Shown one piece after another: positions 1 through 56,184 of a DNA stretch of 56,184 bases (its first letter is position 1; each line of letters opens with the position of its first letter). The translations under genes were made by a program, and so were the position numbers. This DNA is from a virus. Under the pieces are notes generated by a model, which made no database searches, had not been told where the DNA came from, and saw only the letters and a list, made by a program, of their open reading frames with translations. Where the stretch lies: IMG/VR virus record IMGVR_UViG_3300042566_000389, positions 1 to 56,184 of that record; one strand, given 5' to 3'.

Positions 1-51
1 ATAGGTTGAAGTCGCGAACTGGATGACACCGAGAAATAAACATAGTGACTA

Positions 52-63
52 AGGGTTAACCCT
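52..63. promoter_or_regulatory. 12-bp perfect palindrome AGGGTTAACCCT
   Basis: A perfect palindrome lies just upstream of the promoter candidates for the early operon. A related element with 5-bp arms, CACGG-TTAAC-CCGTG, occurs at 55830-55844 in the same control region. It could be a repressor or replication-protein site. No binding protein can be assigned from sequence. Confidence 0.4.
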
Positions 64-64
64 A

Positions 65-106
65 TTGTTATTGTGTGTGCAATAAAGTATCATAACAACT
101 TATAAT
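65..106 (+). promoter_or_regulatory. Promoter candidates for the early rightward operon
   Basis: Two overlapping sigma70-like arrangements are visible. TTGTTA (65-70) is 17 bp from TATCAT (88-93). A second -10 candidate, exactly TATAAT, lies at 101-106, only about 20 bases before the start codon at 126, with a GAAGGG ribosome site at 115-120. The single mismatch between the two ends of the window changes this TATAAT to TATAAC in the right-hand copy. TGTGCAA at 76-82 matches a motif found near the other control regions. Confidence 0.5.
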
Positions 107-125
107 ATATCAATGAAGGGTATCA

Positions 126-1814
126 ATGGCAACTTGGGCGGAACTCGGTATTGACTTGCGCGGACATTCATCCGGCGAGGTTAAGACTATTTGCCCGAAG
201 TGTTCGCATACCCGCACCAAGAAATCCTATCCATGTTTGAACGTGAACATCGACAAGGGTCTCTTTAACTGTTGGCACTGCTCGTGGTCTGGCGGTGTCG
301 GCACCGGAGCGTACATGCAGCAAATCAAGAAGACGTATCGCAAGCCAGAGTTTCGTCCGACCGTGATGAGTGATCCCGCCCTGGCCTGGTTGGCTACACG
401 TGGCATCACCCCTGAAGTGGCGGCTCGCAATCAGCTGTCGGTTGCAACCAAGTACATGCCTCAGATCGAGGCGGAAACCAAGTGCATGGCGTTCCCTTTC
501 CTCAAGGCAGGAGAGATTGTCAACGTCAAGTACAGATCACCCGACAAGTATTTCACCCAAGAGAGTGGCGCTGAGAAGACTTGGTACAAGTATGACGACA
601 TCGATCCCAAGTGCACGATCATTACCGAGGGCGAGTTTGATGCGCTCTCGTTCGAGGTGGCCGGTCATCGGCATGCCATTTCTGTACCTGATGGTGCGCC
701 CTCCATCGAGAGCAAGTCGTTCGATAAGAAGTTCACATACATCGATGTGGAAGATCCAGCCATCGAGGCAGTTGAGAAGTTCATCCTGGCGGTGGACAAC
801 GATGCTCCCGGCAAGAAGCTCGAAGAGGAACTGGCGCGTCGTCTCGGCAAAGAGCGTTGCTACCGGGTCAAGTGGCCTGAGGGATGCAAGGATGCGAATG
901 ATGTTCTCGTCAAGCTGGGCAAAGAGGTACTCGCAGATCTTGTCCAGTATGCAGAACCGTACCCGGTCGATGGCATCTTCGAACTCGAGTCATTCGGCAA
1001 CGACCTCGACAACATCTACGAGAACGGATTACCCGCGGGGCTGACCACTGGGTGGGACAACCTCGATGATTTCTACCGCCCGATGGAAGGGCAGTGGACG
1101 TTGGTCACGGGTGTGCCAGGCATGGGCAAATCGGAATGGCTCGATGCGTTGGCGATGAACCTGACCAAAGAGCACAACTGGATGATCGGCGTGTGCTCAC
1201 CAGAGAATCAGCCCATCACATTCCATGCCGCCAAGTTGATGGAGAAGTACGCAGGTAAGCGTCTGCACAAGATGTCCAAGCCTGAGTACGACGAGGCGAA
1301 AGAATGGGTCAACCACTTCTTCAAGTTCATCCTGCCTGAAGACCGCACCCTGGATTCAGTACTGGCGAAAGCCAAGCTGTTGGTCAGGCGCTACGGAATG
1401 CAGGGAATGATCATCGATCCATACAACGAGATCCTCCATACCAACCGCAAGGATGGCGTGAGTGAGACCGAGTATGTGTCCGAGTTCTTGGCGCAGATCC
1501 GTGGCTTCGCTCGTTCGATGGGCATTCACATCTGGCTCGTTGCTCACCCAACCAAGTTGCAGAAGGGCGTGGATGGCAAGTACCCCGTGCCTACTGGCTA
1601 CGACGTGGCGGGGTCTGCTCACTTCTTCAACAAGGCCGATAATATTATTGCAGTACATCGGGACAAGTCGAACCCTGATGCGTATTCAGAAGTGCACATC
1701 CAGAAGATCCGATCGCGTTGGCTTGGTCAGCTTGGTCATGTCTGCTTGCAGTGGGACAAACACTCTGGTCGATTCACCGTACCGCCAGGTCATGGCGATG
1801 CGTTCATCCGATAG
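126..1814 (+). CDS. Primase-helicase (T7 gp4-like)
   Basis: This 562-residue protein should prime and unwind DNA at the phage fork in the cytoplasm. A zinc ribbon (C23, C26, C49, C52) at the N-terminus fits primase template recognition. A TOPRIM domain follows, with the acidic signature around E168/E170 and an AVDNDAPG motif near residue 220. A RecA/DnaB-type helicase domain has Walker A GVPGMGKS at 329-336 and a Walker B-like GMIIDPYNE near residue 425. The architecture and length match T7 gp4. No DNA polymerase gene is seen in the window, so host polymerase probably extends the primers. The start is supported by GAAGGG five bases upstream. It is the first gene of the early operon. Confidence 0.93.
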   Translation: MATWAELGIDLRGHSSGEVKTICPKCSHTRTKKSYPCLNVNIDKGLFNCWHCSWSGGVGTGAYMQQIKKTYRKPEFRPTVMSDPALAWLATRGITPEVAARNQLSVATKYMPQIEAETKCMAFPFLKAGEIVNVKYRSPDKYFTQESGAEKTWYKYDDIDPKCTIITEGEFDALSFEVAGHRHAISVPDGAPSIESKSFDKKFTYIDVEDPAIEAVEKFILAVDNDAPGKKLEEELARRLGKERCYRVKWPEGCKDANDVLVKLGKEVLADLVQYAEPYPVDGIFELESFGNDLDNIYENGLPAGLTTGWDNLDDFYRPMEGQWTLVTGVPGMGKSEWLDALAMNLTKEHNWMIGVCSPENQPITFHAAKLMEKYAGKRLHKMSKPEYDEAKEWVNHFFKFILPEDRTLDSVLAKAKLLVRRYGMQGMIIDPYNEILHTNRKDGVSETEYVSEFLAQIRGFARSMGIHIWLVAHPTKLQKGVDGKYPVPTGYDVAGSAHFFNKADNIIAVHRDKSNPDAYSEVHIQKIRSRWLGQLGHVCLQWDKHSGRFTVPPGHGDAFIR

Positions 1815-1822
1815 GACACAAC

Positions 1823-2140
1823 ATGACAACAGAACTGAAAGCAGCTGCGGCTGAGCACCATAGAGACGATGCGGTAGCTGACGCTTACACCTACATCACG
1901 CAGTTCCACAACGATCCAACCACAATGGAGATACACGCGCTGCGCAATACCAACCAATCGCTTGCAGCACGAGTCATTGAGTTGCACAAGAAGATTGATG
2001 AGCTGCACCACGAGATGGATGACTTGCGCCGAGGTAAAGAACGTATGCGCAGGGAGCGTGACGAGCTGAGCCTGCTGATCATTCAGATGCGCAAGCGAAT
2101 CGCAGACATCATGCACTCGTCGTTGGATGATTTGAAATGA
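1823..2140 (+). CDS. Coiled-coil protein of early operon, function unknown
   Basis: This protein of 105 residues is not recognised. The ATG at 1823 is preferred because it follows the upstream stop by eight bases and has AGGA just before it; a longer reading frame would run back into the primase-helicase gene. Residues 45-100 form a highly charged amphipathic helix with heptad-like spacing (LHKKIDELHHEMDDLRR), suggesting a parallel coiled coil and oligomerisation. Its stop overlaps the next start as ATGA, so the two are probably translationally coupled. A role as an accessory to replication is only suggested by position. Confidence 0.7.
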   Translation: MTTELKAAAAEHHRDDAVADAYTYITQFHNDPTTMEIHALRNTNQSLAARVIELHKKIDELHHEMDDLRRGKERMRRERDELSLLIIQMRKRIADIMHSSLDDLK

Positions 2141-2379
2141 CCAAAGAGAAAGTCAAGTTCACCAAGAAAGGGGTGAAGGTATACGCCGATGGTGGTTACA
2201 ACCACAACGTCGAGTTGCTGGCGCATGTTAGGGATACAGGTAACGGATTCATTGCGCGGTTCCCCAGCTACTGCAGCACGGCGCAAGACAACTACGTTTG
2301 CCTTGACTACTCCGATGCTGAGCATCTGCGCACAGCGTTGAACGCGCTGCACAAGAAGGACAACGGGTTTGACTTATAG
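2137..2379 (+). CDS. Hypothetical 80-residue early protein
   Basis: Not recognised. A small, mixed alpha/beta-looking protein with a basic N-terminus (KEKVKFTKKGVKVYADGG) and no membrane segment or clear motif. The start overlaps the preceding stop (ATGA), and the 3' end overlaps the next gene by eleven bases, so it is embedded in a tightly coupled operon. Expression with replication genes suggests an early role, nothing more. Confidence 0.65.
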   Translation: MTKEKVKFTKKGVKVYADGGYNHNVELLAHVRDTGNGFIARFPSYCSTAQDNYVCLDYSDAEHLRTALNALHKKDNGFDL

Positions 2380-2665
2380 AAACCGGAAACTCCTCGATCT
2401 GGCACGTGATCAGGCATGCGTGATGTGTGGCGCCCAAGATGGAACGGTGGTGGCTGCTCATTCAAACCTGCAGGAACACGGCAAGGGGATGGGGCTCAAG
2501 GCGCACGATGGTATGGCGGCATGGCTGTGTCACCGCTGCCACTCGCAGCTGGATCAGGGTAAGGCGATGACAAAGCACGAGAAGAATGTGTACATGCTTC
2601 AGGCTATTTGCCGCACGTATATGCACATGTGGGATCAACAATTGATTGAGGTAGTACGCAAATGA
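2369..2665 (+). CDS. YbcO-like (DUF1364) HNH-type nuclease
   Basis: This 98-residue protein resembles the DUF1364/YbcO family of lambdoid phages and prophages, small zinc-binding proteins of the HNH nuclease superfamily thought to act in recombination or DNA processing. Visible features are CVMCG near residue 17, the AAHSN motif near residue 30 and CHRCHSQLDQG near residue 55, which together give the expected metal ligands. Translation appears to begin at TTG 2369: AAGGA lies eight bases upstream and the resulting N-terminus MTYRNRKLLDLAR fits the family. It overlaps both neighbours. Activity is inferred from family membership. Confidence 0.8.
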   Translation: MTYRNRKLLDLARDQACVMCGAQDGTVVAAHSNLQEHGKGMGLKAHDGMAAWLCHRCHSQLDQGKAMTKHEKNVYMLQAICRTYMHMWDQQLIEVVRK

Positions 2666-3123
2666 CAGTGATTGCATGGGACGGAAAGACACTCGCGGCT
2701 GATAAGCAAGCGACCGAGGGTGGGCTGCGGCAGGTGACAACCAAGATCATGTTGGTTGAGAAGGGCAAGTTCAAAGGACATCTGCTGGCTGGCGCTGGTT
2801 CCTCGTCCCAAGCAAACATGCTGATGGCGTGGTTCGTACAAGGCGCTGACGCTGAGTGTTTCCCCAAGTATCAGGACACCGATGATTTATCGGCTGCGCT
2901 GCTGGTCATCACGCCAAGCAGAGAGATCCTGCGCTACGACTTCAACCCCATCCCGGTTGTATTCCACGACGAGAAGTACGCCCTGGGAACTGGACGCGAG
3001 GTGGCTATCGGCGCAATGGCAATGGGCGCTACCGCAGTTGAAGCGGTTGAGATTGCATCACGGCTGTGCTCAGGCTGCGGCATGGGGATCGACAGCATCA
3101 CGATGAAGAAGGGGAAGAAGTGA
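2662..3123 (+). CDS. Proteasome/HslV-like Ntn hydrolase
   Basis: A 153-residue protein whose N-terminus, MTVIAWDGKTLAADKQAT, resembles beta subunits of the 20S proteasome/HslV family. After removal of the initiator Met, T2 would be the catalytic threonine. D14 and K28 stand where the conserved Asp and Lys of the family are expected, with a shorter loop than in HslV. The length is close to HslV (about 175). No HslU-like ATPase is encoded in the window, so it may act alone or with a host unfoldase, or may not be a protease. It sits between the YbcO-like gene and a coiled-coil gene, with ATGA overlap at its start. The fold call is fairly safe; substrate and role are unknown. Confidence 0.7.
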   Translation: MTVIAWDGKTLAADKQATEGGLRQVTTKIMLVEKGKFKGHLLAGAGSSSQANMLMAWFVQGADAECFPKYQDTDDLSAALLVITPSREILRYDFNPIPVVFHDEKYALGTGREVAIGAMAMGATAVEAVEIASRLCSGCGMGIDSITMKKGKK

Positions 3124-3455
3124 TGGACATCGAACGGATCATGCACGAGTACCGCACTCGAGTTGCGGAGTACTCCAAGGCTAGGGCTAAGCGCACCTAC
3201 GTGGAGGAATTCAAGAAGTCCAAGTTCGCCATCCTGATGAAGGAGGCAGAGCGCCAAGGTTTCAAGACGGCAGCTGCGCAGGAACGTGAGGCGTATGCGT
3301 GCCAGGAATACATCGATCTGCTGGATGGATTGCAAGCTGCAGTCGAGGCCGAGGAAAGATTGAGGTACGACATGAAGGCGTTGGAGATGCAAGCGGAAGT
3401 GTGGCGAACCCTGCGTGCGGACGAGCGCTTCGAAAGGAAATCGTATGGCGCTTAG
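3123..3455 (+). CDS. Helical early protein, function unknown
   Basis: This 110-residue protein is predicted to be almost entirely helical and is rich in Lys, Arg, Glu and Ala (EEFKKSKFAILMKEAERQG, AAAQEREAYACQEYIDLLD). Similar small proteins lie next to recombination genes in many temperate phages, but no function is known to me. Its ATG overlaps the preceding stop by one base, and its 3' end overlaps the next gene by eleven bases, consistent with coupled translation. Confidence 0.65.
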   Translation: MDIERIMHEYRTRVAEYSKARAKRTYVEEFKKSKFAILMKEAERQGFKTAAAQEREAYACQEYIDLLDGLQAAVEAEERLRYDMKALEMQAEVWRTLRADERFERKSYGA

Positions 3456-3810
3456 TGATCCGCGTAAACGTAACCCCCGTGCTGTGCTGAACAAGTCGGG
3501 CGGCTACTACCCGCCTTGCTTCAACAGCTCCCGTGAATACAGCCAGTGGGTATTGCTGCTCAAGGTGAGTAACGCTGGCGTGAACTTGGGTTACTGCGTT
3601 GACTGCACTCCCGACTACAAGATGGAGATGATGTGCGAGGGCAGGTGTTCGCATCCTGAAACTCAATTCATCGTGCGCCGTAACAGTCTGGAGCGTGACG
3701 AACTGGAAGTGATTGGCGTGTCCGATGAGAGTTATTACTGGACGCAGGTGTCGCAGGGTGCGGCTGTGATTGATGGTGCAAACGATGGCAAAGATAAACA
3801 GCAGAGCTAA
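3445..3810 (+). CDS. Putative zinc-binding early protein
   Basis: This protein of 121 residues starts at ATG 3445, where AAAGGA precedes it; a longer reading frame begins upstream without such a site. The middle contains a Cys-rich stretch, YCVDCTPDYK then MCEGRCSHPE, with four Cys and one His that could hold a zinc ion. The rest is polar and unrecognised. Position between a helical protein and a resolvase-like nuclease suggests a DNA-transaction role, as inference only. Confidence 0.65.
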   Translation: MALSDPRKRNPRAVLNKSGGYYPPCFNSSREYSQWVLLLKVSNAGVNLGYCVDCTPDYKMEMMCEGRCSHPETQFIVRRNSLERDELEVIGVSDESYYWTQVSQGAAVIDGANDGKDKQQS

Positions 3811-4210
3811 GGGCAAGTCTGCAGAAAGGGAACTGATCAGCGAACTGAAGCAGCTGCTCCCGGCTGAGATGACCAAAGACCTGGAGCGCAACCTGGAACA
3901 GACACGAGGTGGAGGGCACGACATCATTGGGCTGGCTGGCTGGGCACCCGAGGTCAAGCGGTATGCGCAGGTGCTGCCCGCAGATCTCGCCTCGTTCTGG
4001 GAGCAGACAACAACCCAAGCACGGAACGATCGGTCACGGCCTGCGTTGTTCTTCCGCGAGGATCGCAGGGAATGGCGAGTGGTACTGCGAGCAACCGACC
4101 TAATGGGGATTGAGTCTGAGAACAGCGACGACCTAGACAACACGGTGCAGGTGTCGCTGCCTTTCTTTACACGCTTTGCGGAGAGACTTCGCTATGTTCA
4201 AGAGTCCTGA
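3785..4210 (+). CDS. Holliday junction resolvase-like nuclease (PD-(D/E)XK type)
   Basis: A 141-residue protein with the layout of small phage nucleases of the restriction-endonuclease-like fold. It has a basic N-terminal helix (SRAKGKSAERELISEL) with the conserved Glu, then GGGHDIIGL with the metal-binding Asp near residue 47, then PEVKRYA carrying the E-x-K pair near residue 57. This order (E, D, ExK) is what Hjc-like resolvases and related VRR-type nucleases show. The ATG at 3785 is chosen because the N-terminal helix begins there. It overlaps its neighbours. Likely role: resolving or trimming recombination or replication intermediates. Confidence 0.7.
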   Translation: MAKINSRAKGKSAERELISELKQLLPAEMTKDLERNLEQTRGGGHDIIGLAGWAPEVKRYAQVLPADLASFWEQTTTQARNDRSRPALFFREDRREWRVVLRATDLMGIESENSDDLDNTVQVSLPFFTRFAERLRYVQES

Positions 4211-4676
4211 TCAAGCGTTGGCATTCGCATTTCGCATGCGTCATAGCCACGTCGTGAGCCTGCCATCTGGCACGTACCTAGCGCAGAAGACAGACCATCA
4301 ACACTCGAGCGATCGGCTGACCCAGTACGACCTGCATGCTCAGGCTGGGATGATCTTCAGCTGGCTTTCCAGACGCCCGGAAGAAGATCAGATCTACGCT
4401 TTCTATCTGCACGGAACGATCAGGGAACGTCGCGTGGCGGCTTCGCTAATCATCCGAAGGAATAAGGAGCGCTTGGCTGGGTACAAACTTTCACATGTGC
4501 AACTACGGAATGCTGTGTTGGGAAGATCGGTGCGTGATGTCTCTGATGCTTCAGGACTTTCGCAATATAAGGCGTGGAGGTTACGCCGAGATCTCGCGGA
4601 GATCTTTGAACCGATTCAAGAGCGGCTGATGACAGCGATGCAAGATGAGTTGATCTCATCAAACACCGCTGTTTAG
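4194..4676 (+). CDS. Putative late-gene regulator with C-terminal helix-turn-helix
   Basis: This last gene of the early rightward operon encodes 160 residues. The C-terminal third contains a helix-turn-helix-like run, VRDVSDASGLSQYKAWRLRR, around residues 110-135. Position, size and DNA-binding look match phage late regulators such as antiterminator Q analogues, but no family signature is recognised. The ATG at 4194 follows GGAGA; a start 18 bases earlier is possible. A factorless terminator follows directly, so the protein might also act at that terminator, though this is speculative. Confidence 0.5.
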   Translation: MFKSPDQALAFAFRMRHSHVVSLPSGTYLAQKTDHQHSSDRLTQYDLHAQAGMIFSWLSRRPEEDQIYAFYLHGTIRERRVAASLIIRRNKERLAGYKLSHVQLRNAVLGRSVRDVSDASGLSQYKAWRLRRDLAEIFEPIQERLMTAMQDELISSNTAV

Positions 4677-4705
4677 CCTAGATGATAGAGAGTTATGATG
4701 GCTTC

Positions 4706-4781
4706 GCAGTCTCCCGACTGTACCCTTCATACCTCTCTCGGAGGTTTCACCCCAGGTCTCATAACCCTGGGGTATTTTTTT
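4706..4781 (+). terminator. Hairpin series ending in a strong factor-independent terminator
   Basis: Three hairpins follow in a row. The first has arms CAGTC (4707-4711) and GACTG (4716-4720) with loop TCCC. The second has arms ACCTC (4731-4735) and GAGGT (4741-4745). The third has arms ACCCCAGG (4749-4756) and CCTGGGGT (4766-4773), then A and seven T (4775-4781). The last is a textbook terminator for the early operon. The two upstream hairpins make this a 76-base structured tail. The minus-strand operon ends at 4780 on the other side, but the T-run only suits the plus strand. Confidence 0.85.
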
Positions 4782-5187
4782 ACTCAGCTTGTGCTAGCTC
4801 TGCTTGCATCTTGGCTAGCTTCTTACGTGCATGCGTCAGCTTCAATGAGAAACTGAGCGCACGCTTCCATGCTTCCGACTTCGGCTTACCCTTGAGTGCA
4901 GTCGAGATCTTCTGCCGCACCTCTGGGCTATGCGTTGAGCCGGGCTGTCTGCCACCTCGACGCTTGGGCTGAGCCTTCACCTCAGGTTTAACTTTCACCT
5001 GCAGCTCAGGCTGAGTGACGATCGCCTTTGGTGGACGACCGCGGCGCTTCTGTATCTGGTCACTCTTGATCTTGTATGTACGCTCATACAGATCAGACAT
5101 GGCAAGCAGCTGCCCCTCAAAGGTGCGATGCTCTTTGGCAGCAAGTGTTTCGATACGTGCGATCGTTTCTTTCTTCAGTGCGTGCAT
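4780..5187 (-). CDS. AT-hook and NUMOD3-like DNA-binding protein
   Basis: This very basic 135-residue protein carries two recognisable DNA-binding elements. KRRGRPPKA (near residues 47-55) is an AT-hook core that would sit in the minor groove of AT-rich DNA. SPEVRQKISTALKGKPKS (near residues 87-104) matches the NUMOD3 pattern usually found in homing endonucleases and some phage regulators. The two are joined by a Lys/Pro-rich linker, and the C-terminus is a basic helix. There is no nuclease domain. It is the last gene of the leftward operon and could regulate it or bend phage DNA. Confidence 0.6.
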   Translation of the reverse strand: MHALKKETIARIETLAAKEHRTFEGQLLAMSDLYERTYKIKSDQIQKRRGRPPKAIVTQPELQVKVKPEVKAQPKRRGGRQPGSTHSPEVRQKISTALKGKPKSEAWKRALSFSLKLTHARKKLAKMQAELAQAE

Positions 5188-5198
5188 GGTATTACTCC

Positions 5199-5519
5199 TT
5201 AGTTAACTGCTGGGCTGGAATCAAATGGATTCATCTTGTTGTCTAGCATGTAATGGAACAGCGCGAAGTAGCGCCGTCTATTGGTTGCTCCTCCAAGACG
5301 ACGCACTACGTGATCCGATCCTCCAAGACGACGCACTACGTGATCCGATATTTCCATGAACTTTTCGCGAGACATCATCAAGACTGTCTTGTTATTCCAA
5401 GTCAGCTTGACGTGTGTTCCGCCGTTAGCTGTTGATAAGTTCGCTCCGGCACGGAACTTGGAGAACTCAGGTAATTCGTACTCATCGATTGCTTTGACTG
5501 CGCGTTGATAGAAAATCAT
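5199..5519 (-). CDS. Hypothetical protein with an internal 10-residue duplication
   Basis: Not recognised; 106 residues. The middle contains SDHVVRRLGG twice in a row, produced by a perfect 30-bp tandem duplication at 5289-5349. Around it are polar, weakly basic segments. The start overlaps the stop of the upstream amidotransferase gene (ATGA), so the two are translationally coupled. The duplication keeps the frame, so the protein is probably still made. Whether the extra copy is general or peculiar to this isolate cannot be told here. Confidence 0.6.
   Translation of the reverse strand: MIFYQRAVKAIDEYELPEFSKFRAGANLSTANGGTHVKLTWNNKTVLMMSREKFMEISDHVVRRLGGSDHVVRRLGGATNRRRYFALFHYMLDNKMNPFDSSPAVN
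5289..5349. repeat. Perfect 30-bp tandem duplication, in frame
   Basis: The unit CCTCCAAGACGACGCACTAC (first 20 bases) extends for 30 bases and occurs twice without mismatch at 5290-5319 and 5320-5349; one more base (5289) also matches. Absence of any divergence suggests a recent slippage event, or a small assembly artefact. It adds ten residues to the encoded protein without shifting the frame. Confidence 0.95.
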
Positions 5520-6607
5520 GCTGTTACTCCTTCAAGTTTGATGTCTGCAAGGGCGCAGAGTTCAGGTTCCATTTCTTCCCAGATCTCGCAGATGAGATCG
5601 GCTGCTTCACCAACATCCTCGTTCACCATCTTTGAGATACCAGCGGCATTGAAGATGCTGTTGCGTTCGTTGCCATAGATCTCATAGATGAAACGCATGG
5701 CTGACATTGGACTGTTGTCGATCCAGTCAAGCGCACCTTGGAATCCGCCCAGCTGTACTGCGTTGTAGCTGTTGCGAATCAGACGCTTGAACTGTTCCGT
5801 CGATAGCTTCGGTGCCTCGTAACTTTTGCTGCGCTTCTTACGCTGCTTGGTTTTCTTAGACACCTGAGCTGGCGCTGGCTTCGCTTGCATCTCACGATCC
5901 ATGCGATCCCATTCACGCCACGTTGACGAGCTGGCGTAGCGCGAATCCCAGAACTCTGATTGAGTCTGCGCTGGATACTTGGGCTGATAGCTGTTCGGTG
6001 TGTACGCACTTGGTGTGTACGGCTTGACCGGAGCTGGCGGCTTGCCATATCCAAACTTGTATGGTGTCCAAGCGTAGGTGTTGGAGTACCAAACATCATC
6101 GTGAACAACACCGCTGCTCTTGTTGATGATCACAGAGTCGCCATCCTGATTCATGAAGGCGAACTTGTTGCTGTACCCAATGTGATTTGCGATCAAGTCT
6201 TGGAACCCAGGGTTGAATATCAGATTGGGATTCTCTTGCAGCATGGGCTTCAAGAAGTTCTGGATGTAATGCCAGGTGTCTGACATCTTCGGATCTTCTT
6301 TGTTGCCGGTAGACAGGATGCCGTTGTGCGCCATCCAGATACCGGGCACAACCTCATACGGGTGGCAATTGGCGATGTCGATTGCGCCGTGTGTCTTCAT
6401 GCGGAAGTGGATGATCGCTTCGTTACCAGCTACCTGATCGTTGTACAGGTCTTCGATCTCCTGCATGTTGCCAATCGACTTGATGACTTCGACTGAATCG
6501 CCACGCTTGACGATAGCTCCGAAGCCATCGGGGTTCTTGCTGTAGAAGTCGAGTAGCTGCTCGTAGCTGAACGTTGTATTGGCGGGGTGGTGAATAAGAA
6601 TGCACAT
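5516..6607 (-). CDS. Class II (Ntn) glutamine amidotransferase
   Basis: This 363-residue protein should release ammonia from glutamine for transfer to an acceptor. The first 170 residues form a class II glutaminase domain: the nucleophile Cys2 directly after Met1, DGFG near residue 27, HFRMKTHG with R69, the HP pair at 82-83, MAHNG with N95/G96, and SDT at 109-111. No sugar-isomerase, synthetase or PRPP-binding domain follows. The C-terminal half has a basic linker (KKTKQRKKRSK) and an unknown helical domain. The next gene upstream on the same strand is an amidoligase, 26 bases away, so the pair probably acts together, with ammonia or the C-terminal domain delivering nitrogen to the ligase. 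GGAGT precedes the ATG. Confidence 0.85.
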   Translation of the reverse strand: MCILIHHPANTTFSYEQLLDFYSKNPDGFGAIVKRGDSVEVIKSIGNMQEIEDLYNDQVAGNEAIIHFRMKTHGAIDIANCHPYEVVPGIWMAHNGILSTGNKEDPKMSDTWHYIQNFLKPMLQENPNLIFNPGFQDLIANHIGYSNKFAFMNQDGDSVIINKSSGVVHDDVWYSNTYAWTPYKFGYGKPPAPVKPYTPSAYTPNSYQPKYPAQTQSEFWDSRYASSSTWREWDRMDREMQAKPAPAQVSKKTKQRKKRSKSYEAPKLSTEQFKRLIRNSYNAVQLGGFQGALDWIDNSPMSAMRFIYEIYGNERNSIFNAAGISKMVNEDVGEAADLICEIWEEMEPELCALADIKLEGVTA

Positions 6608-6633
6608 GAAATACTCCAGTAAAGTTAAGTTGA

Positions 6634-8103
6634 TTAAGCTGCAATGCGTTGTGACTGCTCATCATCTGAGCTGTCGTTGAGAGACAAATAGCTGCGCAGA
6701 TATTTAGTATCTGCCCTGTTATCTGTGGACAAAATGAATTGCTTGAACCCAAGCGAGTTGAAGTCCCGCATGGATACGACACCTGGTGTGCAGAACTCGC
6801 AGACCGCATTGACAAACTCAAGCGCAGCCATGATTGACTCGTACCGTAGAGAGCCGCGGAAGATACGGAACTCCACTGTCTTGTCACCGCTTACGTTGAG
6901 CGCTTCGTAGCGATCGCCAGTTGCCTTGCCATGTGGCGTGAACTTCGCCATCTCTGGCTTGAACCTTGAATAGCCAGACTGATAACGACGTGCAATCTTC
7001 TTGATCAAAGACTCATTGCGAACGTCGTTGAGGAACGACTGCATCCGGTAGATCTGTGCTTGTGACAGATACTCCCGACCGACGTGGACGTGAAACCCGC
7101 AGCTGCCACCCTCGTGGGATCGCATGCCTTTCTTCACGTCCTTGTTATTCAGAAACGCTGCGAACTTCTCAGCGTGTACATCCAGGCCAGCTGGCTGAGT
7201 GATGATCTCGAAACCGCCCGATCCAATCGAACCGTCGCGTTCGAAGAAGCAGTACTCACCGACTTGACCTGACGGATTGAGTACGTCATGCACCCGGCCA
7301 GCACCGTTCGATGCGCTGCCAGTCGTGACCTGAACCTCCAGCTCGCAACCGAACGCACGACGATTGGACTTGAACCAGGTTGACTCGATCAGCTTGAAAC
7401 CCTTGCGCTTGCTACTGTGGTAGTCAGCGATCAGATTTCTGTATGGCGACCAGTCGTTGTGGTGCCAGAGCTGACGTGCTTCATTGAATGTGAAGTGAGG
7501 ATGACGACGATCGACGGTAACCGTTTCGCCATATTGATTGAATGCAGATACAACAAACTCTGGAAGTACAAAGTTGTTGTTGTATGAGCTGACGACGCGC
7601 GTGCCGTCATTCAGCAGTGTTGTTGCGCATGTCTGGCAAACGCCCTCGTTGTGACCAAACCCTTCAGCTGAACCACTCAGAAGAATCACGTCGCTAGTGA
7701 AGTGACCGCAGCTGGCGCGAGTTACACCTGCGCGGCTTGCTATACCGATGACGAACGATCCGTCACCAGCCTCTTCGAATTCAACGAGGCTCTGTTGAAA
7801 GAAAGTCGAGACGTTCCGGCTTTCTTCGATGCGCATGAACTGAAGCACCAGCTTCAAGCGACGTGCACCCAGGGGAGCGCTCTTGCTTGCGAGTGATGCA
7901 ACCGCCAGCATCTCATCGACGAAGCTGTTATCGACCGTGATCATTAGCTTCTTGATCAACAACAGCCAGCGATTGGTATGAATCCGAGCTGACGATGCGC
8001 GTGACATCGACTTGATGATGCGCTTGGTTAAGAGGTTGAGGAACGTGGTGCGTTCCAGCTTGCCTGCGATGAGGCGTGAACGTGCATAGCGATACATATC
8101 CAT
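6634..8103 (-). CDS. Amidoligase (carboxylate-amine ligase fold) with zinc-binding N-terminus
   Basis: This 489-residue protein belongs to the 'putative amidoligase' family, relatives of gamma-glutamylcysteine and glutamine synthetases that form amide bonds using ATP. Family motifs are visible in order: FGCELEV (251-257), RDGSI then GFEI with metal-binding Glu (289-300), CGFHVHVG (335-342) and N403 followed by TVEFRIFRG (409-417). Ahead of it lies a 230-residue extension with C132, H134, C156 and C159 spaced like a small zinc site. The substrate is unknown; the family is thought to modify peptides, proteins or wall components. It is paired with a class II glutaminase gene downstream. A hairpin and pyrimidine tract precede its GGAGT site, suggesting its expression is set by attenuation. 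Confidence 0.83.
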   Translation of the reverse strand: MDMYRYARSRLIAGKLERTTFLNLLTKRIIKSMSRASSARIHTNRWLLLIKKLMITVDNSFVDEMLAVASLASKSAPLGARRLKLVLQFMRIEESRNVSTFFQQSLVEFEEAGDGSFVIGIASRAGVTRASCGHFTSDVILLSGSAEGFGHNEGVCQTCATTLLNDGTRVVSSYNNNFVLPEFVVSAFNQYGETVTVDRRHPHFTFNEARQLWHHNDWSPYRNLIADYHSSKRKGFKLIESTWFKSNRRAFGCELEVQVTTGSASNGAGRVHDVLNPSGQVGEYCFFERDGSIGSGGFEIITQPAGLDVHAEKFAAFLNNKDVKKGMRSHEGGSCGFHVHVGREYLSQAQIYRMQSFLNDVRNESLIKKIARRYQSGYSRFKPEMAKFTPHGKATGDRYEALNVSGDKTVEFRIFRGSLRYESIMAALEFVNAVCEFCTPGVVSMRDFNSLGFKQFILSTDNRADTKYLRSYLSLNDSSDDEQSQRIAA

Positions 8104-8142
8104 GATTGAAACTCCTAAGTGTGGGAAAGAAAGAGGAGGCGA

Positions 8143-8171
8143 CTGCCGCCCCCGTAGGGATTAGGCGGTAG
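8143..8171 (-). promoter_or_regulatory. Intercistronic hairpin upstream of the amidoligase
   Basis: CTGCCGCC (8143-8150) pairs with GGCGGTAG (8164-8171), eight pairs including one G-U, loop 13 bases. Read on the minus strand it is followed by TCGCCTCCTCTTTCTTTCCC, then GGAGT and the amidoligase start. It overlaps the stop codon of the upstream gene. It is one of four similar elements in this operon and could be a leaky terminator or processing site. Confidence 0.6.
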
Positions 8172-8499
8172 GCGCCGGTGTTAATTTGGTATCGGGAAGT
8201 GGGAGGATGCGAGCTTTGCCAACTGATCCCGATCTAGCGGACTTCTTAAAAGCATCGAGCAACGTGAAGTTCATCTGCGCAGATATGTTTGCCCAGAAGT
8301 TTTCAAAGTCTTCATTGTCATCTCGGCAGAAGACTGCATCTCCTCCTCTGTTGTAAATGTCGTTGAATACTTCGTCGTCATCATCGATGTCGTAGCTGTA
8401 CCCGTTGTCATTCAGCAGGTCACGCAGCAAAGCGCCATCTGCTGTGAACGGTTCGTCAAATGCACGTTCGATTCTTTGCAATACATTTGAGTCACTCAT
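8161..8499 (-). CDS. Acidic hypothetical protein
   Basis: Not recognised; 112 residues. The centre is strongly acidic (SYDIDDDDEVFNDIYNRGG, then FCRDDNEDFENFW) and the C-terminus is basic then Pro/Thr-rich (LPLPDTKLTPAPTA). No membrane segment. It is directly upstream of the amidoligase on the same strand. Its carboxylate-rich surface makes it one conceivable substrate or DNA mimic, but nothing in the sequence proves either. Its start overlaps the stop of the preceding gene by four bases. Confidence 0.6.
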   Translation of the reverse strand: MSDSNVLQRIERAFDEPFTADGALLRDLLNDNGYSYDIDDDDEVFNDIYNRGGDAVFCRDDNEDFENFWANISAQMNFTLLDAFKKSARSGSVGKARILPLPDTKLTPAPTA

Positions 8500-8831
8500 T
8501 TGTTTAACTCCTCAAGAACCTGGTCAGTCTTCTTGTCGAGCGTCTTGCCCCACTCGAGAATCTCTTTGACTGTTTTCTCAGGCATGTTGTAGGCATCAGC
8601 CATCGTGCTCAGACCCAGGTCAGTCATCTGTGCCAGCTGCCCGAGCACACCGTGTATCGCTGCATCAGGTGCTTCACGGTTAGCGATGATTGAGATGAGA
8701 CGACCGAGGTGAAAGGACATATGCACGAACGAAACAGCCCGTGCGTACGGCTCTCCTTGGATAGCCTTGATACTGTCTATCGTTTCCTGGATAGATGTTT
8801 GCAAATCAGAAATAAGTTTGTCTTTACTCAT
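8496..8831 (-). CDS. Helical hypothetical protein
   Basis: This protein has 111 residues. The second ATG, at 8831, is chosen because GGAGTTCAAC stands right before it. The protein is predicted to be all helical (DLQTSIQETIDSIKAIQG, MPEKTVKEILEWGKTLDKK) with a hydrophobic middle that is not long enough for a clear membrane span (HMSFHLGRLISIIANRE). Not recognised. A hairpin with pyrimidine tract lies in its leader, inside the 3' end of the previous gene. Confidence 0.6.
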   Translation of the reverse strand: MSKDKLISDLQTSIQETIDSIKAIQGEPYARAVSFVHMSFHLGRLISIIANREAPDAAIHGVLGQLAQMTDLGLSTMADAYNMPEKTVKEILEWGKTLDKKTDQVLEELNK

Positions 8832-8846
8832 GTTGAACTCCAAAGA

Positions 8847-9041
8847 TTAAGAAGAATGAAGAGGCGACTCATCCCCTTCACGGAGTGAGGGGTGAGTTGC
8901 CGGGGTGTCGAGGGTTAACTGCCATTGGTAATGGGGGAAGTTGCCAACGTTGCTGCCGTTGCAAAGGCCGGTGATGACGTTGCCGATTGCATCATCCAGC
9001 TGCCAAAGCTCATCGACTTCGATGTTGATGGTGAGTTTCAT
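8847..9041 (-). CDS. Small hypothetical protein
   Basis: Sixty-four residues from ATG 9041, which follows GAGGGG at a normal distance; a GTG nine bases earlier overlaps that site and is less likely. It has a beta-rich N-terminus (KLTINIEVDELWQLDDAI) and a hydrophilic tail. The tail codons also form the hairpin at 8867-8897, so the 3' end serves as both coding and RNA structure. Not recognised. Confidence 0.55.
   Translation of the reverse strand: MKLTINIEVDELWQLDDAIGNVITGLCNGSNVGNFPHYQWQLTLDTPATHPSLREGDESPLHSS
8867..8897 (-). promoter_or_regulatory. Hairpin within the 3' end of a gene
   Basis: ACTCATCCC (8867-8875) pairs with GGGTGAGT plus flank (8889-8897), nine pairs with one G-U, loop 13 bases. 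On the minus strand it is followed by CGCCTCTTCATTCTTCTT, then GGAGTT and the start at 8831. It belongs to the same class as those at 8143, 11242 and 11466. Confidence 0.6.
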
Positions 9042-9328
9042 GTCTGACACCCCTCATAGACAGCTACGTTGCGAACAATCTGAACGCGGCTGGAAAGGTG
9101 AGGCATAGGCTGAGCTACGCCCGTTGCGAGATCGACCAGAAAGAATGGGCGCTCATCGTCATACAAACCATGCAACAGGCCAGGTCGGCCAGCTCGTTTG
9201 CCCTTCTCGTTGAATACAGAAACGAGATACAGCGCAGGCAACAACTCGCCGCATGAATCCGTAATGCGAACCACATCTCCAGCTTGTGCGTGGCAAAGCT
9301 TCGGTAATGCTGTGTTGATAACGATCAT
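9038..9328 (-). CDS. Hypothetical protein of the leftward operon
   Basis: Not recognised; 96 residues with alternating hydrophobic and polar residues typical of small beta-barrel folds (AGDVVRITDSCGELLPALYLVSVFN, split by glycines). It has three Cys. Both ends overlap neighbours by four bases, so it is part of a coupled string. No motif suggests a function. Confidence 0.6.
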   Translation of the reverse strand: MIVINTALPKLCHAQAGDVVRITDSCGELLPALYLVSVFNEKGKRAGRPGLLHGLYDDERPFFLVDLATGVAQPMPHLSSRVQIVRNVAVYEGCQT

Positions 9329-9489
9329 GTTGATTTCTCCTCGACAAAGACAACCTCAGCAAAGAGATCGTCGTAAGGCACGTTCTGATATGCCTTGGTT
9401 AACGCCTTGCGACCAGCATCAGCCTGGTCTTCGGCTTCGATGTCCATGTACACGGACGCTTCGTAGTGAACTTGCACGTTGAACTTCAT
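9325..9489 (-). CDS. 54-residue hypothetical protein
   Basis: The start at ATG 9489 is decided by AGGAGG five bases upstream, trimming a longer reading frame by ten codons. The product MKFNVQVHYEASVYMDIEA... has the look of a compact alpha/beta domain: a beta-hairpin, then a helix with DQADAGRKALTKA. Many phages carry similar small proteins of unknown role. Confidence 0.6.
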   Translation of the reverse strand: MKFNVQVHYEASVYMDIEAEDQADAGRKALTKAYQNVPYDDLFAEVVFVEEKST

Positions 9490-9689
9490 TCCATCCTCCT
9501 GTTGAAATACTTGGAGCACTCGACTGCTACGTTGTCGGTCATCTCAACCGTTCGGTAATACAGCCAGTCAGGCCCGTCGTTAAACGCTTCGTTGGCACGA
9601 CAGAACTCAGTTGCTCTTTGTTCTGTGGTGAATACTGCGATGTGCATGTCGCCATCCATGCCATCGTTAACGCATACGTACAGCTTCAT
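9486..9689 (-). CDS. 67-residue hypothetical protein
   Basis: Not recognised as to function. The pattern KLYVCVNDGMDGDMHIAVFTTEQRA followed by AFNDGPDWLYYRTVEM resembles small phage proteins with one beta-hairpin and one helix. It overlaps both neighbours by four bases, in the ATGA style. Acidic overall. Confidence 0.6.
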   Translation of the reverse strand: MKLYVCVNDGMDGDMHIAVFTTEQRATEFCRANEAFNDGPDWLYYRTVEMTDNVAVECSKYFNRRME

Positions 9690-10036
9690 TCCTCCACCTC
9701 CAATGGCCAGGCACGATCGCCATAACGATGCAGCCCAGAAGCCAACGCTGCTACATCAGCTGCTTCCATAGATTCGTAGAGGTACCCGTAGTGATGACCA
9801 GGAATCGTGCAATACCGATTGATCCAGTACGTCTTCTTGACTGGAGCCATGACGAATCTGTTTTTCATATCGTCGAGCGTTCGTACAGCGGGGAACTGAT
9901 CGTTCAATTGGTACATAACAGTCTTGGTTTGCTCATCAAACGCAATGACGCGTCCGATGGAACGTGCACCTGAGATAGTTGGATTGAACGAAATTTGTGC
10001 GCCAGCTAAAGCGGCTGTGAGATTGAAAGGTTTCAT
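9686..10036 (-). CDS. Hypothetical protein
   Basis: This protein has 116 residues. An N-terminal beta-rich half (ISGARSIGRVIAFDEQTKT, then a YQL strand) is followed by a segment rich in Tyr and His (CTIPGHHYGYLYESMEAADV). Not recognised. AAGGAGT precedes the ATG. It lies four bases after the upstream gene's stop. Confidence 0.6.
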   Translation of the reverse strand: MKPFNLTAALAGAQISFNPTISGARSIGRVIAFDEQTKTVMYQLNDQFPAVRTLDDMKNRFVMAPVKKTYWINRYCTIPGHHYGYLYESMEAADVAALASGLHRYGDRAWPLEVEE

Positions 10037-10039
10037 GTG

Positions 10040-10354
10040 TTACTCCTTGAGGTCAGGGAAAGGGATCTTGGTTAACTCACCGATTTGCACCGGCTTCTTG
10101 CGGGTACTGCGTTCGATCTCGATCATGCGTTGGATCGAATGAGGGCGACCTGTCTCGGCGTTGATGTACCAAGGCGTGCCGCCTCCGCCACCTCCAGATG
10201 TGCCGCCGCCACCTCCAGCTCTGACCCGAACAACGTCTCGGCTGAGGATCTGCTGAAGAACTGTCATTTGCCGCCTCAGTTCTGATGGAGCAGTTGCAAC
10301 TGGTTCGTCGTTGTTTTGAAAGCTGTCTGTGATGGGGTTGTAATAAAGCGGCAT
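10040..10354 (-). CDS. Hypothetical protein with glycine-rich hinge
   Basis: This protein of 104 residues starts at ATG 10354, set by AAGGAGG just upstream. A helical N-terminal part (APSELRRQMTVLQQILSRD) and a basic C-terminal part (HSIQRMIEIERSTRKKPVQ) are joined by an exposed linker of eleven glycines broken by TS. The linker would be flexible. Function unknown. It is one of several odd small proteins co-transcribed with the amidoligase. Confidence 0.6.
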   Translation of the reverse strand: MPLYYNPITDSFQNNDEPVATAPSELRRQMTVLQQILSRDVVRVRAGGGGGTSGGGGGGTPWYINAETGRPHSIQRMIEIERSTRKKPVQIGELTKIPFPDLKE

Positions 10355-10459
10355 GCTTCCTCCTTGCACGGAAAGATCCAGCGATACGGCAGCGCTGGTA
10401 TTGAGAGTGAATCGCAAGTGCGGAGCGCTGAAAAGAACTCAACACTCCGCACCTGCGTG

Positions 10460-10651
10460 TTAGACGAACAGAGAGAAAGACAAAAACAAAACTACGATTG
10501 ACGCCAGACCGAGCAGTCCACCCAAGACAACCTTGACTGGGTGAATACGCTCAGGTTCGTAAGGCACATAGCCTCGATCGAACTCACGGATGGAGCGACC
10601 TGCGAAGTTGGGTGAAGAAAGATCAGGGTGATGTTTAGGCCAGTTGCTCAT
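10460..10651 (-). CDS. Small C-tail-anchored membrane protein
   Basis: Sixty-three residues with a polar N-terminal 38 residues and one hydrophobic span at the very end (VVLGGLLGLASIVVLFLSFSLFV), so it should sit in the inner membrane with its N-terminus in the cytoplasm. It is coupled by ATGA overlap to the 30-residue membrane peptide encoded just upstream. The two may work together. Not recognised. Confidence 0.6.
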   Translation of the reverse strand: MSNWPKHHPDLSSPNFAGRSIREFDRGYVPYEPERIHPVKVVLGGLLGLASIVVLFLSFSLFV

Positions 10652-10740
10652 GGTTGAACTCCAAAGTAAGCGAGAAGGGTTGCGACGGCGGCGAGCTTGA
10701 TGGTGAGAAGAACCAAGATCTCGGTGATTTCTGCGTTCAT
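10648..10740 (-). CDS. 30-residue membrane peptide
   Basis: A very short gene: ATG at 10740 preceded by GGAGTTAAT and ending in an ATGA overlap with the next start. The product has a short acidic head (MNAEITE) and one hydrophobic helix (ILVLLTIKLAAVATLLAYF). Translation is supported by the ribosome site and the coupling. Single-span peptides of this size in phages often act on host membrane proteins, but no target can be named. Confidence 0.55.
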   Translation of the reverse strand: MNAEITEILVLLTIKLAAVATLLAYFGVQP

Positions 10741-10852
10741 ATTAACTCCATTGGTTGATACTGCAACAGTACTGCTGATACTCGAAGGTGCAAAGAGCCG
10801 GAAACCCTTGGCGCAAAACACCTCCGATGTATCGAGAACACGTAGAGGAGAA

Positions 10853-11194
10853 CTACTGCTGCTTGTTAGAAGTGAAGTGAGCACGAAGAAGAGCGACAGC
10901 CTCGTGAACCTTAGCGTCATGTGTCTTGGCAAGTCCCAAGAGAGCCAAAGCTTCAAGCACCTTGGTTGACATCTCCAGTTCACCGCAAGTCATGCGTGTG
11001 AGTACGCGACCTCCAGTATTCTTGAGATGCTCTTTATCCCGCTTAGATGCAGGAGCGTTACGGATGATGCACGATGCTTCCCAGGACGTGGTTGGCATCT
11101 CGTTAATGGAGATGAGGCTGCGATCAATCAGAGCGTTGATGCGGTTGATCTGAGCTTGTGTAGCTGCGCGAACGGTGTTGTTTTCGATAGTCAT
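10853..11194 (-). CDS. Hypothetical helical protein
   Basis: This protein has 113 residues. The start at ATG 11194 follows GGAGTTCTTATC. It is helical and slightly basic, with NRINALIDRSLISINEM, KRDKEHLKNTGGRVLTRM and a C-terminal KVHEAVALLRAHFTSNK. Not recognised. A U-rich hairpin lies just upstream. The 112 bases between its stop and the next start hold no supported gene. Confidence 0.6.
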   Translation of the reverse strand: MTIENNTVRAATQAQINRINALIDRSLISINEMPTTSWEASCIIRNAPASKRDKEHLKNTGGRVLTRMTCGELEMSTKVLEALALLGLAKTHDAKVHEAVALLRAHFTSNKQQ

Positions 11195-11241
11195 GATAAG
11201 AACTCCAGGTAGTTGAGAGGTAAAAAGAAAGAAAGAAGCAA

Positions 11242-11272
11242 CTGCCCCCTTCAAAGCGAAGCGTGGGGGCAG
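11242..11272 (-). terminator. Hairpin with U-rich tail in the leftward operon
   Basis: CTGCCCCC (11242-11249) pairs with GGGGGCAG (11265-11272); the 15-base loop reads TTCAAAGCGAAGCGT on the plus strand. On the minus strand the stem is followed by TTGCTTCTTTCTTTCTTTTTA, which resembles a factor-independent terminator. Since genes continue beyond it, it may attenuate rather than stop transcription. Its loop is identical to that at 11475-11489. Confidence 0.65.
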
Positions 11273-11288
11273 GTGCTGGTGAGGAGAG

Positions 11289-11438
11289 TTACTGCTGTAG
11301 ATCGAAAAGAAACTGGTTGTAAGGCTCAGAGTCAACAGGAAGAACCGCGAAGTCATCAGACATGTGATTCATCTCCTCCAGTTCCTCTGCGTAACACCAA
11401 GTTCCATCAGCCCATACAAGAATGTCTTCGCTGTTCAT
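11289..11438 (-). CDS. 49-residue acidic protein, first gene of the leftward operon
   Basis: A short gene from ATG 11438 to a TAA at 11289-11291, with GGAGTTTGAT before the start. The product begins MNSEDILVWADGTWCYAEEL, is strongly acidic and has one Cys and two Trp. Small proteins with the DGTWC pattern occur in other phages, with no known role. It is bracketed by two hairpins that share a loop. Being first in the operon, it would be the most highly expressed if the hairpins attenuate. Confidence 0.6.
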   Translation of the reverse strand: MNSEDILVWADGTWCYAEELEEMNHMSDDFAVLPVDSEPYNQFLFDLQQ

Positions 11439-11465
11439 ATCAAACTCCTTTAGAAAATAGAGGCG

Positions 11466-11498
11466 ACCACCTCCTTCAAAGCGAAGCGTGGAGGTGGT
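11466..11498 (-). promoter_or_regulatory. Leader hairpin of the leftward operon
   Basis: ACCACCTCC (11466-11474) pairs perfectly with GGAGGTGGT (11490-11498). The 15-base loop, TTCAAAGCGAAGCGT, equals that of the hairpin at 11242, while the stems differ in sequence and keep pairing. On the minus strand CGCCTCTATTTTC follows, then the AAGGAGT site of the first gene 28 bases on. Confidence 0.65.
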
Positions 11499-11746
11499 TA
11501 GCCGGAGGGGAAATCTGGGAGGAGTCAGTGAAGGAAAAGGCTAGGAAAATCAGAGAGGTATGCAACGATTAACAGACGCGAGACCGAGATCTGGAGAAGC
11601 GACATCTCATCCCCCGAGTGACAATAAAGGGAAATGCGTCACATATCTGGTACAGAAAGCCCCGAAACCCGCATTAATGCTGGCTGAGCTACTGATTAGT
11701 AGCCAGTAAACGTATAGGAACAGCCCTGATCTCCGACATGGCACCC

Positions 11747-11945
11747 CGGTACGGGCCAATGAACGATCGGTACGGGGGTAGTGAGGCTCCAGCTGTATCA
11801 CCTACACACGCACGTGACTCATCTTTCACAGACCTGTACACAAATCACGCTTTTCTGTACACATCACCCGGGACATGTACAAAAAACGCTGTTTTATCGA
11901 CACGTCGTGTAACTTATAAGTTACCGTAATGCCTGTTTGTGTACC
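11747..11945. promoter_or_regulatory. Helically phased GTAC-site array
   Basis: CGGTACGGG occurs at 11747-11755 and 11768-11776 (21 bp apart). TGTACA occurs at 11835, 11856 and 11876 (21 and 20 bp apart). TGTACC is at 11940. The GTAC cores are spaced 21, 66, 21, 20 and 64 bp, close to whole helical turns, so they lie on roughly one face of the DNA. No gene overlaps them. This looks like a multi-site binding region controlling the leftward operon. Confidence 0.5.
11900..11922. promoter_or_regulatory. Two adjacent palindromes
   Basis: ACACG-T-CGTGT (11900-11910) is followed directly by the perfect 12-bp palindrome AACTTATAAGTT (11911-11922). Both are in the gene-free region between the leftward operon and the tRNA and are plausible operator sites for dimeric regulators. 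Confidence 0.45.
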
Positions 11946-11970
11946 TTATATGTTGCATTTCACCAGATAT

Positions 11971-12018
11971 GGCAGCGGAAAGAGAGCAATCGAGTATCGC
12001 GACTGCACTCTCGCTGCC
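11971..12018 (+). promoter_or_regulatory. Long imperfect hairpin, possible terminator
   Basis: GGCAGC (11971-11976) and GAGAG (11982-11986) pair with GCTGCC (12013-12018) and CTCTC (12008-12012), leaving a one-sided bulge and a 21-base loop. GTTTT follows. It could end a plus-strand transcript or be part of a structured RNA. The T-run is short. Confidence 0.35.
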
Positions 12019-12149
12019 GTTTTCCCTTCGGGAGTTGGACTTTGACAGGAAGGTCACCCCCGTCTGGGGCGCAGGAGCGTGATACCGGGGGTATTAACGG
12101 TACCTACGCTGTATTATTCAAACGATATGTGCTATTATTCAGCTAATCT

Positions 12150-12165
12150 TGCACAATACTGTGCA
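12150..12165. promoter_or_regulatory. Inverted repeat TGCACA-ATAC-TGTGCA
   Basis: A perfect 6-bp inverted repeat with a 4-bp spacer upstream of the tRNA. It contains TGTGCA half-sites like those near the repressor, the ERF operon and the primase operon, so it may be an extra operator of the phage repressor. Confidence 0.4.
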
Positions 12166-12256
12166 TATCTAGCATCGAATAGAACCCCTCACGCCTCTTT
12201 ACTGTGATACGCGCCCATGATCGGGACGGAAACGCGCACCCCGAGGGGTCTTTTAT

Positions 12257-12331
12257 TGCGGAGTGGCGCAGCAGCAGCGCACCGGACTCATAATCCGGGG
12301 GTCGGAGGTGCAATTCCTTCCTCCGCAACCA
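12257..12331 (+). tRNA. tRNA with anticodon CAU (Met or Ile2 type)
   Basis: All four arms fold. The acceptor stem is TGCGGAG/CTCCGCA (12257-12263, 12321-12327). The D stem is GCGC/GCGC. The anticodon stem is CCGGA/TCCGG with loop CTCATAA, CAT at 12289-12291. The T stem is GGAGG/CCTTC. A discriminator A and an encoded CCA follow. The first pair is T-A, and the anticodon stem lacks the three G-C pairs of initiators, so it should be an elongator, read either as Met or, if C34 is modified to lysidine, as Ile for AUA. The D loop (AGCAGCA) lacks the GG pair and the T loop is TGCAATT with G at position 55, so the usual elbow contact is missing. Confidence 0.88.
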
Positions 12332-12374
12332 GGAAACACGGCTCCAGCCTCTGCGTTTTGTACGCTGGAGTTCT

Positions 12375-13088
12375 CTATGCAGTTTCCAGCAGGCGCTCCA
12401 AAGCCTGTTTTACCTGAGTGACACCGCCAGATACCGGCGTGTAGGGCACCTTCGAAGCTTTCAAGACCGCATCGTGCGCATGGGAGAGGAATCCCACCAT
12501 GCCGATCGCCGCGTCTGCATGCGCGAGCATGGACTTCAAGGTGTCGTTGGACTGATCCTTCGACCAGAACCGTATATCGAGCTTGTCTTCAAAGGCGGCT
12601 TCAATCGTTTTGGCTTGGGAGTTGAGCGTTCCAGCGACGATCACCCGCGGCAGTTTCACTCGACTGGGATGCGCCATCCGTCTGATGGCGGGAAGCGAAG
12701 AGATGGGGCTGTCGTTAAACAGGCTCACCAACTCCGGCTCTCTCATGGCGCTCCTGATGGCCTTAGCCAGGATCTTGCCGACAAACGCGGCAATGACATC
12801 CTCCAGGTCATCACGGGCTTTTTGTTCAGTGTGCTGAACCGCCTGCTGGAGTTTTTCTTCGCACGAATCTTTCTGCTGGTGTTCCATCTCTCGGATCCTG
12901 GCGGGTACACCGTCGGTGAACCAGGGTACCTGGGACAGGGCGGCGATAGTTCTGCGCCGGTCTTTCGGGATCGCCTGCTGAGCGTTGATCAGAGCTTCTC
13001 GAGTCGAGAACACTTGCTTGGCCATCATGGCGGTGGCGGCGTGGTTGATAAGAGCGTTTCGCTCTTCCTCTGTCCATCGAATACGCAT
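12375..13088 (-). CDS. Putative regulator: SANT/Myb-like N-terminus, DUF2325-like C-terminus
   Basis: A 237-residue protein alone on the minus strand between the tRNA and the packaging genes. The N-terminus RIRWTEEERNALINHA resembles the first helix of SANT/Myb-type modules. A Lys/Glu-rich helical middle follows. The last 90 residues alternate strands and helices (RVIVAGTLNSQ, then DAAIGMVGFLSHAHDAVLKAS and a PVSGGVTQVKQALERLL end) in a way that recalls DUF2325, a Rossmann-like domain of unknown function. Orientation against the late operon suggests independent expression, perhaps from the prophage. The family match is by eye and tentative. Confidence 0.5.
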   Translation of the reverse strand: MRIRWTEEERNALINHAATAMMAKQVFSTREALINAQQAIPKDRRRTIAALSQVPWFTDGVPARIREMEHQQKDSCEEKLQQAVQHTEQKARDDLEDVIAAFVGKILAKAIRSAMREPELVSLFNDSPISSLPAIRRMAHPSRVKLPRVIVAGTLNSQAKTIEAAFEDKLDIRFWSKDQSNDTLKSMLAHADAAIGMVGFLSHAHDAVLKASKVPYTPVSGGVTQVKQALERLLETA

Positions 13089-13182
13089 CGTTTCTCCGTT
13101 GGCTAGGTATATCAGCGTACCGAATTCTCCTTATTTTTGTTTGTAGTCAATAAGCTCAAAAGACTCTTAAAGGTTAACGCCC

Positions 13183-13449
13183 GTGCTCTCCAAAGATCAA
13201 CTGCAGAAATTTCTAAACCAATTTGAAGTCTTGCGCGGGATCACGGTCGATTACGAAAGTGATATCAAGCAGGCGCTTGCACCGCAGGTGGTTTTGCTGA
13301 CCGGCATGGTCAACATCAACGGCACGCCTCACATGTTCGAGGCGGAACTGAACCTCAACGAATTCCAATCACAGAAAGACCTGACACGGCTCGCTGGCGC
13401 AATGCTCAAAGCGTTCGACCAGGCAGGCGTAGAGACACTAGGAAAATAA
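13183..13449 (+). CDS. Hypothetical protein, first gene of the late operon
   Basis: Eighty-eight residues from GTG 13183, supported by TAAAGG nine bases upstream. A helical N-terminus (KDQLQKFLNQFEVLRG) precedes a beta-rich middle (VVLLTGMVNINGTPHMFEAELNLNEF) and a C-terminal helix. It is directly followed by the small terminase candidate and could assist packaging. Not recognised. The 94 bases before it should hold the late promoter, but no convincing -35/-10 pair was found. Confidence 0.6.
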   Translation: MLSKDQLQKFLNQFEVLRGITVDYESDIKQALAPQVVLLTGMVNINGTPHMFEAELNLNEFQSQKDLTRLAGAMLKAFDQAGVETLGK

Positions 13450-13683
13450 ATGGCAGCACGTAAAAAGATCCGGCACGACGACAACACCCGCTTGAAGATT
13501 CAGGCAGCTCAGTTGATCAATCGTCTGACGGCCCACGCAAACGGTGAGGTCGAACTCAGTTCCACCCAGGTGCGTGCGATCGAAGTGCTGCTGCGCAAGA
13601 CACTGCCTGACCTTTCTGACGTTCGGATGGATGTCGAGTCCGCTCCGATCACATTCCAACTTGATCTCGGCGGGAAGAAGTAG
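13450..13683 (+). CDS. Putative terminase small subunit
   Basis: Seventy-seven residues. The basic N-terminus (AARKKIRHDDNTRLKIQAAQLINRL) and following helix VELSSTQVRAIEVLLRKTLPDL match a group of short phage proteins that sit immediately before the large terminase and are taken to recognise DNA ends. The AQL...STQVRA part resembles a helix-turn-helix. The gene's stop TAG overlaps the GTG of the large subunit, so the two are coupled. It is short for a small terminase, so the assignment rests on position and the look of the sequence. Confidence 0.6.
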   Translation: MAARKKIRHDDNTRLKIQAAQLINRLTAHANGEVELSSTQVRAIEVLLRKTLPDLSDVRMDVESAPITFQLDLGGKK

Positions 13684-15110
13684 TGGATGTCATTTCATAC
13701 AAACCTCCTGGCCCGGTTGCAGCCGCCTTCCATCAAGACGACAGTTTTGTGCGTGGGCTTATGGGGCCTGTTGGTTCGGGTAAGAGTTCATCTTGCTGTG
13801 TGGAAATCGTGGCAAGAGCTTTGCGACAAGCTCCGTCACCCGATGGAGTAAGGCGCTCCCGATGGCTGGTGATGCGCAATACCTATCCAGAACTGAAGTC
13901 CACAACAATCAAGACCTGGGAGACCTGGTTCCCCAGCAACGTGGCTCCGTTCAAGTGGGACACACCGATCACGTCCACGATGAAGATCTCCGATATTGGG
14001 GACGGCACAGCGATGGAACTCGAGGTGATGTTCATGGCGCTGGATCGCCCAACGGAAACAGGAAAGCTGCGCTCGTTGGAATTGACCGGCGCCTGGATCA
14101 ACGAAGCCTCGGAGATTCCAAAAGAGATCTTTGATATGGTCACCCAGCGGGTGGGTCGTTACCCATCCAAGCTAGTCGGTGGCCCGAGCTGGTGCGGCAT
14201 CATCCTGGACACCAACCCGTGTGATGACGATCACTGGTACTACAAAATCGCTGAAGAAGAGCAGCCGCCCGAGTGGAAGTTTTTCCGCCAGGCTGGTGGT
14301 CTATACCTCGAGAACAGCGTCTACGTTCCGAACCCGGATGCAGAGAACATCTTCAACCTGCCGGGCGGTTATGAGTACTACCTTCGCCAGCTGACCTCCA
14401 AGCCGGAGGACTGGATCAACGTGTTCCTGTTGGGGAACTATGGATCCACGAAAGATGGCAAGCCTGTTTACCCTGAGTACAACGACAAGATCCACTGCCT
14501 GACGAAGAACGTCGAGGCTGAGCGCGGTCTGCCGATCGTCCTGGGGTGGGACTTTGGACTGACCCCGGCTTGCGTCATCATGCAAGTAACAGCACGTGGA
14601 AAAGTTATCGTGCTGGATGAAGTCATATCAGAAGACATGGGTATCCGTCAGTTTGCAAACGACATGGTGAAACCCCTGCTGATGAACAAATATGGCGGCT
14701 TCACTGTGTACTCCGCCGGTGACCCCGCTGGAAACATCAGGGCGCAAACGGATGAACGCACCTGTCTGCAGGAGCTGCTTGAAGCTGGCATTGCCACCGA
14801 GCCTGCTGGGACAAACGACTTCATTCCGCGGCGTGAAGCTGTCGCTTTCTTCATGACGAAGATGGCAGATGGCGAACCAGCATTTCTGTTGAATCCGCGC
14901 TGCACCACCATCCGTAAGGGTTTGGGTGGGCGCTACAAGTACGAACGCCTGAAGACAACAGGCAACGCCAGATACAAAGACAGGCCAGTCAAGGACATCT
15001 ACTCGCACATTCAAGATGCCCTGCAGTACGCCTGCTTGCGAGTGCGTAGTGGGCTGACCCCGGCAAGGGCAAGGCATGTGACCAAAAAATCCGCACGTGG
15101 ATGGACATGA
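13683..15110 (+). CDS. terL: Terminase large subunit
   Basis: This 475-residue packaging motor should pump DNA into the head and cut it. The ATPase domain begins with Walker A GPVGSGKS (28-35) and has the Walker B region LTGAWINEASE near residue 140. The nuclease domain shows the RNase H-like acids D290 (LGWDFGLTP), D347 (AGDPAGN) and D445 (HIQDALQY). Length and motif order are those of podovirus terminases of the BPP-1 type. The start is GTG at 13683, within the stop of the preceding gene. The portal gene follows after six bases. Confidence 0.95.
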   Translation: MDVISYKPPGPVAAAFHQDDSFVRGLMGPVGSGKSSSCCVEIVARALRQAPSPDGVRRSRWLVMRNTYPELKSTTIKTWETWFPSNVAPFKWDTPITSTMKISDIGDGTAMELEVMFMALDRPTETGKLRSLELTGAWINEASEIPKEIFDMVTQRVGRYPSKLVGGPSWCGIILDTNPCDDDHWYYKIAEEEQPPEWKFFRQAGGLYLENSVYVPNPDAENIFNLPGGYEYYLRQLTSKPEDWINVFLLGNYGSTKDGKPVYPEYNDKIHCLTKNVEAERGLPIVLGWDFGLTPACVIMQVTARGKVIVLDEVISEDMGIRQFANDMVKPLLMNKYGGFTVYSAGDPAGNIRAQTDERTCLQELLEAGIATEPAGTNDFIPRREAVAFFMTKMADGEPAFLLNPRCTTIRKGLGGRYKYERLKTTGNARYKDRPVKDIYSHIQDALQYACLRVRSGLTPARARHVTKKSARGWT

Positions 15111-15115
15111 ACTGA

Positions 15116-17212
15116 ATGAGTTATCTCAACAACAAACCTGAAGTCGAAGTCGATGTCTCAGAGAATGGGGCATTGGAGGACAACTCCAGCTTCGAGACCA
15201 ACCTTGCCTCTTATGTGCGCAAGTGCTGGGAGCAAGCGAAGGTAGCGCGTGCTGAGATCACTGAGCGTCTGCTCAAGTGTGAGCGCCAGCGCCGCGGGGT
15301 CTATGACCCTGACAAGGCTTCAGAGATTGCCAGGATGGGCGGCTCCGACATCTACATGATGCTCACGGACGTGAAGTGCCGTGCGGCTGAATCGTGGATC
15401 CGGGACGTAATGTTTGGCCAGCAGGATCGGGTATTTGACCTGACGCCATCCAACAGCCCACAGATGCCGCCAGAGATGCAACAAGCGATTGTTGACCTGG
15501 TGCGCACAGAAGCGGAGCAGTACGTCAACCAGGACGGCGGTGAGCTGCATCCTGAGACGTTCCGTGCTCGCATGGAAGAAGTGCATGAAATGATCATGCA
15601 ACGCCTGAAGACTGAAGCGGAAGATGCCGCTCGTCGTATGGGCGACAAGATTGAAGATCAGCTGGTCGAGGGCAAGTTTGAGCCATCGCTCAAGACGTTC
15701 ATCACGGACTTCGTGACGTTCCCTACCGCCATCATGAAAGGCCCAACGGTCAAGCGCCGCAAGGTCATGAAGTGGGGGCCGAACTTCCAGCCGATCGTGA
15801 GTACAGAGTTCTTACGGGAGTGTGAGCGGGTATCGCCTTACGATGCCTATCCCTCTCCGTCGTCAACAGGTGTGGATGATGGGTATTTCATTCATCGTCA
15901 TCGCCTGTCACGTGCCTCGCTTGACGCATTGCGTGGCACACCTGGTGTGGACGAGGACGCACTTCAGACGGTGATAGAGCGTCACGGCAAGAGCGGCTAT
16001 CGGTCGTTTCAAGCTGGTGACACTGAGCGCCGTCACCTCGAAGGTAAACCGTTCCGCACCCCGATCAACGAGGATCAGATTGAGACCTTGGAGTTCTGGG
16101 GTTCGGTGAATGGCCAGTGGTTGCTCGAGTGGGGCCTGGATGATCCAACGATCCGTCCTGACCGCGAGTACGAGGTCAACCTCTGGTGGACAGCCAATTT
16201 GGTTTGGAAGTGCATTCTGAATCCAGACCCGCTTGGCCATCGTCCCTACGACATCAGCAGCTGGGAAGAAGTTCCACACAGCTTCTGGGGTATCGCCCTG
16301 CCTGAGATCATGCGTGATACACAAGTGATGTGTAACGCAGCCGCTCGCAGCTTGGCGAACAACATGGGTATCGCCTCCGGCCCTCAGGTTGAGGTCACGG
16401 TCGATCGCTTGCCTGATGGTGAGGATCTGTCGGACATCTACCCCTGGAAGATCTGGCAGGTGACATCCGACCGTACTGGTGGTGGTCAGCCAGCCGTCAG
16501 GTTCTTCCAGCCGAACATGAACGCAGATGTGTTGATGTCGGTGTTCCAGAACTTTGCACGCCAGGCCGATGAAGTTACGGGCATTCCGAACTATGTGTAC
16601 GGTTCGAGCAACGTCAGTGGAGCGGGGCGTACTGCTAGTGGACTTTCGATGCTGATGGATAACGCATCAAAAGGTATTAAACAAGCAGTAGCAAACATTG
16701 ATAAAATAGTTTCTGGCATTGTGCAGAGACTATATCTGCATAACATGATGTACGACTCAGATCCGTACATCAAAGGCGACTACAAGGTGGTTGCCAAAGG
16801 CGCGATCGGCCTCATCCACAAAGAGGCACTGCAGATCCGCCGTAACGAGTTCCTGGTTGCTACCGCGAATCCTGTCGATCTACAGATCGTCGGGCAAGAA
16901 GGCCGCGCCTACCTCCTGCGTGAGGCTGCTCGTGGCTTACAGATGGATACGAGCAAGCTGGTTCCAAATCCAAGCGAGATGGAAGAGCAGCGTATCCAGC
17001 AGATGGCGCAAGGTCTGGCACAACAGATGGTTGAGCAGCTCATGCAGCAGCAACAGCAGCAAGCTCTGCCACCCGCGGCTCCAGCTGAACCTCCTCCAGG
17101 CCCTCCGCCCGGCCCAGCCCCAATGGCAATGGCTGACGGTGGTGAGGTTGACGTAGCTCCAGAAGTACTCGATCGATATTTAGCGTCTGTCGTAATGCGC
17201 GACGCAATGTAA
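15116..17212 (+). CDS. Portal protein
   Basis: This 698-residue head-to-tail connector should form the ring through which DNA passes. Its size, position right after the terminase and helical content fit large podovirus portals. The N-terminus is acidic (VEVDVSENGALEDN). The C-terminus is low in complexity: a helix with a run of six Gln, then a Pro/Ala/Gly-rich stretch, then an ADGGEV motif near residue 680 that recurs in three other virion-region proteins here. No enzymatic motif is seen, as expected for a portal. Confidence 0.9.
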   Translation: MSYLNNKPEVEVDVSENGALEDNSSFETNLASYVRKCWEQAKVARAEITERLLKCERQRRGVYDPDKASEIARMGGSDIYMMLTDVKCRAAESWIRDVMFGQQDRVFDLTPSNSPQMPPEMQQAIVDLVRTEAEQYVNQDGGELHPETFRARMEEVHEMIMQRLKTEAEDAARRMGDKIEDQLVEGKFEPSLKTFITDFVTFPTAIMKGPTVKRRKVMKWGPNFQPIVSTEFLRECERVSPYDAYPSPSSTGVDDGYFIHRHRLSRASLDALRGTPGVDEDALQTVIERHGKSGYRSFQAGDTERRHLEGKPFRTPINEDQIETLEFWGSVNGQWLLEWGLDDPTIRPDREYEVNLWWTANLVWKCILNPDPLGHRPYDISSWEEVPHSFWGIALPEIMRDTQVMCNAAARSLANNMGIASGPQVEVTVDRLPDGEDLSDIYPWKIWQVTSDRTGGGQPAVRFFQPNMNADVLMSVFQNFARQADEVTGIPNYVYGSSNVSGAGRTASGLSMLMDNASKGIKQAVANIDKIVSGIVQRLYLHNMMYDSDPYIKGDYKVVAKGAIGLIHKEALQIRRNEFLVATANPVDLQIVGQEGRAYLLREAARGLQMDTSKLVPNPSEMEEQRIQQMAQGLAQQMVEQLMQQQQQQALPPAAPAEPPPGPPPGPAPMAMADGGEVDVAPEVLDRYLASVVMRDAM

Positions 17213-17221
17213 GGAGCCAAG

Positions 17222-17494
17222 ATGGCCAAGCTATTCCAGGGTAAAGACGACAAGGCAGAAGAGATGGCGGAAGCCAAAGCCTTGAAGAACGGCAAGATCA
17301 CCAAGGGCGATTACGTCAAGGGTGAGACTTCTGAAGGTCATAGCAAGGGCGCTGCGAAGAAGGCCGACATGATCAAGAAAGGCAAGATGACTCCAGCCCA
17401 GTACGCCGCAGGCGAGGGCAAGGAACGCAAGATGGCTGATGGCGGCATGGTCTGCACAGGCTATCGCTCGGCTCAAGACTACGGGAAGAAATAA
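17222..17494 (+). CDS. Small basic head-region protein with ADGG motif
   Basis: Ninety residues, Lys-rich, with a repeated pattern around KNGKITKGDY and KKGKMTPAQYAAGEGK, which looks like two copies of a short helical unit. It ends KMADGGMVCTGYRSAQDYGKK, where ADGG is followed by a Cys. Similar small proteins lie between portal and capsid genes of podoviruses. It probably enters the capsid with DNA or scaffold, by position only. Confidence 0.7.
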   Translation: MAKLFQGKDDKAEEMAEAKALKNGKITKGDYVKGETSEGHSKGAAKKADMIKKGKMTPAQYAAGEGKERKMADGGMVCTGYRSAQDYGKK

Positions 17495-18268
17495 ATGGGA
17501 TACGTACCAGAGTGGTCTCGTGGCTCTATGGCCAAGTCAGCAGGCAGCAAAGCCCAATCGGGAATTGTTAGCAAGCCGCTGTTTCATGGCGCACAAGCTG
17601 TGAAGTTGGCTGATGGCGGTGACGTAGCTGAGGCTATGCCGGTTGATCTGCCTGGTTACGAGGGCGACAAGCTTGGTGACTTCATCAATGAAAAGATGAG
17701 TGGCAAGCCAGACGCGAATGAGACTGAAGCCAAGTCCGATGTTTACAAGGGCAACTTCAACCAGGCGTTTGCATCTGCTCGAGCTGACGGTCACAAAGAG
17801 TTCACCTGGAACGGCAAGCGCTACGGCACTCAGATGGCTTCGGAAGTGAAGAAGCCTGAGAAAGCGCCGGAGAGTGAATCTAAGTACACGCCTCCCGAGG
17901 TTCCTGCTGATCCTCAGACCGACAACCACATGGGTTATGCCCATCGTCGCTTGACCGGTCGGAACGGTTTGGAAGGTGAGCGTGAGCTGAAGAACGGTGG
18001 CCCATCAAGTATTGCTGCCAGACAGCTCAAGGATCGCTTGGAAGATGCCAATGCAGCTCGCAAGCCAGGCTCGATCAACTTCAGCCAACTGCGTGAGAAA
18101 AATGGCGACTATCGCTATGAGCGCATGAAAGCGAACGAAGAGGCCAACAACCGCGGCCCGATGCACGATGAAGCTGAAGGTAAAGATACCGGCAGCACAC
18201 CCAAGCCACAGCCCCGCGGCAAGCAAGCCACGAAGGACAAGATGGCCAATTACCTGAAGAACAAATAG
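17495..18268 (+). CDS. Head-associated protein of unknown role
   Basis: This protein of 257 residues is largely hydrophilic and probably flexible. The N-terminus carries LADGGDV (near residue 38), the same short element as in the portal and the neighbouring small protein. A segment GNFNQAFASARADGHKEFTW followed by NGKRYGTQM (near residues 90-115) is a motif often seen in phage internal or capsid-region proteins. The C-terminus is charged (EGKDTGSTPKPQPRGKQ). Function unknown; a minor head protein is likely. No gap before the next gene. Confidence 0.65.
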   Translation: MGYVPEWSRGSMAKSAGSKAQSGIVSKPLFHGAQAVKLADGGDVAEAMPVDLPGYEGDKLGDFINEKMSGKPDANETEAKSDVYKGNFNQAFASARADGHKEFTWNGKRYGTQMASEVKKPEKAPESESKYTPPEVPADPQTDNHMGYAHRRLTGRNGLEGERELKNGGPSSIAARQLKDRLEDANAARKPGSINFSQLREKNGDYRYERMKANEEANNRGPMHDEAEGKDTGSTPKPQPRGKQATKDKMANYLKNK

Positions 18269-18498
18269 TGCTCAAGAATCCATCCAAGAGAGTCATCCAG
18301 GCGCTAGCCGCCCTTGAGTCTGATCCAGACTTTAAAGAGGTGCTGGCATGGCTGGAGGAGTCTCGAAACACATTCATGCTTGACGGCTTCTATACCAAAG
18401 ACGAGGTTCAATCTCGCTGGTTCCAGGGAGCAGGTCAGGCAGTAACCGAGTTTCTCGATAAGGCGCAGTTAGCCCGAGAGACTCTACGCAAGTTCTGA
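18268..18498 (+). CDS. Hypothetical helical protein of the head region
   Basis: Seventy-six residues from a GTG that overlaps the previous stop by one base. It is helical and amphipathic (VIQALAALESDPDFKEVLAWLEESRN, broken by Pro and Asp) with WFQGAGQAVTEFLDKA near the end. Similar short proteins sit between portal and scaffold genes in BPP-1-type phages. Function unknown. Confidence 0.65.
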   Translation: MLKNPSKRVIQALAALESDPDFKEVLAWLEESRNTFMLDGFYTKDEVQSRWFQGAGQAVTEFLDKAQLARETLRKF

Positions 18499-18542
18499 TT
18501 CGAAAGAGTCAACCCTAGCTGGCCGGGTATGGTCAGCAACTA

Positions 18543-18695
18543 ATGAAGACTACCGAATGGGAGTCGCGTAATTACCGCGAGGCTTACGCACAACCTGGTG
18601 GCTCATGGAGAGAAATGTGGCAATTCCACGCAAAGTGCAAGAAGCGGCAGACAGAGCCGAGGCCCTCCACAAACAGGTTTATGAGACCCAAGTAG
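18543..18695 (+). CDS. Possible 50-residue ORF overlapping the scaffold gene
   Basis: An ATG at 18543 opens a 50-codon frame ending at TAG 18693-18695, in a different frame from the scaffold protein. The product (MKTTEWESRNYREAYAQPGG...) is basic and contains WREMWQFHAKCKKRQ. The ribosome site is weak and 79 bases overlap the scaffold gene, so it may not be translated. It fills an otherwise empty 118-bp gap. Confidence 0.3.
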   Translation: MKTTEWESRNYREAYAQPGGSWREMWQFHAKCKKRQTEPRPSTNRFMRPK

Positions 18696-19561
18696 CTGGA
18701 GACCCGCAGAACGCCCAAGTAGTGAACCCTGATCCGACTCCCGTCGTTGATCCTTCCCCGCAGCCCAATGATCCGGGCGTAGCAAATTCGACTGACACTC
18801 CACCCGCAGGTGAGCAGCCAGACCAGCCGAAGAAGGATGACCAATGGGAACATCGGTACAAGGTGATCGAAGGGAAATACCGCGCTGAGGTGCCTCGTCT
18901 AAACGCGGACAACCGCGAGCTTCGTCAGCAACTCGACGCACTCAAGAATGAACTCGAGCAGTTGAAGAGTCGGGGTACCGAACAGGCCACGTCACTCATC
19001 AGCACAGAGGATCGCGAGAAGTATGGCGATGATCTGCTCGACGTTATCAAACGCGCAGCGCAAGAACAGGTTGCGTCCAAGGACAGCGAGATCGCTGAGC
19101 TGAAGCGTCAATTGGAGACGGTCACTACGACCACCGCCAAGAGCGCCGATGTCAGCTTCTACGACCAATTGGGCAACATGGTTCCAGACTGGGTAACGAT
19201 TAACGCCGACGATCAATTCCTCAAGTGGCTGGATGAATACGACGAATTCACTGGACGTACTCGTCAAGACCTCCTCTCGGATGCAGAGCAATCGCGTGAC
19301 GCTAATCGCGTTGCGAAGTTCTTCACCAGCTGGAAGGCCAGTCAGTCAACCCACGCAACCAATACCCAGCGTGCACTTGAGTCCCAAGTAGCGCCCGACT
19401 CCAACCGAGTTGTGTCGCCACCTACGGGCAAGAGGATGTTCTCTCGAGGCGAGATTGCAGCGTTCTACGCAGCAGCCCGTCGCGGTGAAGTCAGCGCAAA
19501 GGAGATGGTCGCGATGGAAGCAGAAATCCACTCCGCAACTCTTGATGGGCGCATTCGTTAG
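18617..19561 (+). CDS. Scaffold protein (putative)
   Basis: This protein, about 314 residues, lies directly before the capsid gene. It has a Pro-rich N-terminal segment, a strong coiled coil around residues 80-125 (LNADNRELRQQLDALKNELE), further charged helices and an Arg/Glu-rich C-terminus (AAFYAAARRGEVSAKEM), the layout of internal scaffolds that bind coat protein by a basic C-terminal hook. GTG at 18617 has GGAGAG four bases ahead; ATG at 18605 is the alternative but lacks a ribosome site. No protease motif is seen. Confidence 0.7.
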   Translation: MAIPRKVQEAADRAEALHKQVYETQVAGDPQNAQVVNPDPTPVVDPSPQPNDPGVANSTDTPPAGEQPDQPKKDDQWEHRYKVIEGKYRAEVPRLNADNRELRQQLDALKNELEQLKSRGTEQATSLISTEDREKYGDDLLDVIKRAAQEQVASKDSEIAELKRQLETVTTTTAKSADVSFYDQLGNMVPDWVTINADDQFLKWLDEYDEFTGRTRQDLLSDAEQSRDANRVAKFFTSWKASQSTHATNTQRALESQVAPDSNRVVSPPTGKRMFSRGEIAAFYAAARRGEVSAKEMVAMEAEIHSATLDGRIR

Positions 19562-19608
19562 CCCCAGAGTATCAGCGGTACTGATATTCAATTCAAAGGA
19601 AATATAAA

Positions 19609-20592
19609 ATGGCAGTTGATGTCTCTAGCGGTTATCCGCAATACAGCGCTTCGAATGGTTCGGGCGCGAAATTCATCCCCGAGATTTGGTCGGGCAAGCT
19701 CCAGGTCAAGTTCTACAAATCGACCGTTTTGGCCGAGATCACGAACAACGACTGGGAAGGTGAGATCAAGGGTTCGGGCGACAAGGTTCATATCCGTTCG
19801 ATCCCCACCATCACGATCCGTGATTACACCAAGGGTCTGAACCTCACCAATGAGGTGCCAGAAAGCACCCCGATCGAACTGACGATCGACAAGGGCAAGT
19901 ACTTCTCCGTCGTCGTTGACGATGTGGATGAAGTGCAGGCTGACGTTCGCCTGATGGACATGTTCACCAACGACGCATCTGAGCAGATGAAGATTGCGAT
20001 CGACGGCAACGTGCTCCAGACCGTGTACGCCGATGCAGCTGCTGCCAACAAAGGCACGACTGCTGGCGCGATCTCCGGCAACATCAACCTCGGTACTGCA
20101 AACAGCGCCTTGGCTCTGACCAAAGATGGCGCTTCGAGCACCAAGGCTGTCCTGGATCTGATCCTCGACATGGGCCAGGTTCTCGATGAGCAGAACGTCC
20201 CTGAAGACGGTCGCTGGTTGGTCATCTCTCCTTGGGCTGCAGCTCTGCTCAAGAAGTCTGACCTGCGCCAGGCTTACCTGACCGGTGATGACCAGTCGCC
20301 TCTGCGTAACGGCAAGATCGGCATGATCGATCGTTTCACGATCTACACGTCGAACAACCTCCTGAAGGTTGCCGATAACGCTGGCACGACTGGTAGCACA
20401 GCCGATGACTTCAACGGCTTCTACTTCATGGCTGGTACCCGTGATGCGATCTCGTTCGCTTCGCAAATCACCAACGTTGAAACCCTGCGTGCTCAAAGCA
20501 CCTTCGGCAACATCGTTCGTGGTCTGAACGTGTATGGCTACAAAGTGGTTAAACCAGAAGCCCTCGTGACGGCATACGTCAAGAAAGGCTGA
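19609..20592 (+). CDS. Major capsid protein
   Basis: This 327-residue protein should form the icosahedral shell. The length equals that known for the BPP-1 coat protein, and it follows a scaffold-like gene. Features are a glycine-rich N-terminus, an extended E-loop-like region with repeated Thr/Ile strands (GDKVHIRSIPTITIRDYTKG), a central helix with DEVQADVRLMDMFTNDASEQ, and a C-terminal domain with ISPWAAALLKKSDLRQAYL. These suit an HK97-type fold. Codon usage looks strongly biased, as for an abundant protein. A GC-rich hairpin follows the stop. Confidence 0.85.
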   Translation: MAVDVSSGYPQYSASNGSGAKFIPEIWSGKLQVKFYKSTVLAEITNNDWEGEIKGSGDKVHIRSIPTITIRDYTKGLNLTNEVPESTPIELTIDKGKYFSVVVDDVDEVQADVRLMDMFTNDASEQMKIAIDGNVLQTVYADAAAANKGTTAGAISGNINLGTANSALALTKDGASSTKAVLDLILDMGQVLDEQNVPEDGRWLVISPWAAALLKKSDLRQAYLTGDDQSPLRNGKIGMIDRFTIYTSNNLLKVADNAGTTGSTADDFNGFYFMAGTRDAISFASQITNVETLRAQSTFGNIVRGLNVYGYKVVKPEALVTAYVKKG

Positions 20593-20602
20593 TGAATGAG
20601 GG

Positions 20603-20622
20603 GAGGGGGTTAACGCCCCCTC
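20603..20622 (+). terminator. GC-rich hairpin after the capsid gene
   Basis: GAGGGGG (20603-20609) pairs with CCCCCTC (20616-20622) across the loop TTAACG. No T-run follows, so it is more likely an mRNA 3'-end protector or a partial terminator that raises capsid mRNA relative to downstream genes. Confidence 0.5.
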
Positions 20623-20635
20623 TCTGTTCGAGAAT

Positions 20636-20845
20636 ATGAAACTACTGAAACAGAAAAGCTCCGGTGAAATCTACGTGTGGACTGAGTTGCTCGCAAAGCG
20701 CGACGACATGGAACCGTATGAGCGCCCCGTCGTAGCACCAGCAGTACCCGAAGTTGTTGCTTCTCCTGAGCCGGTTCAAGCCGAGCCAGCTGACGAGAGC
20801 ATCAAACAGATGGCACAAGCCGTTCTGAAAAGACGCAAGAAATAA
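20636..20845 (+). CDS. Small Pro/Glu-rich protein
   Basis: Sixty-nine residues: a short beta-like head (GEIYVWTELLAKRDDM), a Pro/Val/Glu-rich flexible middle and a basic end (VLKRRKK). Such proteins follow capsid genes in many phages, and some decorate or stabilise the shell. Nothing here proves this. Confidence 0.6.
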   Translation: MKLLKQKSSGEIYVWTELLAKRDDMEPYERPVVAPAVPEVVASPEPVQAEPADESIKQMAQAVLKRRKK

Positions 20846-20857
20846 CAGGGATCTTCT

Positions 20858-21169
20858 ATGAAAGCTTCCGCAGTCAAACGCGAGGGCAGCAAGCTCGTCT
20901 ACCGCGGACATGAATTTGATGGCTTCAACAAGCCAAAGACTGCGCCTGACGGTGACACCCACAAGAAGATGGTGCTCGCTAAGAAGGGCGATGAAGTCAA
21001 GCTAGTCAAGTACGGACTGCGTGGCATGGAAGACTACACGCAGCACAAAGACCCCAAGCGCCGGGAGAACTATCTCAAGCGCTCAGCGGGAATCAAAGAT
21101 AAGAACGGCAAGCCAACCAAGGATGACCCGTTCAGCCCAAATCACTGGGCACGCAAAGACCTCTGGTAG
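20858..21169 (+). CDS. DUF6321-like phage protein
   Basis: This basic protein has 103 residues. It has the family look: a KKMVLAKKGDEVKLVKYG strand pair, then repeated Lys/Arg/Asn helices (KRRENYLKRSAG), and the end SPNHWARKDLW. This domain is common in phage head-tail regions and has no known activity. The start at 20858 is preceded by AGGGATC. Confidence 0.7.
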   Translation: MKASAVKREGSKLVYRGHEFDGFNKPKTAPDGDTHKKMVLAKKGDEVKLVKYGLRGMEDYTQHKDPKRRENYLKRSAGIKDKNGKPTKDDPFSPNHWARKDLW

Positions 21170-21173
21170 ATAG

Positions 21174-21500
21174 ATGGCGACATTTCAAAACATCATTAAC
21201 GACGCACGTGTAGATCTGCAAGACACGGATGGCACTCGCTATACCGACGCACAGATGATCGGTTATGCCAACGATGGTGTTCGGGAAATGTTCCGCATTC
21301 GCCCAGACTTTCGGCTTGGCAGCTACATGACCGCTGTTCCCACGTATGCGGCGACTGACGCGCTGCCGATCCCCGATCAATATCGCATGCTGCTCGAGCA
21401 CTACCTTGTCTTCCGCGCTGAAGTGCGTGATGACGAGTACGCAGTCAACGGTCGCGCCTCTGGGTTCTTAGCTCGCTTTGAAAAGGAACTCAAGACATGA
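21174..21500 (+). CDS. Head-tail adaptor-like protein
   Basis: This 108-residue protein begins with a helix-turn pattern typical of small adaptor proteins (FQNIINDARVDLQDTDGTRYTDAQMIGYANDGVREMF), in which the TRYTD/ANDGVREM part is a recognisable signature of phage connector proteins. It should bind below the portal. Its stop overlaps the next start as ATGA. Confidence 0.65.
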   Translation: MATFQNIINDARVDLQDTDGTRYTDAQMIGYANDGVREMFRIRPDFRLGSYMTAVPTYAATDALPIPDQYRMLLEHYLVFRAEVRDDEYAVNGRASGFLARFEKELKT

Positions 21501-22144
21501 GCGCGTATACCGCTTTCCTCGACAACGTTCTCCCGCACGTTCCAGGCTGCACACCAGAGATGGCGCTCCTGGAAATCAAGAACACTGTCATCGACTTCTG
21601 CGAGAAGTCACTCATCCTCCAGCAGGATCACGATCCGGTCACAGCCATTACAGGCATTGTTGACTACGACCTGGAGCCGCCTAGCGGTTATCTCGTCGTG
21701 AAGATCATGAACGCTTGGTACAAGGGCGTGAAGCTTGACCCGCTTTCACCCGACCAGGTGGAGACCCCATCGGTTTACAACCAGAACTCTGGTTATCTCG
21801 TGAACCGGGGTGATCCTCGCTACATCCTACAAAAAGACGCACGTACTTTCTCGTTGTATCCAATCCCGAGTGAAGACGCTGCTCTTGCCGTAACCATGCG
21901 GGTGGCGCTTAAACCAACCCGGTCTGCTACCACAATTGATGATCTCATTTACGAAGAGTATGCCGAGACCATTGGTGCTGGTGCCGTATCCCGCCTGGCC
22001 TTATCACCCGGAAAGCCTTACTCAAACCGACAGCTCGCTGCAGACAAACAAAGTCTGTACATCGCAGGGCTGAACGTCGCTCGAGACAGAGCACAGAAAG
22101 GCTATGTCCGCTCAAGCAAACACGTCCGCATGCGCCGGATCTAG
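21497..22144 (+). CDS. Tail tube/adaptor protein (gp11-like position)
   Basis: This protein of 215 residues has an N-terminal helix, a beta-rich middle (DYDLEPPSGYLVVKIMNAWYKG) and a basic C-terminus (KGYVRSSKHVRMRRI). Its position and size match adaptor proteins that link the portal to the tail nozzle in podoviruses such as T7 gp11 or epsilon15. No enzymatic motif. The receptor-binding genes begin fifteen bases later. Confidence 0.6.
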   Translation: MSAYTAFLDNVLPHVPGCTPEMALLEIKNTVIDFCEKSLILQQDHDPVTAITGIVDYDLEPPSGYLVVKIMNAWYKGVKLDPLSPDQVETPSVYNQNSGYLVNRGDPRYILQKDARTFSLYPIPSEDAALAVTMRVALKPTRSATTIDDLIYEEYAETIGAGAVSRLALSPGKPYSNRQLAADKQSLYIAGLNVARDRAQKGYVRSSKHVRMRRI

Positions 22145-22158
22145 CTACGAGGTAATAA

Positions 22159-24141
22159 ATGTCTCTAACCACATGTAACGTCGTTTGTACCGTACACGAC
22201 GATGCTGGCCTTCCGGTAGCAGGCGCGACGGTCACGGCCAAGCTGAATCGATACGAGGTGTACAACGGTTACATCGTTCCTCAGACGGTTACGGGCACGA
22301 CGAACGAAGCTGGTGTCACGACTCTGGCTTTGTGGCCAAACGAGTTGGGTTCCACTGAATCGTCGTACCTGATCAAGATCTCTGCGCCGAACGGCAAGAA
22401 CTTGTCAACGACGGCGATGGTGCCAAACGTTTCGACAATGCCGTTACACCTGATCGCCAACCTGCCTCCGTATGAAGGCAAGTCTGATGGTGAGCTGGCA
22501 GTTGACCAGGCGATCGCGTCCGGCGCTATTGCAGTTGCATCAGCCGAAGAAGCAGCAGCCAGCGCAACAGCCGCGGCGGGTTCAGCTACGTCAGCCGCAT
22601 CGTCTGCAGCCAGCGTGTCAGCTAGTGCCGCAACCGCCACGACCCAGGCTGGCATTGCGACTACCAAAGCAACTGAAGCATCGGCAAGCGCCAGCTCAGC
22701 ATCCACTTCAGCCTCAACGGCTACCACTCAAGCCAGCCTCGCCACGACCAAAGCGACAGCAGCCAGCGAATCCGCTACTGCAGCTGCAGCGTCAGCCGCG
22801 ACGGCCACAACCAAAGCAACCGAAGCAGCCACGAGCGCAACCAGCGCGTCAGGCTCAGCCACGACTGCTACAACCAAAGCAGCTGAAGCTGGTGCAAGCG
22901 CATCTGCCGCTTCAGGCTCTGCCAATGCCGCGGCTTCAAGCGCAACCAATGCAGCTTCGAGTGCAACGGCTGCAGCATCGTCAGCGACCAGCGCAGCAAA
23001 CTCCGCTACGACGGCCACGACGAAAGCAGGCGAGGCATCTACTAGCGCCAGCGCCGCAAACACCAGCGCAAACAGCGCATCGAACTCAGCCACGTCGGCA
23101 GCATCATCGGCATCGACTGCTACGACCAAGGCATCAGAGGCGGCTACAAGCGCCAGCACAGCAACAACCAAGGCTAGCGAAGCCAGTACGTCTGCATCAG
23201 CAGCTGCGGCATCTGCAACCAGCGCATCGTCTAGCGCAAGCTCAGCTTCTACAAGTGCAACAAACGCAGCCAACAGCGCATCGAGCGCCAACGGTTTCGC
23301 TTCGACGGCAAGCACTCAGGCTGGTATTGCAACGACCAAGGCGACTGAAGCAGCAGCATCAGCAGCAGCAGCGGCCAGTAGCGCCAGCGTGGCAGCAGCA
23401 GGCGGCATCAGGTTTGATACTGCACAGACACTCAACAGCACAGAGAAAGCGCAGGCTCGCAGCAACATGGGCTTGGCGACTGTTGCAGCTACCGGTGCTT
23501 ACAACGACCTGACGGGCAAGCCAGATCTGAGCGTGTATGCGCTGCTGTCTTCTGTCGGTGCAGCTAACGGCATCGCCCAGCTTGACTCGAGTGGCAAAGT
23601 CCCAGTCGGTCAATTGCCAACCAGCACGACAGACACGGTGACTGAGGGCTCAACGAACCTGTACTTCACCAATGCTCGTGCACGTGCGGCTATTAGCGTA
23701 GCCGGTGGTCTGTCGTACAACGCATCGACAGGTGTGATCACTGGCCCAACGCTGGCTACCGTAGCAACGAGTGGCGCGTATGGAGATCTATCTGGTACGC
23801 CAACGATCAACGCGCTTGTACCAACCCAGACTGGAAATGCAGGGAAGTACCTGCTGACTGACGGCACTTCGGTTTCCTGGGCTTCTGTTGACGCTTTGCC
23901 TTCGCAAACTGGCAACTCTGGTAAGTACCTGACAACCGATGGCACCACATCGTCCTGGGCATTGATCAATGCTGGCGCAGTTGGCGGCGGGTCAGACAAG
24001 GTGTTCTGGCTCAACGATCAAGTGATTTCTAGCGACTACACCGTGCCATCAGGAAAGAACGCATCAAGCGCAGGCCCGATCACGATTAACTCAGGCGTGA
24101 CCGTCACGGTTTCGTCCGGTTCAACCTGGGTGGTGGTCTGA
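22159..24141 (+). CDS. Long tail fibre protein with Ala/Ser/Thr-rich coiled repeat
   Basis: This 660-residue protein has three parts. Residues 1-100 form an Ig-like domain (CTVHDDAGLPVAGATVTAKL, TNEAGVTTLALWP). Residues 120-414 are almost only Ala, Ser and Thr in quasi-repeats of about 33-40 residues keyed by ATTKATEA or ATTKASEA, about eight copies, like the shaft of lambda-type side fibres. Residues 415-660 contain fibre-tip elements (KPDLSVYALLSS, IAQLDSSGKVPVGQLP) found in many tail fibres. It should be a trimeric fibre. The next gene starts within its stop codon. Confidence 0.8.
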   Translation: MSLTTCNVVCTVHDDAGLPVAGATVTAKLNRYEVYNGYIVPQTVTGTTNEAGVTTLALWPNELGSTESSYLIKISAPNGKNLSTTAMVPNVSTMPLHLIANLPPYEGKSDGELAVDQAIASGAIAVASAEEAAASATAAAGSATSAASSAASVSASAATATTQAGIATTKATEASASASSASTSASTATTQASLATTKATAASESATAAAASAATATTKATEAATSATSASGSATTATTKAAEAGASASAASGSANAAASSATNAASSATAAASSATSAANSATTATTKAGEASTSASAANTSANSASNSATSAASSASTATTKASEAATSASTATTKASEASTSASAAAASATSASSSASSASTSATNAANSASSANGFASTASTQAGIATTKATEAAASAAAAASSASVAAAGGIRFDTAQTLNSTEKAQARSNMGLATVAATGAYNDLTGKPDLSVYALLSSVGAANGIAQLDSSGKVPVGQLPTSTTDTVTEGSTNLYFTNARARAAISVAGGLSYNASTGVITGPTLATVATSGAYGDLSGTPTINALVPTQTGNAGKYLLTDGTSVSWASVDALPSQTGNSGKYLTTDGTTSSWALINAGAVGGGSDKVFWLNDQVISSDYTVPSGKNASSAGPITINSGVTVTVSSGSTWVVV

Positions 24142-24386
24142 TGGGTTGGAAACTAAATGCTCCAAGCGGAGGAAGTGTTGAGCTGTACCCGGCTGACACA
24201 GCATCAAATGTGACGTTCTCTATTCCAGGTGACGGACAGATGATCATTGCGGACGCTGATACTGGTGCAGCACTGATCCCATCTGGATACACATTTCAAC
24301 GTCCGCCATCTCCGTCAGTCGGTATGGCTAGGGTGAATAAAGATTCTGGTGCCGTGGAGATTTACAACGGCGCAGCTTGGGGATAA
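24141..24386 (+). CDS. Short fibre-attachment-domain protein (truncated paralogue)
   Basis: These 81 residues correspond to only the N-terminal part of the next gene's product. It has LNAPSGGSVELYPADTAS and FQRPPSPSVGMARVN followed by a GAVEIYNGAAW end, the same order as the glycine-rich proteins downstream, then stops. It could be a free attachment domain, an adaptor or the remains of a lost fibre. The ATG overlaps the upstream TGA by one base, so it is likely translated. Confidence 0.65.
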   Translation: MGWKLNAPSGGSVELYPADTASNVTFSIPGDGQMIIADADTGAALIPSGYTFQRPPSPSVGMARVNKDSGAVEIYNGAAWG

Positions 24387-24389
24387 CGG

Positions 24390-25442
24390 ATGGCATCGAA
24401 AGTAAAACTTAATGCGGCATCTGGCGGCTCAGTCACGATCCAGCCAGTTGATACAGCAGGCAACTACACAACCAAGATTCCTGCTGCAGGTGGCGTGGCT
24501 GTGATTGCTGATTCTGCAACTGGGGCAATGCAGCTTCCGGTTGGCACGACGGCGCAGCGCCCTGCTAGTCCGCAGGTTGGCTGGACAAGATTTAATAGCA
24601 CGCTCGGATATGCCGAGATTTACAACGGCACGACATGGACTGGGTTCTTTGGATACTCAGCTGCGTTCCTTGTGGTCGCTGGCGGTGGTGGCGGGTACTC
24701 AGCAGGCGGTGGTGCTGGCGGCATGCTGGCTTCTACCATCAAGTTAACGCCAGGAACTGCCTACACAATTACCGTAGGTGCTGGTGGTGCAGCCACGACT
24801 GGAAGCGCTCCTTACAACGGATCAATCGGCGGAACTTCATCGATAGGTTCTGTTGTGGTTGCTACCGGCGGCGGTGGCGGTAGTGGCTATTACGGCTCTC
24901 AAACCGGTGGCAACGGAGGTTCTGGTGGTGGTGGATACAGCGGTAGCGGATCTGCTGGAACAGGAATTTCTGGACAAGGTTTCCGAGGCGGTTATTTCGA
25001 TGGCTCCCAACAGTATGGCTACCCAGCTGGCGGCGGTGCTGGCGGAGTAGGCGGCAACAACAGCGGCCCATATGGAGCTGGTGCTGGTGGTCGCGGCTTG
25101 TACTGCGGGATCACAGGAGCTATTGCTTATTACGCAGGCGGCGGTGGTGGTGGCGCTGATACCAATTACGGAAATGGCGGTGCAGGCGGAGAGGGTGGCG
25201 GCGGCGGCTCAAACCAAGCAAACCAAAACGGAGTCGCAAATACAGGCGGCGGCGGAGGTGGTGGCTGGTATGGCGCAACAGCAAGAAATGCAGGCGCTGG
25301 CGGCTCCGGCGTTGTCATCATTGCTTATCAAAGCTTGATCCAACTTGGCTCTGGTGGAACTGTCACTTCATACACCGAAGCAAACACCGGCCTCAAATAT
25401 TGGGTTCATACCTTTACTACATCCGGTACATACACAGCATAA
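24390..25442 (+). CDS. Glycine-rich tail adhesin 1
   Basis: This 350-residue protein is the first of three tandem paralogues. After an attachment domain (LNAASGGSVTIQPVDTAGNY; AQRPASPQVGWTRFNSTLGY) comes a region of roughly 200 residues rich in Gly with GGAGG and GGGGG blocks, such as polyglycine-type sandwiches in phage adhesins. It ends in a beta-strand tail with WVHTFTTSGTYTA. Such proteins sit at fibre tips and bind receptors. The loops between glycine runs differ most among the paralogues, which is where binding residues would be. Confidence 0.75.
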   Translation: MASKVKLNAASGGSVTIQPVDTAGNYTTKIPAAGGVAVIADSATGAMQLPVGTTAQRPASPQVGWTRFNSTLGYAEIYNGTTWTGFFGYSAAFLVVAGGGGGYSAGGGAGGMLASTIKLTPGTAYTITVGAGGAATTGSAPYNGSIGGTSSIGSVVVATGGGGGSGYYGSQTGGNGGSGGGGYSGSGSAGTGISGQGFRGGYFDGSQQYGYPAGGGAGGVGGNNSGPYGAGAGGRGLYCGITGAIAYYAGGGGGGADTNYGNGGAGGEGGGGGSNQANQNGVANTGGGGGGGWYGATARNAGAGGSGVVIIAYQSLIQLGSGGTVTSYTEANTGLKYWVHTFTTSGTYTA

Positions 25443-25451
25443 GGAAACAAC

Positions 25452-25808
25452 ATGGCACATTTCGCAAAAGTAGTTGACGGTACGGTTGTCAACGTCATCG
25501 TGGCTGAACCGGAGTTCTTCGACACGTTCGTTGATAACTCGCCCGGTCAATGGATTCAAACTTCATACAACACCCACGGTGGTGTTCACTCTAACGGCGG
25601 GACTCCGCTGCGCAAAAACTACGCTGGAATCGGCTTTACGTATGACGCTCAGCGTGATGCGTTCATTCCGCCCAAGCCATTTGCAAGCTGGTCGTTGAAT
25701 GAAACAACCTGCTTGTGGGATGCGCCAACACCAATGCCAACTGATGGCAAGCGGTATCAGTGGGACGAAGCAACTATGAGCTGGCAAGAAGTCGTAGTTG
25801 CACAATAA
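25452..25808 (+). CDS. Small fibre-locus protein, possible chaperone or tip component
   Basis: This 118-residue protein begins MAHFAKVVDGTVVNVIVAEP and contains WIQTSYNTHGGVH and a PPKPFASWSLNETTCLWDAP segment. Proteins of this pattern are common near tail fibre genes in phages of diverse hosts. They are thought to be fibre-associated, with no tested function known to me. It separates adhesins 1 and 2. Confidence 0.65.
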   Translation: MAHFAKVVDGTVVNVIVAEPEFFDTFVDNSPGQWIQTSYNTHGGVHSNGGTPLRKNYAGIGFTYDAQRDAFIPPKPFASWSLNETTCLWDAPTPMPTDGKRYQWDEATMSWQEVVVAQ

Positions 25809-25817
25809 GGAAGAATC

Positions 25818-26774
25818 ATGCCGTTAGACATTCAGGGCACGGATTATCTAAAGCTGCCAGTCGGGACTGATTCTCAGCGCCCAGCCTCTCCGTCTTTCGG
25901 AATGGTTCGAGGCAGTAGTACCAGCGGGAACCTGGAGTGGTATGACCCCTCCACAAGTTCATGGAAGCCTATCTATCAAATGCCTGGTTACTCGGTTGAG
26001 TACCTGGTTGTTGCTGGTGGTGGATCCGGTGGATCAACAAACTATGCGTGGAATTCAGCTGGTGGTGGCGGTGCTGGCGGCGTACTGACAGGCACATCAA
26101 ACCTAACGACTGGAGTCGCATATACGGTTGTTGTTGGAGCTGGCGGCGCAGCTGTCTATGGCAATAGCACCGGCGTCAATGGCATCAACGGGAATAACTC
26201 GTCTTTCAATACTGTTACCGCACTTGGTGGCGGTGCTGGCGGCGCAGGAGGCACATCTCCAGGTTTTGCTGGCGGTAGCGGCGGCGGTGCTGGACGTAAC
26301 GCATACGGCGGCGCAGGCACTACAGGCCAAGGCTACAAAGGCGGTGACTCGCTGCACACCGATCCATATTCGGGTGGCGCTGGCGGTGGCGGTGCTGGTG
26401 CTGCTGGCGGCGCAGGCCCAAGCGCTGGTGTTGGCGGCATTGGAGTTACCAGCTCGATTACTGGAGTGAGCACGTATTACGGTGGTGGCGGCAGTGGTGC
26501 GATGTATTACGGCACACCAGCATCTGGCGGTGGTGGACGAGGAGGTGGTTCCGGTGTGTTGGCAACTGCTGGCACGGCGAATACCGGAGGTGGTGGTGGA
26601 GGATATTACTGGGCTGATGGTGGCGGCGGAACACAAGGTTACTCAGGCGCTGGCGGCTCTGGAGTCGTTGTATTGCGCTATCTCGGCACTCAGCGTGGTG
26701 TAGGCGGAGCGGTCACTTCTTCTGGCGGTTACACAATTCACACCTTTACGTCCTCTGGGACTTACATTGCATGA
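25818..26774 (+). CDS. Glycine-rich tail adhesin 2
   Basis: This 318-residue protein has the same plan as its two paralogues. The attachment part has DSQRPASPSFGMVRG and GNLEWYDPSTSSWKP. The Gly-rich body follows YLVVAGGGSGG with blocks such as GGAGG and GSGGGAG. The C-terminal strand domain ends YTIHTFTSSGTYIA. A TTGQGYKGG element in the body is shared with adhesin 3, so these two are closest. Probably a receptor-binding tip protein. Confidence 0.75.
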   Translation: MPLDIQGTDYLKLPVGTDSQRPASPSFGMVRGSSTSGNLEWYDPSTSSWKPIYQMPGYSVEYLVVAGGGSGGSTNYAWNSAGGGGAGGVLTGTSNLTTGVAYTVVVGAGGAAVYGNSTGVNGINGNNSSFNTVTALGGGAGGAGGTSPGFAGGSGGGAGRNAYGGAGTTGQGYKGGDSLHTDPYSGGAGGGGAGAAGGAGPSAGVGGIGVTSSITGVSTYYGGGGSGAMYYGTPASGGGGRGGGSGVLATAGTANTGGGGGGYYWADGGGGTQGYSGAGGSGVVVLRYLGTQRGVGGAVTSSGGYTIHTFTSSGTYIA

Positions 26775-26784
26775 GGACAAATAG

Positions 26785-27738
26785 ATGTCAACAGTTATTA
26801 GTGGCTCGACAGGCGTATATCCACAGCAGTGGACTACCGCTACGCGCCCGGCCAGTCCCTATGCAGGGCAAAGCGGTTTCAACTCAACCACAGGACAGCA
26901 TGAGTGGTATGACGGTACAGCATCAAGCTGGAAGCCGTTCTCTCAACCAGCAGGCTACCTGGTCAACTACCTTGTTGTAGCTGGAGGTGGGGGCGCTGGT
27001 AGTGGAGGCGGCGGTGCCGGTGGTGTTTTAGCAGGGTCTATATCGCTGTCATCTGGTAATGCGTACACGATTGCTATCGGCGCTGGCGGTGCTGGAACCG
27101 TATACAACAGCGGCGCTGCCCCGGCCTATTCTGGAGGCAACTCGTCCATAAGCGCGGTTGCTACTGCACTTGGCGGTGGTGGCGGCGGATGGGTTAACGG
27201 CAGTCTTGCGCTGAGTGGCGGGTCTGGCGGCGGTGCTGGCGCTGCTTCGTCAGGTGTTTACTCCGGTGGTACGGGAACAACTGGGCAGGGTTACGCCGGT
27301 GGATCGAACGGTACTAATGCTTCTCCTTATCCGGCTGGCGGGGGCGGCGGCGCAGGTGCTGTTGGCGGTACAGGCAGCGGCAGTGTTAGCGGAAGTGGAG
27401 GAGCAGGCGTATCAAGCAGCATCAGCGGTGCTGCTACATATTATGGTGGCGGTGGTGGCGGTGGCTCTACAAACTCAGGTGCAACTGCCGGGGCTGGTGG
27501 CGTAGGTGGCGGCGGCGCTGGTGGTGTGACCACCACAGGATCTAATGGATCTGCAAACTCCGGTGGCGGTGCTGGCGGTGGTCGTGACAACCCAGGCGTA
27601 TTTGGTGGCAATGGCGGGTCTGGAGTGGTAATTCTTAGTTACCTTGGATCACAGCGCGGAACTGGCGGTACGGTCACTTCGTCCGGTGGCTACACAATCC
27701 ATACGTTCACATCCTCCGGGACGTATTACTCATGGTAA
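26785..27738 (+). CDS. Glycine-rich tail adhesin 3
   Basis: This 317-residue third paralogue has TRPASPYAGQSGFNSTTGQ and a HEWYDGTASSWKPF attachment part, a Gly-rich body beginning YLVVAGGGGAG, and the end YTIHTFTSSGTYYSW. The last codons overlap the holin gene by seven bases, so the fibre and lysis genes share a transcript and are translationally coupled. Whether the three adhesins are in one virion or are alternatives is unknown. Confidence 0.75.
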   Translation: MSTVISGSTGVYPQQWTTATRPASPYAGQSGFNSTTGQHEWYDGTASSWKPFSQPAGYLVNYLVVAGGGGAGSGGGGAGGVLAGSISLSSGNAYTIAIGAGGAGTVYNSGAAPAYSGGNSSISAVATALGGGGGGWVNGSLALSGGSGGGAGAASSGVYSGGTGTTGQGYAGGSNGTNASPYPAGGGGGAGAVGGTGSGSVSGSGGAGVSSSISGAATYYGGGGGGGSTNSGATAGAGGVGGGGAGGVTTTGSNGSANSGGGAGGGRDNPGVFGGNGGSGVVILSYLGSQRGTGGTVTSSGGYTIHTFTSSGTYYSW

Positions 27739-27941
27739 TTAAACCGGACTGGAAACAAATCCTGCGCAAAGCATGGAGCGTTCGACTCATCATCCTGGCT
27801 GGCTTGTTCAGCGGCCTGGAGGTGGTTGTTCCTCTGTTCAGCGATGCAATCCCACGCAACATGTTTGCTTTGCTTAGCGGTATCAGTACAGCTGGTGCGC
27901 TAATAGCGCGGGTGATGATGCAGAGGAATATGGATGAATAA
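27732..27941 (+). CDS. Holin
   Basis: Sixty-nine residues with a basic N-terminal part (KPDWKQILRKAWS), a hydrophobic helix (VRLIILAGLFSGLEVVVPLF) and a second hydrophobic segment (NMFALLSGISTAGALIARVM), ending MQRNMDE. It resembles a small family of phage holins that precede lysozyme genes. It should pool in the inner membrane and set lysis timing. It overlaps the endolysin gene by eight bases. Confidence 0.75.
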   Translation: MVIKPDWKQILRKAWSVRLIILAGLFSGLEVVVPLFSDAIPRNMFALLSGISTAGALIARVMMQRNMDE

Positions 27942-28392
27942 GGTTCGAACTGCTGCCGCCAGCCTGGTGGTGAGTGGAAGCGTTCTCGTGGGCTTGGCTG
28001 TTCACGAGGGGTACGTTGGCACCGCCTACAAGGATCCGGTTGGAATCCCCACGATCGGATTTGGCGAAACAGCTGGAGTGCAGATGGGGCAAACCACGAC
28101 TCCAGTACGAGCGCTGGTTCAACTCCTGGATAGCGCCAACAAACACGCCAAAGGGATGGTTGAGTGCATCAAGGTGCCGATCAGCCAGAACGAGTTCGAT
28201 GCGTACCTGGACTTCACCTACAACGTAGGGGTCGGTGCCTTCTGCAGATCCGGCCTGGCCAAGCTGCTTAATCAAGGCAAGTACGAGGAAGCGTGCGCTG
28301 AGCTGAAGAAGTGGGTGTACGCAGGCGGCAAGGTGCTTCCTGGCCTCGTCACACGCAGAGAGAAGGAATACAAAACATGTATTGGGGAATAG
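27934..28392 (+). CDS. SAR-type endolysin (glycoside hydrolase 24)
   Basis: This lysozyme of 152 residues should cut the glycan strands of peptidoglycan. The catalytic triad of the T4/P1 lysozyme family is visible: E29 in HEGY, D in YKDPVG and T in IPTIGFGET. The first 24 residues are basic then weakly hydrophobic with Gly and Ser (AAASLVVSGSVLVGLAVHEG), as in signal-arrest-release endolysins that are held in the membrane until depolarised. That fits a pinholin-type partner upstream. Cys residues near 60, 95 and the C-terminus could be regulatory. Confidence 0.85.
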   Translation: MNKVRTAAASLVVSGSVLVGLAVHEGYVGTAYKDPVGIPTIGFGETAGVQMGQTTTPVRALVQLLDSANKHAKGMVECIKVPISQNEFDAYLDFTYNVGVGAFCRSGLAKLLNQGKYEEACAELKKWVYAGGKVLPGLVTRREKEYKTCIGE

Positions 28393-28838
28393 ATGTCCGT
28401 GTGATCGGAATCGCGGTGGCTACGGTTGTCATCTTCTTTGCCGGATGGTTTGGTAATGGCTGGCGCTGGGAAACGAAGTATGTGGCGCTACAGAAGTCGC
28501 ATGCCGAAGCTGTCATCCAGGCTCAGCGTGAAGCTAAGCGCAAGGAGCAGATCCTCCAATCCCAAGCTGACCAACAACTGGTAGAGAAGAATGTCCAAAT
28601 CAAAGCTATTCGCACTGAGCTTGACCGTGCTCTTGTCGAGCTGCGCAAGCGTCCCTCCCGTGTGCCAGTGCCCAACGCTCCCGCCTCTAGTAAAGGAGCA
28701 ACCGGAGCCGACCTTTCAAGAGAGGATGCAGAATTTCTTATCCGGGAAGCTGCCAGGGCCGACGGGCTTGTAGCCCAGCTGCAGTACTGCTATCGGATGT
28801 ACGACGAAGCTAGGGGTGCCCTGTCGGGTAAACCCTAA
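28377..28838 (+). CDS. Spanin inner-membrane subunit (Rz)
   Basis: This 153-residue Rz protein starts at ATG 28377, inside the end of the endolysin gene. It has one N-terminal membrane helix (VRVIGIAVATVVIFFAGWFG) and a long periplasmic coiled coil (HAEAVIQAQREAKRKEQILQ and on). With Rz1, encoded in another frame within this gene, it should fuse inner and outer membranes at lysis. The family is known only from phages of Gram-negative hosts. Confidence 0.85.
   Translation: MYWGIDVRVIGIAVATVVIFFAGWFGNGWRWETKYVALQKSHAEAVIQAQREAKRKEQILQSQADQQLVEKNVQIKAIRTELDRALVELRKRPSRVPVPNAPASSKGATGADLSREDAEFLIREAARADGLVAQLQYCYRMYDEARGALSGKP
28591..28773 (+). CDS. Spanin outer-membrane lipoprotein (Rz1), nested in Rz
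   Basis: A 60-residue reading frame lies wholly inside Rz in a shifted frame. It has a lipoprotein signal (KSKLFALSLTVLLSSCAS) with the lipobox LSSC placing the lipidated Cys at residue 18, then a Pro-rich mature part (VPPVCQCPTLPPLVKEQPEP). This is the classic embedded Rz1 arrangement. Confidence 0.85.
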   Translation: MSKSKLFALSLTVLLSSCASVPPVCQCPTLPPLVKEQPEPTFQERMQNFLSGKLPGPTGL

Positions 28839-28850
28839 ATATCACACAAC

Positions 28851-28878
28851 TACAATATCAGCAAGCGTAATACAATAT
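28851..28878. promoter_or_regulatory. Direct repeat TACAATAT, 20 bp apart, in an AT-rich gap
   Basis: TACAATAT occurs at 28851-28858 and 28871-28878 in a 74-bp AT-rich gap in the otherwise gapless late operon. It may mark an extra promoter or operator for the genes downstream. No convincing -35 element was found. Confidence 0.3.
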
Positions 28879-28912
28879 AGCCTGTTTGATATTCAATGCT
28901 CGGTAAAAACAA

Positions 28913-29155
28913 ATGAGTCTTGAAATTCACCGCGATCTTGGAAAGCACGAGGCTCAGATCGAGTCATTGAACGAACAGGTCAAGCGCATGCACGAGGATC
29001 AGCAGCTAATGATGGCGCAGCTGGCCGACATCAAGCAGACCCTCTCCGAAGCAAAAGGCGGGTGGAAGACCCTGATGTGGGTTGGCGGGTTCTCCGCAGC
29101 CCTGGGCGGAATAATCGTAAAGGTGATGACGTGGATGCAGATTCTCCCAAAGTAA
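28913..29155 (+). CDS. XhlA/antiholin-like membrane protein
   Basis: This 80-residue protein has a coiled-coil N-terminal half (HEAQIESLNEQVKRMHEDQQ) and one C-terminal membrane helix (LMWVGGFSAALGGIIVKVM). This layout resembles haemolysin XhlA-type and some second holin or antiholin proteins encoded in lysis regions. It could tune lysis timing, but a tail role cannot be ruled out. Confidence 0.6.
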   Translation: MSLEIHRDLGKHEAQIESLNEQVKRMHEDQQLMMAQLADIKQTLSEAKGGWKTLMWVGGFSAALGGIIVKVMTWMQILPK

Positions 29156-29427
29156 ATACCCCGGCCATTGTGTTGGTCGAGTGGTTAGATGCGGAACATG
29201 AGTTCGGCTGGATGGACGGCAACGAACTCGAAGATCAAGAACCGGTTCTCAACTGCTTCACGGTTGGCTGGCTATTGAAAAAGACAAAGACACACATCCG
29301 AGTGTGCCAAACGTTCTCACACAACAACCATGCCCAGACCTTGGTGATACCAAAGGGAATGATTGTGTCGATGACGGTTCTTCAACCTCCGATCTCAAGG
29401 TGTCCCAGTGGCCACAAAAATAAGTGA
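29131..29427 (+). CDS. Hypothetical 98-residue protein
   Basis: The start chosen is GTG 29131, seven bases after TAAAGG. The protein has a central AIVLVEWLDAEHEFGWMDG, then a VGWLLKKTKTHIRVCQTF strand pair. Small proteins of this kind, often annotated as unknown, occur between structural genes of many podoviruses. It overlaps both neighbours by more than 20 bases. Confidence 0.6.
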   Translation: MDADSPKVNTPAIVLVEWLDAEHEFGWMDGNELEDQEPVLNCFTVGWLLKKTKTHIRVCQTFSHNNHAQTLVIPKGMIVSMTVLQPPISRCPSGHKNK

Positions 29428-30346
29428 TGAAGTGTTTATCAGTACATGGCAACGATTGCAGAACGCAACACTTGTTTCCAAAGAGCTAGACCTGGATCTG
29501 CGGTCAGTGCATCGCAGACGTAAGAGCCTCGAGGGCAGATACACGCTGCCGTTGAAATCAGCAGACCCACGATCACCAACATTCGTCCGACGAGAACACT
29601 CTCCGCGGATCGACTGCGAGATGCAGAACGGAGTGATCGTAGTTGGATCGGACGCGCATTATTGGCCTGGTGTTATCAGCACCGCTCATAAAGCATTTGT
29701 AGCAACGATTAAAGAATTAAAGCCTCAACTTGTAGTTGTCAACGGAGACCTCTTTGATGGGGCACGAGTAAGCCGCTGGCCGCGATCCGACTGGTCGCAA
29801 AGCCCTACGGTTAAAGACGAGCTACAGGCCGTTTCAGATCGCTTGTTTGAAATCAAGCAAGCAGCCGGAAGCGCAAAGATTTGGTGGTGCCTCGGCAATC
29901 ACGACATGCGCTTCGAAACCAAGCTGGCCAATATGGTTCCAGAGTTCGAAGGCGTGAAAGGCTTTGCGCTGCAAGATCATTTTCCAGAAGTGCCAATGAC
30001 CATCAGCTTGATGATCAACGGCAACCTGATGATCAAGCATCGCTATCACAACGGTGTGCATGCCACGTTCAACAACGCTTTAAAGAGCGGCGTGAATATG
30101 GTCACAGGTCACCTGCACCGTCTCCAGGCTACGGTCTTCAGCGACTACAACGGATCTCGTTGGGGTGTTGACTGCGGAACCTTGGCGGACACGGAAGGTG
30201 ATCACATGCACTACGGCGAAGACAACCCGATGAATCATTGCTCTGGGTTTGCCGTTCTCACCATCCACGATGGGCAGTTGTTGCATCCAGAGTTCTGCTC
30301 TGTGCACAACGAGAAAGCATTCTTTAGAGGTAAACAAGTGGTGTAA
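29408..30346 (+). CDS. Calcineurin-like metallophosphoesterase with N-terminal helix-turn-helix
   Basis: A 312-residue protein with the complete metal-binding set of this superfamily: SDAHYW (D and H), VNGDLFDG, LGNHDMR, a His in IKHRYHN and TGHLHRLQ. The first 45 residues form a helix-turn-helix-like module (DEVFISTWQRLQNATLVSKEL, then DLRSVHRRRKSLE) that may bind nucleic acid. The substrate could be DNA ends, RNA or a nucleotide. It starts with GTG 29408 inside the previous gene. Similar enzymes are found among tail genes of some podoviruses. A virion location is possible but unproven. Confidence 0.8.
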   Translation: MATKISDEVFISTWQRLQNATLVSKELDLDLRSVHRRRKSLEGRYTLPLKSADPRSPTFVRREHSPRIDCEMQNGVIVVGSDAHYWPGVISTAHKAFVATIKELKPQLVVVNGDLFDGARVSRWPRSDWSQSPTVKDELQAVSDRLFEIKQAAGSAKIWWCLGNHDMRFETKLANMVPEFEGVKGFALQDHFPEVPMTISLMINGNLMIKHRYHNGVHATFNNALKSGVNMVTGHLHRLQATVFSDYNGSRWGVDCGTLADTEGDHMHYGEDNPMNHCSGFAVLTIHDGQLLHPEFCSVHNEKAFFRGKQVV

Positions 30347-31978
30347 ATGACAGTTCTCAAAGCAACAGCCTTCAGCGGCTTAAATCCACGTACAGACCCA
30401 CGTTTGCTACCGGACAACGCAGCCGTTAAGGCTGTTAATGGGAAGCTGCAGACGGGCACACTTAAGCCATACAAGGCTCCAGGCACGATCGCATCGCTGT
30501 CGAAGCCTGGGACTATCAAGACAATCTATCGCTTCGGGGAAGAGGTCGTCGGTGATGCCAACTACTGGTTTCACTGGACGACCGATGTCAACGTTGTCAA
30601 AGGCCCGTTGTCCGACGATGCGTTTGAGCGCACGTACTACACGGGTGACGGCGTTCCCAAGATGACCACCAACGCAATTGCATTAACCGGTGGCACAAAC
30701 TACCCGATGAACTATTACAACCTCGGGTTGCCTTCTCCTTCCTCAGCTATCACCGCCTCAGTCACTGGCTCGCCTACCGAAGCATCGGCCTTGGCAGAAA
30801 CTCGCGTCTACACCTACACGTTCGTCTCTGAACTGGGTGAAGAAAGCGCTCCCGCTGAAGCATCCAATGCGGCTGACGTAAAGGTTGGCCAATCGGTTGT
30901 GTTGACAGGCATGAGCACGGCTCCTGTAGGCGCATACAACGTAACGACCAAGCGAATCTACCGTTCCGTCCAAGGATCTGGTGGAGCTGGTTATCTGTTC
31001 GTTGCCGAGATCCCTGCTGCAAACACCTCCTATACGGACAGCGTGTTGGCTGCAAACCTGGGTGAATCTCTTGTGTCTCTGTCCTGGGATACGCCGCCGG
31101 AAGACATGGCTGGCTTGTGCATCATGGCAAACGGCATCATGGCTGGCTTCTCCGGTAAGGACATCTGCTTCTCAGAACCTTTTGTTCCGCACGCCTGGCC
31201 GACCGGATACCGCCTGCAGTCCGACCACAACATCGTTGGCATCAGCGCGTTCGGTACGTCCCTATTTGTTGGCACAGACGCATTCCCATACATCATCACT
31301 GGTATCGACCCAAGCGGCATGACGATGACGAAAAGCCCGTCGCGCCAAGCTTGTGTATCCAAGCGTTCGATCGTTGATATGGGCGGTGGCGTGTTCTACG
31401 CATCACCCGATGGCATCTGCCTGGCTGACGGTAACGGGGTGCAGGTACTGACCACGCAGCTGATGACTCAGGATGAATGGCAGGCATACAACCCATCTTC
31501 GATCCATGCCACCCAGCTCGATGGGCGTTACTTCGCCTTCTACGACACGGGCACAGTGCAGGGATGTCTCGTCCTGGATCCGACAGGAGATGGCGCTCAG
31601 CTATGGGAGAGCGATGTCTATTACACCGCGGCGTACAACAACGTCAAAGCGGATGCGATGTACCTGGCTACGACCGGCAGCGTCAAGAAGTGGGACGCAG
31701 GATCAACCAACCTGACTTATCAGTGGAAGTCGAAGACCTTTGTGTTGGCCAAGCCAGAGAACATCGGTGTCGGCCAGGTGTTCGCCAATGCTTATCCGGT
31801 GACGATGAAGGTCTATGCGGATGGCATGCTCAAGACAACCAAGACGGTTGCAAATGAATACCCGTTCAAGTTGCCATCAGGCTTCAAGGCTCGCGAGTGG
31901 GCATTCGAGCTGGTTGGTTCAAATGAGGTCACGTCTGCTCAGCTGGCATCCACAACGATGGAGTTGACCCAGGCATGA
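30347..31978 (+). CDS. Tail structural protein (nozzle or hub candidate)
   Basis: This 543-residue beta-rich protein begins TVLKATAFSGLNPRTDPRLL, a pattern known to me from unnamed tail proteins of BPP-1- and epsilon15-like phages. The body has repeated short strands (VYTYTFVSELGEESAPAEAS looks like an FnIII-type strand pair near residue 160) and a later part with WYYQAYN-type aromatic strands. It lacks enzyme motifs. By location between adaptor/lysis genes and a central fibre, a tail nozzle or hub is likely. Confidence 0.55.
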   Translation: MTVLKATAFSGLNPRTDPRLLPDNAAVKAVNGKLQTGTLKPYKAPGTIASLSKPGTIKTIYRFGEEVVGDANYWFHWTTDVNVVKGPLSDDAFERTYYTGDGVPKMTTNAIALTGGTNYPMNYYNLGLPSPSSAITASVTGSPTEASALAETRVYTYTFVSELGEESAPAEASNAADVKVGQSVVLTGMSTAPVGAYNVTTKRIYRSVQGSGGAGYLFVAEIPAANTSYTDSVLAANLGESLVSLSWDTPPEDMAGLCIMANGIMAGFSGKDICFSEPFVPHAWPTGYRLQSDHNIVGISAFGTSLFVGTDAFPYIITGIDPSGMTMTKSPSRQACVSKRSIVDMGGGVFYASPDGICLADGNGVQVLTTQLMTQDEWQAYNPSSIHATQLDGRYFAFYDTGTVQGCLVLDPTGDGAQLWESDVYYTAAYNNVKADAMYLATTGSVKKWDAGSTNLTYQWKSKTFVLAKPENIGVGQVFANAYPVTMKVYADGMLKTTKTVANEYPFKLPSGFKAREWAFELVGSNEVTSAQLASTTMELTQA

Positions 31979-33528
31979 GCGAGATCGTTCTCACGGGCGA
32001 TGGCCCAAAGATCCCCCAGATTCCAACCGTCCCGATTTCTGATCAGAACGTGCGCACGGCTGTTGAAGGCATCAGGAATATCTTCAATACCAGAGCGTTC
32101 GGCAAGAACGAGGTTGACCGCTGGGTGACTTGGCGTGATCTGGTGAAGAGCAACATCGTTGTCTACCGAGATGGCGACACCACGTTCACCGGTAATCAGG
32201 GCGGCAACTTCTTTCCTATTGGAGAGGATCCGGCCGATTTCACGCCACCACCCGCTCCGGTCAACCTGACGGCTGTATCAGCGGCTTTGACGGTGATCCT
32301 GGAATGGGATGACCCTCAGTACGCCAACCTCGCCTACGCAGAGATCTGGCGCTCCACAACCAATGACCTTGGCGCAGCAGTCAGGATTGGCACAACGGTC
32401 TCGTTTCTGTACGCAGATGCAGTTGGCGCTGGCAGCATCACCTATTACTACTGGGTGCGCCTGGTTTCCAAGAAGGACATCGTTGGGGCATACAACTCCT
32501 TGATTGGGACGATGGCAGCAACCGGTCTGATTGGCAACGTTGATCTTGGGCCTTTGATTGTTGAAGCCGCGAACCTTGCAGTCGATGCGGTTGAAGAAGG
32601 CAAGATCAAAGACTTCGCAGTCACAACAACCAAGATTGCAAACCTGGCTGTCGGTAACGCTGCGATTGCCAATGGCGCTATCACCAACGCAAAGATCGAG
32701 AACCTGGCGGTTGACTCAGCCAAGATTGCCGACGCTGCGATTGTTGCCGCCAAGATTGCTGATGCGACGATCACGACGGCCAAGATCGGGGATGCCCAGA
32801 TCACGGGTGCAAAGATCGCCAACGCCACGATTGGTACGGCGAACATCACCGACGGTGCAATTACAAACGCCCTGATTGGTGACGCGCAGATCTCAACAGC
32901 CAAGATTCAGACGGCTGCGATTACCAACGCCAAGATTCTGGATGCCACGATTACCGGGGCAAAGATCGCTAGCGCGACGATCGGTACAGCCTTGATTGCT
33001 GACGCTGCCATCGTTTCTGCGTTGATTGCGGATGCTGCGATTGTTGAGGCGAAGATTGCTTCAGCCGCTATCAGCTCGGCCAAGATTCAAGATGCTGCCA
33101 TCACGAACGCAAAGATCGGATCAGCCGCTATTACCAGCGCCAAGATCGGTGACCTCGAGGTGGGCACGATCAAGATTGCTGGCAACGCGGTGTCATTCGG
33201 TGGTGCTGTGGTGGGTAGTGGCGCAGCCGGGTTCTATACGGCAGTCGGTGGGACGCTGGCGGTCACGGCATACGCAGGTGGCACGTCAAACGGCGGCAAC
33301 CTGTTCTACATCATCGTAGACGGCACGACGATTGACACGTTCCCAGCTGGTGCTCCGGTGTGGAGAAACAGTGGCGGCGATGCTGGCGCTTTGTATATCG
33401 AGGCGTATGGCGCGATGTCGGGCGTGTCGTCTATCTATCTTGGCCCAGGTAGTCATTCTGTTGGCTTCTACTTGGCAGACCAGGCATACAGCCCCGCCAG
33501 GATTATTTGGAACTTCTTCCAGCGATGA
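31975..33528 (+). CDS. Central tail protein with FnIII domain and 10-residue repeats
   Basis: This 517-residue protein has an N-terminal region, an FnIII-like domain at about 88-180 (PVNLTAVSAALTVILEWDD, ITYYYWVRLVS), then roughly nineteen repeats of a 10-residue unit of the type AKIADATITT over about 195-400, and a C-terminal beta domain. The repeat, with Ile and Ala at fixed spacing, suits a trimeric beta-helix. The same kind of repeat is found in the tip of lambda-type host-specificity proteins. It starts in an ATGA overlap with its upstream gene. Confidence 0.7.
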   Translation: MSEIVLTGDGPKIPQIPTVPISDQNVRTAVEGIRNIFNTRAFGKNEVDRWVTWRDLVKSNIVVYRDGDTTFTGNQGGNFFPIGEDPADFTPPPAPVNLTAVSAALTVILEWDDPQYANLAYAEIWRSTTNDLGAAVRIGTTVSFLYADAVGAGSITYYYWVRLVSKKDIVGAYNSLIGTMAATGLIGNVDLGPLIVEAANLAVDAVEEGKIKDFAVTTTKIANLAVGNAAIANGAITNAKIENLAVDSAKIADAAIVAAKIADATITTAKIGDAQITGAKIANATIGTANITDGAITNALIGDAQISTAKIQTAAITNAKILDATITGAKIASATIGTALIADAAIVSALIADAAIVEAKIASAAISSAKIQDAAITNAKIGSAAITSAKIGDLEVGTIKIAGNAVSFGGAVVGSGAAGFYTAVGGTLAVTAYAGGTSNGGNLFYIIVDGTTIDTFPAGAPVWRNSGGDAGALYIEAYGAMSGVSSIYLGPGSHSVGFYLADQAYSPARIIWNFFQR

Positions 33529-33890
33529 ACGAATACATTTCCTTTTACGACTCGACAGGCAAGATTATCGGGATGGCGTCATCCCAGGCAGAGGTGATGC
33601 CGATGATCAAAGAGAACACCACCGATCCGTATGTGGACGGTGAATGGTTTGGTCACCCTGTTTACGTACTGGACGGGCAAGTAACTCCCAGACCCGCAAA
33701 CCCATCTGTCTTGACAGGGACAACGCTGACCAACGTGCCAGTGCCAGCCACGATCAAGATCAACGACGCAACATACGAATCAAACGAATCCAGAGTTGAA
33801 CTCGGATTTAGTCAGCCCGGTACATACAGGGTTACGGTGATTGCCTGGCCGAACCTGGACAAGGAGTTCCAAATTGAAAATCCAGCATAG
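33525..33890 (+). CDS. Tail-fibre-associated protein
   Basis: This 121-residue protein starts at ATG 33525, overlapping the previous stop by four bases. It begins with a short head (MNEYISFYDSTGKIIGMAS) typical of fibre-assembly or tail-accessory proteins, and ends with a small beta sandwich (PGTYRVTVIAWPNLDKEFQI). Probably a tail-fibre assembly protein or minor tip protein. No firm family. Confidence 0.55.
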   Translation: MNEYISFYDSTGKIIGMASSQAEVMPMIKENTTDPYVDGEWFGHPVYVLDGQVTPRPANPSVLTGTTLTNVPVPATIKINDATYESNESRVELGFSQPGTYRVTVIAWPNLDKEFQIENPA

Positions 33891-34056
33891 CGAGGACTAC
33901 CGAAAGCTCAGAGCTGCGGAGTACCCAAAGATTGGAGACCAGCTGGACGCGATCTACAAGCTGGCTCAGTGGATGAAGAACAGCCAGTCGATGCCAGTCG
34001 AGACGTTGGAGTGGCTGGATCAAGTAGCAGCAGTTAAGTCGAAGTACCCAAAGTAG
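33874..34056 (+). CDS. Small tail-associated protein with TTG start
   Basis: Sixty residues from TTG 33874. The start is set by a perfect AAGGAG at 33861-33866, seven bases upstream, inside the previous gene. The product (KIQHSEDYRKLRAAEYPKIG, DQLDAIYKLAQWMK) resembles short proteins encoded next to tail-fibre genes that have the EYP-x-IGDQLDA-x-YK pattern, found in many phages of proteobacteria. Role unknown. Confidence 0.7.
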   Translation: MKIQHSEDYRKLRAAEYPKIGDQLDAIYKLAQWMKNSQSMPVETLEWLDQVAAVKSKYPK

Positions 34057-34114
34057 CAACGTTTGCCGACAGTTATCGCTATTAAAATAGCAAAACAGCA
34101 ACACTAATCACTAT

Positions 34115-34522
34115 ATGTCTACCCGTTTGATTATCGATGACGATCGCGTCTACAAATTCCTGCGAGAGCAGGGTGTGGACTTGGCTCGTGCAGCGGATCA
34201 ACAGGGCATCGGACTGGAGCGTGATGGTGAGCTGGTCGGCGGTGTGTTGTACGAAGGTTTCAACGGCCCGAACATCTGGATGCACTGTGCCGGAGTGGGC
34301 AATTGGATAACGAAGTCACTGCTCAAAGCAGCCTTCGCCTATCCGTTCGTTCAGCTTGGTGTCAGCAATGTCTGGGGCTGGGTTGACGCATCCAATGCCA
34401 AGGCTCGTCGGTTAAACGAACACCTGGGATTTACACAACAGACAGTGATTCCGGGTGCTGCCAAAGATGGCGACGTAATCATTTACCGCATGACACGCGA
34501 GGGATGTCGATTCCTCCGATAA
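34115..34522 (+). CDS. GNAT acetyltransferase-like protein (T7 gp13-like position)
   Basis: This 135-residue protein has the short form of the GNAT fold: ELVGGVLYEGF strand pair, IWMHCAGVGNWITKSLLKAAF and WVDASNAKARRLNEHLGFTQQ, the last being the acetyl-CoA-binding and C-terminal signature. In T7 and relatives a GNAT-like protein (gp13) comes just before the internal virion genes, as here, and is needed for assembly though not known to acetylate. Enzymatic activity is unproven. Confidence 0.7.
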   Translation: MSTRLIIDDDRVYKFLREQGVDLARAADQQGIGLERDGELVGGVLYEGFNGPNIWMHCAGVGNWITKSLLKAAFAYPFVQLGVSNVWGWVDASNAKARRLNEHLGFTQQTVIPGAAKDGDVIIYRMTREGCRFLR

Positions 34523-34533
34523 GGATCTAAAGA

Positions 34534-35793
34534 ATGTTTGATGAAATGAACCGCTTCGGCAAGCACGCCGATTTCATGGCCTTCTACGGCGATGAGTGCG
34601 ATGACCCCAGAGACCCAGTAGCACGCCGTATTGCTGTTCGCAAGAAAGGCAACGTGTGTTTTGGCGGTAAAGGCGGAGACGCACCTGATCCCAACCCCGG
34701 CATGCTTGCATCAGCTGACGCTGCACGCGAGATCGCTCAGGTTCAGAAGCAAACGGCTGACGAAACGCTGAACTTCTACAAGCAGCAGTACGCCGAGATG
34801 AAGCCGATGATTCAGGAAGTCATGCAGAATGACATGAACATCGCCAAGGCGAACGCTGCCCGTGCGGATGAATACGCTCAGTACGAACGTGAGACGTTCC
34901 GCCCACTCGAGAAGAACCTGGTCAAAGACGCAGAGGAATACTCGACTGAAGGCAAGCGTGAAGCCCTGGCAACCAAGGCCGCGGCTGATGTCAACACAGG
35001 ATTTACAAACGCACGCGAACAAGAGGGACGAGCACTGTCTCGCATGGGTGTCAACCCGAACTCTGGTCGCTTCGCTGCGTTAAACAAACAACTCACTCTC
35101 GGTCAGGCTGCAACTTCAGCTGGCGCAATGACGAAGGCTCGCGATGACGCTGAGCAACTTGGCTTTGCACGTCGGATGGACGTAACGCAGCTTGGTCGTG
35201 GTTTGGCTGGTAACGCATCTACTGCCTACGGCGTATCGATGGGTGCTGGTGAGGCGGCTCGTAACAGCGCGATCGCTGGCGGCAACTTCATGGGTGGCGG
35301 CTACGGTGCAGCTCAGGCTGGATACAGCGGCGCAGCCAACTCATACGGTACGGCAGGCAACATCTATGGCCAGGAATTCCAAGGCCGTATGCAGGGCTAC
35401 CAAGCGCAACAGCAAGCATCTAGCTCAGCGATGTCTGGTATCGGATCCATGATCGGTACCGGTATCGGTGCGTATATGAGCGGCGGTTTGTCACTGGCAG
35501 CTGCAGCAGGGAAGAAAGCGGACGGCGGGATTATCAGAAAAGCGAATGGCGGCAAGGTAACGCGTCGTGCACTCAAGCTAGCTGATGGCACTCATGTTGG
35601 TGCAGGCCCAGTCGCTGGCCCAGGTGGCCCGGTCGATGACAAGGTACCTGCTCTGCTGTCAGATGGCGAATACGTCCTGCCAGCAGACACCGCAGCCAAG
35701 ATTGGCAAAGACAAACTCGACAAGCTGGTTGACAAGACGCATACACCAGCCGCTGTACAGCGCAAGCGCAAAGCACTCAAGGGGAAAAAATAA
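34534..35793 (+). CDS. Internal virion protein (T7 gp14-like position)
   Basis: This 419-residue protein has a long helical N-terminal part (FYKQQYAEMKPMIQEVMQND), an Ala/Gly/Gln-rich middle near 230-320 with a hydrophobic GSMIGTGIGAYMSGG stretch, and a C-terminal element ADGGIIRKANGGKVT followed by DDKVPALLSDGEYVLPAD. That last signature is common in phage internal or tail proteins that pass through the tail. The mid stretch could enter the membrane when the protein is ejected. It should form part of the ejection channel. Confidence 0.65.
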   Translation: MFDEMNRFGKHADFMAFYGDECDDPRDPVARRIAVRKKGNVCFGGKGGDAPDPNPGMLASADAAREIAQVQKQTADETLNFYKQQYAEMKPMIQEVMQNDMNIAKANAARADEYAQYERETFRPLEKNLVKDAEEYSTEGKREALATKAAADVNTGFTNAREQEGRALSRMGVNPNSGRFAALNKQLTLGQAATSAGAMTKARDDAEQLGFARRMDVTQLGRGLAGNASTAYGVSMGAGEAARNSAIAGGNFMGGGYGAAQAGYSGAANSYGTAGNIYGQEFQGRMQGYQAQQQASSSAMSGIGSMIGTGIGAYMSGGLSLAAAAGKKADGGIIRKANGGKVTRRALKLADGTHVGAGPVAGPGGPVDDKVPALLSDGEYVLPADTAAKIGKDKLDKLVDKTHTPAAVQRKRKALKGKK

Positions 35794-36884
35794 TGGCTGG
35801 TCTCGCCGGTTTAGGTGGCTTCGCTCAGGGCATGACCCAGGGCTTGAACAACGGTATTCAAATGGGCAAGGCGGCGCAAGAGCGTGAGAAGTATCAGCTT
35901 GAGCGCCCAATCCTTCAGGCGAATGCGCAGAAGGCCGAGCAGGAAATGACGTTCCAGCAGGACTATGCAGAACGGTTGAAACAGATCTACGCAGAGGGCG
36001 CTGGTGGTGAAGTCCAGAACGAAGACGGCACCGTTACTACCAAGCCACCGCTGGATCCAATCACGATGGAGCTGCGTGCGTCTGACGCAATGAAGCAGTC
36101 CATGTTCAAGGCTGGCATCAACGACATCAAGCGTCTGAAAGAAGCACGCGAGTACAGCAAGATGATCGAAGAGGAGGGTGTCATGGACGCGATGCAATAC
36201 GCGCTCAAGAACCCGAATGATCAGGCGGGTATTCGTGAGCGCTTCAACGCCAATGGAAAAATCAAGCTTGGCGAAGACGTGACGATCGGAATCGAGCAGG
36301 GCGACTTCGGCCCGAAGGTTGTCGGCTACAAGGTTGGCGCAGATGGCAAACAGGTCAAAGCTTTTGATGGCTCTGATCTATTGAAGCCGTATGTCAGTGC
36401 GCAAACCCTGGCTCAGATCGAAGCTCAGAAAGACATTACCAGCGTCAAGGAACGAGGCGACGACCGTCGTACTGCATTGACAACTGGCGCAACGATTGAA
36501 GCTGCACGACTGCGTGAAACCGCAGCGGATAAGCGTCAGCGTGCTATGGATGACCGTCAGGACAAGCGTGATCAAAATGCCTTTGATCGCCAATCTCGAG
36601 CAGAAGCAGCCAAGCAACTCCGTGACGATATTCAAAGCATCCAGACTGGTGTTACTGCTGACATCGGCGCGGCTCTTCGCAACAGCATGAACTCGATCGA
36701 TTCCGACCGCACCATCATTATCAACCGTGAAGCGGCGGCTCTGGCTGAATCTCTCTACCGTGATGACCCGCACTATCGCAACCGTCCGAACGCTGCACGA
36801 GCCGATGCTTCTGCTGCAGTGCTGAAGAAATACGGAATCAGTACAGACCCAACTTTCGTAAAACCCAATCCTCCTAAGAAGTGA
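35793..36884 (+). CDS. Internal virion protein (T7 gp15-like position)
   Basis: This protein of 363 residues has a Gly-rich head (AGLAGLGGFAQGMTQGLNNG), then long charged helices (QANAQKAEQEMTFQQDYAERL, KRQRAMDDRQDKRDQNAFDR). No membrane span or enzyme motif is evident. Its place between the gp14-like protein and the giant protein matches T7 gp15, a helical internal core protein ejected with the DNA. Identification is by position and composition. Confidence 0.6.
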   Translation: MAGLAGLGGFAQGMTQGLNNGIQMGKAAQEREKYQLERPILQANAQKAEQEMTFQQDYAERLKQIYAEGAGGEVQNEDGTVTTKPPLDPITMELRASDAMKQSMFKAGINDIKRLKEAREYSKMIEEEGVMDAMQYALKNPNDQAGIRERFNANGKIKLGEDVTIGIEQGDFGPKVVGYKVGADGKQVKAFDGSDLLKPYVSAQTLAQIEAQKDITSVKERGDDRRTALTTGATIEAARLRETAADKRQRAMDDRQDKRDQNAFDRQSRAEAAKQLRDDIQSIQTGVTADIGAALRNSMNSIDSDRTIIINREAAALAESLYRDDPHYRNRPNAARADASAAVLKKYGISTDPTFVKPNPPKK

Positions 36885-36887
36885 TCA

Positions 36888-39800
36888 ATGGCTGAACTTT
36901 ACAAATCCGCAGACGAGGCATCACGAGAGGTGCGCAGCACTGGGCAAACAGGTCAACTGGGAACAGAAGACCAGGCCCGGATGGAGCCATCTCGCACCGC
37001 GATTACGCCTCCTGATGCGGCAGTACCAGCAACACCCGCAGCTCCTCCAGAGCGCTATGTCAGCCCGATTCTGTCGGCGTATGAGAAAGCGCCGCTTGGT
37101 GCGCCAGTGGCGAATCAGACAGCGGAAGAGCCATACGAGTCTACGATCCTTAAGAACTACCGCGCCAGCTATGAATACGATCGAGCTGAGGCGGCAAAGA
37201 ATGCACCAGCTCCAGTAGCTGGAAACAAAGACGGCAACTTTGGTACTGACCTGGTTGCGTTGACAGCCCTTGGCGTTGACAACCTGGCTGCAAATGCACG
37301 CGAGTTGATTGGTCGCGTCCCTGGTATTGGCAAGTCAATCGTTAACGGGCTGGATGCAATCGACCGCTGGACTACCGGTAAAGGTAGTGATCAGCTGATT
37401 CGTGAAAGCACGCAGAAAAGTAAAGAAGCTCTTACGCCAGAGATGACGTCGGCGCAGAACAAGCAGTGGTGGGATTCGGAAGCCGGTTCATTTGGTTCGG
37501 CATGGACTGACCCGCGCAGCTACATCAGCGGAATCGTCCAGTCTCTGCCAGAACAAGCTATCTCGATGGGGCCTGCGCTTCGTCTGGCTAAGGGCGTGTA
37601 CTCAGCCAAGATCGCCGCAGGTGCATCAAAAGAGATTGCAGCGGCAGCAGCCGCACGTGCAGCCACAATTGCTGGCGGCATCTCTGAAGGTGCTTTGGCT
37701 GGCGCTGGCTCAGCCCGTGAAGTGCGTGACCAGGTGATGGCTCTTGATCCAAAGATCCTCGAGCAGTCACAGGCGTTCCAGACCTTGATCGGTCAGGGCA
37801 TGGATCCGGTTGAGGCAAAGTCGGCTCTGGCTGAAGACCTTGCAACTCAGGCGTTCATCACGTCAGGCGTAATCACAGGCGCATTCGGTGGATTTGGTGA
37901 TCGCGTCCTGGCGAAAGCAATCACGACTGGCCTTGGCAAAAACATGATCACCCGCGGCTTCAAAGGCGCTATCGGTGAAGGTGTGCTTGAGGAATTCCCA
38001 CAGGAATATGGATCGAAAGTCGCGCAGAACCTGGCTTTGCAGCAGGCTGATTCGCGTGTTGGTGCGTTCGATGATGCGCTCAACAGCGGTCTTGGCGGTC
38101 TAGCCACAGGCGGTATCCAGGGTGGCGCAATGACTGCCATCGGCGGAAAGAACGCAGGCGAACCCAAGACCCAGGAAGTGACTGATACAGACGGCAACGT
38201 CACGGTGAAGTACAACACCGAGGTCAACCAAAACAACCAGGATCAGGCACGCCAATTCAAGATGACGGATGACGAGTTCAACTCGCGCATCCAGAACCCT
38301 GCCTACATGGCAGCTGAGTACCTGATGTCTGATGACGGTACTCGCGCACTCCTGCGTCAGGCCAATCCTGACATGGACTTCAACTCCATGATCAAAGATC
38401 AAGAGCTGGTCAATCAGGGATTGGAGATGCGCACCAATGATCCAGCCTGGAACTCATTCTTCACTCGACTGGAGGAGACCGGACAAGGCAAGCCGGGCAC
38501 TTCTTCGCCTGCTGATATTAGCGATCCTAATAAGGACGCTCCGTTCGATCCATCGGATACGGCTGACAACCCCGCTCCACGTTTCACGCCTAGCCGCGCA
38601 AACATGGACATCGCTGGTGATCTGGCCAGCCAGGGGATTGATGAGGCTGAGGGCGTATTCACCCGCAACAAGCCAGGTGCAGATCAAAGCAATCAGCAAC
38701 TCACTAGCGGCCCGGAGCAAACCGAGAGCGCCACGAATCCAGAGATGGATGTCCTGCGCGAGGGCTACAGCCGTGAGGTTCGCAACATTGAGGCGATGAC
38801 AGATCCTGCTCGCCAGCGCTACACGGCAGACCAGGCCATCACCAGCATGATCCGTTCAGGCTTCACGTTTGATGAAGCCAACCAGATGTTTGGTCAGTTC
38901 ATCACGCCGATCGAGGCAACCGATGTTGCTGACACTGGTGCGACTGAGCAACAAGCTCCGGTTGAAACGGTCAGCGAAAGACTGCAGACATTCAACAAGG
39001 TTCGCAAGAATCTGGTTAAGCAAGACAACGGCAAGTGGAAAGTTGATTCCACTGAAGCCGACTACGCCCCTGCCAACCTGTCGCCAGACATCTACAAGAT
39101 CGCCTCTATGTTTGGCGTGAAGGTGGTCGGGTTCAAGTACACGGGCAAAGATCCAAAGATGGCACGTCGAGCTGGCTTGTCCACGCCTGACGGTATTGCC
39201 CTGAACGCTAGCGTGCGTGATCAGTTCCTGACCGTGTTTGGTCACGAGGTCTATCACAACCTATCCAAGCGTGACAAAGCCCTCGCCAAAGAACTTGAGG
39301 CGCGGGTGCTGGAGTACATCTCCGAGGAAGGCCGCGAGGCAATGCGCACCAAGCTGGCGAACATCGGCTATGACGCATCCAAGATGGACGAGGAGACGGT
39401 TGCTGATGTCATGGGCATCATGTTCCAGGACGCTCAGTTCTGGGAGAAGTTGAGCCAGGAAAAACCTAGCCTAGTGCAGCGTGTGATGCGCGTCATTGAT
39501 GACTTGATTCGCCGCTTTGGTCAGTTGAACAACCGCTCAGAACTTGTCGCGTTGCACATCCAGGAAATGGAAACCGTGCGCGACATGATGGCTGATTTCG
39601 TCACGCAGGCTCTGGACAAGCAACAGGCTCAGACCACCGCAATTGATGAGTCAATCGAGATTGGTGATGACCCTGTGGGTCAGTTCAAAGCGATTGCAGC
39701 GACCGGTAACAAATCTGCTGCAGCCAAGTTCTTCAAAGAAGCAAAGCTGTTCCCAGTCATGGGCAACTTCAACGTGGCGTATGACGAGGCGAACAAGCCT

Positions 39801-42800
39801 GCACCTGCGCCAGTGGAGAAGGTTGCTCCAGTACAGAAAGCTGCAGCTCCGGTTGAGACCTTGCCTGGAGATATGCCGCCTCTGCGTGAAGCTGACAACC
39901 AGGACACATCACCTCCTCGCAAGCCTGGCAAGTTTGAGAACGGCACAGCTATCGACGCTGGCACGTACTCACCGCCACTCAAGGCAGAAGCAACAGACCT
40001 TGGCACAGCCGCCAAGGAGACTGATGCTCAGCGTAAGGAACGCGTCAAGTCAAAAGCTGCAGCAGCTCGCAAGACATATTCAGACGGCGTTGCACGCGCA
40101 ATCATCAACCAGGATCTCGATTCCAAAGGTGATGGCGTTGTCACTCCAAAGGTTGAGTACGAGTTCCTGAAGGGCAAAGACGCTGAGGGCAACCCGATTG
40201 TGGTTGGCAAGGTGTTATCGGCCAACGGCAAGTACTACCGCTTCAACATCAAGCCTGACGGCAGCTTCAACTACGGCACCGCTGACAACGTTGGCGCTGT
40301 CATTGCCAAGCTCCCAGAGGGCGCTACGTTGCGTCGTGTCCGTGAAGGTGCTGACCCAGTTCAGACCAGCATGGATCTGTACGGCAACAAAGAGCAGGCC
40401 AACAAGTTCAAGGCTGAAGTCCAGCGCATCATGACTCAGGCATTCACGCCAAGTCGTGTCGCCCAGGATCTAGCCGAGCTGCGTCAATCGCTTCAGGACA
40501 AGTTCCAGACCCCGTTCTTCAAGAATGGCAAGGATCGTTCTGACGCTGAGTACATCTTCAAGATGTTTGCTGACGTTGGCGCTATCAGCTCTGACGACGT
40601 GGTGCAGAAGAACGAAGAGATTGATGCCATCAAGGCAGCGATTGAGAAGCTTCAGAACCAGGACGTGCGTGCGCGTGCCGGGATGGTGAAGGTCAACGCA
40701 GCCAAGATCGATGACGCTCTGGATAACCTGCGCCGCGACATGGCTGAAGCCGGAATGAGCCAGCAGCAGATCAATGAGATCGTCGGCCCAGCTCAGGACA
40801 GCTTAGCTGCGTTGCAAGATAACAACGATGCTCAGTCTGTACTGGAAGAGACCGGTAACGACCAGCCAACCCGTGACGAGAAAACGCAGAACCTGCCAGG
40901 TCGCCAATTCTCAGACGCACGTCAGGCTGCAGCTGCCGCTGTCGATGAGATCGTCAACTCCAACACCAGCCCGATCACGATCATTCGTCGTGAGCTGAAC
41001 AAGCCCGACCGCGAGTTCACGTTCAGTGACCTGCGCAAGGAAATGGCTGCGCGTGGCATGGACATCTCTGAGATCGACCGTGAGGTTGCTCAGTGGCCTG
41101 CTGCTCAATACAGCCTCGAGTACTGGGTGAACAAGAAAGCAGGCGTGATGAACCCATACGCCGCCCGTACAGCCTGGTTCAACTCGTACAAAAACATCAT
41201 GGCCATCTACAAGGGTGAGCCAGCGATGCAAGCGCAATATGAAAAAGAACTATCGGATGTCGAGCGTCGATTCATTCGCTCTATGGAGGCGCAGCGTGAA
41301 GCTGTCCGTAACCGTCGAGACGAGGTGGTCGATGAGTTTGGCGTAGGCAAGCAGACACCTGAAGAGGCATTCCCGCACGCGCTGTTCAACAAGTACAGCC
41401 TGAACGACATGCGCAACCTGGAGGAAGCAAACATTCCCGAGGATGACGCTGCCGTGCTGCGATCACTGGTTGGTGGCAACACCACATTCCTGCCCCGTTT
41501 GTGGCTGGATGACGTGGCGTATGCGATGGATGCCCGTAAAGACCTGCGTGATCAGATCCTGGCTGGCATGAGCGATCGTGAAGCTCAGGCTGTCACACGC
41601 TACTTACAGATGTCCGCGGCTGCTCTGGCTAACAACGAGCGCATCAGCGCACTGCGTAGCTACAGCACGATGCTGGACAACATCGAAGGTCTCGACCGTG
41701 AGGCTTACGAGGCGTTCAAACAGCAGATTATCTACGCTGATCTGAAGGCTATCCCCGCTGTTCTGCAACGAGCACAAGAGATTGCCGACATCACATCTCA
41801 AGCTAAGGACAAGAAGCAGCTGGGTGAAATGCTCAGCGCCTTCCTCGACAAGGTGTATCACGAAGATGAGATGCAGTCGCGCACCTTGGATGAAACCAAG
41901 GACGAGTTCGACAAGATCGCTGGACGTGGCACACCTGAAGTAACCGACGCGGATGTGGACGGCTACCTCGAAGAGATGAATCGTCTTGGCGCACAGGAAG
42001 GGCAGCTGGATCGCACCTCTGCTCGCAACAACCTGATGTACCAGAAGATCGCCCAAGCCATCGTTGATGAGCAGCAGGGCAACATCCAGGTCAACGAGAA
42101 CGAAACACCTGCATCCACGAATGACCAGCCTGAGAACCAAGTTGGTCTGAGTGGTGACATCCAGTACAAGCGTGGTCGCTTCTCAAGTGGCCCAGCTGCA
42201 GCAACCGTGCAGGCTCACATTGCTGAGATCACCCAGAACTGGAAGAACAAGCCAAACGTCCAGGTCTTCTACAACGTAGAGCAGATCGCTGATCCTGAGC
42301 TGCGTGCACGCCTGACCGAACGAGCTGAAGCTGGCGCGTTCAAGGGTGCGATCGATCCGAACACTGGCGCTGTTTACATCTTCAGCCAGCACGTTGAGGA
42401 CGTGGCCGACGCTGAGTTCGTGATGTTCCACGAGCTGTACGGTCACTGGGGCTTGCGTCGATTCTTGGGCGACAAGCTGAACGCATTCCTTGAGAACCAG
42501 TACCGCCTGAACAAGCAGATCAAAGCCGAAGCCGATCGCCAATTCAATGATGCGATTGAAGACGGTAGCCCCATGTCACGCCTGGAGTCGGTGGAAGAAG
42601 CCATCTCCGACATGGCAACCAAAGGCGAAGGCAGTCTCTTCCGCCAGTTGATTGGTCAGCTGGTGTCTTGGCTGCGCAAGCACAACATGAACACGGTTGC
42701 TAACTGGATGGACTCCAGCGGAACAGCCGAGCTGGCGCATGTCCTGGCTGCAGCACGTAGAGTGGCACGCACTGGTGAAGGCGTTTCGCCTATGAACGGT

Positions 42801-45800
42801 GCTCCACAGAAGGTGTTGTACGCACGCAACAATAAGCCGGTTGAACTGTTCTCTACCCGTGACGACAAGCTCACTGGCTACGCCCGTATGAACCCGGTCA
42901 ACCAGTACTGGACGGTGTTCACGATTAAAGATCCTGCCACCGGAGACTTTGGCGCTATCACTGTCGAAGACCTGGGTGAGGCAACTGCAGTCCTGAAGAA
43001 GGTCGGCACGATCTCCAAGTCGAAAGACCGCGACACGCGCCAGCAGATTGACCCGAACAACCTCGAGCAGATCCCTGACTACAACAACCTGAGTGGCTGG
43101 AAGAAGTTCACCCGCAACGCTCAGATCCATTTACAGAACGTCTATCTGCCGATCTTTGAGGTGGCTCGATTCCTGGATAGCAAGGGCGTGAAGAACAGCG
43201 TGATCCAGGACTTGATCATGTACGAGTCACGTCTTGGCTACTTCGTCAATGACTTCGAGAAGCGCATCGCCAATCCAGTTCAGCGTTTATTGGCTGACGC
43301 TGGTAAGAAAGGCGCGACCGTCGAGGACATCGATGAGTACCTGATGGCACGTCACGCAGAAGAGCGTAACGACGCAATCAACACGATCAATCCAGACAAC
43401 CGCCAGGGCTCTGGCATGTCCACCAAGGAAGCGGGTGAGGCACTCAAGCGATTGGAAGCCTCTGCCTTCTCGACTGAGCTGAAAGAGATTGGCAAGTTGA
43501 TGGATCAGTTGAGCCGAGACAAGCTCAACGCGCTGCTGAATTCTGGCTTGATCAACAAGTACCAGTACGCCGCGCTGTCCAAGTACGAGCACTACGTCAA
43601 CCTGTCAGGAAACAAGGCTCTTGGCCTGGATGCGTATGACAGCAAATCTCTGGGTGGCAAGGCGTTCAACCTGAAGGGCGCTGATGTAATCCGCTCAACA
43701 GGTCGCGGCACCAAGGCGGTTGATGTTCTGCAGAACACGATGAACTCGTACCTGTCAGCCATCATCCGTGCGCAGAAGAATCGTCCTGTTACCGCCATCC
43801 TGAAGATGATGGAGCAGAACCCAGATCCGACATACGTCACGATCGAGCCAATCAAAGAGAAGAAGACGGTCAACGTTGAGCGCCTGAACTTTGATAAGCA
43901 GATCCTGCGTGTGATCGGTGATGCGCCAACAGAATTCTCCGGTCGTGAGTACCTTAAGGAATTGAAGTCACGCGTTGAAAGCGGTGAGATTGATACTGAC
44001 GATGCCTTGTCTGAACTGGCCAGCCGAATCAACGAAGCCGAACAGCGTCGAGATGGCATCACGCCGGCAGACGCAACCAAGGCTATCCGCCAGTTGAGCG
44101 AAGCCGTTGTCACATCCGCACGACTGTCGCCTGATGGCTACGTGTCAATGGTGGAAGACAACAGCCTGATGCTCGATCCGTCCGTCCTGGTTGCCAAGGT
44201 GGATGGTCGCCCTGTCGTTATGCGCTTTACTGAGCGTGGCGGTGAGTTCATCCAGTCGATCACCGGCATGAACATCCAGCAGGGCGGTGCGTTCACCGAG
44301 GCAATGGGCAAGTGGAACAGATTGTTCAGCCAGCTCGTTACCTCCTGGAACCCAGCCTGGTTGCCGATCAACTTCATCCGAGACATTCAGACTGCATTTG
44401 CCAACGCCTCATCCGATCCTCGTGTCGGTGTGAAGCTGGCCAATGAGATGCGTAAAGAGTGGATGCCTGCGCTCAAAGCTGCATGGCGCTACACCCGTAT
44501 CGAACAGGCTGAGATGAAGGGCGAGGAAAGCAAGGCCATGCTCTCTGATGAGTGGCGTGACCTGATCCAGGACTTCTACAAAGATGGTGGCGGCACGTTC
44601 TTCCTTGACCGTAAGGGCTTGGAGCAAACGCTTGACAAGATCAACCGCCATATCAACGGGCCTCACGGTGTTCGCGAGAACATTGAAAGCAAGCTAGAAG
44701 TCATTGGCGACTTCATGGATTTGCTGGCTACACCTTCTGAATTGGCACCTCGCCTAGCTGCATACAAGGTGCTCTTGAAGAACGGCTGGTCACGCGAAGA
44801 CGCTGCGCAGTACGCCAAAGAACTCACCGTCAACTTCAACATGAAGGGTGAGGGCAAGTCGTTCCGCTCGATGTACGTGTTCGCTAACCCAGCCATTCAG
44901 GGTACGTTCCGTCTGTTCCAGGATTACAGCCGCGGCGATAATGGCATTCAGCGCTTTATGCCTAGCAACCGATTCGCTGCTGTGGCTGGCACATGGATGA
45001 TGCTTGGCATGCTCGCCAACTACATCGCTCGCGCAATTGGCGGTGATGATGATGAGCGCCCAGGTGTTGACCAGCTCGACACGATCCCTGGCTTCAAGCG
45101 TTCCACCTCGCTGATCTTCATGCCGAATATGGTTGGCGGATCTATCCCTGTGGCTTACGGATGGAACCTGTTCTCCACGGCTGGCACCTACATGTTTGAT
45201 GTGATGACTGGGCGCACCAAGCCTGAAGTCGCAGCAACCAAGGTACTGGCTACGGCGTTCGATTCCCTGTCACCGCTTGGCTCTGGCGCTGAATCGAAGA
45301 CGTTGACTGGCATGGGACTGAAGACGTTCCTGCCTTCACCTCTGGTGCCTCTGGCTGAACTTGGCTTGAACGAGAACCGCTTTGGCGCTCCGATCTACAA
45401 AGAGTCGAATGCGTTCTCTGACATCAAAGAGGGCAACGCGTACATGCACTTTAACAGCGTGAACCCGCTGTCCAAGGCAGCGATGCAAGCCCTGGCACAG
45501 GCAACTAGCGACGGCAACGCACGCTACAAGCCAGGTCTGATTGACGTGAACCCTGCTGCTGTTGATTACCTGATCTCGTCGTACCTGCCAGGCTTGTTCA
45601 ACGAGGCGTACAGGTCTGCCGGATGGGCTGCTAACAAGATGGCTGGTCGTGACGTGAAGGATCTGCCAGTGCCAGTCGTTGATCGCTTCAAGGCGAAGAC
45701 ACCTGAAGGCTTTGATAACGGCGCAGTGAAGCGTGTGAGCGCAGCTGTTGACACTGTGTTCAGTGAGTTCAGTTCACGGGCAACATCGCCTGAGCGCCGC

Positions 45801-46085
45801 CAGCAAATTGTGAACGAGCACCCAAGTCTTGGAGCTGCAAAGGCTGTCGTCAGCGGGGTCAATCAAGACCTACGCAAGATCAGCAGCCAGCTTAAAGCGG
45901 CGGAAGAAGATCCGAGAATCTCTGATGCAGACAAGGTGCGGTTCCGCAACCAGATGGAAGAGCAGAAGAAATATCATGCTCGCCGTCTGGTGCAGGCCGC
46001 GGTTGCTTCAGGGTTTAAAGATGAGGTGATCGATAACAAATCCGACACCTTCATTGGCAAAGTCGGTGAACGACTCAGGAAGTGA
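36888..46085 (+). CDS. Giant polyvalent virion protein with two zincin-like domains and LPD38-like end
   Basis: A 3065-residue protein, about a sixth of the genome. It occupies the place of T7 gp16, the large ejected protein. No lytic transglycosylase motif is seen. A first zinc-peptidase motif HEVYH is at 786-790, with a downstream E836 in EETVAD as the likely third ligand. A second, HELYGH at 1848-1853 with E1903/E1904 in VEEAISD, has an extra residue between the His, a variant seen in other phage polyvalent proteins. The C-terminal region about 2415-2900 (TSWNPAWLPINFIRDIQTAF; YVFANPAIQGTFRLF) matches the LPD38-type domain of such proteins, with a hydrophobic stretch GTWMMLGMLANYIARAIGG near 2700. 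It is probably packed in the head and ejected, acting on host targets. Confidence 0.75.
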   Translation: MAELYKSADEASREVRSTGQTGQLGTEDQARMEPSRTAITPPDAAVPATPAAPPERYVSPILSAYEKAPLGAPVANQTAEEPYESTILKNYRASYEYDRAEAAKNAPAPVAGNKDGNFGTDLVALTALGVDNLAANARELIGRVPGIGKSIVNGLDAIDRWTTGKGSDQLIRESTQKSKEALTPEMTSAQNKQWWDSEAGSFGSAWTDPRSYISGIVQSLPEQAISMGPALRLAKGVYSAKIAAGASKEIAAAAAARAATIAGGISEGALAGAGSAREVRDQVMALDPKILEQSQAFQTLIGQGMDPVEAKSALAEDLATQAFITSGVITGAFGGFGDRVLAKAITTGLGKNMITRGFKGAIGEGVLEEFPQEYGSKVAQNLALQQADSRVGAFDDALNSGLGGLATGGIQGGAMTAIGGKNAGEPKTQEVTDTDGNVTVKYNTEVNQNNQDQARQFKMTDDEFNSRIQNPAYMAAEYLMSDDGTRALLRQANPDMDFNSMIKDQELVNQGLEMRTNDPAWNSFFTRLEETGQGKPGTSSPADISDPNKDAPFDPSDTADNPAPRFTPSRANMDIAGDLASQGIDEAEGVFTRNKPGADQSNQQLTSGPEQTESATNPEMDVLREGYSREVRNIEAMTDPARQRYTADQAITSMIRSGFTFDEANQMFGQFITPIEATDVADTGATEQQAPVETVSERLQTFNKVRKNLVKQDNGKWKVDSTEADYAPANLSPDIYKIASMFGVKVVGFKYTGKDPKMARRAGLSTPDGIALNASVRDQFLTVFGHEVYHNLSKRDKALAKELEARVLEYISEEGREAMRTKLANIGYDASKMDEETVADVMGIMFQDAQFWEKLSQEKPSLVQRVMRVIDDLIRRFGQLNNRSELVALHIQEMETVRDMMADFVTQALDKQQAQTTAIDESIEIGDDPVGQFKAIAATGNKSAAAKFFKEAKLFPVMGNFNVAYDEANKPAPAPVEKVAPVQKAAAPVETLPGDMPPLREADNQDTSPPRKPGKFENGTAIDAGTYSPPLKAEATDLGTAAKETDAQRKERVKSKAAAARKTYSDGVARAIINQDLDSKGDGVVTPKVEYEFLKGKDAEGNPIVVGKVLSANGKYYRFNIKPDGSFNYGTADNVGAVIAKLPEGATLRRVREGADPVQTSMDLYGNKEQANKFKAEVQRIMTQAFTPSRVAQDLAELRQSLQDKFQTPFFKNGKDRSDAEYIFKMFADVGAISSDDVVQKNEEIDAIKAAIEKLQNQDVRARAGMVKVNAAKIDDALDNLRRDMAEAGMSQQQINEIVGPAQDSLAALQDNNDAQSVLEETGNDQPTRDEKTQNLPGRQFSDARQAAAAAVDEIVNSNTSPITIIRRELNKPDREFTFSDLRKEMAARGMDISEIDREVAQWPAAQYSLEYWVNKKAGVMNPYAARTAWFNSYKNIMAIYKGEPAMQAQYEKELSDVERRFIRSMEAQREAVRNRRDEVVDEFGVGKQTPEEAFPHALFNKYSLNDMRNLEEANIPEDDAAVLRSLVGGNTTFLPRLWLDDVAYAMDARKDLRDQILAGMSDREAQAVTRYLQMSAAALANNERISALRSYSTMLDNIEGLDREAYEAFKQQIIYADLKAIPAVLQRAQEIADITSQAKDKKQLGEMLSAFLDKVYHEDEMQSRTLDETKDEFDKIAGRGTPEVTDADVDGYLEEMNRLGAQEGQLDRTSARNNLMYQKIAQAIVDEQQGNIQVNENETPASTNDQPENQVGLSGDIQYKRGRFSSGPAAATVQAHIAEITQNWKNKPNVQVFYNVEQIADPELRARLTERAEAGAFKGAIDPNTGAVYIFSQHVEDVADAEFVMFHELYGHWGLRRFLGDKLNAFLENQYRLNKQIKAEADRQFNDAIEDGSPMSRLESVEEAISDMATKGEGSLFRQLIGQLVSWLRKHNMNTVANWMDSSGTAELAHVLAAARRVARTGEGVSPMNGAPQKVLYARNNKPVELFSTRDDKLTGYARMNPVNQYWTVFTIKDPATGDFGAITVEDLGEATAVLKKVGTISKSKDRDTRQQIDPNNLEQIPDYNNLSGWKKFTRNAQIHLQNVYLPIFEVARFLDSKGVKNSVIQDLIMYESRLGYFVNDFEKRIANPVQRLLADAGKKGATVEDIDEYLMARHAEERNDAINTINPDNRQGSGMSTKEAGEALKRLEASAFSTELKEIGKLMDQLSRDKLNALLNSGLINKYQYAALSKYEHYVNLSGNKALGLDAYDSKSLGGKAFNLKGADVIRSTGRGTKAVDVLQNTMNSYLSAIIRAQKNRPVTAILKMMEQNPDPTYVTIEPIKEKKTVNVERLNFDKQILRVIGDAPTEFSGREYLKELKSRVESGEIDTDDALSELASRINEAEQRRDGITPADATKAIRQLSEAVVTSARLSPDGYVSMVEDNSLMLDPSVLVAKVDGRPVVMRFTERGGEFIQSITGMNIQQGGAFTEAMGKWNRLFSQLVTSWNPAWLPINFIRDIQTAFANASSDPRVGVKLANEMRKEWMPALKAAWRYTRIEQAEMKGEESKAMLSDEWRDLIQDFYKDGGGTFFLDRKGLEQTLDKINRHINGPHGVRENIESKLEVIGDFMDLLATPSELAPRLAAYKVLLKNGWSREDAAQYAKELTVNFNMKGEGKSFRSMYVFANPAIQGTFRLFQDYSRGDNGIQRFMPSNRFAAVAGTWMMLGMLANYIARAIGGDDDERPGVDQLDTIPGFKRSTSLIFMPNMVGGSIPVAYGWNLFSTAGTYMFDVMTGRTKPEVAATKVLATAFDSLSPLGSGAESKTLTGMGLKTFLPSPLVPLAELGLNENRFGAPIYKESNAFSDIKEGNAYMHFNSVNPLSKAAMQALAQATSDGNARYKPGLIDVNPAAVDYLISSYLPGLFNEAYRSAGWAANKMAGRDVKDLPVPVVDRFKAKTPEGFDNGAVKRVSAAVDTVFSEFSSRATSPERRQQIVNEHPSLGAAKAVVSGVNQDLRKISSQLKAAEEDPRISDADKVRFRNQMEEQKKYHARRLVQAAVASGFKDEVIDNKSDTFIGKVGERLRK

Positions 46086-46404
46086 TTTGCTGTAGTCGAT
46101 CGACTAACTCGATAAGGGGTTTCGCTGGGACACGTGCAATACCCAGTGAAACTCCTTGCTCTTCTGCCTCATTGGCTTGGCGGATCAGCTCTTCTGCCTT
46201 GATCTTCACAAGCAGTTCCTTGATTGCCTCCAGGTGCAGACGTGGCTTGGTCATCTCACGTTCAATCTTGGTGTAGTACGCCACCATCCCTGCCATCGAG
46301 ACGTACTCACGGCGCAGGGTTTCCAAATCCATCCCCGCTACCTGATCCAACGCTTGCTGCTCAGCTTGTGCCGCGTATTCACGCGCATTGTCGTAGACGT
46401 TCAT
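46075..46404 (-). CDS. Hypothetical helical protein, end of the leftward lysogeny operon
   Basis: This 109-residue protein is nearly all helical (YDNAREYAAQAEQQALDQVAG, LLVKIKAEELIRQANEAEEQ). The ATG at 46404 is preferred since AGAGGAG lies before it. Its last codons overlap the end of the giant gene on the other strand by eleven bases, so the two operons converge with no spacer. Not recognised. Confidence 0.6.
   Translation of the reverse strand: MNVYDNAREYAAQAEQQALDQVAGMDLETLRREYVSMAGMVAYYTKIEREMTKPRLHLEAIKELLVKIKAEELIRQANEAEEQGVSLGIARVPAKPLIELVDRLQQITS
46093..46106. promoter_or_regulatory. 14-bp perfect palindrome at the convergent gene ends
   Basis: TAGTCGATCGACTA is a perfect palindrome just beyond the stop of the giant gene and inside the facing gene. 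It could form a 5-bp hairpin in either transcript and help block read-through between converging operons. No T-run follows on either strand. Confidence 0.35.
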
Positions 46405-46415
46405 AACAGCTCCTC

Positions 46416-46559
46416 TCATGATGCCAATTTGTACAGACCGATGTTAGCGAACGCGTATCCGATATAAGCCATACACATCCCCGCATTGCCCTTCAACCCT
46501 TGCTCGATCGCCACGTATGCGTAGATCGCGCCTGTCACTGCTATCAACCACCCGCTCAT
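46416..46559 (-). CDS. 47-residue membrane protein
   Basis: A short gene with an ATGA overlap at its start (46556-46559). The product (MSGWLIAVTGAIYAYVAIEQ...) has two hydrophobic stretches separated by GLKGNAGM and ends GLYKLAS, so it may be a hairpin membrane protein. Similar small proteins recur in phage accessory operons. Role unknown. Confidence 0.6.
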   Translation of the reverse strand: MSGWLIAVTGAIYAYVAIEQGLKGNAGMCMAYIGYAFANIGLYKLAS

Positions 46560-46819
46560 GTGTTTTCCCCTGTTGCTTTGGCGAGTGCGGCTCTGGCTTG
46601 CGTCAATAACTTTAACGATCTACCCGCAAACCCGATAATCGTTTGACTTTCTTTGGCGGCAACATCAAACGCTTTCAACACCTCCACCAACTCCTGATTC
46701 ACCTCATGCAAGCGGCGTAGTTCGTCTGCGGCGGCTTCACGCCATCGGTGCGTCCCTGCGATCCATTCACCGTTATCTGCTTCTTCAGCCAAACGTAATG
46801 CTTCTGGTTGTGTGTTCAT
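46556..46819 (-). CDS. Hypothetical helical protein
   Basis: Eighty-seven residues; begins with PEALRLAEEADNGEWIAGTH, a pattern very common in small phage proteins (A-D-x-L-E-type leader followed by AAAELRRLH), then a helical segment. The AADELRRLHEVNQEL part is a likely coiled coil. Role unknown. Confidence 0.6.
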   Translation of the reverse strand: MNTQPEALRLAEEADNGEWIAGTHRWREAAADELRRLHEVNQELVEVLKAFDVAAKESQTIIGFAGRSLKLLTQARAALAKATGENT

Positions 46820-47055
46820 TTTGTTTTCCCCAAGAACAGCGGCTCAGCATCCTCAACCGGGAACGGCTCCGACTTATCCATATAGTAATAACGGTTGCCT
46901 CTCCTGATACGCCAGGCCACAGGCTTATCCGGTTCATCAACAGGAAAGAACTCCTCATCCTGTTTGTATAGAAGCCAGAACACGAAGTTAATTGCGCAAT
47001 ACACAGCCGCCAGCACCAGGGCGATTAGCGCGATTGCATTCAGGAAGTTACTCAC
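46816..47055 (-). CDS. Membrane-anchored small protein with VAWR motif
   Basis: Seventy-nine residues: an N-terminal membrane helix (LNAIALIALVLAAVYCAINFV) and a soluble tail with KPVAWRIRRGNRYYY and AEPLFLG. The VAWR...PL pattern is a widespread small phage domain of unknown function, here tethered to the membrane. Coupled to its neighbours. Confidence 0.6.
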   Translation of the reverse strand: MSNFLNAIALIALVLAAVYCAINFVFWLLYKQDEEFFPVDEPDKPVAWRIRRGNRYYYMDKSEPFPVEDAEPLFLGKTK

Positions 47056-47272
47056 CCGTCACCTCCCGTGCCTCGAGCATCTTGTCAGCCAGGATGTATG
47101 CGTTCCTGGTGAGCGTTGTGTCGTCGTAGTTCACCTGACCCAGTGCGTTGCCACACCCAGCCACGATGCCTTGCATGGCTGCAGCTGCAAAATAGTCACG
47201 TAGCTTCATGCCAGACAGCTGGCCGGTTGAGTCAAATTGTGTTCTTGGAAATGCGCGTTCGTTATTCATCAT
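47048..47272 (-). CDS. Hypothetical phage protein (GMKLRDYFAAAAMQG type)
   Basis: Seventy-four residues. It shows the widespread pattern GMKLRDYFAAAAMQGIVAG ending in a helix YILADKMLEARE. These proteins occur in phages of many proteobacteria with no tested function. It overlaps both neighbours by a few bases. Confidence 0.65.
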   Translation of the reverse strand: MMNNERAFPRTQFDSTGQLSGMKLRDYFAAAAMQGIVAGCGNALGQVNYDDTTLTRNAYILADKMLEAREVTGE

Positions 47273-47442
47273 TGGCCTCCTGGTGCCTTAACAAGTTTTC
47301 CTGCAATCAAACTGGGTGCCTGTTCAACCTTGGTCATGCGGTGATTCCACTTGCCAGGCTTGAGCGGCTTGAACTCAAACTGCTGTTTCGGCGTTGCGCC
47401 GCGTGGGTCAGCTTTCGTTACATCTGGATATGTCATTCTCAT
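47269..47442 (-). CDS. Short basic hypothetical protein
   Basis: Fifty-seven residues; the ATG at 47442 overlaps the stop of the previous gene as ATGA. Polar and basic, with Pro-rich stretches (FEFKPLKPGKWNHRM), no motif recognised. Confidence 0.5.
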   Translation of the reverse strand: MRMTYPDVTKADPRGATPKQQFEFKPLKPGKWNHRMTKVEQAPSLIAGKLVKAPGGQ

Positions 47443-47627
47443 GCTGCTCTCTCCATTCTTTCTTTTGCCCAACGCTCACGAGTTGCCTTGCTTGCGTAGA
47501 TCGATTCGTTCTTCCGGTTGACACAGGCGTTGCACACCCATCTCGTTGTTGTCTTGCGCTTGTACGTCTGACCGCCTTCGATTGAGCGCATGCCCTGACA
47601 GGCCGTGCAGTATTTCTTGTCTGTCAT
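47439..47627 (-). CDS. Small zinc-ribbon protein
   Basis: Sixty-two residues with two Cys pairs, CTAC at 7-10 and CNAC at 32-35, spaced as a zinc ribbon, followed by a basic helix (KATRERWAKERMERAA). It probably binds zinc and perhaps nucleic acid. Overlaps both neighbours in ATGA style. Confidence 0.65.
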   Translation of the reverse strand: MTDKKYCTACQGMRSIEGGQTYKRKTTTRWVCNACVNRKNESIYASKATRERWAKERMERAA

Positions 47628-47959
47628 GCGACCTCCTTGTCCAGACGCTTTGCCGCCAACAGATCCGAGTACTTGTCTGGGTAGCGCAGCTTCAGCTTGT
47701 CGATGTTCTGCTTGGCAACCTCAGCCATATCCACCCCAAGGGCTTCGCAAGCTAGCGCCACGTACCAGAGCAGGTCGCCTAGTTCTTCCAGCGCATTGCC
47801 GTGATCCAGCGTCTTGTTGTAGATGGCGCTCTTCTTGATGGCATCGGCAAACTCACCGGCCTCGCCCGTCACTCCAAGCGCCGCATGCAATAGGTCGAAG
47901 TTCTGATCAACTCGCTTTGCTGTTCTCAGCGCATCACGCTGGTATTCGTAAAAATTCAT
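47624..47959 (-). CDS. MazG-like nucleotide pyrophosphohydrolase
   Basis: This 111-residue protein should split nucleoside triphosphates to monophosphate and pyrophosphate. It has GEAGEFADAIKK near residue 32 and LEELGDLLWY near residue 58, the E-x2-E/E-x2-D metal-binding pairs of the MazG family. Phages often carry MazG, which can affect dNTP or alarmone pools. The ATG at 47959 fits the family start (NFYEYQRDALRT). It works beside a second such protein encoded at 50316-50750. Confidence 0.85.
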   Translation of the reverse strand: MNFYEYQRDALRTAKRVDQNFDLLHAALGVTGEAGEFADAIKKSAIYNKTLDHGNALEELGDLLWYVALACEALGVDMAEVAKQNIDKLKLRYPDKYSDLLAAKRLDKEVA

Positions 47960-48093
47960 GCTGTTTCCCTGTACCAAAATTGTTGCAAGATGAACTGCTA
48001 TTTACTGCTTCACAGTGCTCGTTAGGTTGCGCGTCCCCGATTCAAGTTGTTGAATCTACGAGCTTATGAACAGCACTATTAACGCTATCAGTC

Positions 48094-48140
48094 GATTCGT
48101 AATCAGTAGGTCGGACGTTCGAGTCGTCTCAGCAGCACCA
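48094..48140 (+). other. attP: 3' half of a tRNA-Thr (anticodon CGU)
   Basis: From about 48094 the plus strand reads as the end of a tRNA: anticodon loop TTCGTAA (48096-48102) with CGT at 48098-48100, stem 3' strand TCAGT, variable AGGTC, T arm GGACG-TTCGAGT-CGTCT (48113-48129), acceptor strand CAGCAGC (48130-48136), then ACCA (48137-48140). The bases left of the loop do not pair as an anticodon stem, so only the 3' part is tRNA. The integrase stop is seven bases away. This is how attP sites of tRNA-targeting phages look. An inverted repeat GATTCAA-GTTG-TTGAATC at 48039-48056 may bind the integrase. Confidence 0.85.
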
Positions 48141-48146
48141 ACCGAA

Positions 48147-49229
48147 TCAACCATTTACAACTACAAGGCGTGGGCGGGGCGTAGGGGTCTGTACCAAAAC
48201 CGTACCAAACGCCTTATCGACCATCGCCGCGGCATCCCTGAGGTGGTCAATCGACAGGTGGGCATACCGCTGCACCATCTGCGAATCCTTCCAACCACCC
48301 AGCTCCTGGATCACCTCGAGTGGTACGCCCTGTTGCCGCATGAGCGATGCCCATGTGTGCCTCAGATCGTGCCACCGCAGGTTCTCTAGTCCTGCCGCCG
48401 TGCATGCACGCTTCCACACCTTGCTTGGAATCTCCCGGACTGGAGCGCCACTGTCCTTGAGGAAGACCCACTCCGAATCGTTGCGTTGCTGTCGGAGGAT
48501 GGCCAACGCTTCTGCGTTCAGCGGGATCCGCAACAACTCACCGTTCTTCATGTACTGCCCCAAGATCGTGGCGGACTTGTTCTCCTCGTCCACTTGATCC
48601 CACCTCAACCGCAACACGTTCCGACGCCGAAGTCCGGTCGCTACCGCCAGTCGAGCCGCCATTCCATACGGGCTAGGCAAAGCATCAACCAACCGCACCA
48701 CCTCTTCGGGTGACAAGAACCGGAGCCGCGTCACCTCGCCTGTCTCAAAGCGGTACAGCGGGGGTTCTTCACCGGTACTGAACCACCGGTACTCCCGATA
48801 CGCCGCATTCATCACAGCACGTAGGTAAGCGATTCTCCGGTTCACATCAGCCGGGCCGCGCTGACCACCACCCCGCTGCTTCGGCACCGTCAACCACCAC
48901 GCCCTGATCTCTTTCACCATATCTGGTGTGATCTCATCGAGGTAGCTGACCTCACGTTTCTTGAACTGAGCTGTCCACCAGGCTGACTGTTTCTCATATT
49001 CCGAGAACGTCGCCAGGTTTTCGTGCTCCTTCAAGTACCGCTTTGTTGCCTCAGCCCAAGTCCTGCGGGGCTTCTCACCGAGTGCTCTCTCTCGAAAACT
49101 CTCGGCGTACTTCCTAGAAAGGATCTCTCTAGCCAGCTTCTCGTCGCCTGTCCCAGAGGATGTCTGGAACCGCTTGCCGTTGACTGACCACCGACCCCAC
49201 CACACCGAACCCCGTTGGATAACTTTCAT
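48147..49229 (-). CDS. int: Tyrosine integrase
   Basis: A 360-residue tyrosine recombinase that should join attP to the host tRNA gene. Residues 1-50 form the arm-binding part, 55-165 the core-binding domain, and the rest the catalytic domain. Catalytic residues are visible: R in ATGLRRRNVL (201-203), K228 in the beta hairpin, H287 and R290 in HDLRH, W313 in GGW and the nucleophile Y322 in QRYAHLS. The gene is read toward attP. It has its own near-consensus promoter (49261-49290) and an AAGGAG site. Confidence 0.93.
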   Translation of the reverse strand: MKVIQRGSVWWGRWSVNGKRFQTSSGTGDEKLAREILSRKYAESFRERALGEKPRRTWAEATKRYLKEHENLATFSEYEKQSAWWTAQFKKREVSYLDEITPDMVKEIRAWWLTVPKQRGGGQRGPADVNRRIAYLRAVMNAAYREYRWFSTGEEPPLYRFETGEVTRLRFLSPEEVVRLVDALPSPYGMAARLAVATGLRRRNVLRLRWDQVDEENKSATILGQYMKNGELLRIPLNAEALAILRQQRNDSEWVFLKDSGAPVREIPSKVWKRACTAAGLENLRWHDLRHTWASLMRQQGVPLEVIQELGGWKDSQMVQRYAHLSIDHLRDAAAMVDKAFGTVLVQTPTPRPRLVVVNG

Positions 49230-49260
49230 GATTCACGCTCCTTCGGGGACGCGCACAAAC

Positions 49261-49290
49261 ATTATATACAGCAACATAAATATATGTCAA
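49261..49290 (-). promoter_or_regulatory. Integrase promoter with consensus hexamers
   Basis: On the minus strand TTGACA (49285-49290) is 18 bp from TATAAT (49261-49266). Both hexamers match the sigma70 consensus exactly. The AT-rich spacer also holds TATATTTATG. It would let the prophage express integrase independently of the upstream operon. Confidence 0.8.
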
Positions 49291-49303
49291 CGCTGCTAAT
49301 ACA

Positions 49304-49540
49304 TCACGGTAAACGTTTGAACCATTTGGGGTAATGCGCCGTACCTTTGAAGATGCCTTCGACCATCTTGGCTACCTCTCTGGCACCGTCGTCCCCCATC
49401 TCTTTGCGCAACTGGGTGTAGTGCTTCTTGCGTCCTGCCTGGGTTCTGATTGCCGCTGCGGTGTGCACCCTGTCTTCAAACTCACGCTGAGTGCGTTCGA
49501 TGTCCGCTGCCCACTTGGCTTCTTGTGCGTCGTCACTCAT
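49304..49540 (-). CDS. Hypothetical helical protein upstream of integrase
   Basis: This protein of 78 residues starts at ATG 49540 overlapping the previous stop (ATGA). Charged helices (DDAQEAKWAADIERTQREF; KKHYTQLRKEMGDDGAREVAK) and WFKRLP end. Not recognised. Confidence 0.6.
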   Translation of the reverse strand: MSDDAQEAKWAADIERTQREFEDRVHTAAAIRTQAGRKKHYTQLRKEMGDDGAREVAKMVEGIFKGTAHYPKWFKRLP

Positions 49541-49883
49541 GAAACATGTCCACGCCAATCAGCTTTCCCGCCTCATCAAATATGTACACAACGTTGGGTG
49601 GGTAATCCGTGTTAGCCAGCACCTGTTTCAGATGTGTGCTGTAGAACACGTGCTGCTTCACCGTTTCAGGGCCACGAGACTCCTTGATGCGGTACTCAAA
49701 CTCTGGTCGCCACGCAGGTCGATCGTCTACTTCCTGCCACCTGGTGCCTTGATTGGGACGGTACTCAATGGCGTACCCGTCAGCCCAAGCCTTGATGCAA
49801 TCCGCATGAACGTGGGCGATCTCTTTCTTGATTGGCATACCTCTTCCTTCAAACACAGATTTATCTCCGTCGTAACTCAACAC
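49533..49883 (-). CDS. Hypothetical protein with EYRI-type motif
   Basis: This 116-residue protein starts at GTG 49883, which has AAGGAG five bases upstream. It contains KEIAHVHADCIKAWADGYAI and WRPEFEYRIKES, a pattern of small domains seen widely in phage accessory proteins and tape-like operons of proteobacterial phages. Function unknown. Confidence 0.6.
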   Translation of the reverse strand: MLSYDGDKSVFEGRGMPIKKEIAHVHADCIKAWADGYAIEYRPNQGTRWQEVDDRPAWRPEFEYRIKESRGPETVKQHVFYSTHLKQVLANTDYPPNVVYIFDEAGKLIGVDMFHE

Positions 49884-49885
49884 GG

Positions 49886-50134
49886 CTACTCCTTAGAAAG
49901 TTGCATGGCGGCACGATGGATACGTGCATCGAACCACCGACGTACTGCATAGCTACGAGCGACTGACACCCCGGTGTAAAGCAGACCAATCAGGAAGTTG
50001 TCGCTCAGTGAAACGTGGAACCCGAACAAGGGCAGGATCAACAGGTTGGCTATGTAGTTGATGCAGAAGCCAATCAGAATGTTGATACCCGCCTCGATCA
50101 GAGACCCCTTCTTGGTTTGCCTCACGTGGCTCAT
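49886..50134 (-). CDS. DUF7220-like membrane protein
   Basis: This 82-residue protein from ATG 50134 resembles a family of small phage membrane proteins: a basic head (VRQTKKGSLIEAGINILIGF), one span, a FGFHVS link, then a second amphipathic span and the end VARSYAVRRWFD. Two membrane passes are likely. Coupled by ATGA to its upstream gene. Role unknown. Confidence 0.7.
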   Translation of the reverse strand: MSHVRQTKKGSLIEAGINILIGFCINYIANLLILPLFGFHVSLSDNFLIGLLYTGVSVARSYAVRRWFDARIHRAAMQLSKE

Positions 50135-50319
50135 GGCAACAAGCTCGACAGCGCCACAACCCATCCGATGACGACGATAATCAAGCCGCTAATAAACGTC
50201 CACTTGACTAATACATGCGCCCACGGGAAGAGCTTGCCCCACGGATCAACGCTCTCCAGCGCAACGATCAACACCATCGAGACCACGAACAGAACCGCTC
50301 CAAACAGTGCGAACATCAT
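50131..50319 (-). CDS. Two-span membrane protein
   Basis: Sixty-two residues from ATG 50319 (AAGGAG eight bases before). Two hydrophobic helices (MFALFGAVLFVVSMVLIVAL; LVKWTFISGLIIVVIGWVVA) flank a short loop with DPWGKLFPW. Not recognised. Overlap with both neighbours suggests a membrane pair with the DUF7220-like protein. Confidence 0.6.
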   Translation of the reverse strand: MMFALFGAVLFVVSMVLIVALESVDPWGKLFPWAHVLVKWTFISGLIIVVIGWVVALSSLLP

Positions 50320-50750
50320 GGCAACCACTCCTTGGGACGGTCATCCCCTTCAGGGAAGGTCTGTGCGTATAGCGTGAGCATACGCAGGTTGCACATCGCG
50401 TGAGCCAGGTGCGGCTGACCAGACTCAGGATCGATGTCCTCGCCCGATTGCCAAGCCGCTAGGTGACGCAGAGCGCAAGCCATCGGGATCGACCACTTCA
50501 TCCCCTTCATCCAGTTGAAGCGCTTGTACTTGGCTTCGCCGTACATCCAGACGCGTGCTTCATCTTCAAGGGTGGACAGAGGGATCAAGCTGAGGTCAGC
50601 CTTTCCTGCGTTGTACCGTGCACCAGATCCACGCTCGTTGCTGTTCACGTCACCCACCTGCTTCTCGAGTGGGCCGAACGTCAATGCCACCGGATCATCA
50701 ATCTGGTACGCATCAGCCAACGTCTTTGGTGTGAATGGCCATTTCTCCAT
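50316..50750 (-). CDS. DUF5664 dATP/dGTP diphosphohydrolase-like protein
   Basis: This 144-residue protein matches DUF5664, a phage family now linked to dATP/dGTP pyrophosphohydrolase N-terminal domains. Visible signature: GARYNAGKADLSLIPLSTL, ARVWMYGEAKY, WSIPMACALRHLAAW and HLAHAMCNLRML. Some relatives act with PurZ in phages that replace adenine by diaminopurine; no PurZ is found here. It could otherwise tune dNTP pools. Its ATG lies within the preceding small gene, after AGGAG. Confidence 0.75.
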   Translation of the reverse strand: MEKWPFTPKTLADAYQIDDPVALTFGPLEKQVGDVNSNERGSGARYNAGKADLSLIPLSTLEDEARVWMYGEAKYKRFNWMKGMKWSIPMACALRHLAAWQSGEDIDPESGQPHLAHAMCNLRMLTLYAQTFPEGDDRPKEWLP

Positions 50751-50886
50751 GCGCCTTCTCCTGTTTCAGTTTGTTCAGTTCCTTTCTGAGCTGCTCGATC
50801 GTTTGATCCCGCTGCTCCAACTTTTCCATCAACCCCCGCGCCAGCTCCATCGACTGGTCGCAGGTCTCACAACTGTGTGTGCTCAT
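50713..50886 (-). CDS. 57-residue coiled-coil protein with CxxC
   Basis: A short gene that starts in an ATGA overlap at 50883-50886 and ends 38 bases into the next gene. The product begins MSTHSCETCDQSMELARGLM and continues as a strong coiled coil (EKLEQRDQTIEQLRKELNKL). The CETC pair could bind zinc or be redox active. Translational coupling supports expression. Function unknown. Confidence 0.6.
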   Translation of the reverse strand: MSTHSCETCDQSMELARGLMEKLEQRDQTIEQLRKELNKLKQEKAHGEMAIHTKDVG

Positions 50887-51218
50887 CTGTATCTCTCAAT
50901 TCCAAGTTCCCGAGCGACATCCCACATGTCTTCATCTAGGCTGGGTTCCGGTTCATACATGTCATCCTCTGGCCGTCGAGGCTTGACCGACCGACTACGT
51001 ACAGGCTTGGGTTGCCTGACCTTCTGCACACGTGGAGCCTTGGGCGGCTTCTCAACCTTGACGGTTGGCGCTCTCAACTCATGGGCTGTATCCAGAATTT
51101 CAATCGTGGCAAACCTGAACCCGCACTTCTCGCACTTCCGCTTGCGCCGATACCCACGACCCTCGATCAACCTGGAGTCATAGACATCGGTGCGAGCAGA
51201 GCACTTGATACATTTCAT
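50883..51218 (-). CDS. NrdR-like zinc-ribbon protein
   Basis: This 111-residue protein starts with a zinc ribbon much like that of NrdR: MKCIKCSARTDVYDSR, then KRKCEKCGFRFATIE (Cys pairs at 3-6 and 29-32). It lacks the ATP-cone domain of NrdR; instead it has a Pro/Lys/Arg-rich linker and an acidic end (EDDMYEPEPSLDEDMWDV). It may bind DNA as a small regulator. Confidence 0.7.
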   Translation of the reverse strand: MKCIKCSARTDVYDSRLIEGRGYRRKRKCEKCGFRFATIEILDTAHELRAPTVKVEKPPKAPRVQKVRQPKPVRSRSVKPRRPEDDMYEPEPSLDEDMWDVARELGIERYR

Positions 51219-51400
51219 CCAGCGTTGGCCTGATTAACCAAGTCACCGAGCAGCTCGTAAAACGCAAACGCAGCGGCCTCTGCTTGCGTCAGATCACTGT
51301 CATCGTCGCTTGCTCTATCAGCAACAAATTCAACCTTCACCGGGAAACCACCGTTCTCTTCGGTGTTCACGTCTTCAAAAGAAATCAATACCTTTGCCAT
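51215..51400 (-). CDS. Hypothetical acidic protein
   Basis: Sixty-one residues from ATG 51400 (MAKVLISFEDVNTEENGG...). A two-strand start is followed by an acidic linker (RASDDDSDLTQAEAAAFAFY) and a helix. Patterns like this occur in many short phage proteins. Function unknown. Confidence 0.6.
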   Translation of the reverse strand: MAKVLISFEDVNTEENGGFPVKVEFVADRASDDDSDLTQAEAAAFAFYELLGDLVNQANAG

Positions 51401-51407
51401 TGTTGCC

Positions 51408-51656
51408 TCACTGAAGTGGATGTTCTGATTTAACCAACGTGCTTGCGTGTTCGAACACAGCCGTTGATGCGATACGCATTTGCTCGAGAATGTCATCGAC
51501 CTTCTCTTTCTCCACATCAGCCATAGCCAAAGCAGAACCAGTCAAGACTGCGAACAGATGCGCCCAGTCTCCGATGTTCATCTCACGCTCGTGAGCCGCG
51601 GCAAAGTCCATCCACATGCGGGTGAATTCACCCTTGAGTTCGGTTACGTCATTCAC
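51408..51656 (-). CDS. Hypothetical helical protein
   Basis: Eighty-two residues, GTG start at 51656 placed by an AGGGG site seven bases upstream and by an overlap with the preceding gene of eight bases. Helical, with a FAAAHEREMNIGDWAHLFAV stretch. Not recognised. Confidence 0.55.
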   Translation of the reverse strand: MNDVTELKGEFTRMWMDFAAAHEREMNIGDWAHLFAVLTGSALAMADVEKEKVDDILEQMRIASTAVFEHASTLVKSEHPLQ

Positions 51657-51840
51657 TGGTGTTCCCCTTGTTGTATTGCTCACGCAGATACGAGTCGATG
51701 TCCTCGCGTTTGAATCGGTATGCACGTCCGATCTTGGCGGCAGGCAGAGCGCCGTTCTTAGCCAGTCGTCGCACGGTGAAGCTGGAGAGGCCAACGTAAC
51801 CCGCCGCCTCCTCAACGTTCATCAGCTTGTTCTCTTCCAT
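51649..51840 (-). CDS. Excisionase-family DNA-binding protein
   Basis: Sixty-three residues forming a winged helix-turn-helix of the excisionase/AlpA type: MNVEEAAGYVGLSSFTVRRL followed by AKNGALPAAKIGRAYRFKRE and a helical end. Such proteins direct integrase to excise the prophage, though some act as transcription factors. It is in the same operon as the integrase, about 2.4 kb upstream. Confidence 0.8.
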   Translation of the reverse strand: MEENKLMNVEEAAGYVGLSSFTVRRLAKNGALPAAKIGRAYRFKREDIDSYLREQYNKGNTSE

Positions 51841-52020
51841 TTATATTTCCTTGCAGTGCTTCAATAAAAAATCTGGTGTGAACTCAACGAGCCTTGCGTC
51901 CATGAGTTCACGCTTGTTCATTTGCATGTGACCTTCCACGTCGAGCGCATCAAGCATGCAGACATAGGTCTGCCGAGCCTGGTGATACTCAATCACGTTC
52001 AGCCACTTCCCCGATGGCAA
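51841..52020 (-). CDS. Small hypothetical protein with TTG start
   Basis: Fifty-nine residues. Among possible starts, TTG 52020 has GGAGG six bases upstream, inside the 3' end of the nuclease gene. The product (PSGKWLNVIEYHQARQTYVC...) is a small mixed domain with a PDFLLKHCKEI end. Not recognised. Confidence 0.5.
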   Translation of the reverse strand: MPSGKWLNVIEYHQARQTYVCMLDALDVEGHMQMNKRELMDARLVEFTPDFLLKHCKEI

Positions 52021-52858
52021 ACGAATCCTCCGTCCGGTCAGCCTGATACTGAGAGCAGAACGGGGCAACTTCGCAGTACTCGGCGCACCGCTTGTATCCA
52101 CCCTTTCGTTCTTCAATAAAAAGGCCGTCAGCGACTGGGGATTCAATGTCATCTTTGTTCTCATAAACACGGATGGCACGCTTGCCACCCTTCTTCATCA
52201 ACGCCCACTTCGTCCCCTCGTACCAACGTTCATCATCAGTACACAACACCTTCTCTCCTGCTGATGCTTTTTGATGCAGGGAAACACGTTGGCATATGTA
52301 CTGATAGATCACGTCATCAGGAAGAACCTCGATGTCGATCGACACGATCGGGGCAATGGGGTAATTCGCCTTACGTTTGGACTCGGACTTCTTCCAGTCA
52401 CGCAAGATCGCCACGATTCGCAAGCCGTCCACCTTGTAGCCGTTCTGGATTGCAAGCCAACGAAGAATGTTGAGTTGCCAAGTCCAATCCGCTACGTCTC
52501 CAGCCATCACTTTGTAGGCGCCGGTGACCTTGTAATCGTCCAGGGTGGTGCCATGCAGGTCGATGCGATCGAACTGACCGGACAATTGCCAACCGTTGAC
52601 TTCTGCATACAGCCGCTCTTCAACGATGTCGGACTTGTTCGCCCGTTCCAGGATGGTGTGCACCGCCTGGCCAAGCAACGCCCAGACTCGATCACTCACA
52701 TCCTCAACGATTGAAGCCTTGAACTTGGAGATCAACTGACGACGCTGAGGTGAATCGATCAGCTTGGTCACGGAGATGTCCCCGCCACCTTTGTACGGAT
52801 CGTTCTTGACAGCCTGGAGGATTGCGTCCGGCAGGTTGTATGTGTTGGTTAGATGCAC
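51989..52858 (-). CDS. PD-(D/E)XK exonuclease (RecB/Cas4-like)
   Basis: This 289-residue nuclease likely supplies single-stranded ends for the ERF annealing protein. Core motifs: an N-terminal SVTKLIDSPQ segment, H in GQAVHTILE, E and D in SGQFDRIDL near residue 100, then LDDYKVT (D-x-K) near 108-114 and a Q in the DWTWQLNILRW helix. A C-terminal Cys group (RCAEYCEVAPFC near 265) recalls the iron-sulphur cluster of Cas4-type nucleases; only three Cys are grouped, so a full cluster would need a distant Cys. Confidence 0.8.
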   Translation of the reverse strand: MHLTNTYNLPDAILQAVKNDPYKGGGDISVTKLIDSPQRRQLISKFKASIVEDVSDRVWALLGQAVHTILERANKSDIVEERLYAEVNGWQLSGQFDRIDLHGTTLDDYKVTGAYKVMAGDVADWTWQLNILRWLAIQNGYKVDGLRIVAILRDWKKSESKRKANYPIAPIVSIDIEVLPDDVIYQYICQRVSLHQKASAGEKVLCTDDERWYEGTKWALMKKGGKRAIRVYENKDDIESPVADGLFIEERKGGYKRCAEYCEVAPFCSQYQADRTEDSFAIGEVAERD

Positions 52859-53166
52859 GAGTCCTTCTCCGATTGATGAAGGAGTTCACGCAGGAGATAA
52901 CCCTCGTGTGTCCAGATCTGTTTGATGGCGTTGTCGTAGGCGTAGCGCTTGCCGACTTCACGATCAAAGTTTTCAGCCGAGGCGGGGGTCGATGTTCCGA
53001 TGAACTTGAATCCGTTCTCAACCGTCAAGATTGCAACGGTCGTCGTGTCATGCGAGATGTACGCCACGTCCTTGACCAGCGATGCGATGTGCTCGATCGT
53101 CACCTTGGGCGCTGTCTTGGTGGACACAACCTGCTGTGCTTGCTCAAGAGTGATTGATGGTTTCAT
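52849..53166 (-). CDS. Gp49/66-like phage protein
   Basis: This 105-residue protein resembles the N4 gp49/Sf6 gene 66 family of small phage proteins: TVAILTVENGFKFIGTSTPA then ASAENFDREVGKRYAYDNAI and the end IWTHEGYLLREL. Members accompany recombination genes, but their role is unknown. Overlaps the nuclease start by ten bases. Confidence 0.75.
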   Translation of the reverse strand: MKPSITLEQAQQVVSTKTAPKVTIEHIASLVKDVAYISHDTTTVAILTVENGFKFIGTSTPASAENFDREVGKRYAYDNAIKQIWTHEGYLLRELLHQSEKDSCI

Positions 53167-53334
53167 TTACTCGTCCTCAGCAGGAGCAGGTGGAAGTGAA
53201 GCTGCTTGCGGCGTGATCTGAGGAATCGCAATGTCATGGATCAGATTGATCGGCGCTTGCGAGAACTTGTATGGAATCTCGGACAGCATGTTCAGCACTT
53301 GATTGAGCTGTTCGATAGTGAATGTGACTTGCAT
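53167..53334 (-). CDS. 55-residue hypothetical protein
   Basis: The ATG at 53334 is favoured because ACGGAG lies five bases upstream; a GTG ten codons earlier lacks a site. One helix (EQLNQVLNMLSEIPYKFS) and a Pro/Ala/Glu tail. Stop and next start are adjacent. Not recognised. Confidence 0.5.
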   Translation of the reverse strand: MQVTFTIEQLNQVLNMLSEIPYKFSQAPINLIHDIAIPQITPQAASLPPAPAEDE

Positions 53335-53794
53335 ATGTGCTCCGTTATTGGTGGGTACTGACACAGCTGAGCACTGTTATATGTTCCCGCATACGCCCCT
53401 GTGTAAGGTCAATGCTCATGTGTGTCAGACCTCGTCTTTCCGAGGCGTCATGTTGGTTCCCATAAAGCAGGGTTTTCTTGTAAAGGAGATCTTCTAAAAC
53501 ACTTCAGCGCCAAGCCGCTAACACTCGACACCAACACAGCTGAGGACTCAAATCGCATCGATCGCCCATATCCGGCTGATGAGACCGACTGGTGCTTCAG
53601 GTCATCACTCCTGAACGAATCCTCATGTGTGTTGGCGCTGTCTTTCCAGCTGTCACCGAGAAGCAGATTTCCCTTTCGGTTACGGGTTGGGCCTGTGTAG
53701 GACAGGTGGAGTATTGCGGCGCACTTCAGATGCCACCGGAGACCGTGCGCCCACATCTGCTAGATGTCATGAAGAGTCTTCCGGCCTTCGTCCG
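53335..53794. other. 460-bp gene-free stretch inside the recombination operon
   Basis: No reading frame here has a ribosome site or a believable product. A 102-codon minus frame (53448-53756) begins with no site and looks like noise. The stretch contains a hairpin CCTCG-TCTTTC-CGAGG near 53430 and the 11-mer ACACAGCTGAG twice (near 53362 and 53538). It may hold a small RNA, a regulatory leader or a decayed gene. Confidence 0.5.
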
Positions 53795-54049
53795 TTACCA
53801 GTCGATCGTGTCTGCATCCTGGCGCTGAGCCGGGGCTTGCTGACGTGGAGCACCACCGCCATTCGCGCCTGTGTCTACGTCGAGACTGCCGCGCAGATAC
53901 TTGGTACCTGCCTTGCTCGTCGCTTCCCAAAGACCGCCTCGATAGTTCGTGCCATCAGCCATCTCAATGACGACGTTGAACTGGGGTGCCTTGGGATTCT
54001 CTGAAGGCTTGGCTTTGAAGACGGAGATGTTGTTGTATTGCTTGGTCAT
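53795..54049 (-). CDS. Small DUF736-like protein, possible single-strand DNA partner
   Basis: Eighty-four residues: a beta-rich N-terminal part (NNISVFKAKPSENPKAPQFN, GTNYRGGLWEATSKAGTKY) similar in outline to DUF736 proteins, and a Gly/Gln/Arg-rich disordered tail ending DADTIDW. An acidic end after a disordered tail recalls single-strand binding proteins. It is directly downstream of the ERF gene, which supports a recombination role. Confidence 0.55.
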   Translation of the reverse strand: MTKQYNNISVFKAKPSENPKAPQFNVVIEMADGTNYRGGLWEATSKAGTKYLRGSLDVDTGANGGGAPRQQAPAQRQDADTIDW

Positions 54050-54058
54050 AGTGGTTCC

Positions 54059-54736
54059 TTATGCGGGAGTTGTTGCGTTGGTTTTAATCTTGGACTGAAG
54101 CTTGGCTATCACTTCAGGGAGTACGGACTGCGGCAGGGCTACGAGATCACCAACACCGTATGCCTTGGCGATATTCGAATCTTTGACACCCGCTTGCTTG
54201 ATCAACTCGAGAACGATCTTGAGTTCGTCTTCGCTAATCGTTGCGGGTGTTGCGGGTGAATCCATGAAGCCGGATGCCTTGGGCTTCGGGCCAACCACAT
54301 GGGTTGTCGCATCTGGATCTTCATCAATCGGGATAGCGAACAGTTGAAACGCCATGTACTTGTAGGCGATCGACAGCGCTTTGTTCGTTGCCTTGTCACC
54401 CGAGTCCATCGCTTCACCAGGAACGGAGCAGACAACCGAGCTGCCGTCGATGGTCGAGTACACGGTGAAGTCAACTTGAACCGTCACGTAGAAGAGTGGG
54501 TTGCCACGACTATTAACACGCTCATTAACTTCACGATTCCTGATATTCGGGACGATGACAAGATCGGCTTCAACAAGATGCTGAGCCATCCGGTTCATCA
54601 CATCATCAATGCCGCGGAACTTGAAACCCTGCGATTCGTTCTTGCGATTCTTGCCGATGCCGTTCTCTGCAAATGCGGCGATCACATGCTTGATTCCCTG
54701 CAGTACATGCGGTGATTGTGGTTTGGCATCTGCCAT
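54059..54736 (-). CDS. erf: ERF-family single-strand annealing protein
   Basis: This 225-residue protein should anneal complementary single strands in phage recombination, as in P22 Erf. The family core is visible: FKFRGIDDVMNRMAQHLVEA, RNREVNERVNSRGNPLFYV, and the VPGEAMDSGDKATNKALSIA stretch followed by YKYMAFQLFAIP. The C-terminal part is less conserved. GGAGG lies five bases ahead of the ATG. It is the first gene of the leftward recombination operon and comes under the promoter and repeats at 54770-54831. Confidence 0.88.
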   Translation of the reverse strand: MADAKPQSPHVLQGIKHVIAAFAENGIGKNRKNESQGFKFRGIDDVMNRMAQHLVEADLVIVPNIRNREVNERVNSRGNPLFYVTVQVDFTVYSTIDGSSVVCSVPGEAMDSGDKATNKALSIAYKYMAFQLFAIPIDEDPDATTHVVGPKPKASGFMDSPATPATISEDELKIVLELIKQAGVKDSNIAKAYGVGDLVALPQSVLPEVIAKLQSKIKTNATTPA

Positions 54737-54769
54737 AAACCCTCCGTTGTTTTGTTTGACTGTGTTGAA

Positions 54770-54831
54770 ATCATAACCTCATTTATTAGCCATTGCAATA
54801 TATATTTGCACAAATCATAAATATATTTGCA
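54770..54831 (-). promoter_or_regulatory. Leftward early promoter with two direct-repeat operators
   Basis: On the minus strand TTGCAA (54793-54798) is 17 bp from TATGAT (54770-54775). Just upstream are two direct repeats of TGCAAATATAT (minus strand) at 54821-54831 and 54800-54810, 21 bp apart, so on the same face of the helix. They are probably sites for the repressor encoded next door. The ERF operon starts downstream. Confidence 0.65.
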
Positions 54832-54840
54832 GTGTTGTTA

Positions 54841-55497
54841 TTAAGACACAGGTGAGAAGACTGAGATAACTCGACCTACGATGCGTAGCAGACCGAACAC
54901 ATCTTTAGATAGGCGTTGCTTCTTGCCAGCTCCACTGCTGAGCACAACACCGTCAGCCTCAATAGTCAGGCGACGACCGATGATGGCATCACCCTCTTGC
55001 AACAGGTACACCCCATCACTCGGTGTCTTCTGTTCACGATCGTCAACCAGGAACACGGTGCCTGCCGGGAACTCTTTGAAGCTGGAGTCTTCAACACGCA
55101 CTAGCTTGATGTGATCAGCTGGTACTCCTACGGCTTGACAGAACCGCTCAGAGAACGCGAACCAATCGAGGACGGTACTTGTCTGCATCCCACCGAGAAC
55201 GCCTGTCGTAGGCGCTGTATACCCGTCCAATGATGTTGGTACTGGCTTGCCAACTAGCGGGGCAAACCGAGGTGATATGTCTTTGATCTCAACCCTAAGC
55301 AACTTTGCAAACTTCGCAGCTGCTTGGAAGTTGAGGCTCACCTTTCCGTTGATGTACTGAGAGATTGCACCCTGGCTGTTGTAGCCCAGCTCCTTCGCTG
55401 CCTTCACCTGGCTTAGGTGCAACGTATCTTTCTTTGCAATCCAAAGTTGTTTGAGTCGCCGTGCATCCTCGCGCTCCTCACTCGACAGCTCTCTCAT
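54841..55497 (-). CDS. CI-like repressor with degenerate S24 peptidase domain
   Basis: A 218-residue lysogeny repressor. An N-terminal helix-turn-helix (LSQVKAAKELGYNSQGAISQ then YINGKVSLNFQAAAKFAKLL) should bind operators. The C-terminal domain is S24-like (VRVEDSSFKEFPAGTVFLVD; GDAIIGRRLTIEADG). Ser in DSS fits the nucleophile, but the residue equal to the catalytic Lys of the VKRL motif is Arg, and no Ala-Gly cleavage site is evident in the linker. It may not cleave itself during SOS. The ATG at 55497 follows AAAGGG; a GTG three bases earlier is possible. Confidence 0.85.
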   Translation of the reverse strand: MRELSSEEREDARRLKQLWIAKKDTLHLSQVKAAKELGYNSQGAISQYINGKVSLNFQAAAKFAKLLRVEIKDISPRFAPLVGKPVPTSLDGYTAPTTGVLGGMQTSTVLDWFAFSERFCQAVGVPADHIKLVRVEDSSFKEFPAGTVFLVDDREQKTPSDGVYLLQEGDAIIGRRLTIEADGVVLSSGAGKKQRLSKDVFGLLRIVGRVISVFSPVS

Positions 55498-55541
55498 CAC
55501 ACACCCTTTCTTATATCGAGATTGTTGTTACTACGCCACGA

Positions 55542-55570
55542 AGTATCAGCACAGCAATTCAACATGTCAA
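55542..55570 (-). promoter_or_regulatory. Repressor promoter
   Basis: On the minus strand TTGACA (55565-55570) is 17 bp from GATACT (55542-55547), about 45 bases before the repressor start. A TGTGCAA motif lies about 20 bp upstream (55591-55597), where an autoregulatory operator would be expected. Confidence 0.65.
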
Positions 55571-55883
55571 TAGCGCCAATCAATTATCTGTTGCACAAAA
55601 GAATCAACCCGGCTAATATTCAATCATCACGCGAATATGTGATTGCGGATACAACTGAACGGGTAACTCCTTAACAACGGGTGAGACGGTAGCGGTGTAA
55701 TCCAAAGAGCCTCACTACTGGGATGTGAACGTAGGAAGAGAGGCGAGCGGTGGGGAAGGCAGACCGCTTACGTGAATGACTGCCGGGTGCTAAGAGACTC
55801 AGGGTGAGAACTCCAGCTGAACGTCTGCTCACGGTTAACCCGTGGGATAGACAGGGGTGCGTCCAGATCTAGCGTGATGTGGT
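55571..55883. other. Gene-free control region between repressor and replication genes
   Basis: No supported gene lies here. A 36-codon plus frame from 55564 has no ribosome site. Visible signals: TTGCAC (55591-55596) with TAATAT 18 bp on as a weak rightward promoter, the inverted arms CAATCA and TGATTG around 55621-55645, AGCGGT/ACCGCT arms near 55748-55770, and the hairpin CACGG-TTAAC-CCGTG (55830-55844). No Cro-like gene was found. Confidence 0.5.
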
Positions 55884-55930
55884 TAAACAGAGTGAACAGT
55901 AAACAGAGTGACAGATAAAGAGTGACAGTA
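55884..55930. repeat. Three 16-bp iterons
   Basis: TAAACAGAGTGAACAG at 55884, TAAACAGAGTGACAGA at 55900 and TAAAGAGTGACAGTAA at 55916 stand exactly 16 bp apart. They lie a short way upstream of the primase-helicase promoter. This arrangement is usual for initiator-binding iterons or a tandem operator. Confidence 0.7.
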
Positions 55931-55951
55931 AGGGAATAGAAACAAAAACAA

Positions 55952-56184
55952 ATAGGTTGAAGTCGCGAACTGGATGACACCGAGAAATAAACATAGTGAC
56001 TAAGGGTTAACCCTATTGTTATTGTGTGTGCAATAAAGTATCATAACAACTTATAACATATCAATGAAGGGTATCAATGGCAACTTGGGCGGAACTCGGT
56101 ATTGACTTGCGCGGACATTCATCCGGCGAGGTTAAGACTATTTGCCCGAAGTGTTCGCATACCCGCACCAAGAAATCCTATCCA
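55952..56184. repeat. Right copy of the 233-bp terminal overlap
   Basis: Matches 1-233 except at 56057 (C for T), which turns the TATAAT seen at 101-106 into TATAAC. If the genome is circular, these two copies are the same locus sampled twice. Confidence 0.95.
56077..56184 (+). CDS. Start of the primase-helicase gene, cut by the window end
   Basis: The first 36 codons of the gene annotated at 126-1814 are repeated here and run off the end of the window. This is the redundant part of the terminal overlap, not a second gene. Confidence 0.9.
   Translation, partial: MATWAELGIDLRGHSSGEVKTICPKCSHTRTKKSYP

Follow-up and report, generated by a model that had tools for sequence, protein, structure and literature searches.

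A phage amidoligase-glutaminase pair and a C-terminal tail, shared by unrelated neighbouring proteins, that may serve as a docking tag

Phage genes for an amidoligase and a class II glutaminase have been found side by side before. A pair of this kind is reported in the OM43 phages MEP401/402 (PMC10580990), in a paper that refers to Iyer 2009 for phiEco32 and to Mageeney 2012 for mycobacteriophage Marvin. The LUZ24-like phage UFV-P2 (PMC3890496) and PSA-HP1 (PMC5498523) also have the pair. Existing proposals for its role, namely wall modification and superinfection exclusion, derive from gene context and are presented as still to be explored, and the substrates of phage amidoligase/glutaminase pairs appear unestablished. 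The preliminary description of the locus studied here presented it as an undescribed system. Because of the earlier reports from Marvin, MEP401/402 and LUZ24/phiEco32-type phages (in the last with additional enzymes), the pair itself has to be regarded as a known kind. For the tail system and the four-gene arrangement described below, we found no report in the literature searched, mostly papers outside subscription.

The window, by which we mean the whole analysed stretch of 56,184 bases from IMG/VR record IMGVR_UViG_3300042566_000389, encodes a primase-helicase, terminase, portal/adaptor, major capsid protein, integrase and CI-like repressor. With this gene set it is probably a temperate tailed phage. 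Since the closest terminase from an isolated phage is only 46% identical to that of the window, the group appears to be uncultured, and our sample of it comprises 25 contigs, the window and 24 others from IMG/VR. A Betaproteobacteria-1 RNA in one related phage (L122:5672-5797, minus strand; score 68.5, Rfam cut-off 49.4) hints at betaproteobacterial hosts. The structural genes of the window end in a single ORF of 3065 residues (36888-46085, plus strand) that takes up one sixth of the record. Sub-threshold matches to the abiF RNA (RF03085, cut-off 37 bits) fall in the tRNA regions of two related phages, at 12185-12249 (plus strand; 32.0 bits) in the window, adjoining a tRNA-Met gene at 12257-12331, and between two tRNA genes in a second phage (L123:180-241; 28.9 bits). 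These could be phage copies or decoys of an RNA antitoxin, or chance matches.

The amidoligase (489 residues; 6634-8103, minus strand) scores 28.3 bits against Pfam Amidoligase_2 (PF12224), above the curated cut-off of 22, and matches phrog_16683 with an E-value of 1e-28. Residues E254, E256, D290, E299, H338, H340, E411 and R413 are kept in all 31 relatives aligned. The preliminary description had recognised the motif set of the family in this protein and had proposed an HMM search as a check; that search places the protein inside Amidoligase_2. The AlphaFold2 model (mean pLDDT 83, with residues 374-399 and the C-terminus poor) retrieves glutamine synthetases, YbdK, GmaS and Dop from the PDB (E-value 3.5e-5, probability 1.0), and the catalytic domain is thus predicted to have a glutamine-synthetase fold. 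Global TM-scores of these matches are low (0.25-0.3) because the amidoligase has an extra N-terminal region. This region of approximately 240 residues, which combines helices with a C132/H134/C156/C159 motif, is group-specific and finds no counterpart in the aligned amidoligases of Marvin, MEP402 or Manatee Spring. The four residues are invariant in 15 of 15 aligned group members, so the zinc-like CxH/CxxC extension noted earlier is real at the level of sequence. One scan for bacterial chromosomal homologues gave just a weak match to an archaeal MAG.

Its partner (363 residues; 5516-6607, minus strand) falls under the Pfam GATase_4 cut-off (17.2 against 23 bits) and has weak matches to PurF and to the glutaminase part of GlmS (PDB 1xff, E-value 0.004). 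The set M1-C2, R69, N95, G96 and D110, which includes the Cys2 nucleophile, is kept in 31 of 31 aligned relatives. By its motifs and its similarity to GlmS, the protein is a divergent class II glutaminase, though not a member of the Pfam family, and the earlier assignment from Cys2, R69 and N95/G96 holds.

The glutaminase gene directly follows the amidoligase gene in 24 of the 25 group contigs; the odd one out, L103, is a 7.7-kb fragment that stops roughly 640 bases beyond the amidoligase. Amidoligases of more distant relatives also adjoin a glutaminase in most cases. In three distant viral contigs (L162, L165 and L175) two pairs lie in a row, each ligase with a glutaminase of its own. Furthermore, the identity matrices of the two enzymes correlate both within the group (r = 0.78) and among distant relatives (r = 0.57), and none of 2000 permutations reached the r of either set. 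The adjacency, the doubled pairs and the correlated matrices together support a dedicated glutaminase-ligase couple. This agrees with the preliminary description, in which the glutaminase was suggested to feed the amidoligase, and the neighbourhood comparison proposed there finds the pairing conserved across the group, distant relatives and isolated phages. PADLOC profiles run against seven proteins gave no match to a known anti-phage defence system.

Both enzymes belong to a minus-strand gene run from 11438 down to 4780, for which the earlier coordinates and frames are correct. The run had been described as an operon of about fourteen genes; the run is real, whereas the conserved module within it comprises four genes only, those at 8496, 8161, 6634 (amidoligase) and 5516 (glutaminase). 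The protein encoded at 8496-8843 (minus strand; 115 residues as listed, with a probable start at 8831) is small and all-helical-looking, has no match in Pfam, and has homologues at the same position in 16 of 18 group sequences. Most remaining operon genes are missing from relatives and mostly specific to the window phage: among the same 18 sequences, the gene at 4780 recurs in five, that at 10460 in three and that at 5199 in two, and relatives of the gene at 10853 are present in L002, L005 and L006. Within gene 5199-5519, a perfect 30-base tandem duplication (5289-5348) doubles the peptide SDHVVRRLGG. An HslV-family peptidase-like gene at 2662-3123 (plus strand; phrog_1040, E-value 4e-29) was considered as a further part of the module and rejected, being absent from the window genes matched in L002-L006.

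In four operon genes, the ribosome-binding site is preceded by a GC-rich hairpin with a pyrimidine run. The element ahead of the amidoligase start lies at 8133-8153 (minus strand) and related ones at 8856-8881, 11229-11269 and 11454-11494 (minus strand), with similar hairpins ahead of the amidoligase in several relatives. RNAalifold, applied to an automatic alignment of these leaders, returned no consensus structure, and the hairpin at the amidoligase start lacks covariation support. As for the control region that the operon had been credited with, the repeated leader hairpins are all that speaks for it; a search of the leader region gave no sigma-70-like promoter.

The gene that immediately precedes the amidoligase gene (8161-8499, minus strand) encodes a 112-residue protein whose C-terminal motif VGKARILPLP (8194-8223) recurs, in variant forms, in most of the group. 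The proteins encoded at this position usually have 106-136 residues, and their bodies are only about 20% identical to that of the window, with the C-terminal tail kept. The tail follows the consensus [VI]GxxTx[IL]P[FL]P and is itself followed by 0-21 variable residues. Across the 25 contigs, leaving out L103, it is clear in 21, degenerate in the near-identical L067 and L070 (SIGSLAKPNLP), and absent in L160, which has the amidoligase/glutaminase pair and no tail gene. In the AlphaFold2 model of the window protein, residues ~3-89 have pLDDT values of about 90 and the tail falls below 50, which predicts a folded alpha/beta domain carrying a disordered linear motif. A search of the body fold against the PDB and BFVD gave no match below an E-value of 0.001.

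The same tail is found on unrelated bodies. In the window, a second carrier (10040-10417, minus strand) is glycine-rich, listed at 125 residues with a probable start near 10354, carries the tail motif IGELTKIPFP (10055-10084), and lacks homologues both in the group and in the phage collection searched. In L004 and L150 the upstream genes form a separate family (41% identity between the two) without a match to the body of the window tail protein, and yet they are tailed (TGQSTRLPLP and TGSAAALPLP, respectively). L004 has further carriers, a 75-residue protein weakly matching DpnD/PcfM and another of 107 residues, and one of its carriers lies downstream of the glutaminase; Api92/DUF1281 proteins carry the tail in L016 and L150. 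Homologues of two of these bodies elsewhere align without the tail, up to residue 149-178 of 199 for Api92 in other phages and up to residue 107 of 117 for the L150 upstream family, and the tail therefore looks like an appended element. The earlier suggestion that some of the small neighbours could be substrates thus gains candidate names from the shared tail. No shared tails were detected in 11-13 kb regions of six other amidoligase phages (Marvin, MEP402, Manatee Spring MW202733, C. difficile AR1086-1, Acinetobacter 313 and StenR_269), which indicates that the pair does not in itself require the tail.

The possibility that the shared tail reflects chance similarity or recent DNA duplication deserves attention, as a motif of 10 residues is short and this one was initially picked out by eye from the same loci. 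We derived a weight matrix from the tails of 11 upstream proteins and used it to score the last 35 residues of each of 994 non-overlapping ORFs from 16 genomes or contigs. Four of five carriers outside the training set scored above every unrelated ORF, with 23.9 (10040), 22.3 (Api92-like), 21.7 (L004_9329) and 15.1 bits (L004_5429) against 12.1 for the best unrelated ORF; the fifth (L004_4629), where the spacing is one residue shorter, reached only 8.6. Shuffling gave maxima with a mean of 11.4 and a highest value of 20.5 in 100 runs. Contigs found later are a fairer test because the motif was spotted by eye in the original loci, and four of five of these are tailed (L149, L150, L151 and L153, at 17-31 bits), L149 being close to L065. 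Across seven long contigs, 11 C-terminal pattern matches occur in 3975 ORFs against 1.2 expected by shuffling; eight are operon carriers and three lie in ORFs unsupported as genes. The codons differ from one tail copy to another. Given the profile, shuffle and codon tests, we reject chance or DNA-level duplication, to which we assign a very slight probability.

The tail also appears to be tied to these operons. In the seven genomes no tail was found outside amidoligase operons, and the amidoligase-free contigs of the pattern or terminase scans yielded no convincing carrier. An IMG/VR scan with the pattern G..TKIPFP gave 31 loci, among which only the group contigs L041 and L052 also encode an amidoligase. 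All others fall at internal positions or in short ORFs of unproven coding status, and the tail as a wider phage feature was rejected.

We tentatively propose that the tail is a docking tag, through which the amidoligase and glutaminase modify, or are steered by, phage-encoded clients; on sequences and predicted structures we rate this somewhat below an even chance. In such a scheme, the glutaminase would hydrolyse glutamine and pass ammonia to the amidoligase, which would activate a carboxylate with ATP through its glutamine-synthetase fold and join the ammonia to it, resulting in amidation. Family knowledge and the conserved residues support ATP-dependent carboxylate activation and ammonia supply as the likely chemistry. 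The client would be a small phage-encoded protein presented via its disordered [VI]GxxTx[IL]P[FL]P tail, which might dock on the ligase complex, perhaps at the N-terminal ~240 residues, which the aligned amidoligases of other families lack. Position, co-occurrence and this group-specific region are what suggest that the ligase recognises the tail. If any tailed body can serve as a client, this would explain why several unrelated operon proteins have acquired the tail. As the residue count after the motif varies (0-21), the C-terminal carboxylate is not an obvious target. The presence of one tail on non-homologous bodies of the same operons speaks for a docking tag, whereas L160, with its pair and no tail gene, and the degenerate tail of L067 and L070 speak against it. 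A more specific version is possible but doubtful: the 10-residue tail would be transferable, and the GS-fold amidoligase, supplied with ammonia by its own glutaminase, would recognise it and modify the several unrelated phage proteins that bear it.

The main rival is that the target of the pair is a host or cell-wall peptide, such as a peptidoglycan stem that becomes amidated, and that this modification blocks superinfection, with the tail proteins as accessories. It follows a published proposal for related enzymes of phiEco32/LUZ24/RIO-1-type phages (PMC5498523, PMC10580990, PMC11945000) and fits the occurrence of the pair without tails, but it leaves the shared tails unexplained. Moreover, the gamma-glutamyl cyclotransferase GGCT (PF06094) of the wall cassette was not found in the window, whereas the control genomes were positive; the COOH-NH2 ligase (PF14395) gave no match in the window, with the control genomes silent too, and no ATP-grasp protein appeared among those scanned against broader family collections. 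We consider wall modification unlikely here, though a serious contender.

Alternatively, the tail proteins may be adaptors or subunits, their tails docking the bodies on the ligase and the bodies recruiting host targets or aiding ammonia transfer. Several unrelated bodies with one tail, their predicted folded domains, and the near-constant position of one carrier beside the ligase gene are all consistent with such a role, but body types vary even next to the ligase (L004 and L150), unlike a fixed subunit. Adaptors and substrates are inseparable by sequence, and on balance we regard the adaptor role as rather improbable. It is less likely still that the tail binds something else, such as a host factor, a protease or another phage protein, and merely shares an operon with the amidoligase. 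Neighbourhood is indeed the only link between the two, and one L004 carrier lies downstream of the glutaminase; against this, in the seven genomes and in the pattern and terminase scans a convincing tail is seen only in operons with this amidoligase.

If the docking tag proposed above is correct, the tail would give an enzyme of ATP-dependent amidation a portable handle, and the phage a new route to modify its own or host proteins. The co-encoded tail-bearing proteins are concrete client candidates and make the substrate question testable by mass spectrometry, and the 10-residue motif offers a marker for further clients in metagenomes.

Among described systems, the pair of Marvin (cluster S) and MEP401/402 has the same two families, adjacent and in the same order as in the window. 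Identity is about 27-37% and confined to the catalytic half; the N-terminal regions differ, and the neighbouring proteins of Marvin and MEP402, unlike those of the window, share no C-terminal tails. The 'peptidoglycan modification' cassette of phiEco32/LUZ24/RIO-1-type phages likewise combines an Amidoligase_2 protein with a class II glutaminase in a phage early region (Iyer 2009; Hardies 2013; PMC5498523). Compared with this cassette, in the window GGCT was not found, a second ligase and an ATP-grasp protein were not seen in the scans, and the gene at 8496 and the tail protein are extra.

Pupylation by PafA/Dop resembles the window in its GS-fold carboxylate-amine chemistry, Dop being among the fold matches of the amidoligase. 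In pupylation, the substrate protein has a disordered C-terminal recognition region. The tail proteins differ in having no GGE/GGQ end (tail ends checked), there is no proteasome, and a separate glutaminase would supply the ammonia. Graspetide (microviridin) ligases offer an analogy of another kind, in which a short conserved leader peptide with a variable remainder is encoded beside an amide-forming ligase gene. These ligases are ATP-grasp enzymes acting with an N-terminal leader on short peptides, whereas the window would combine a predicted glutamine-synthetase fold with a C-terminal tail on putative folded domains.
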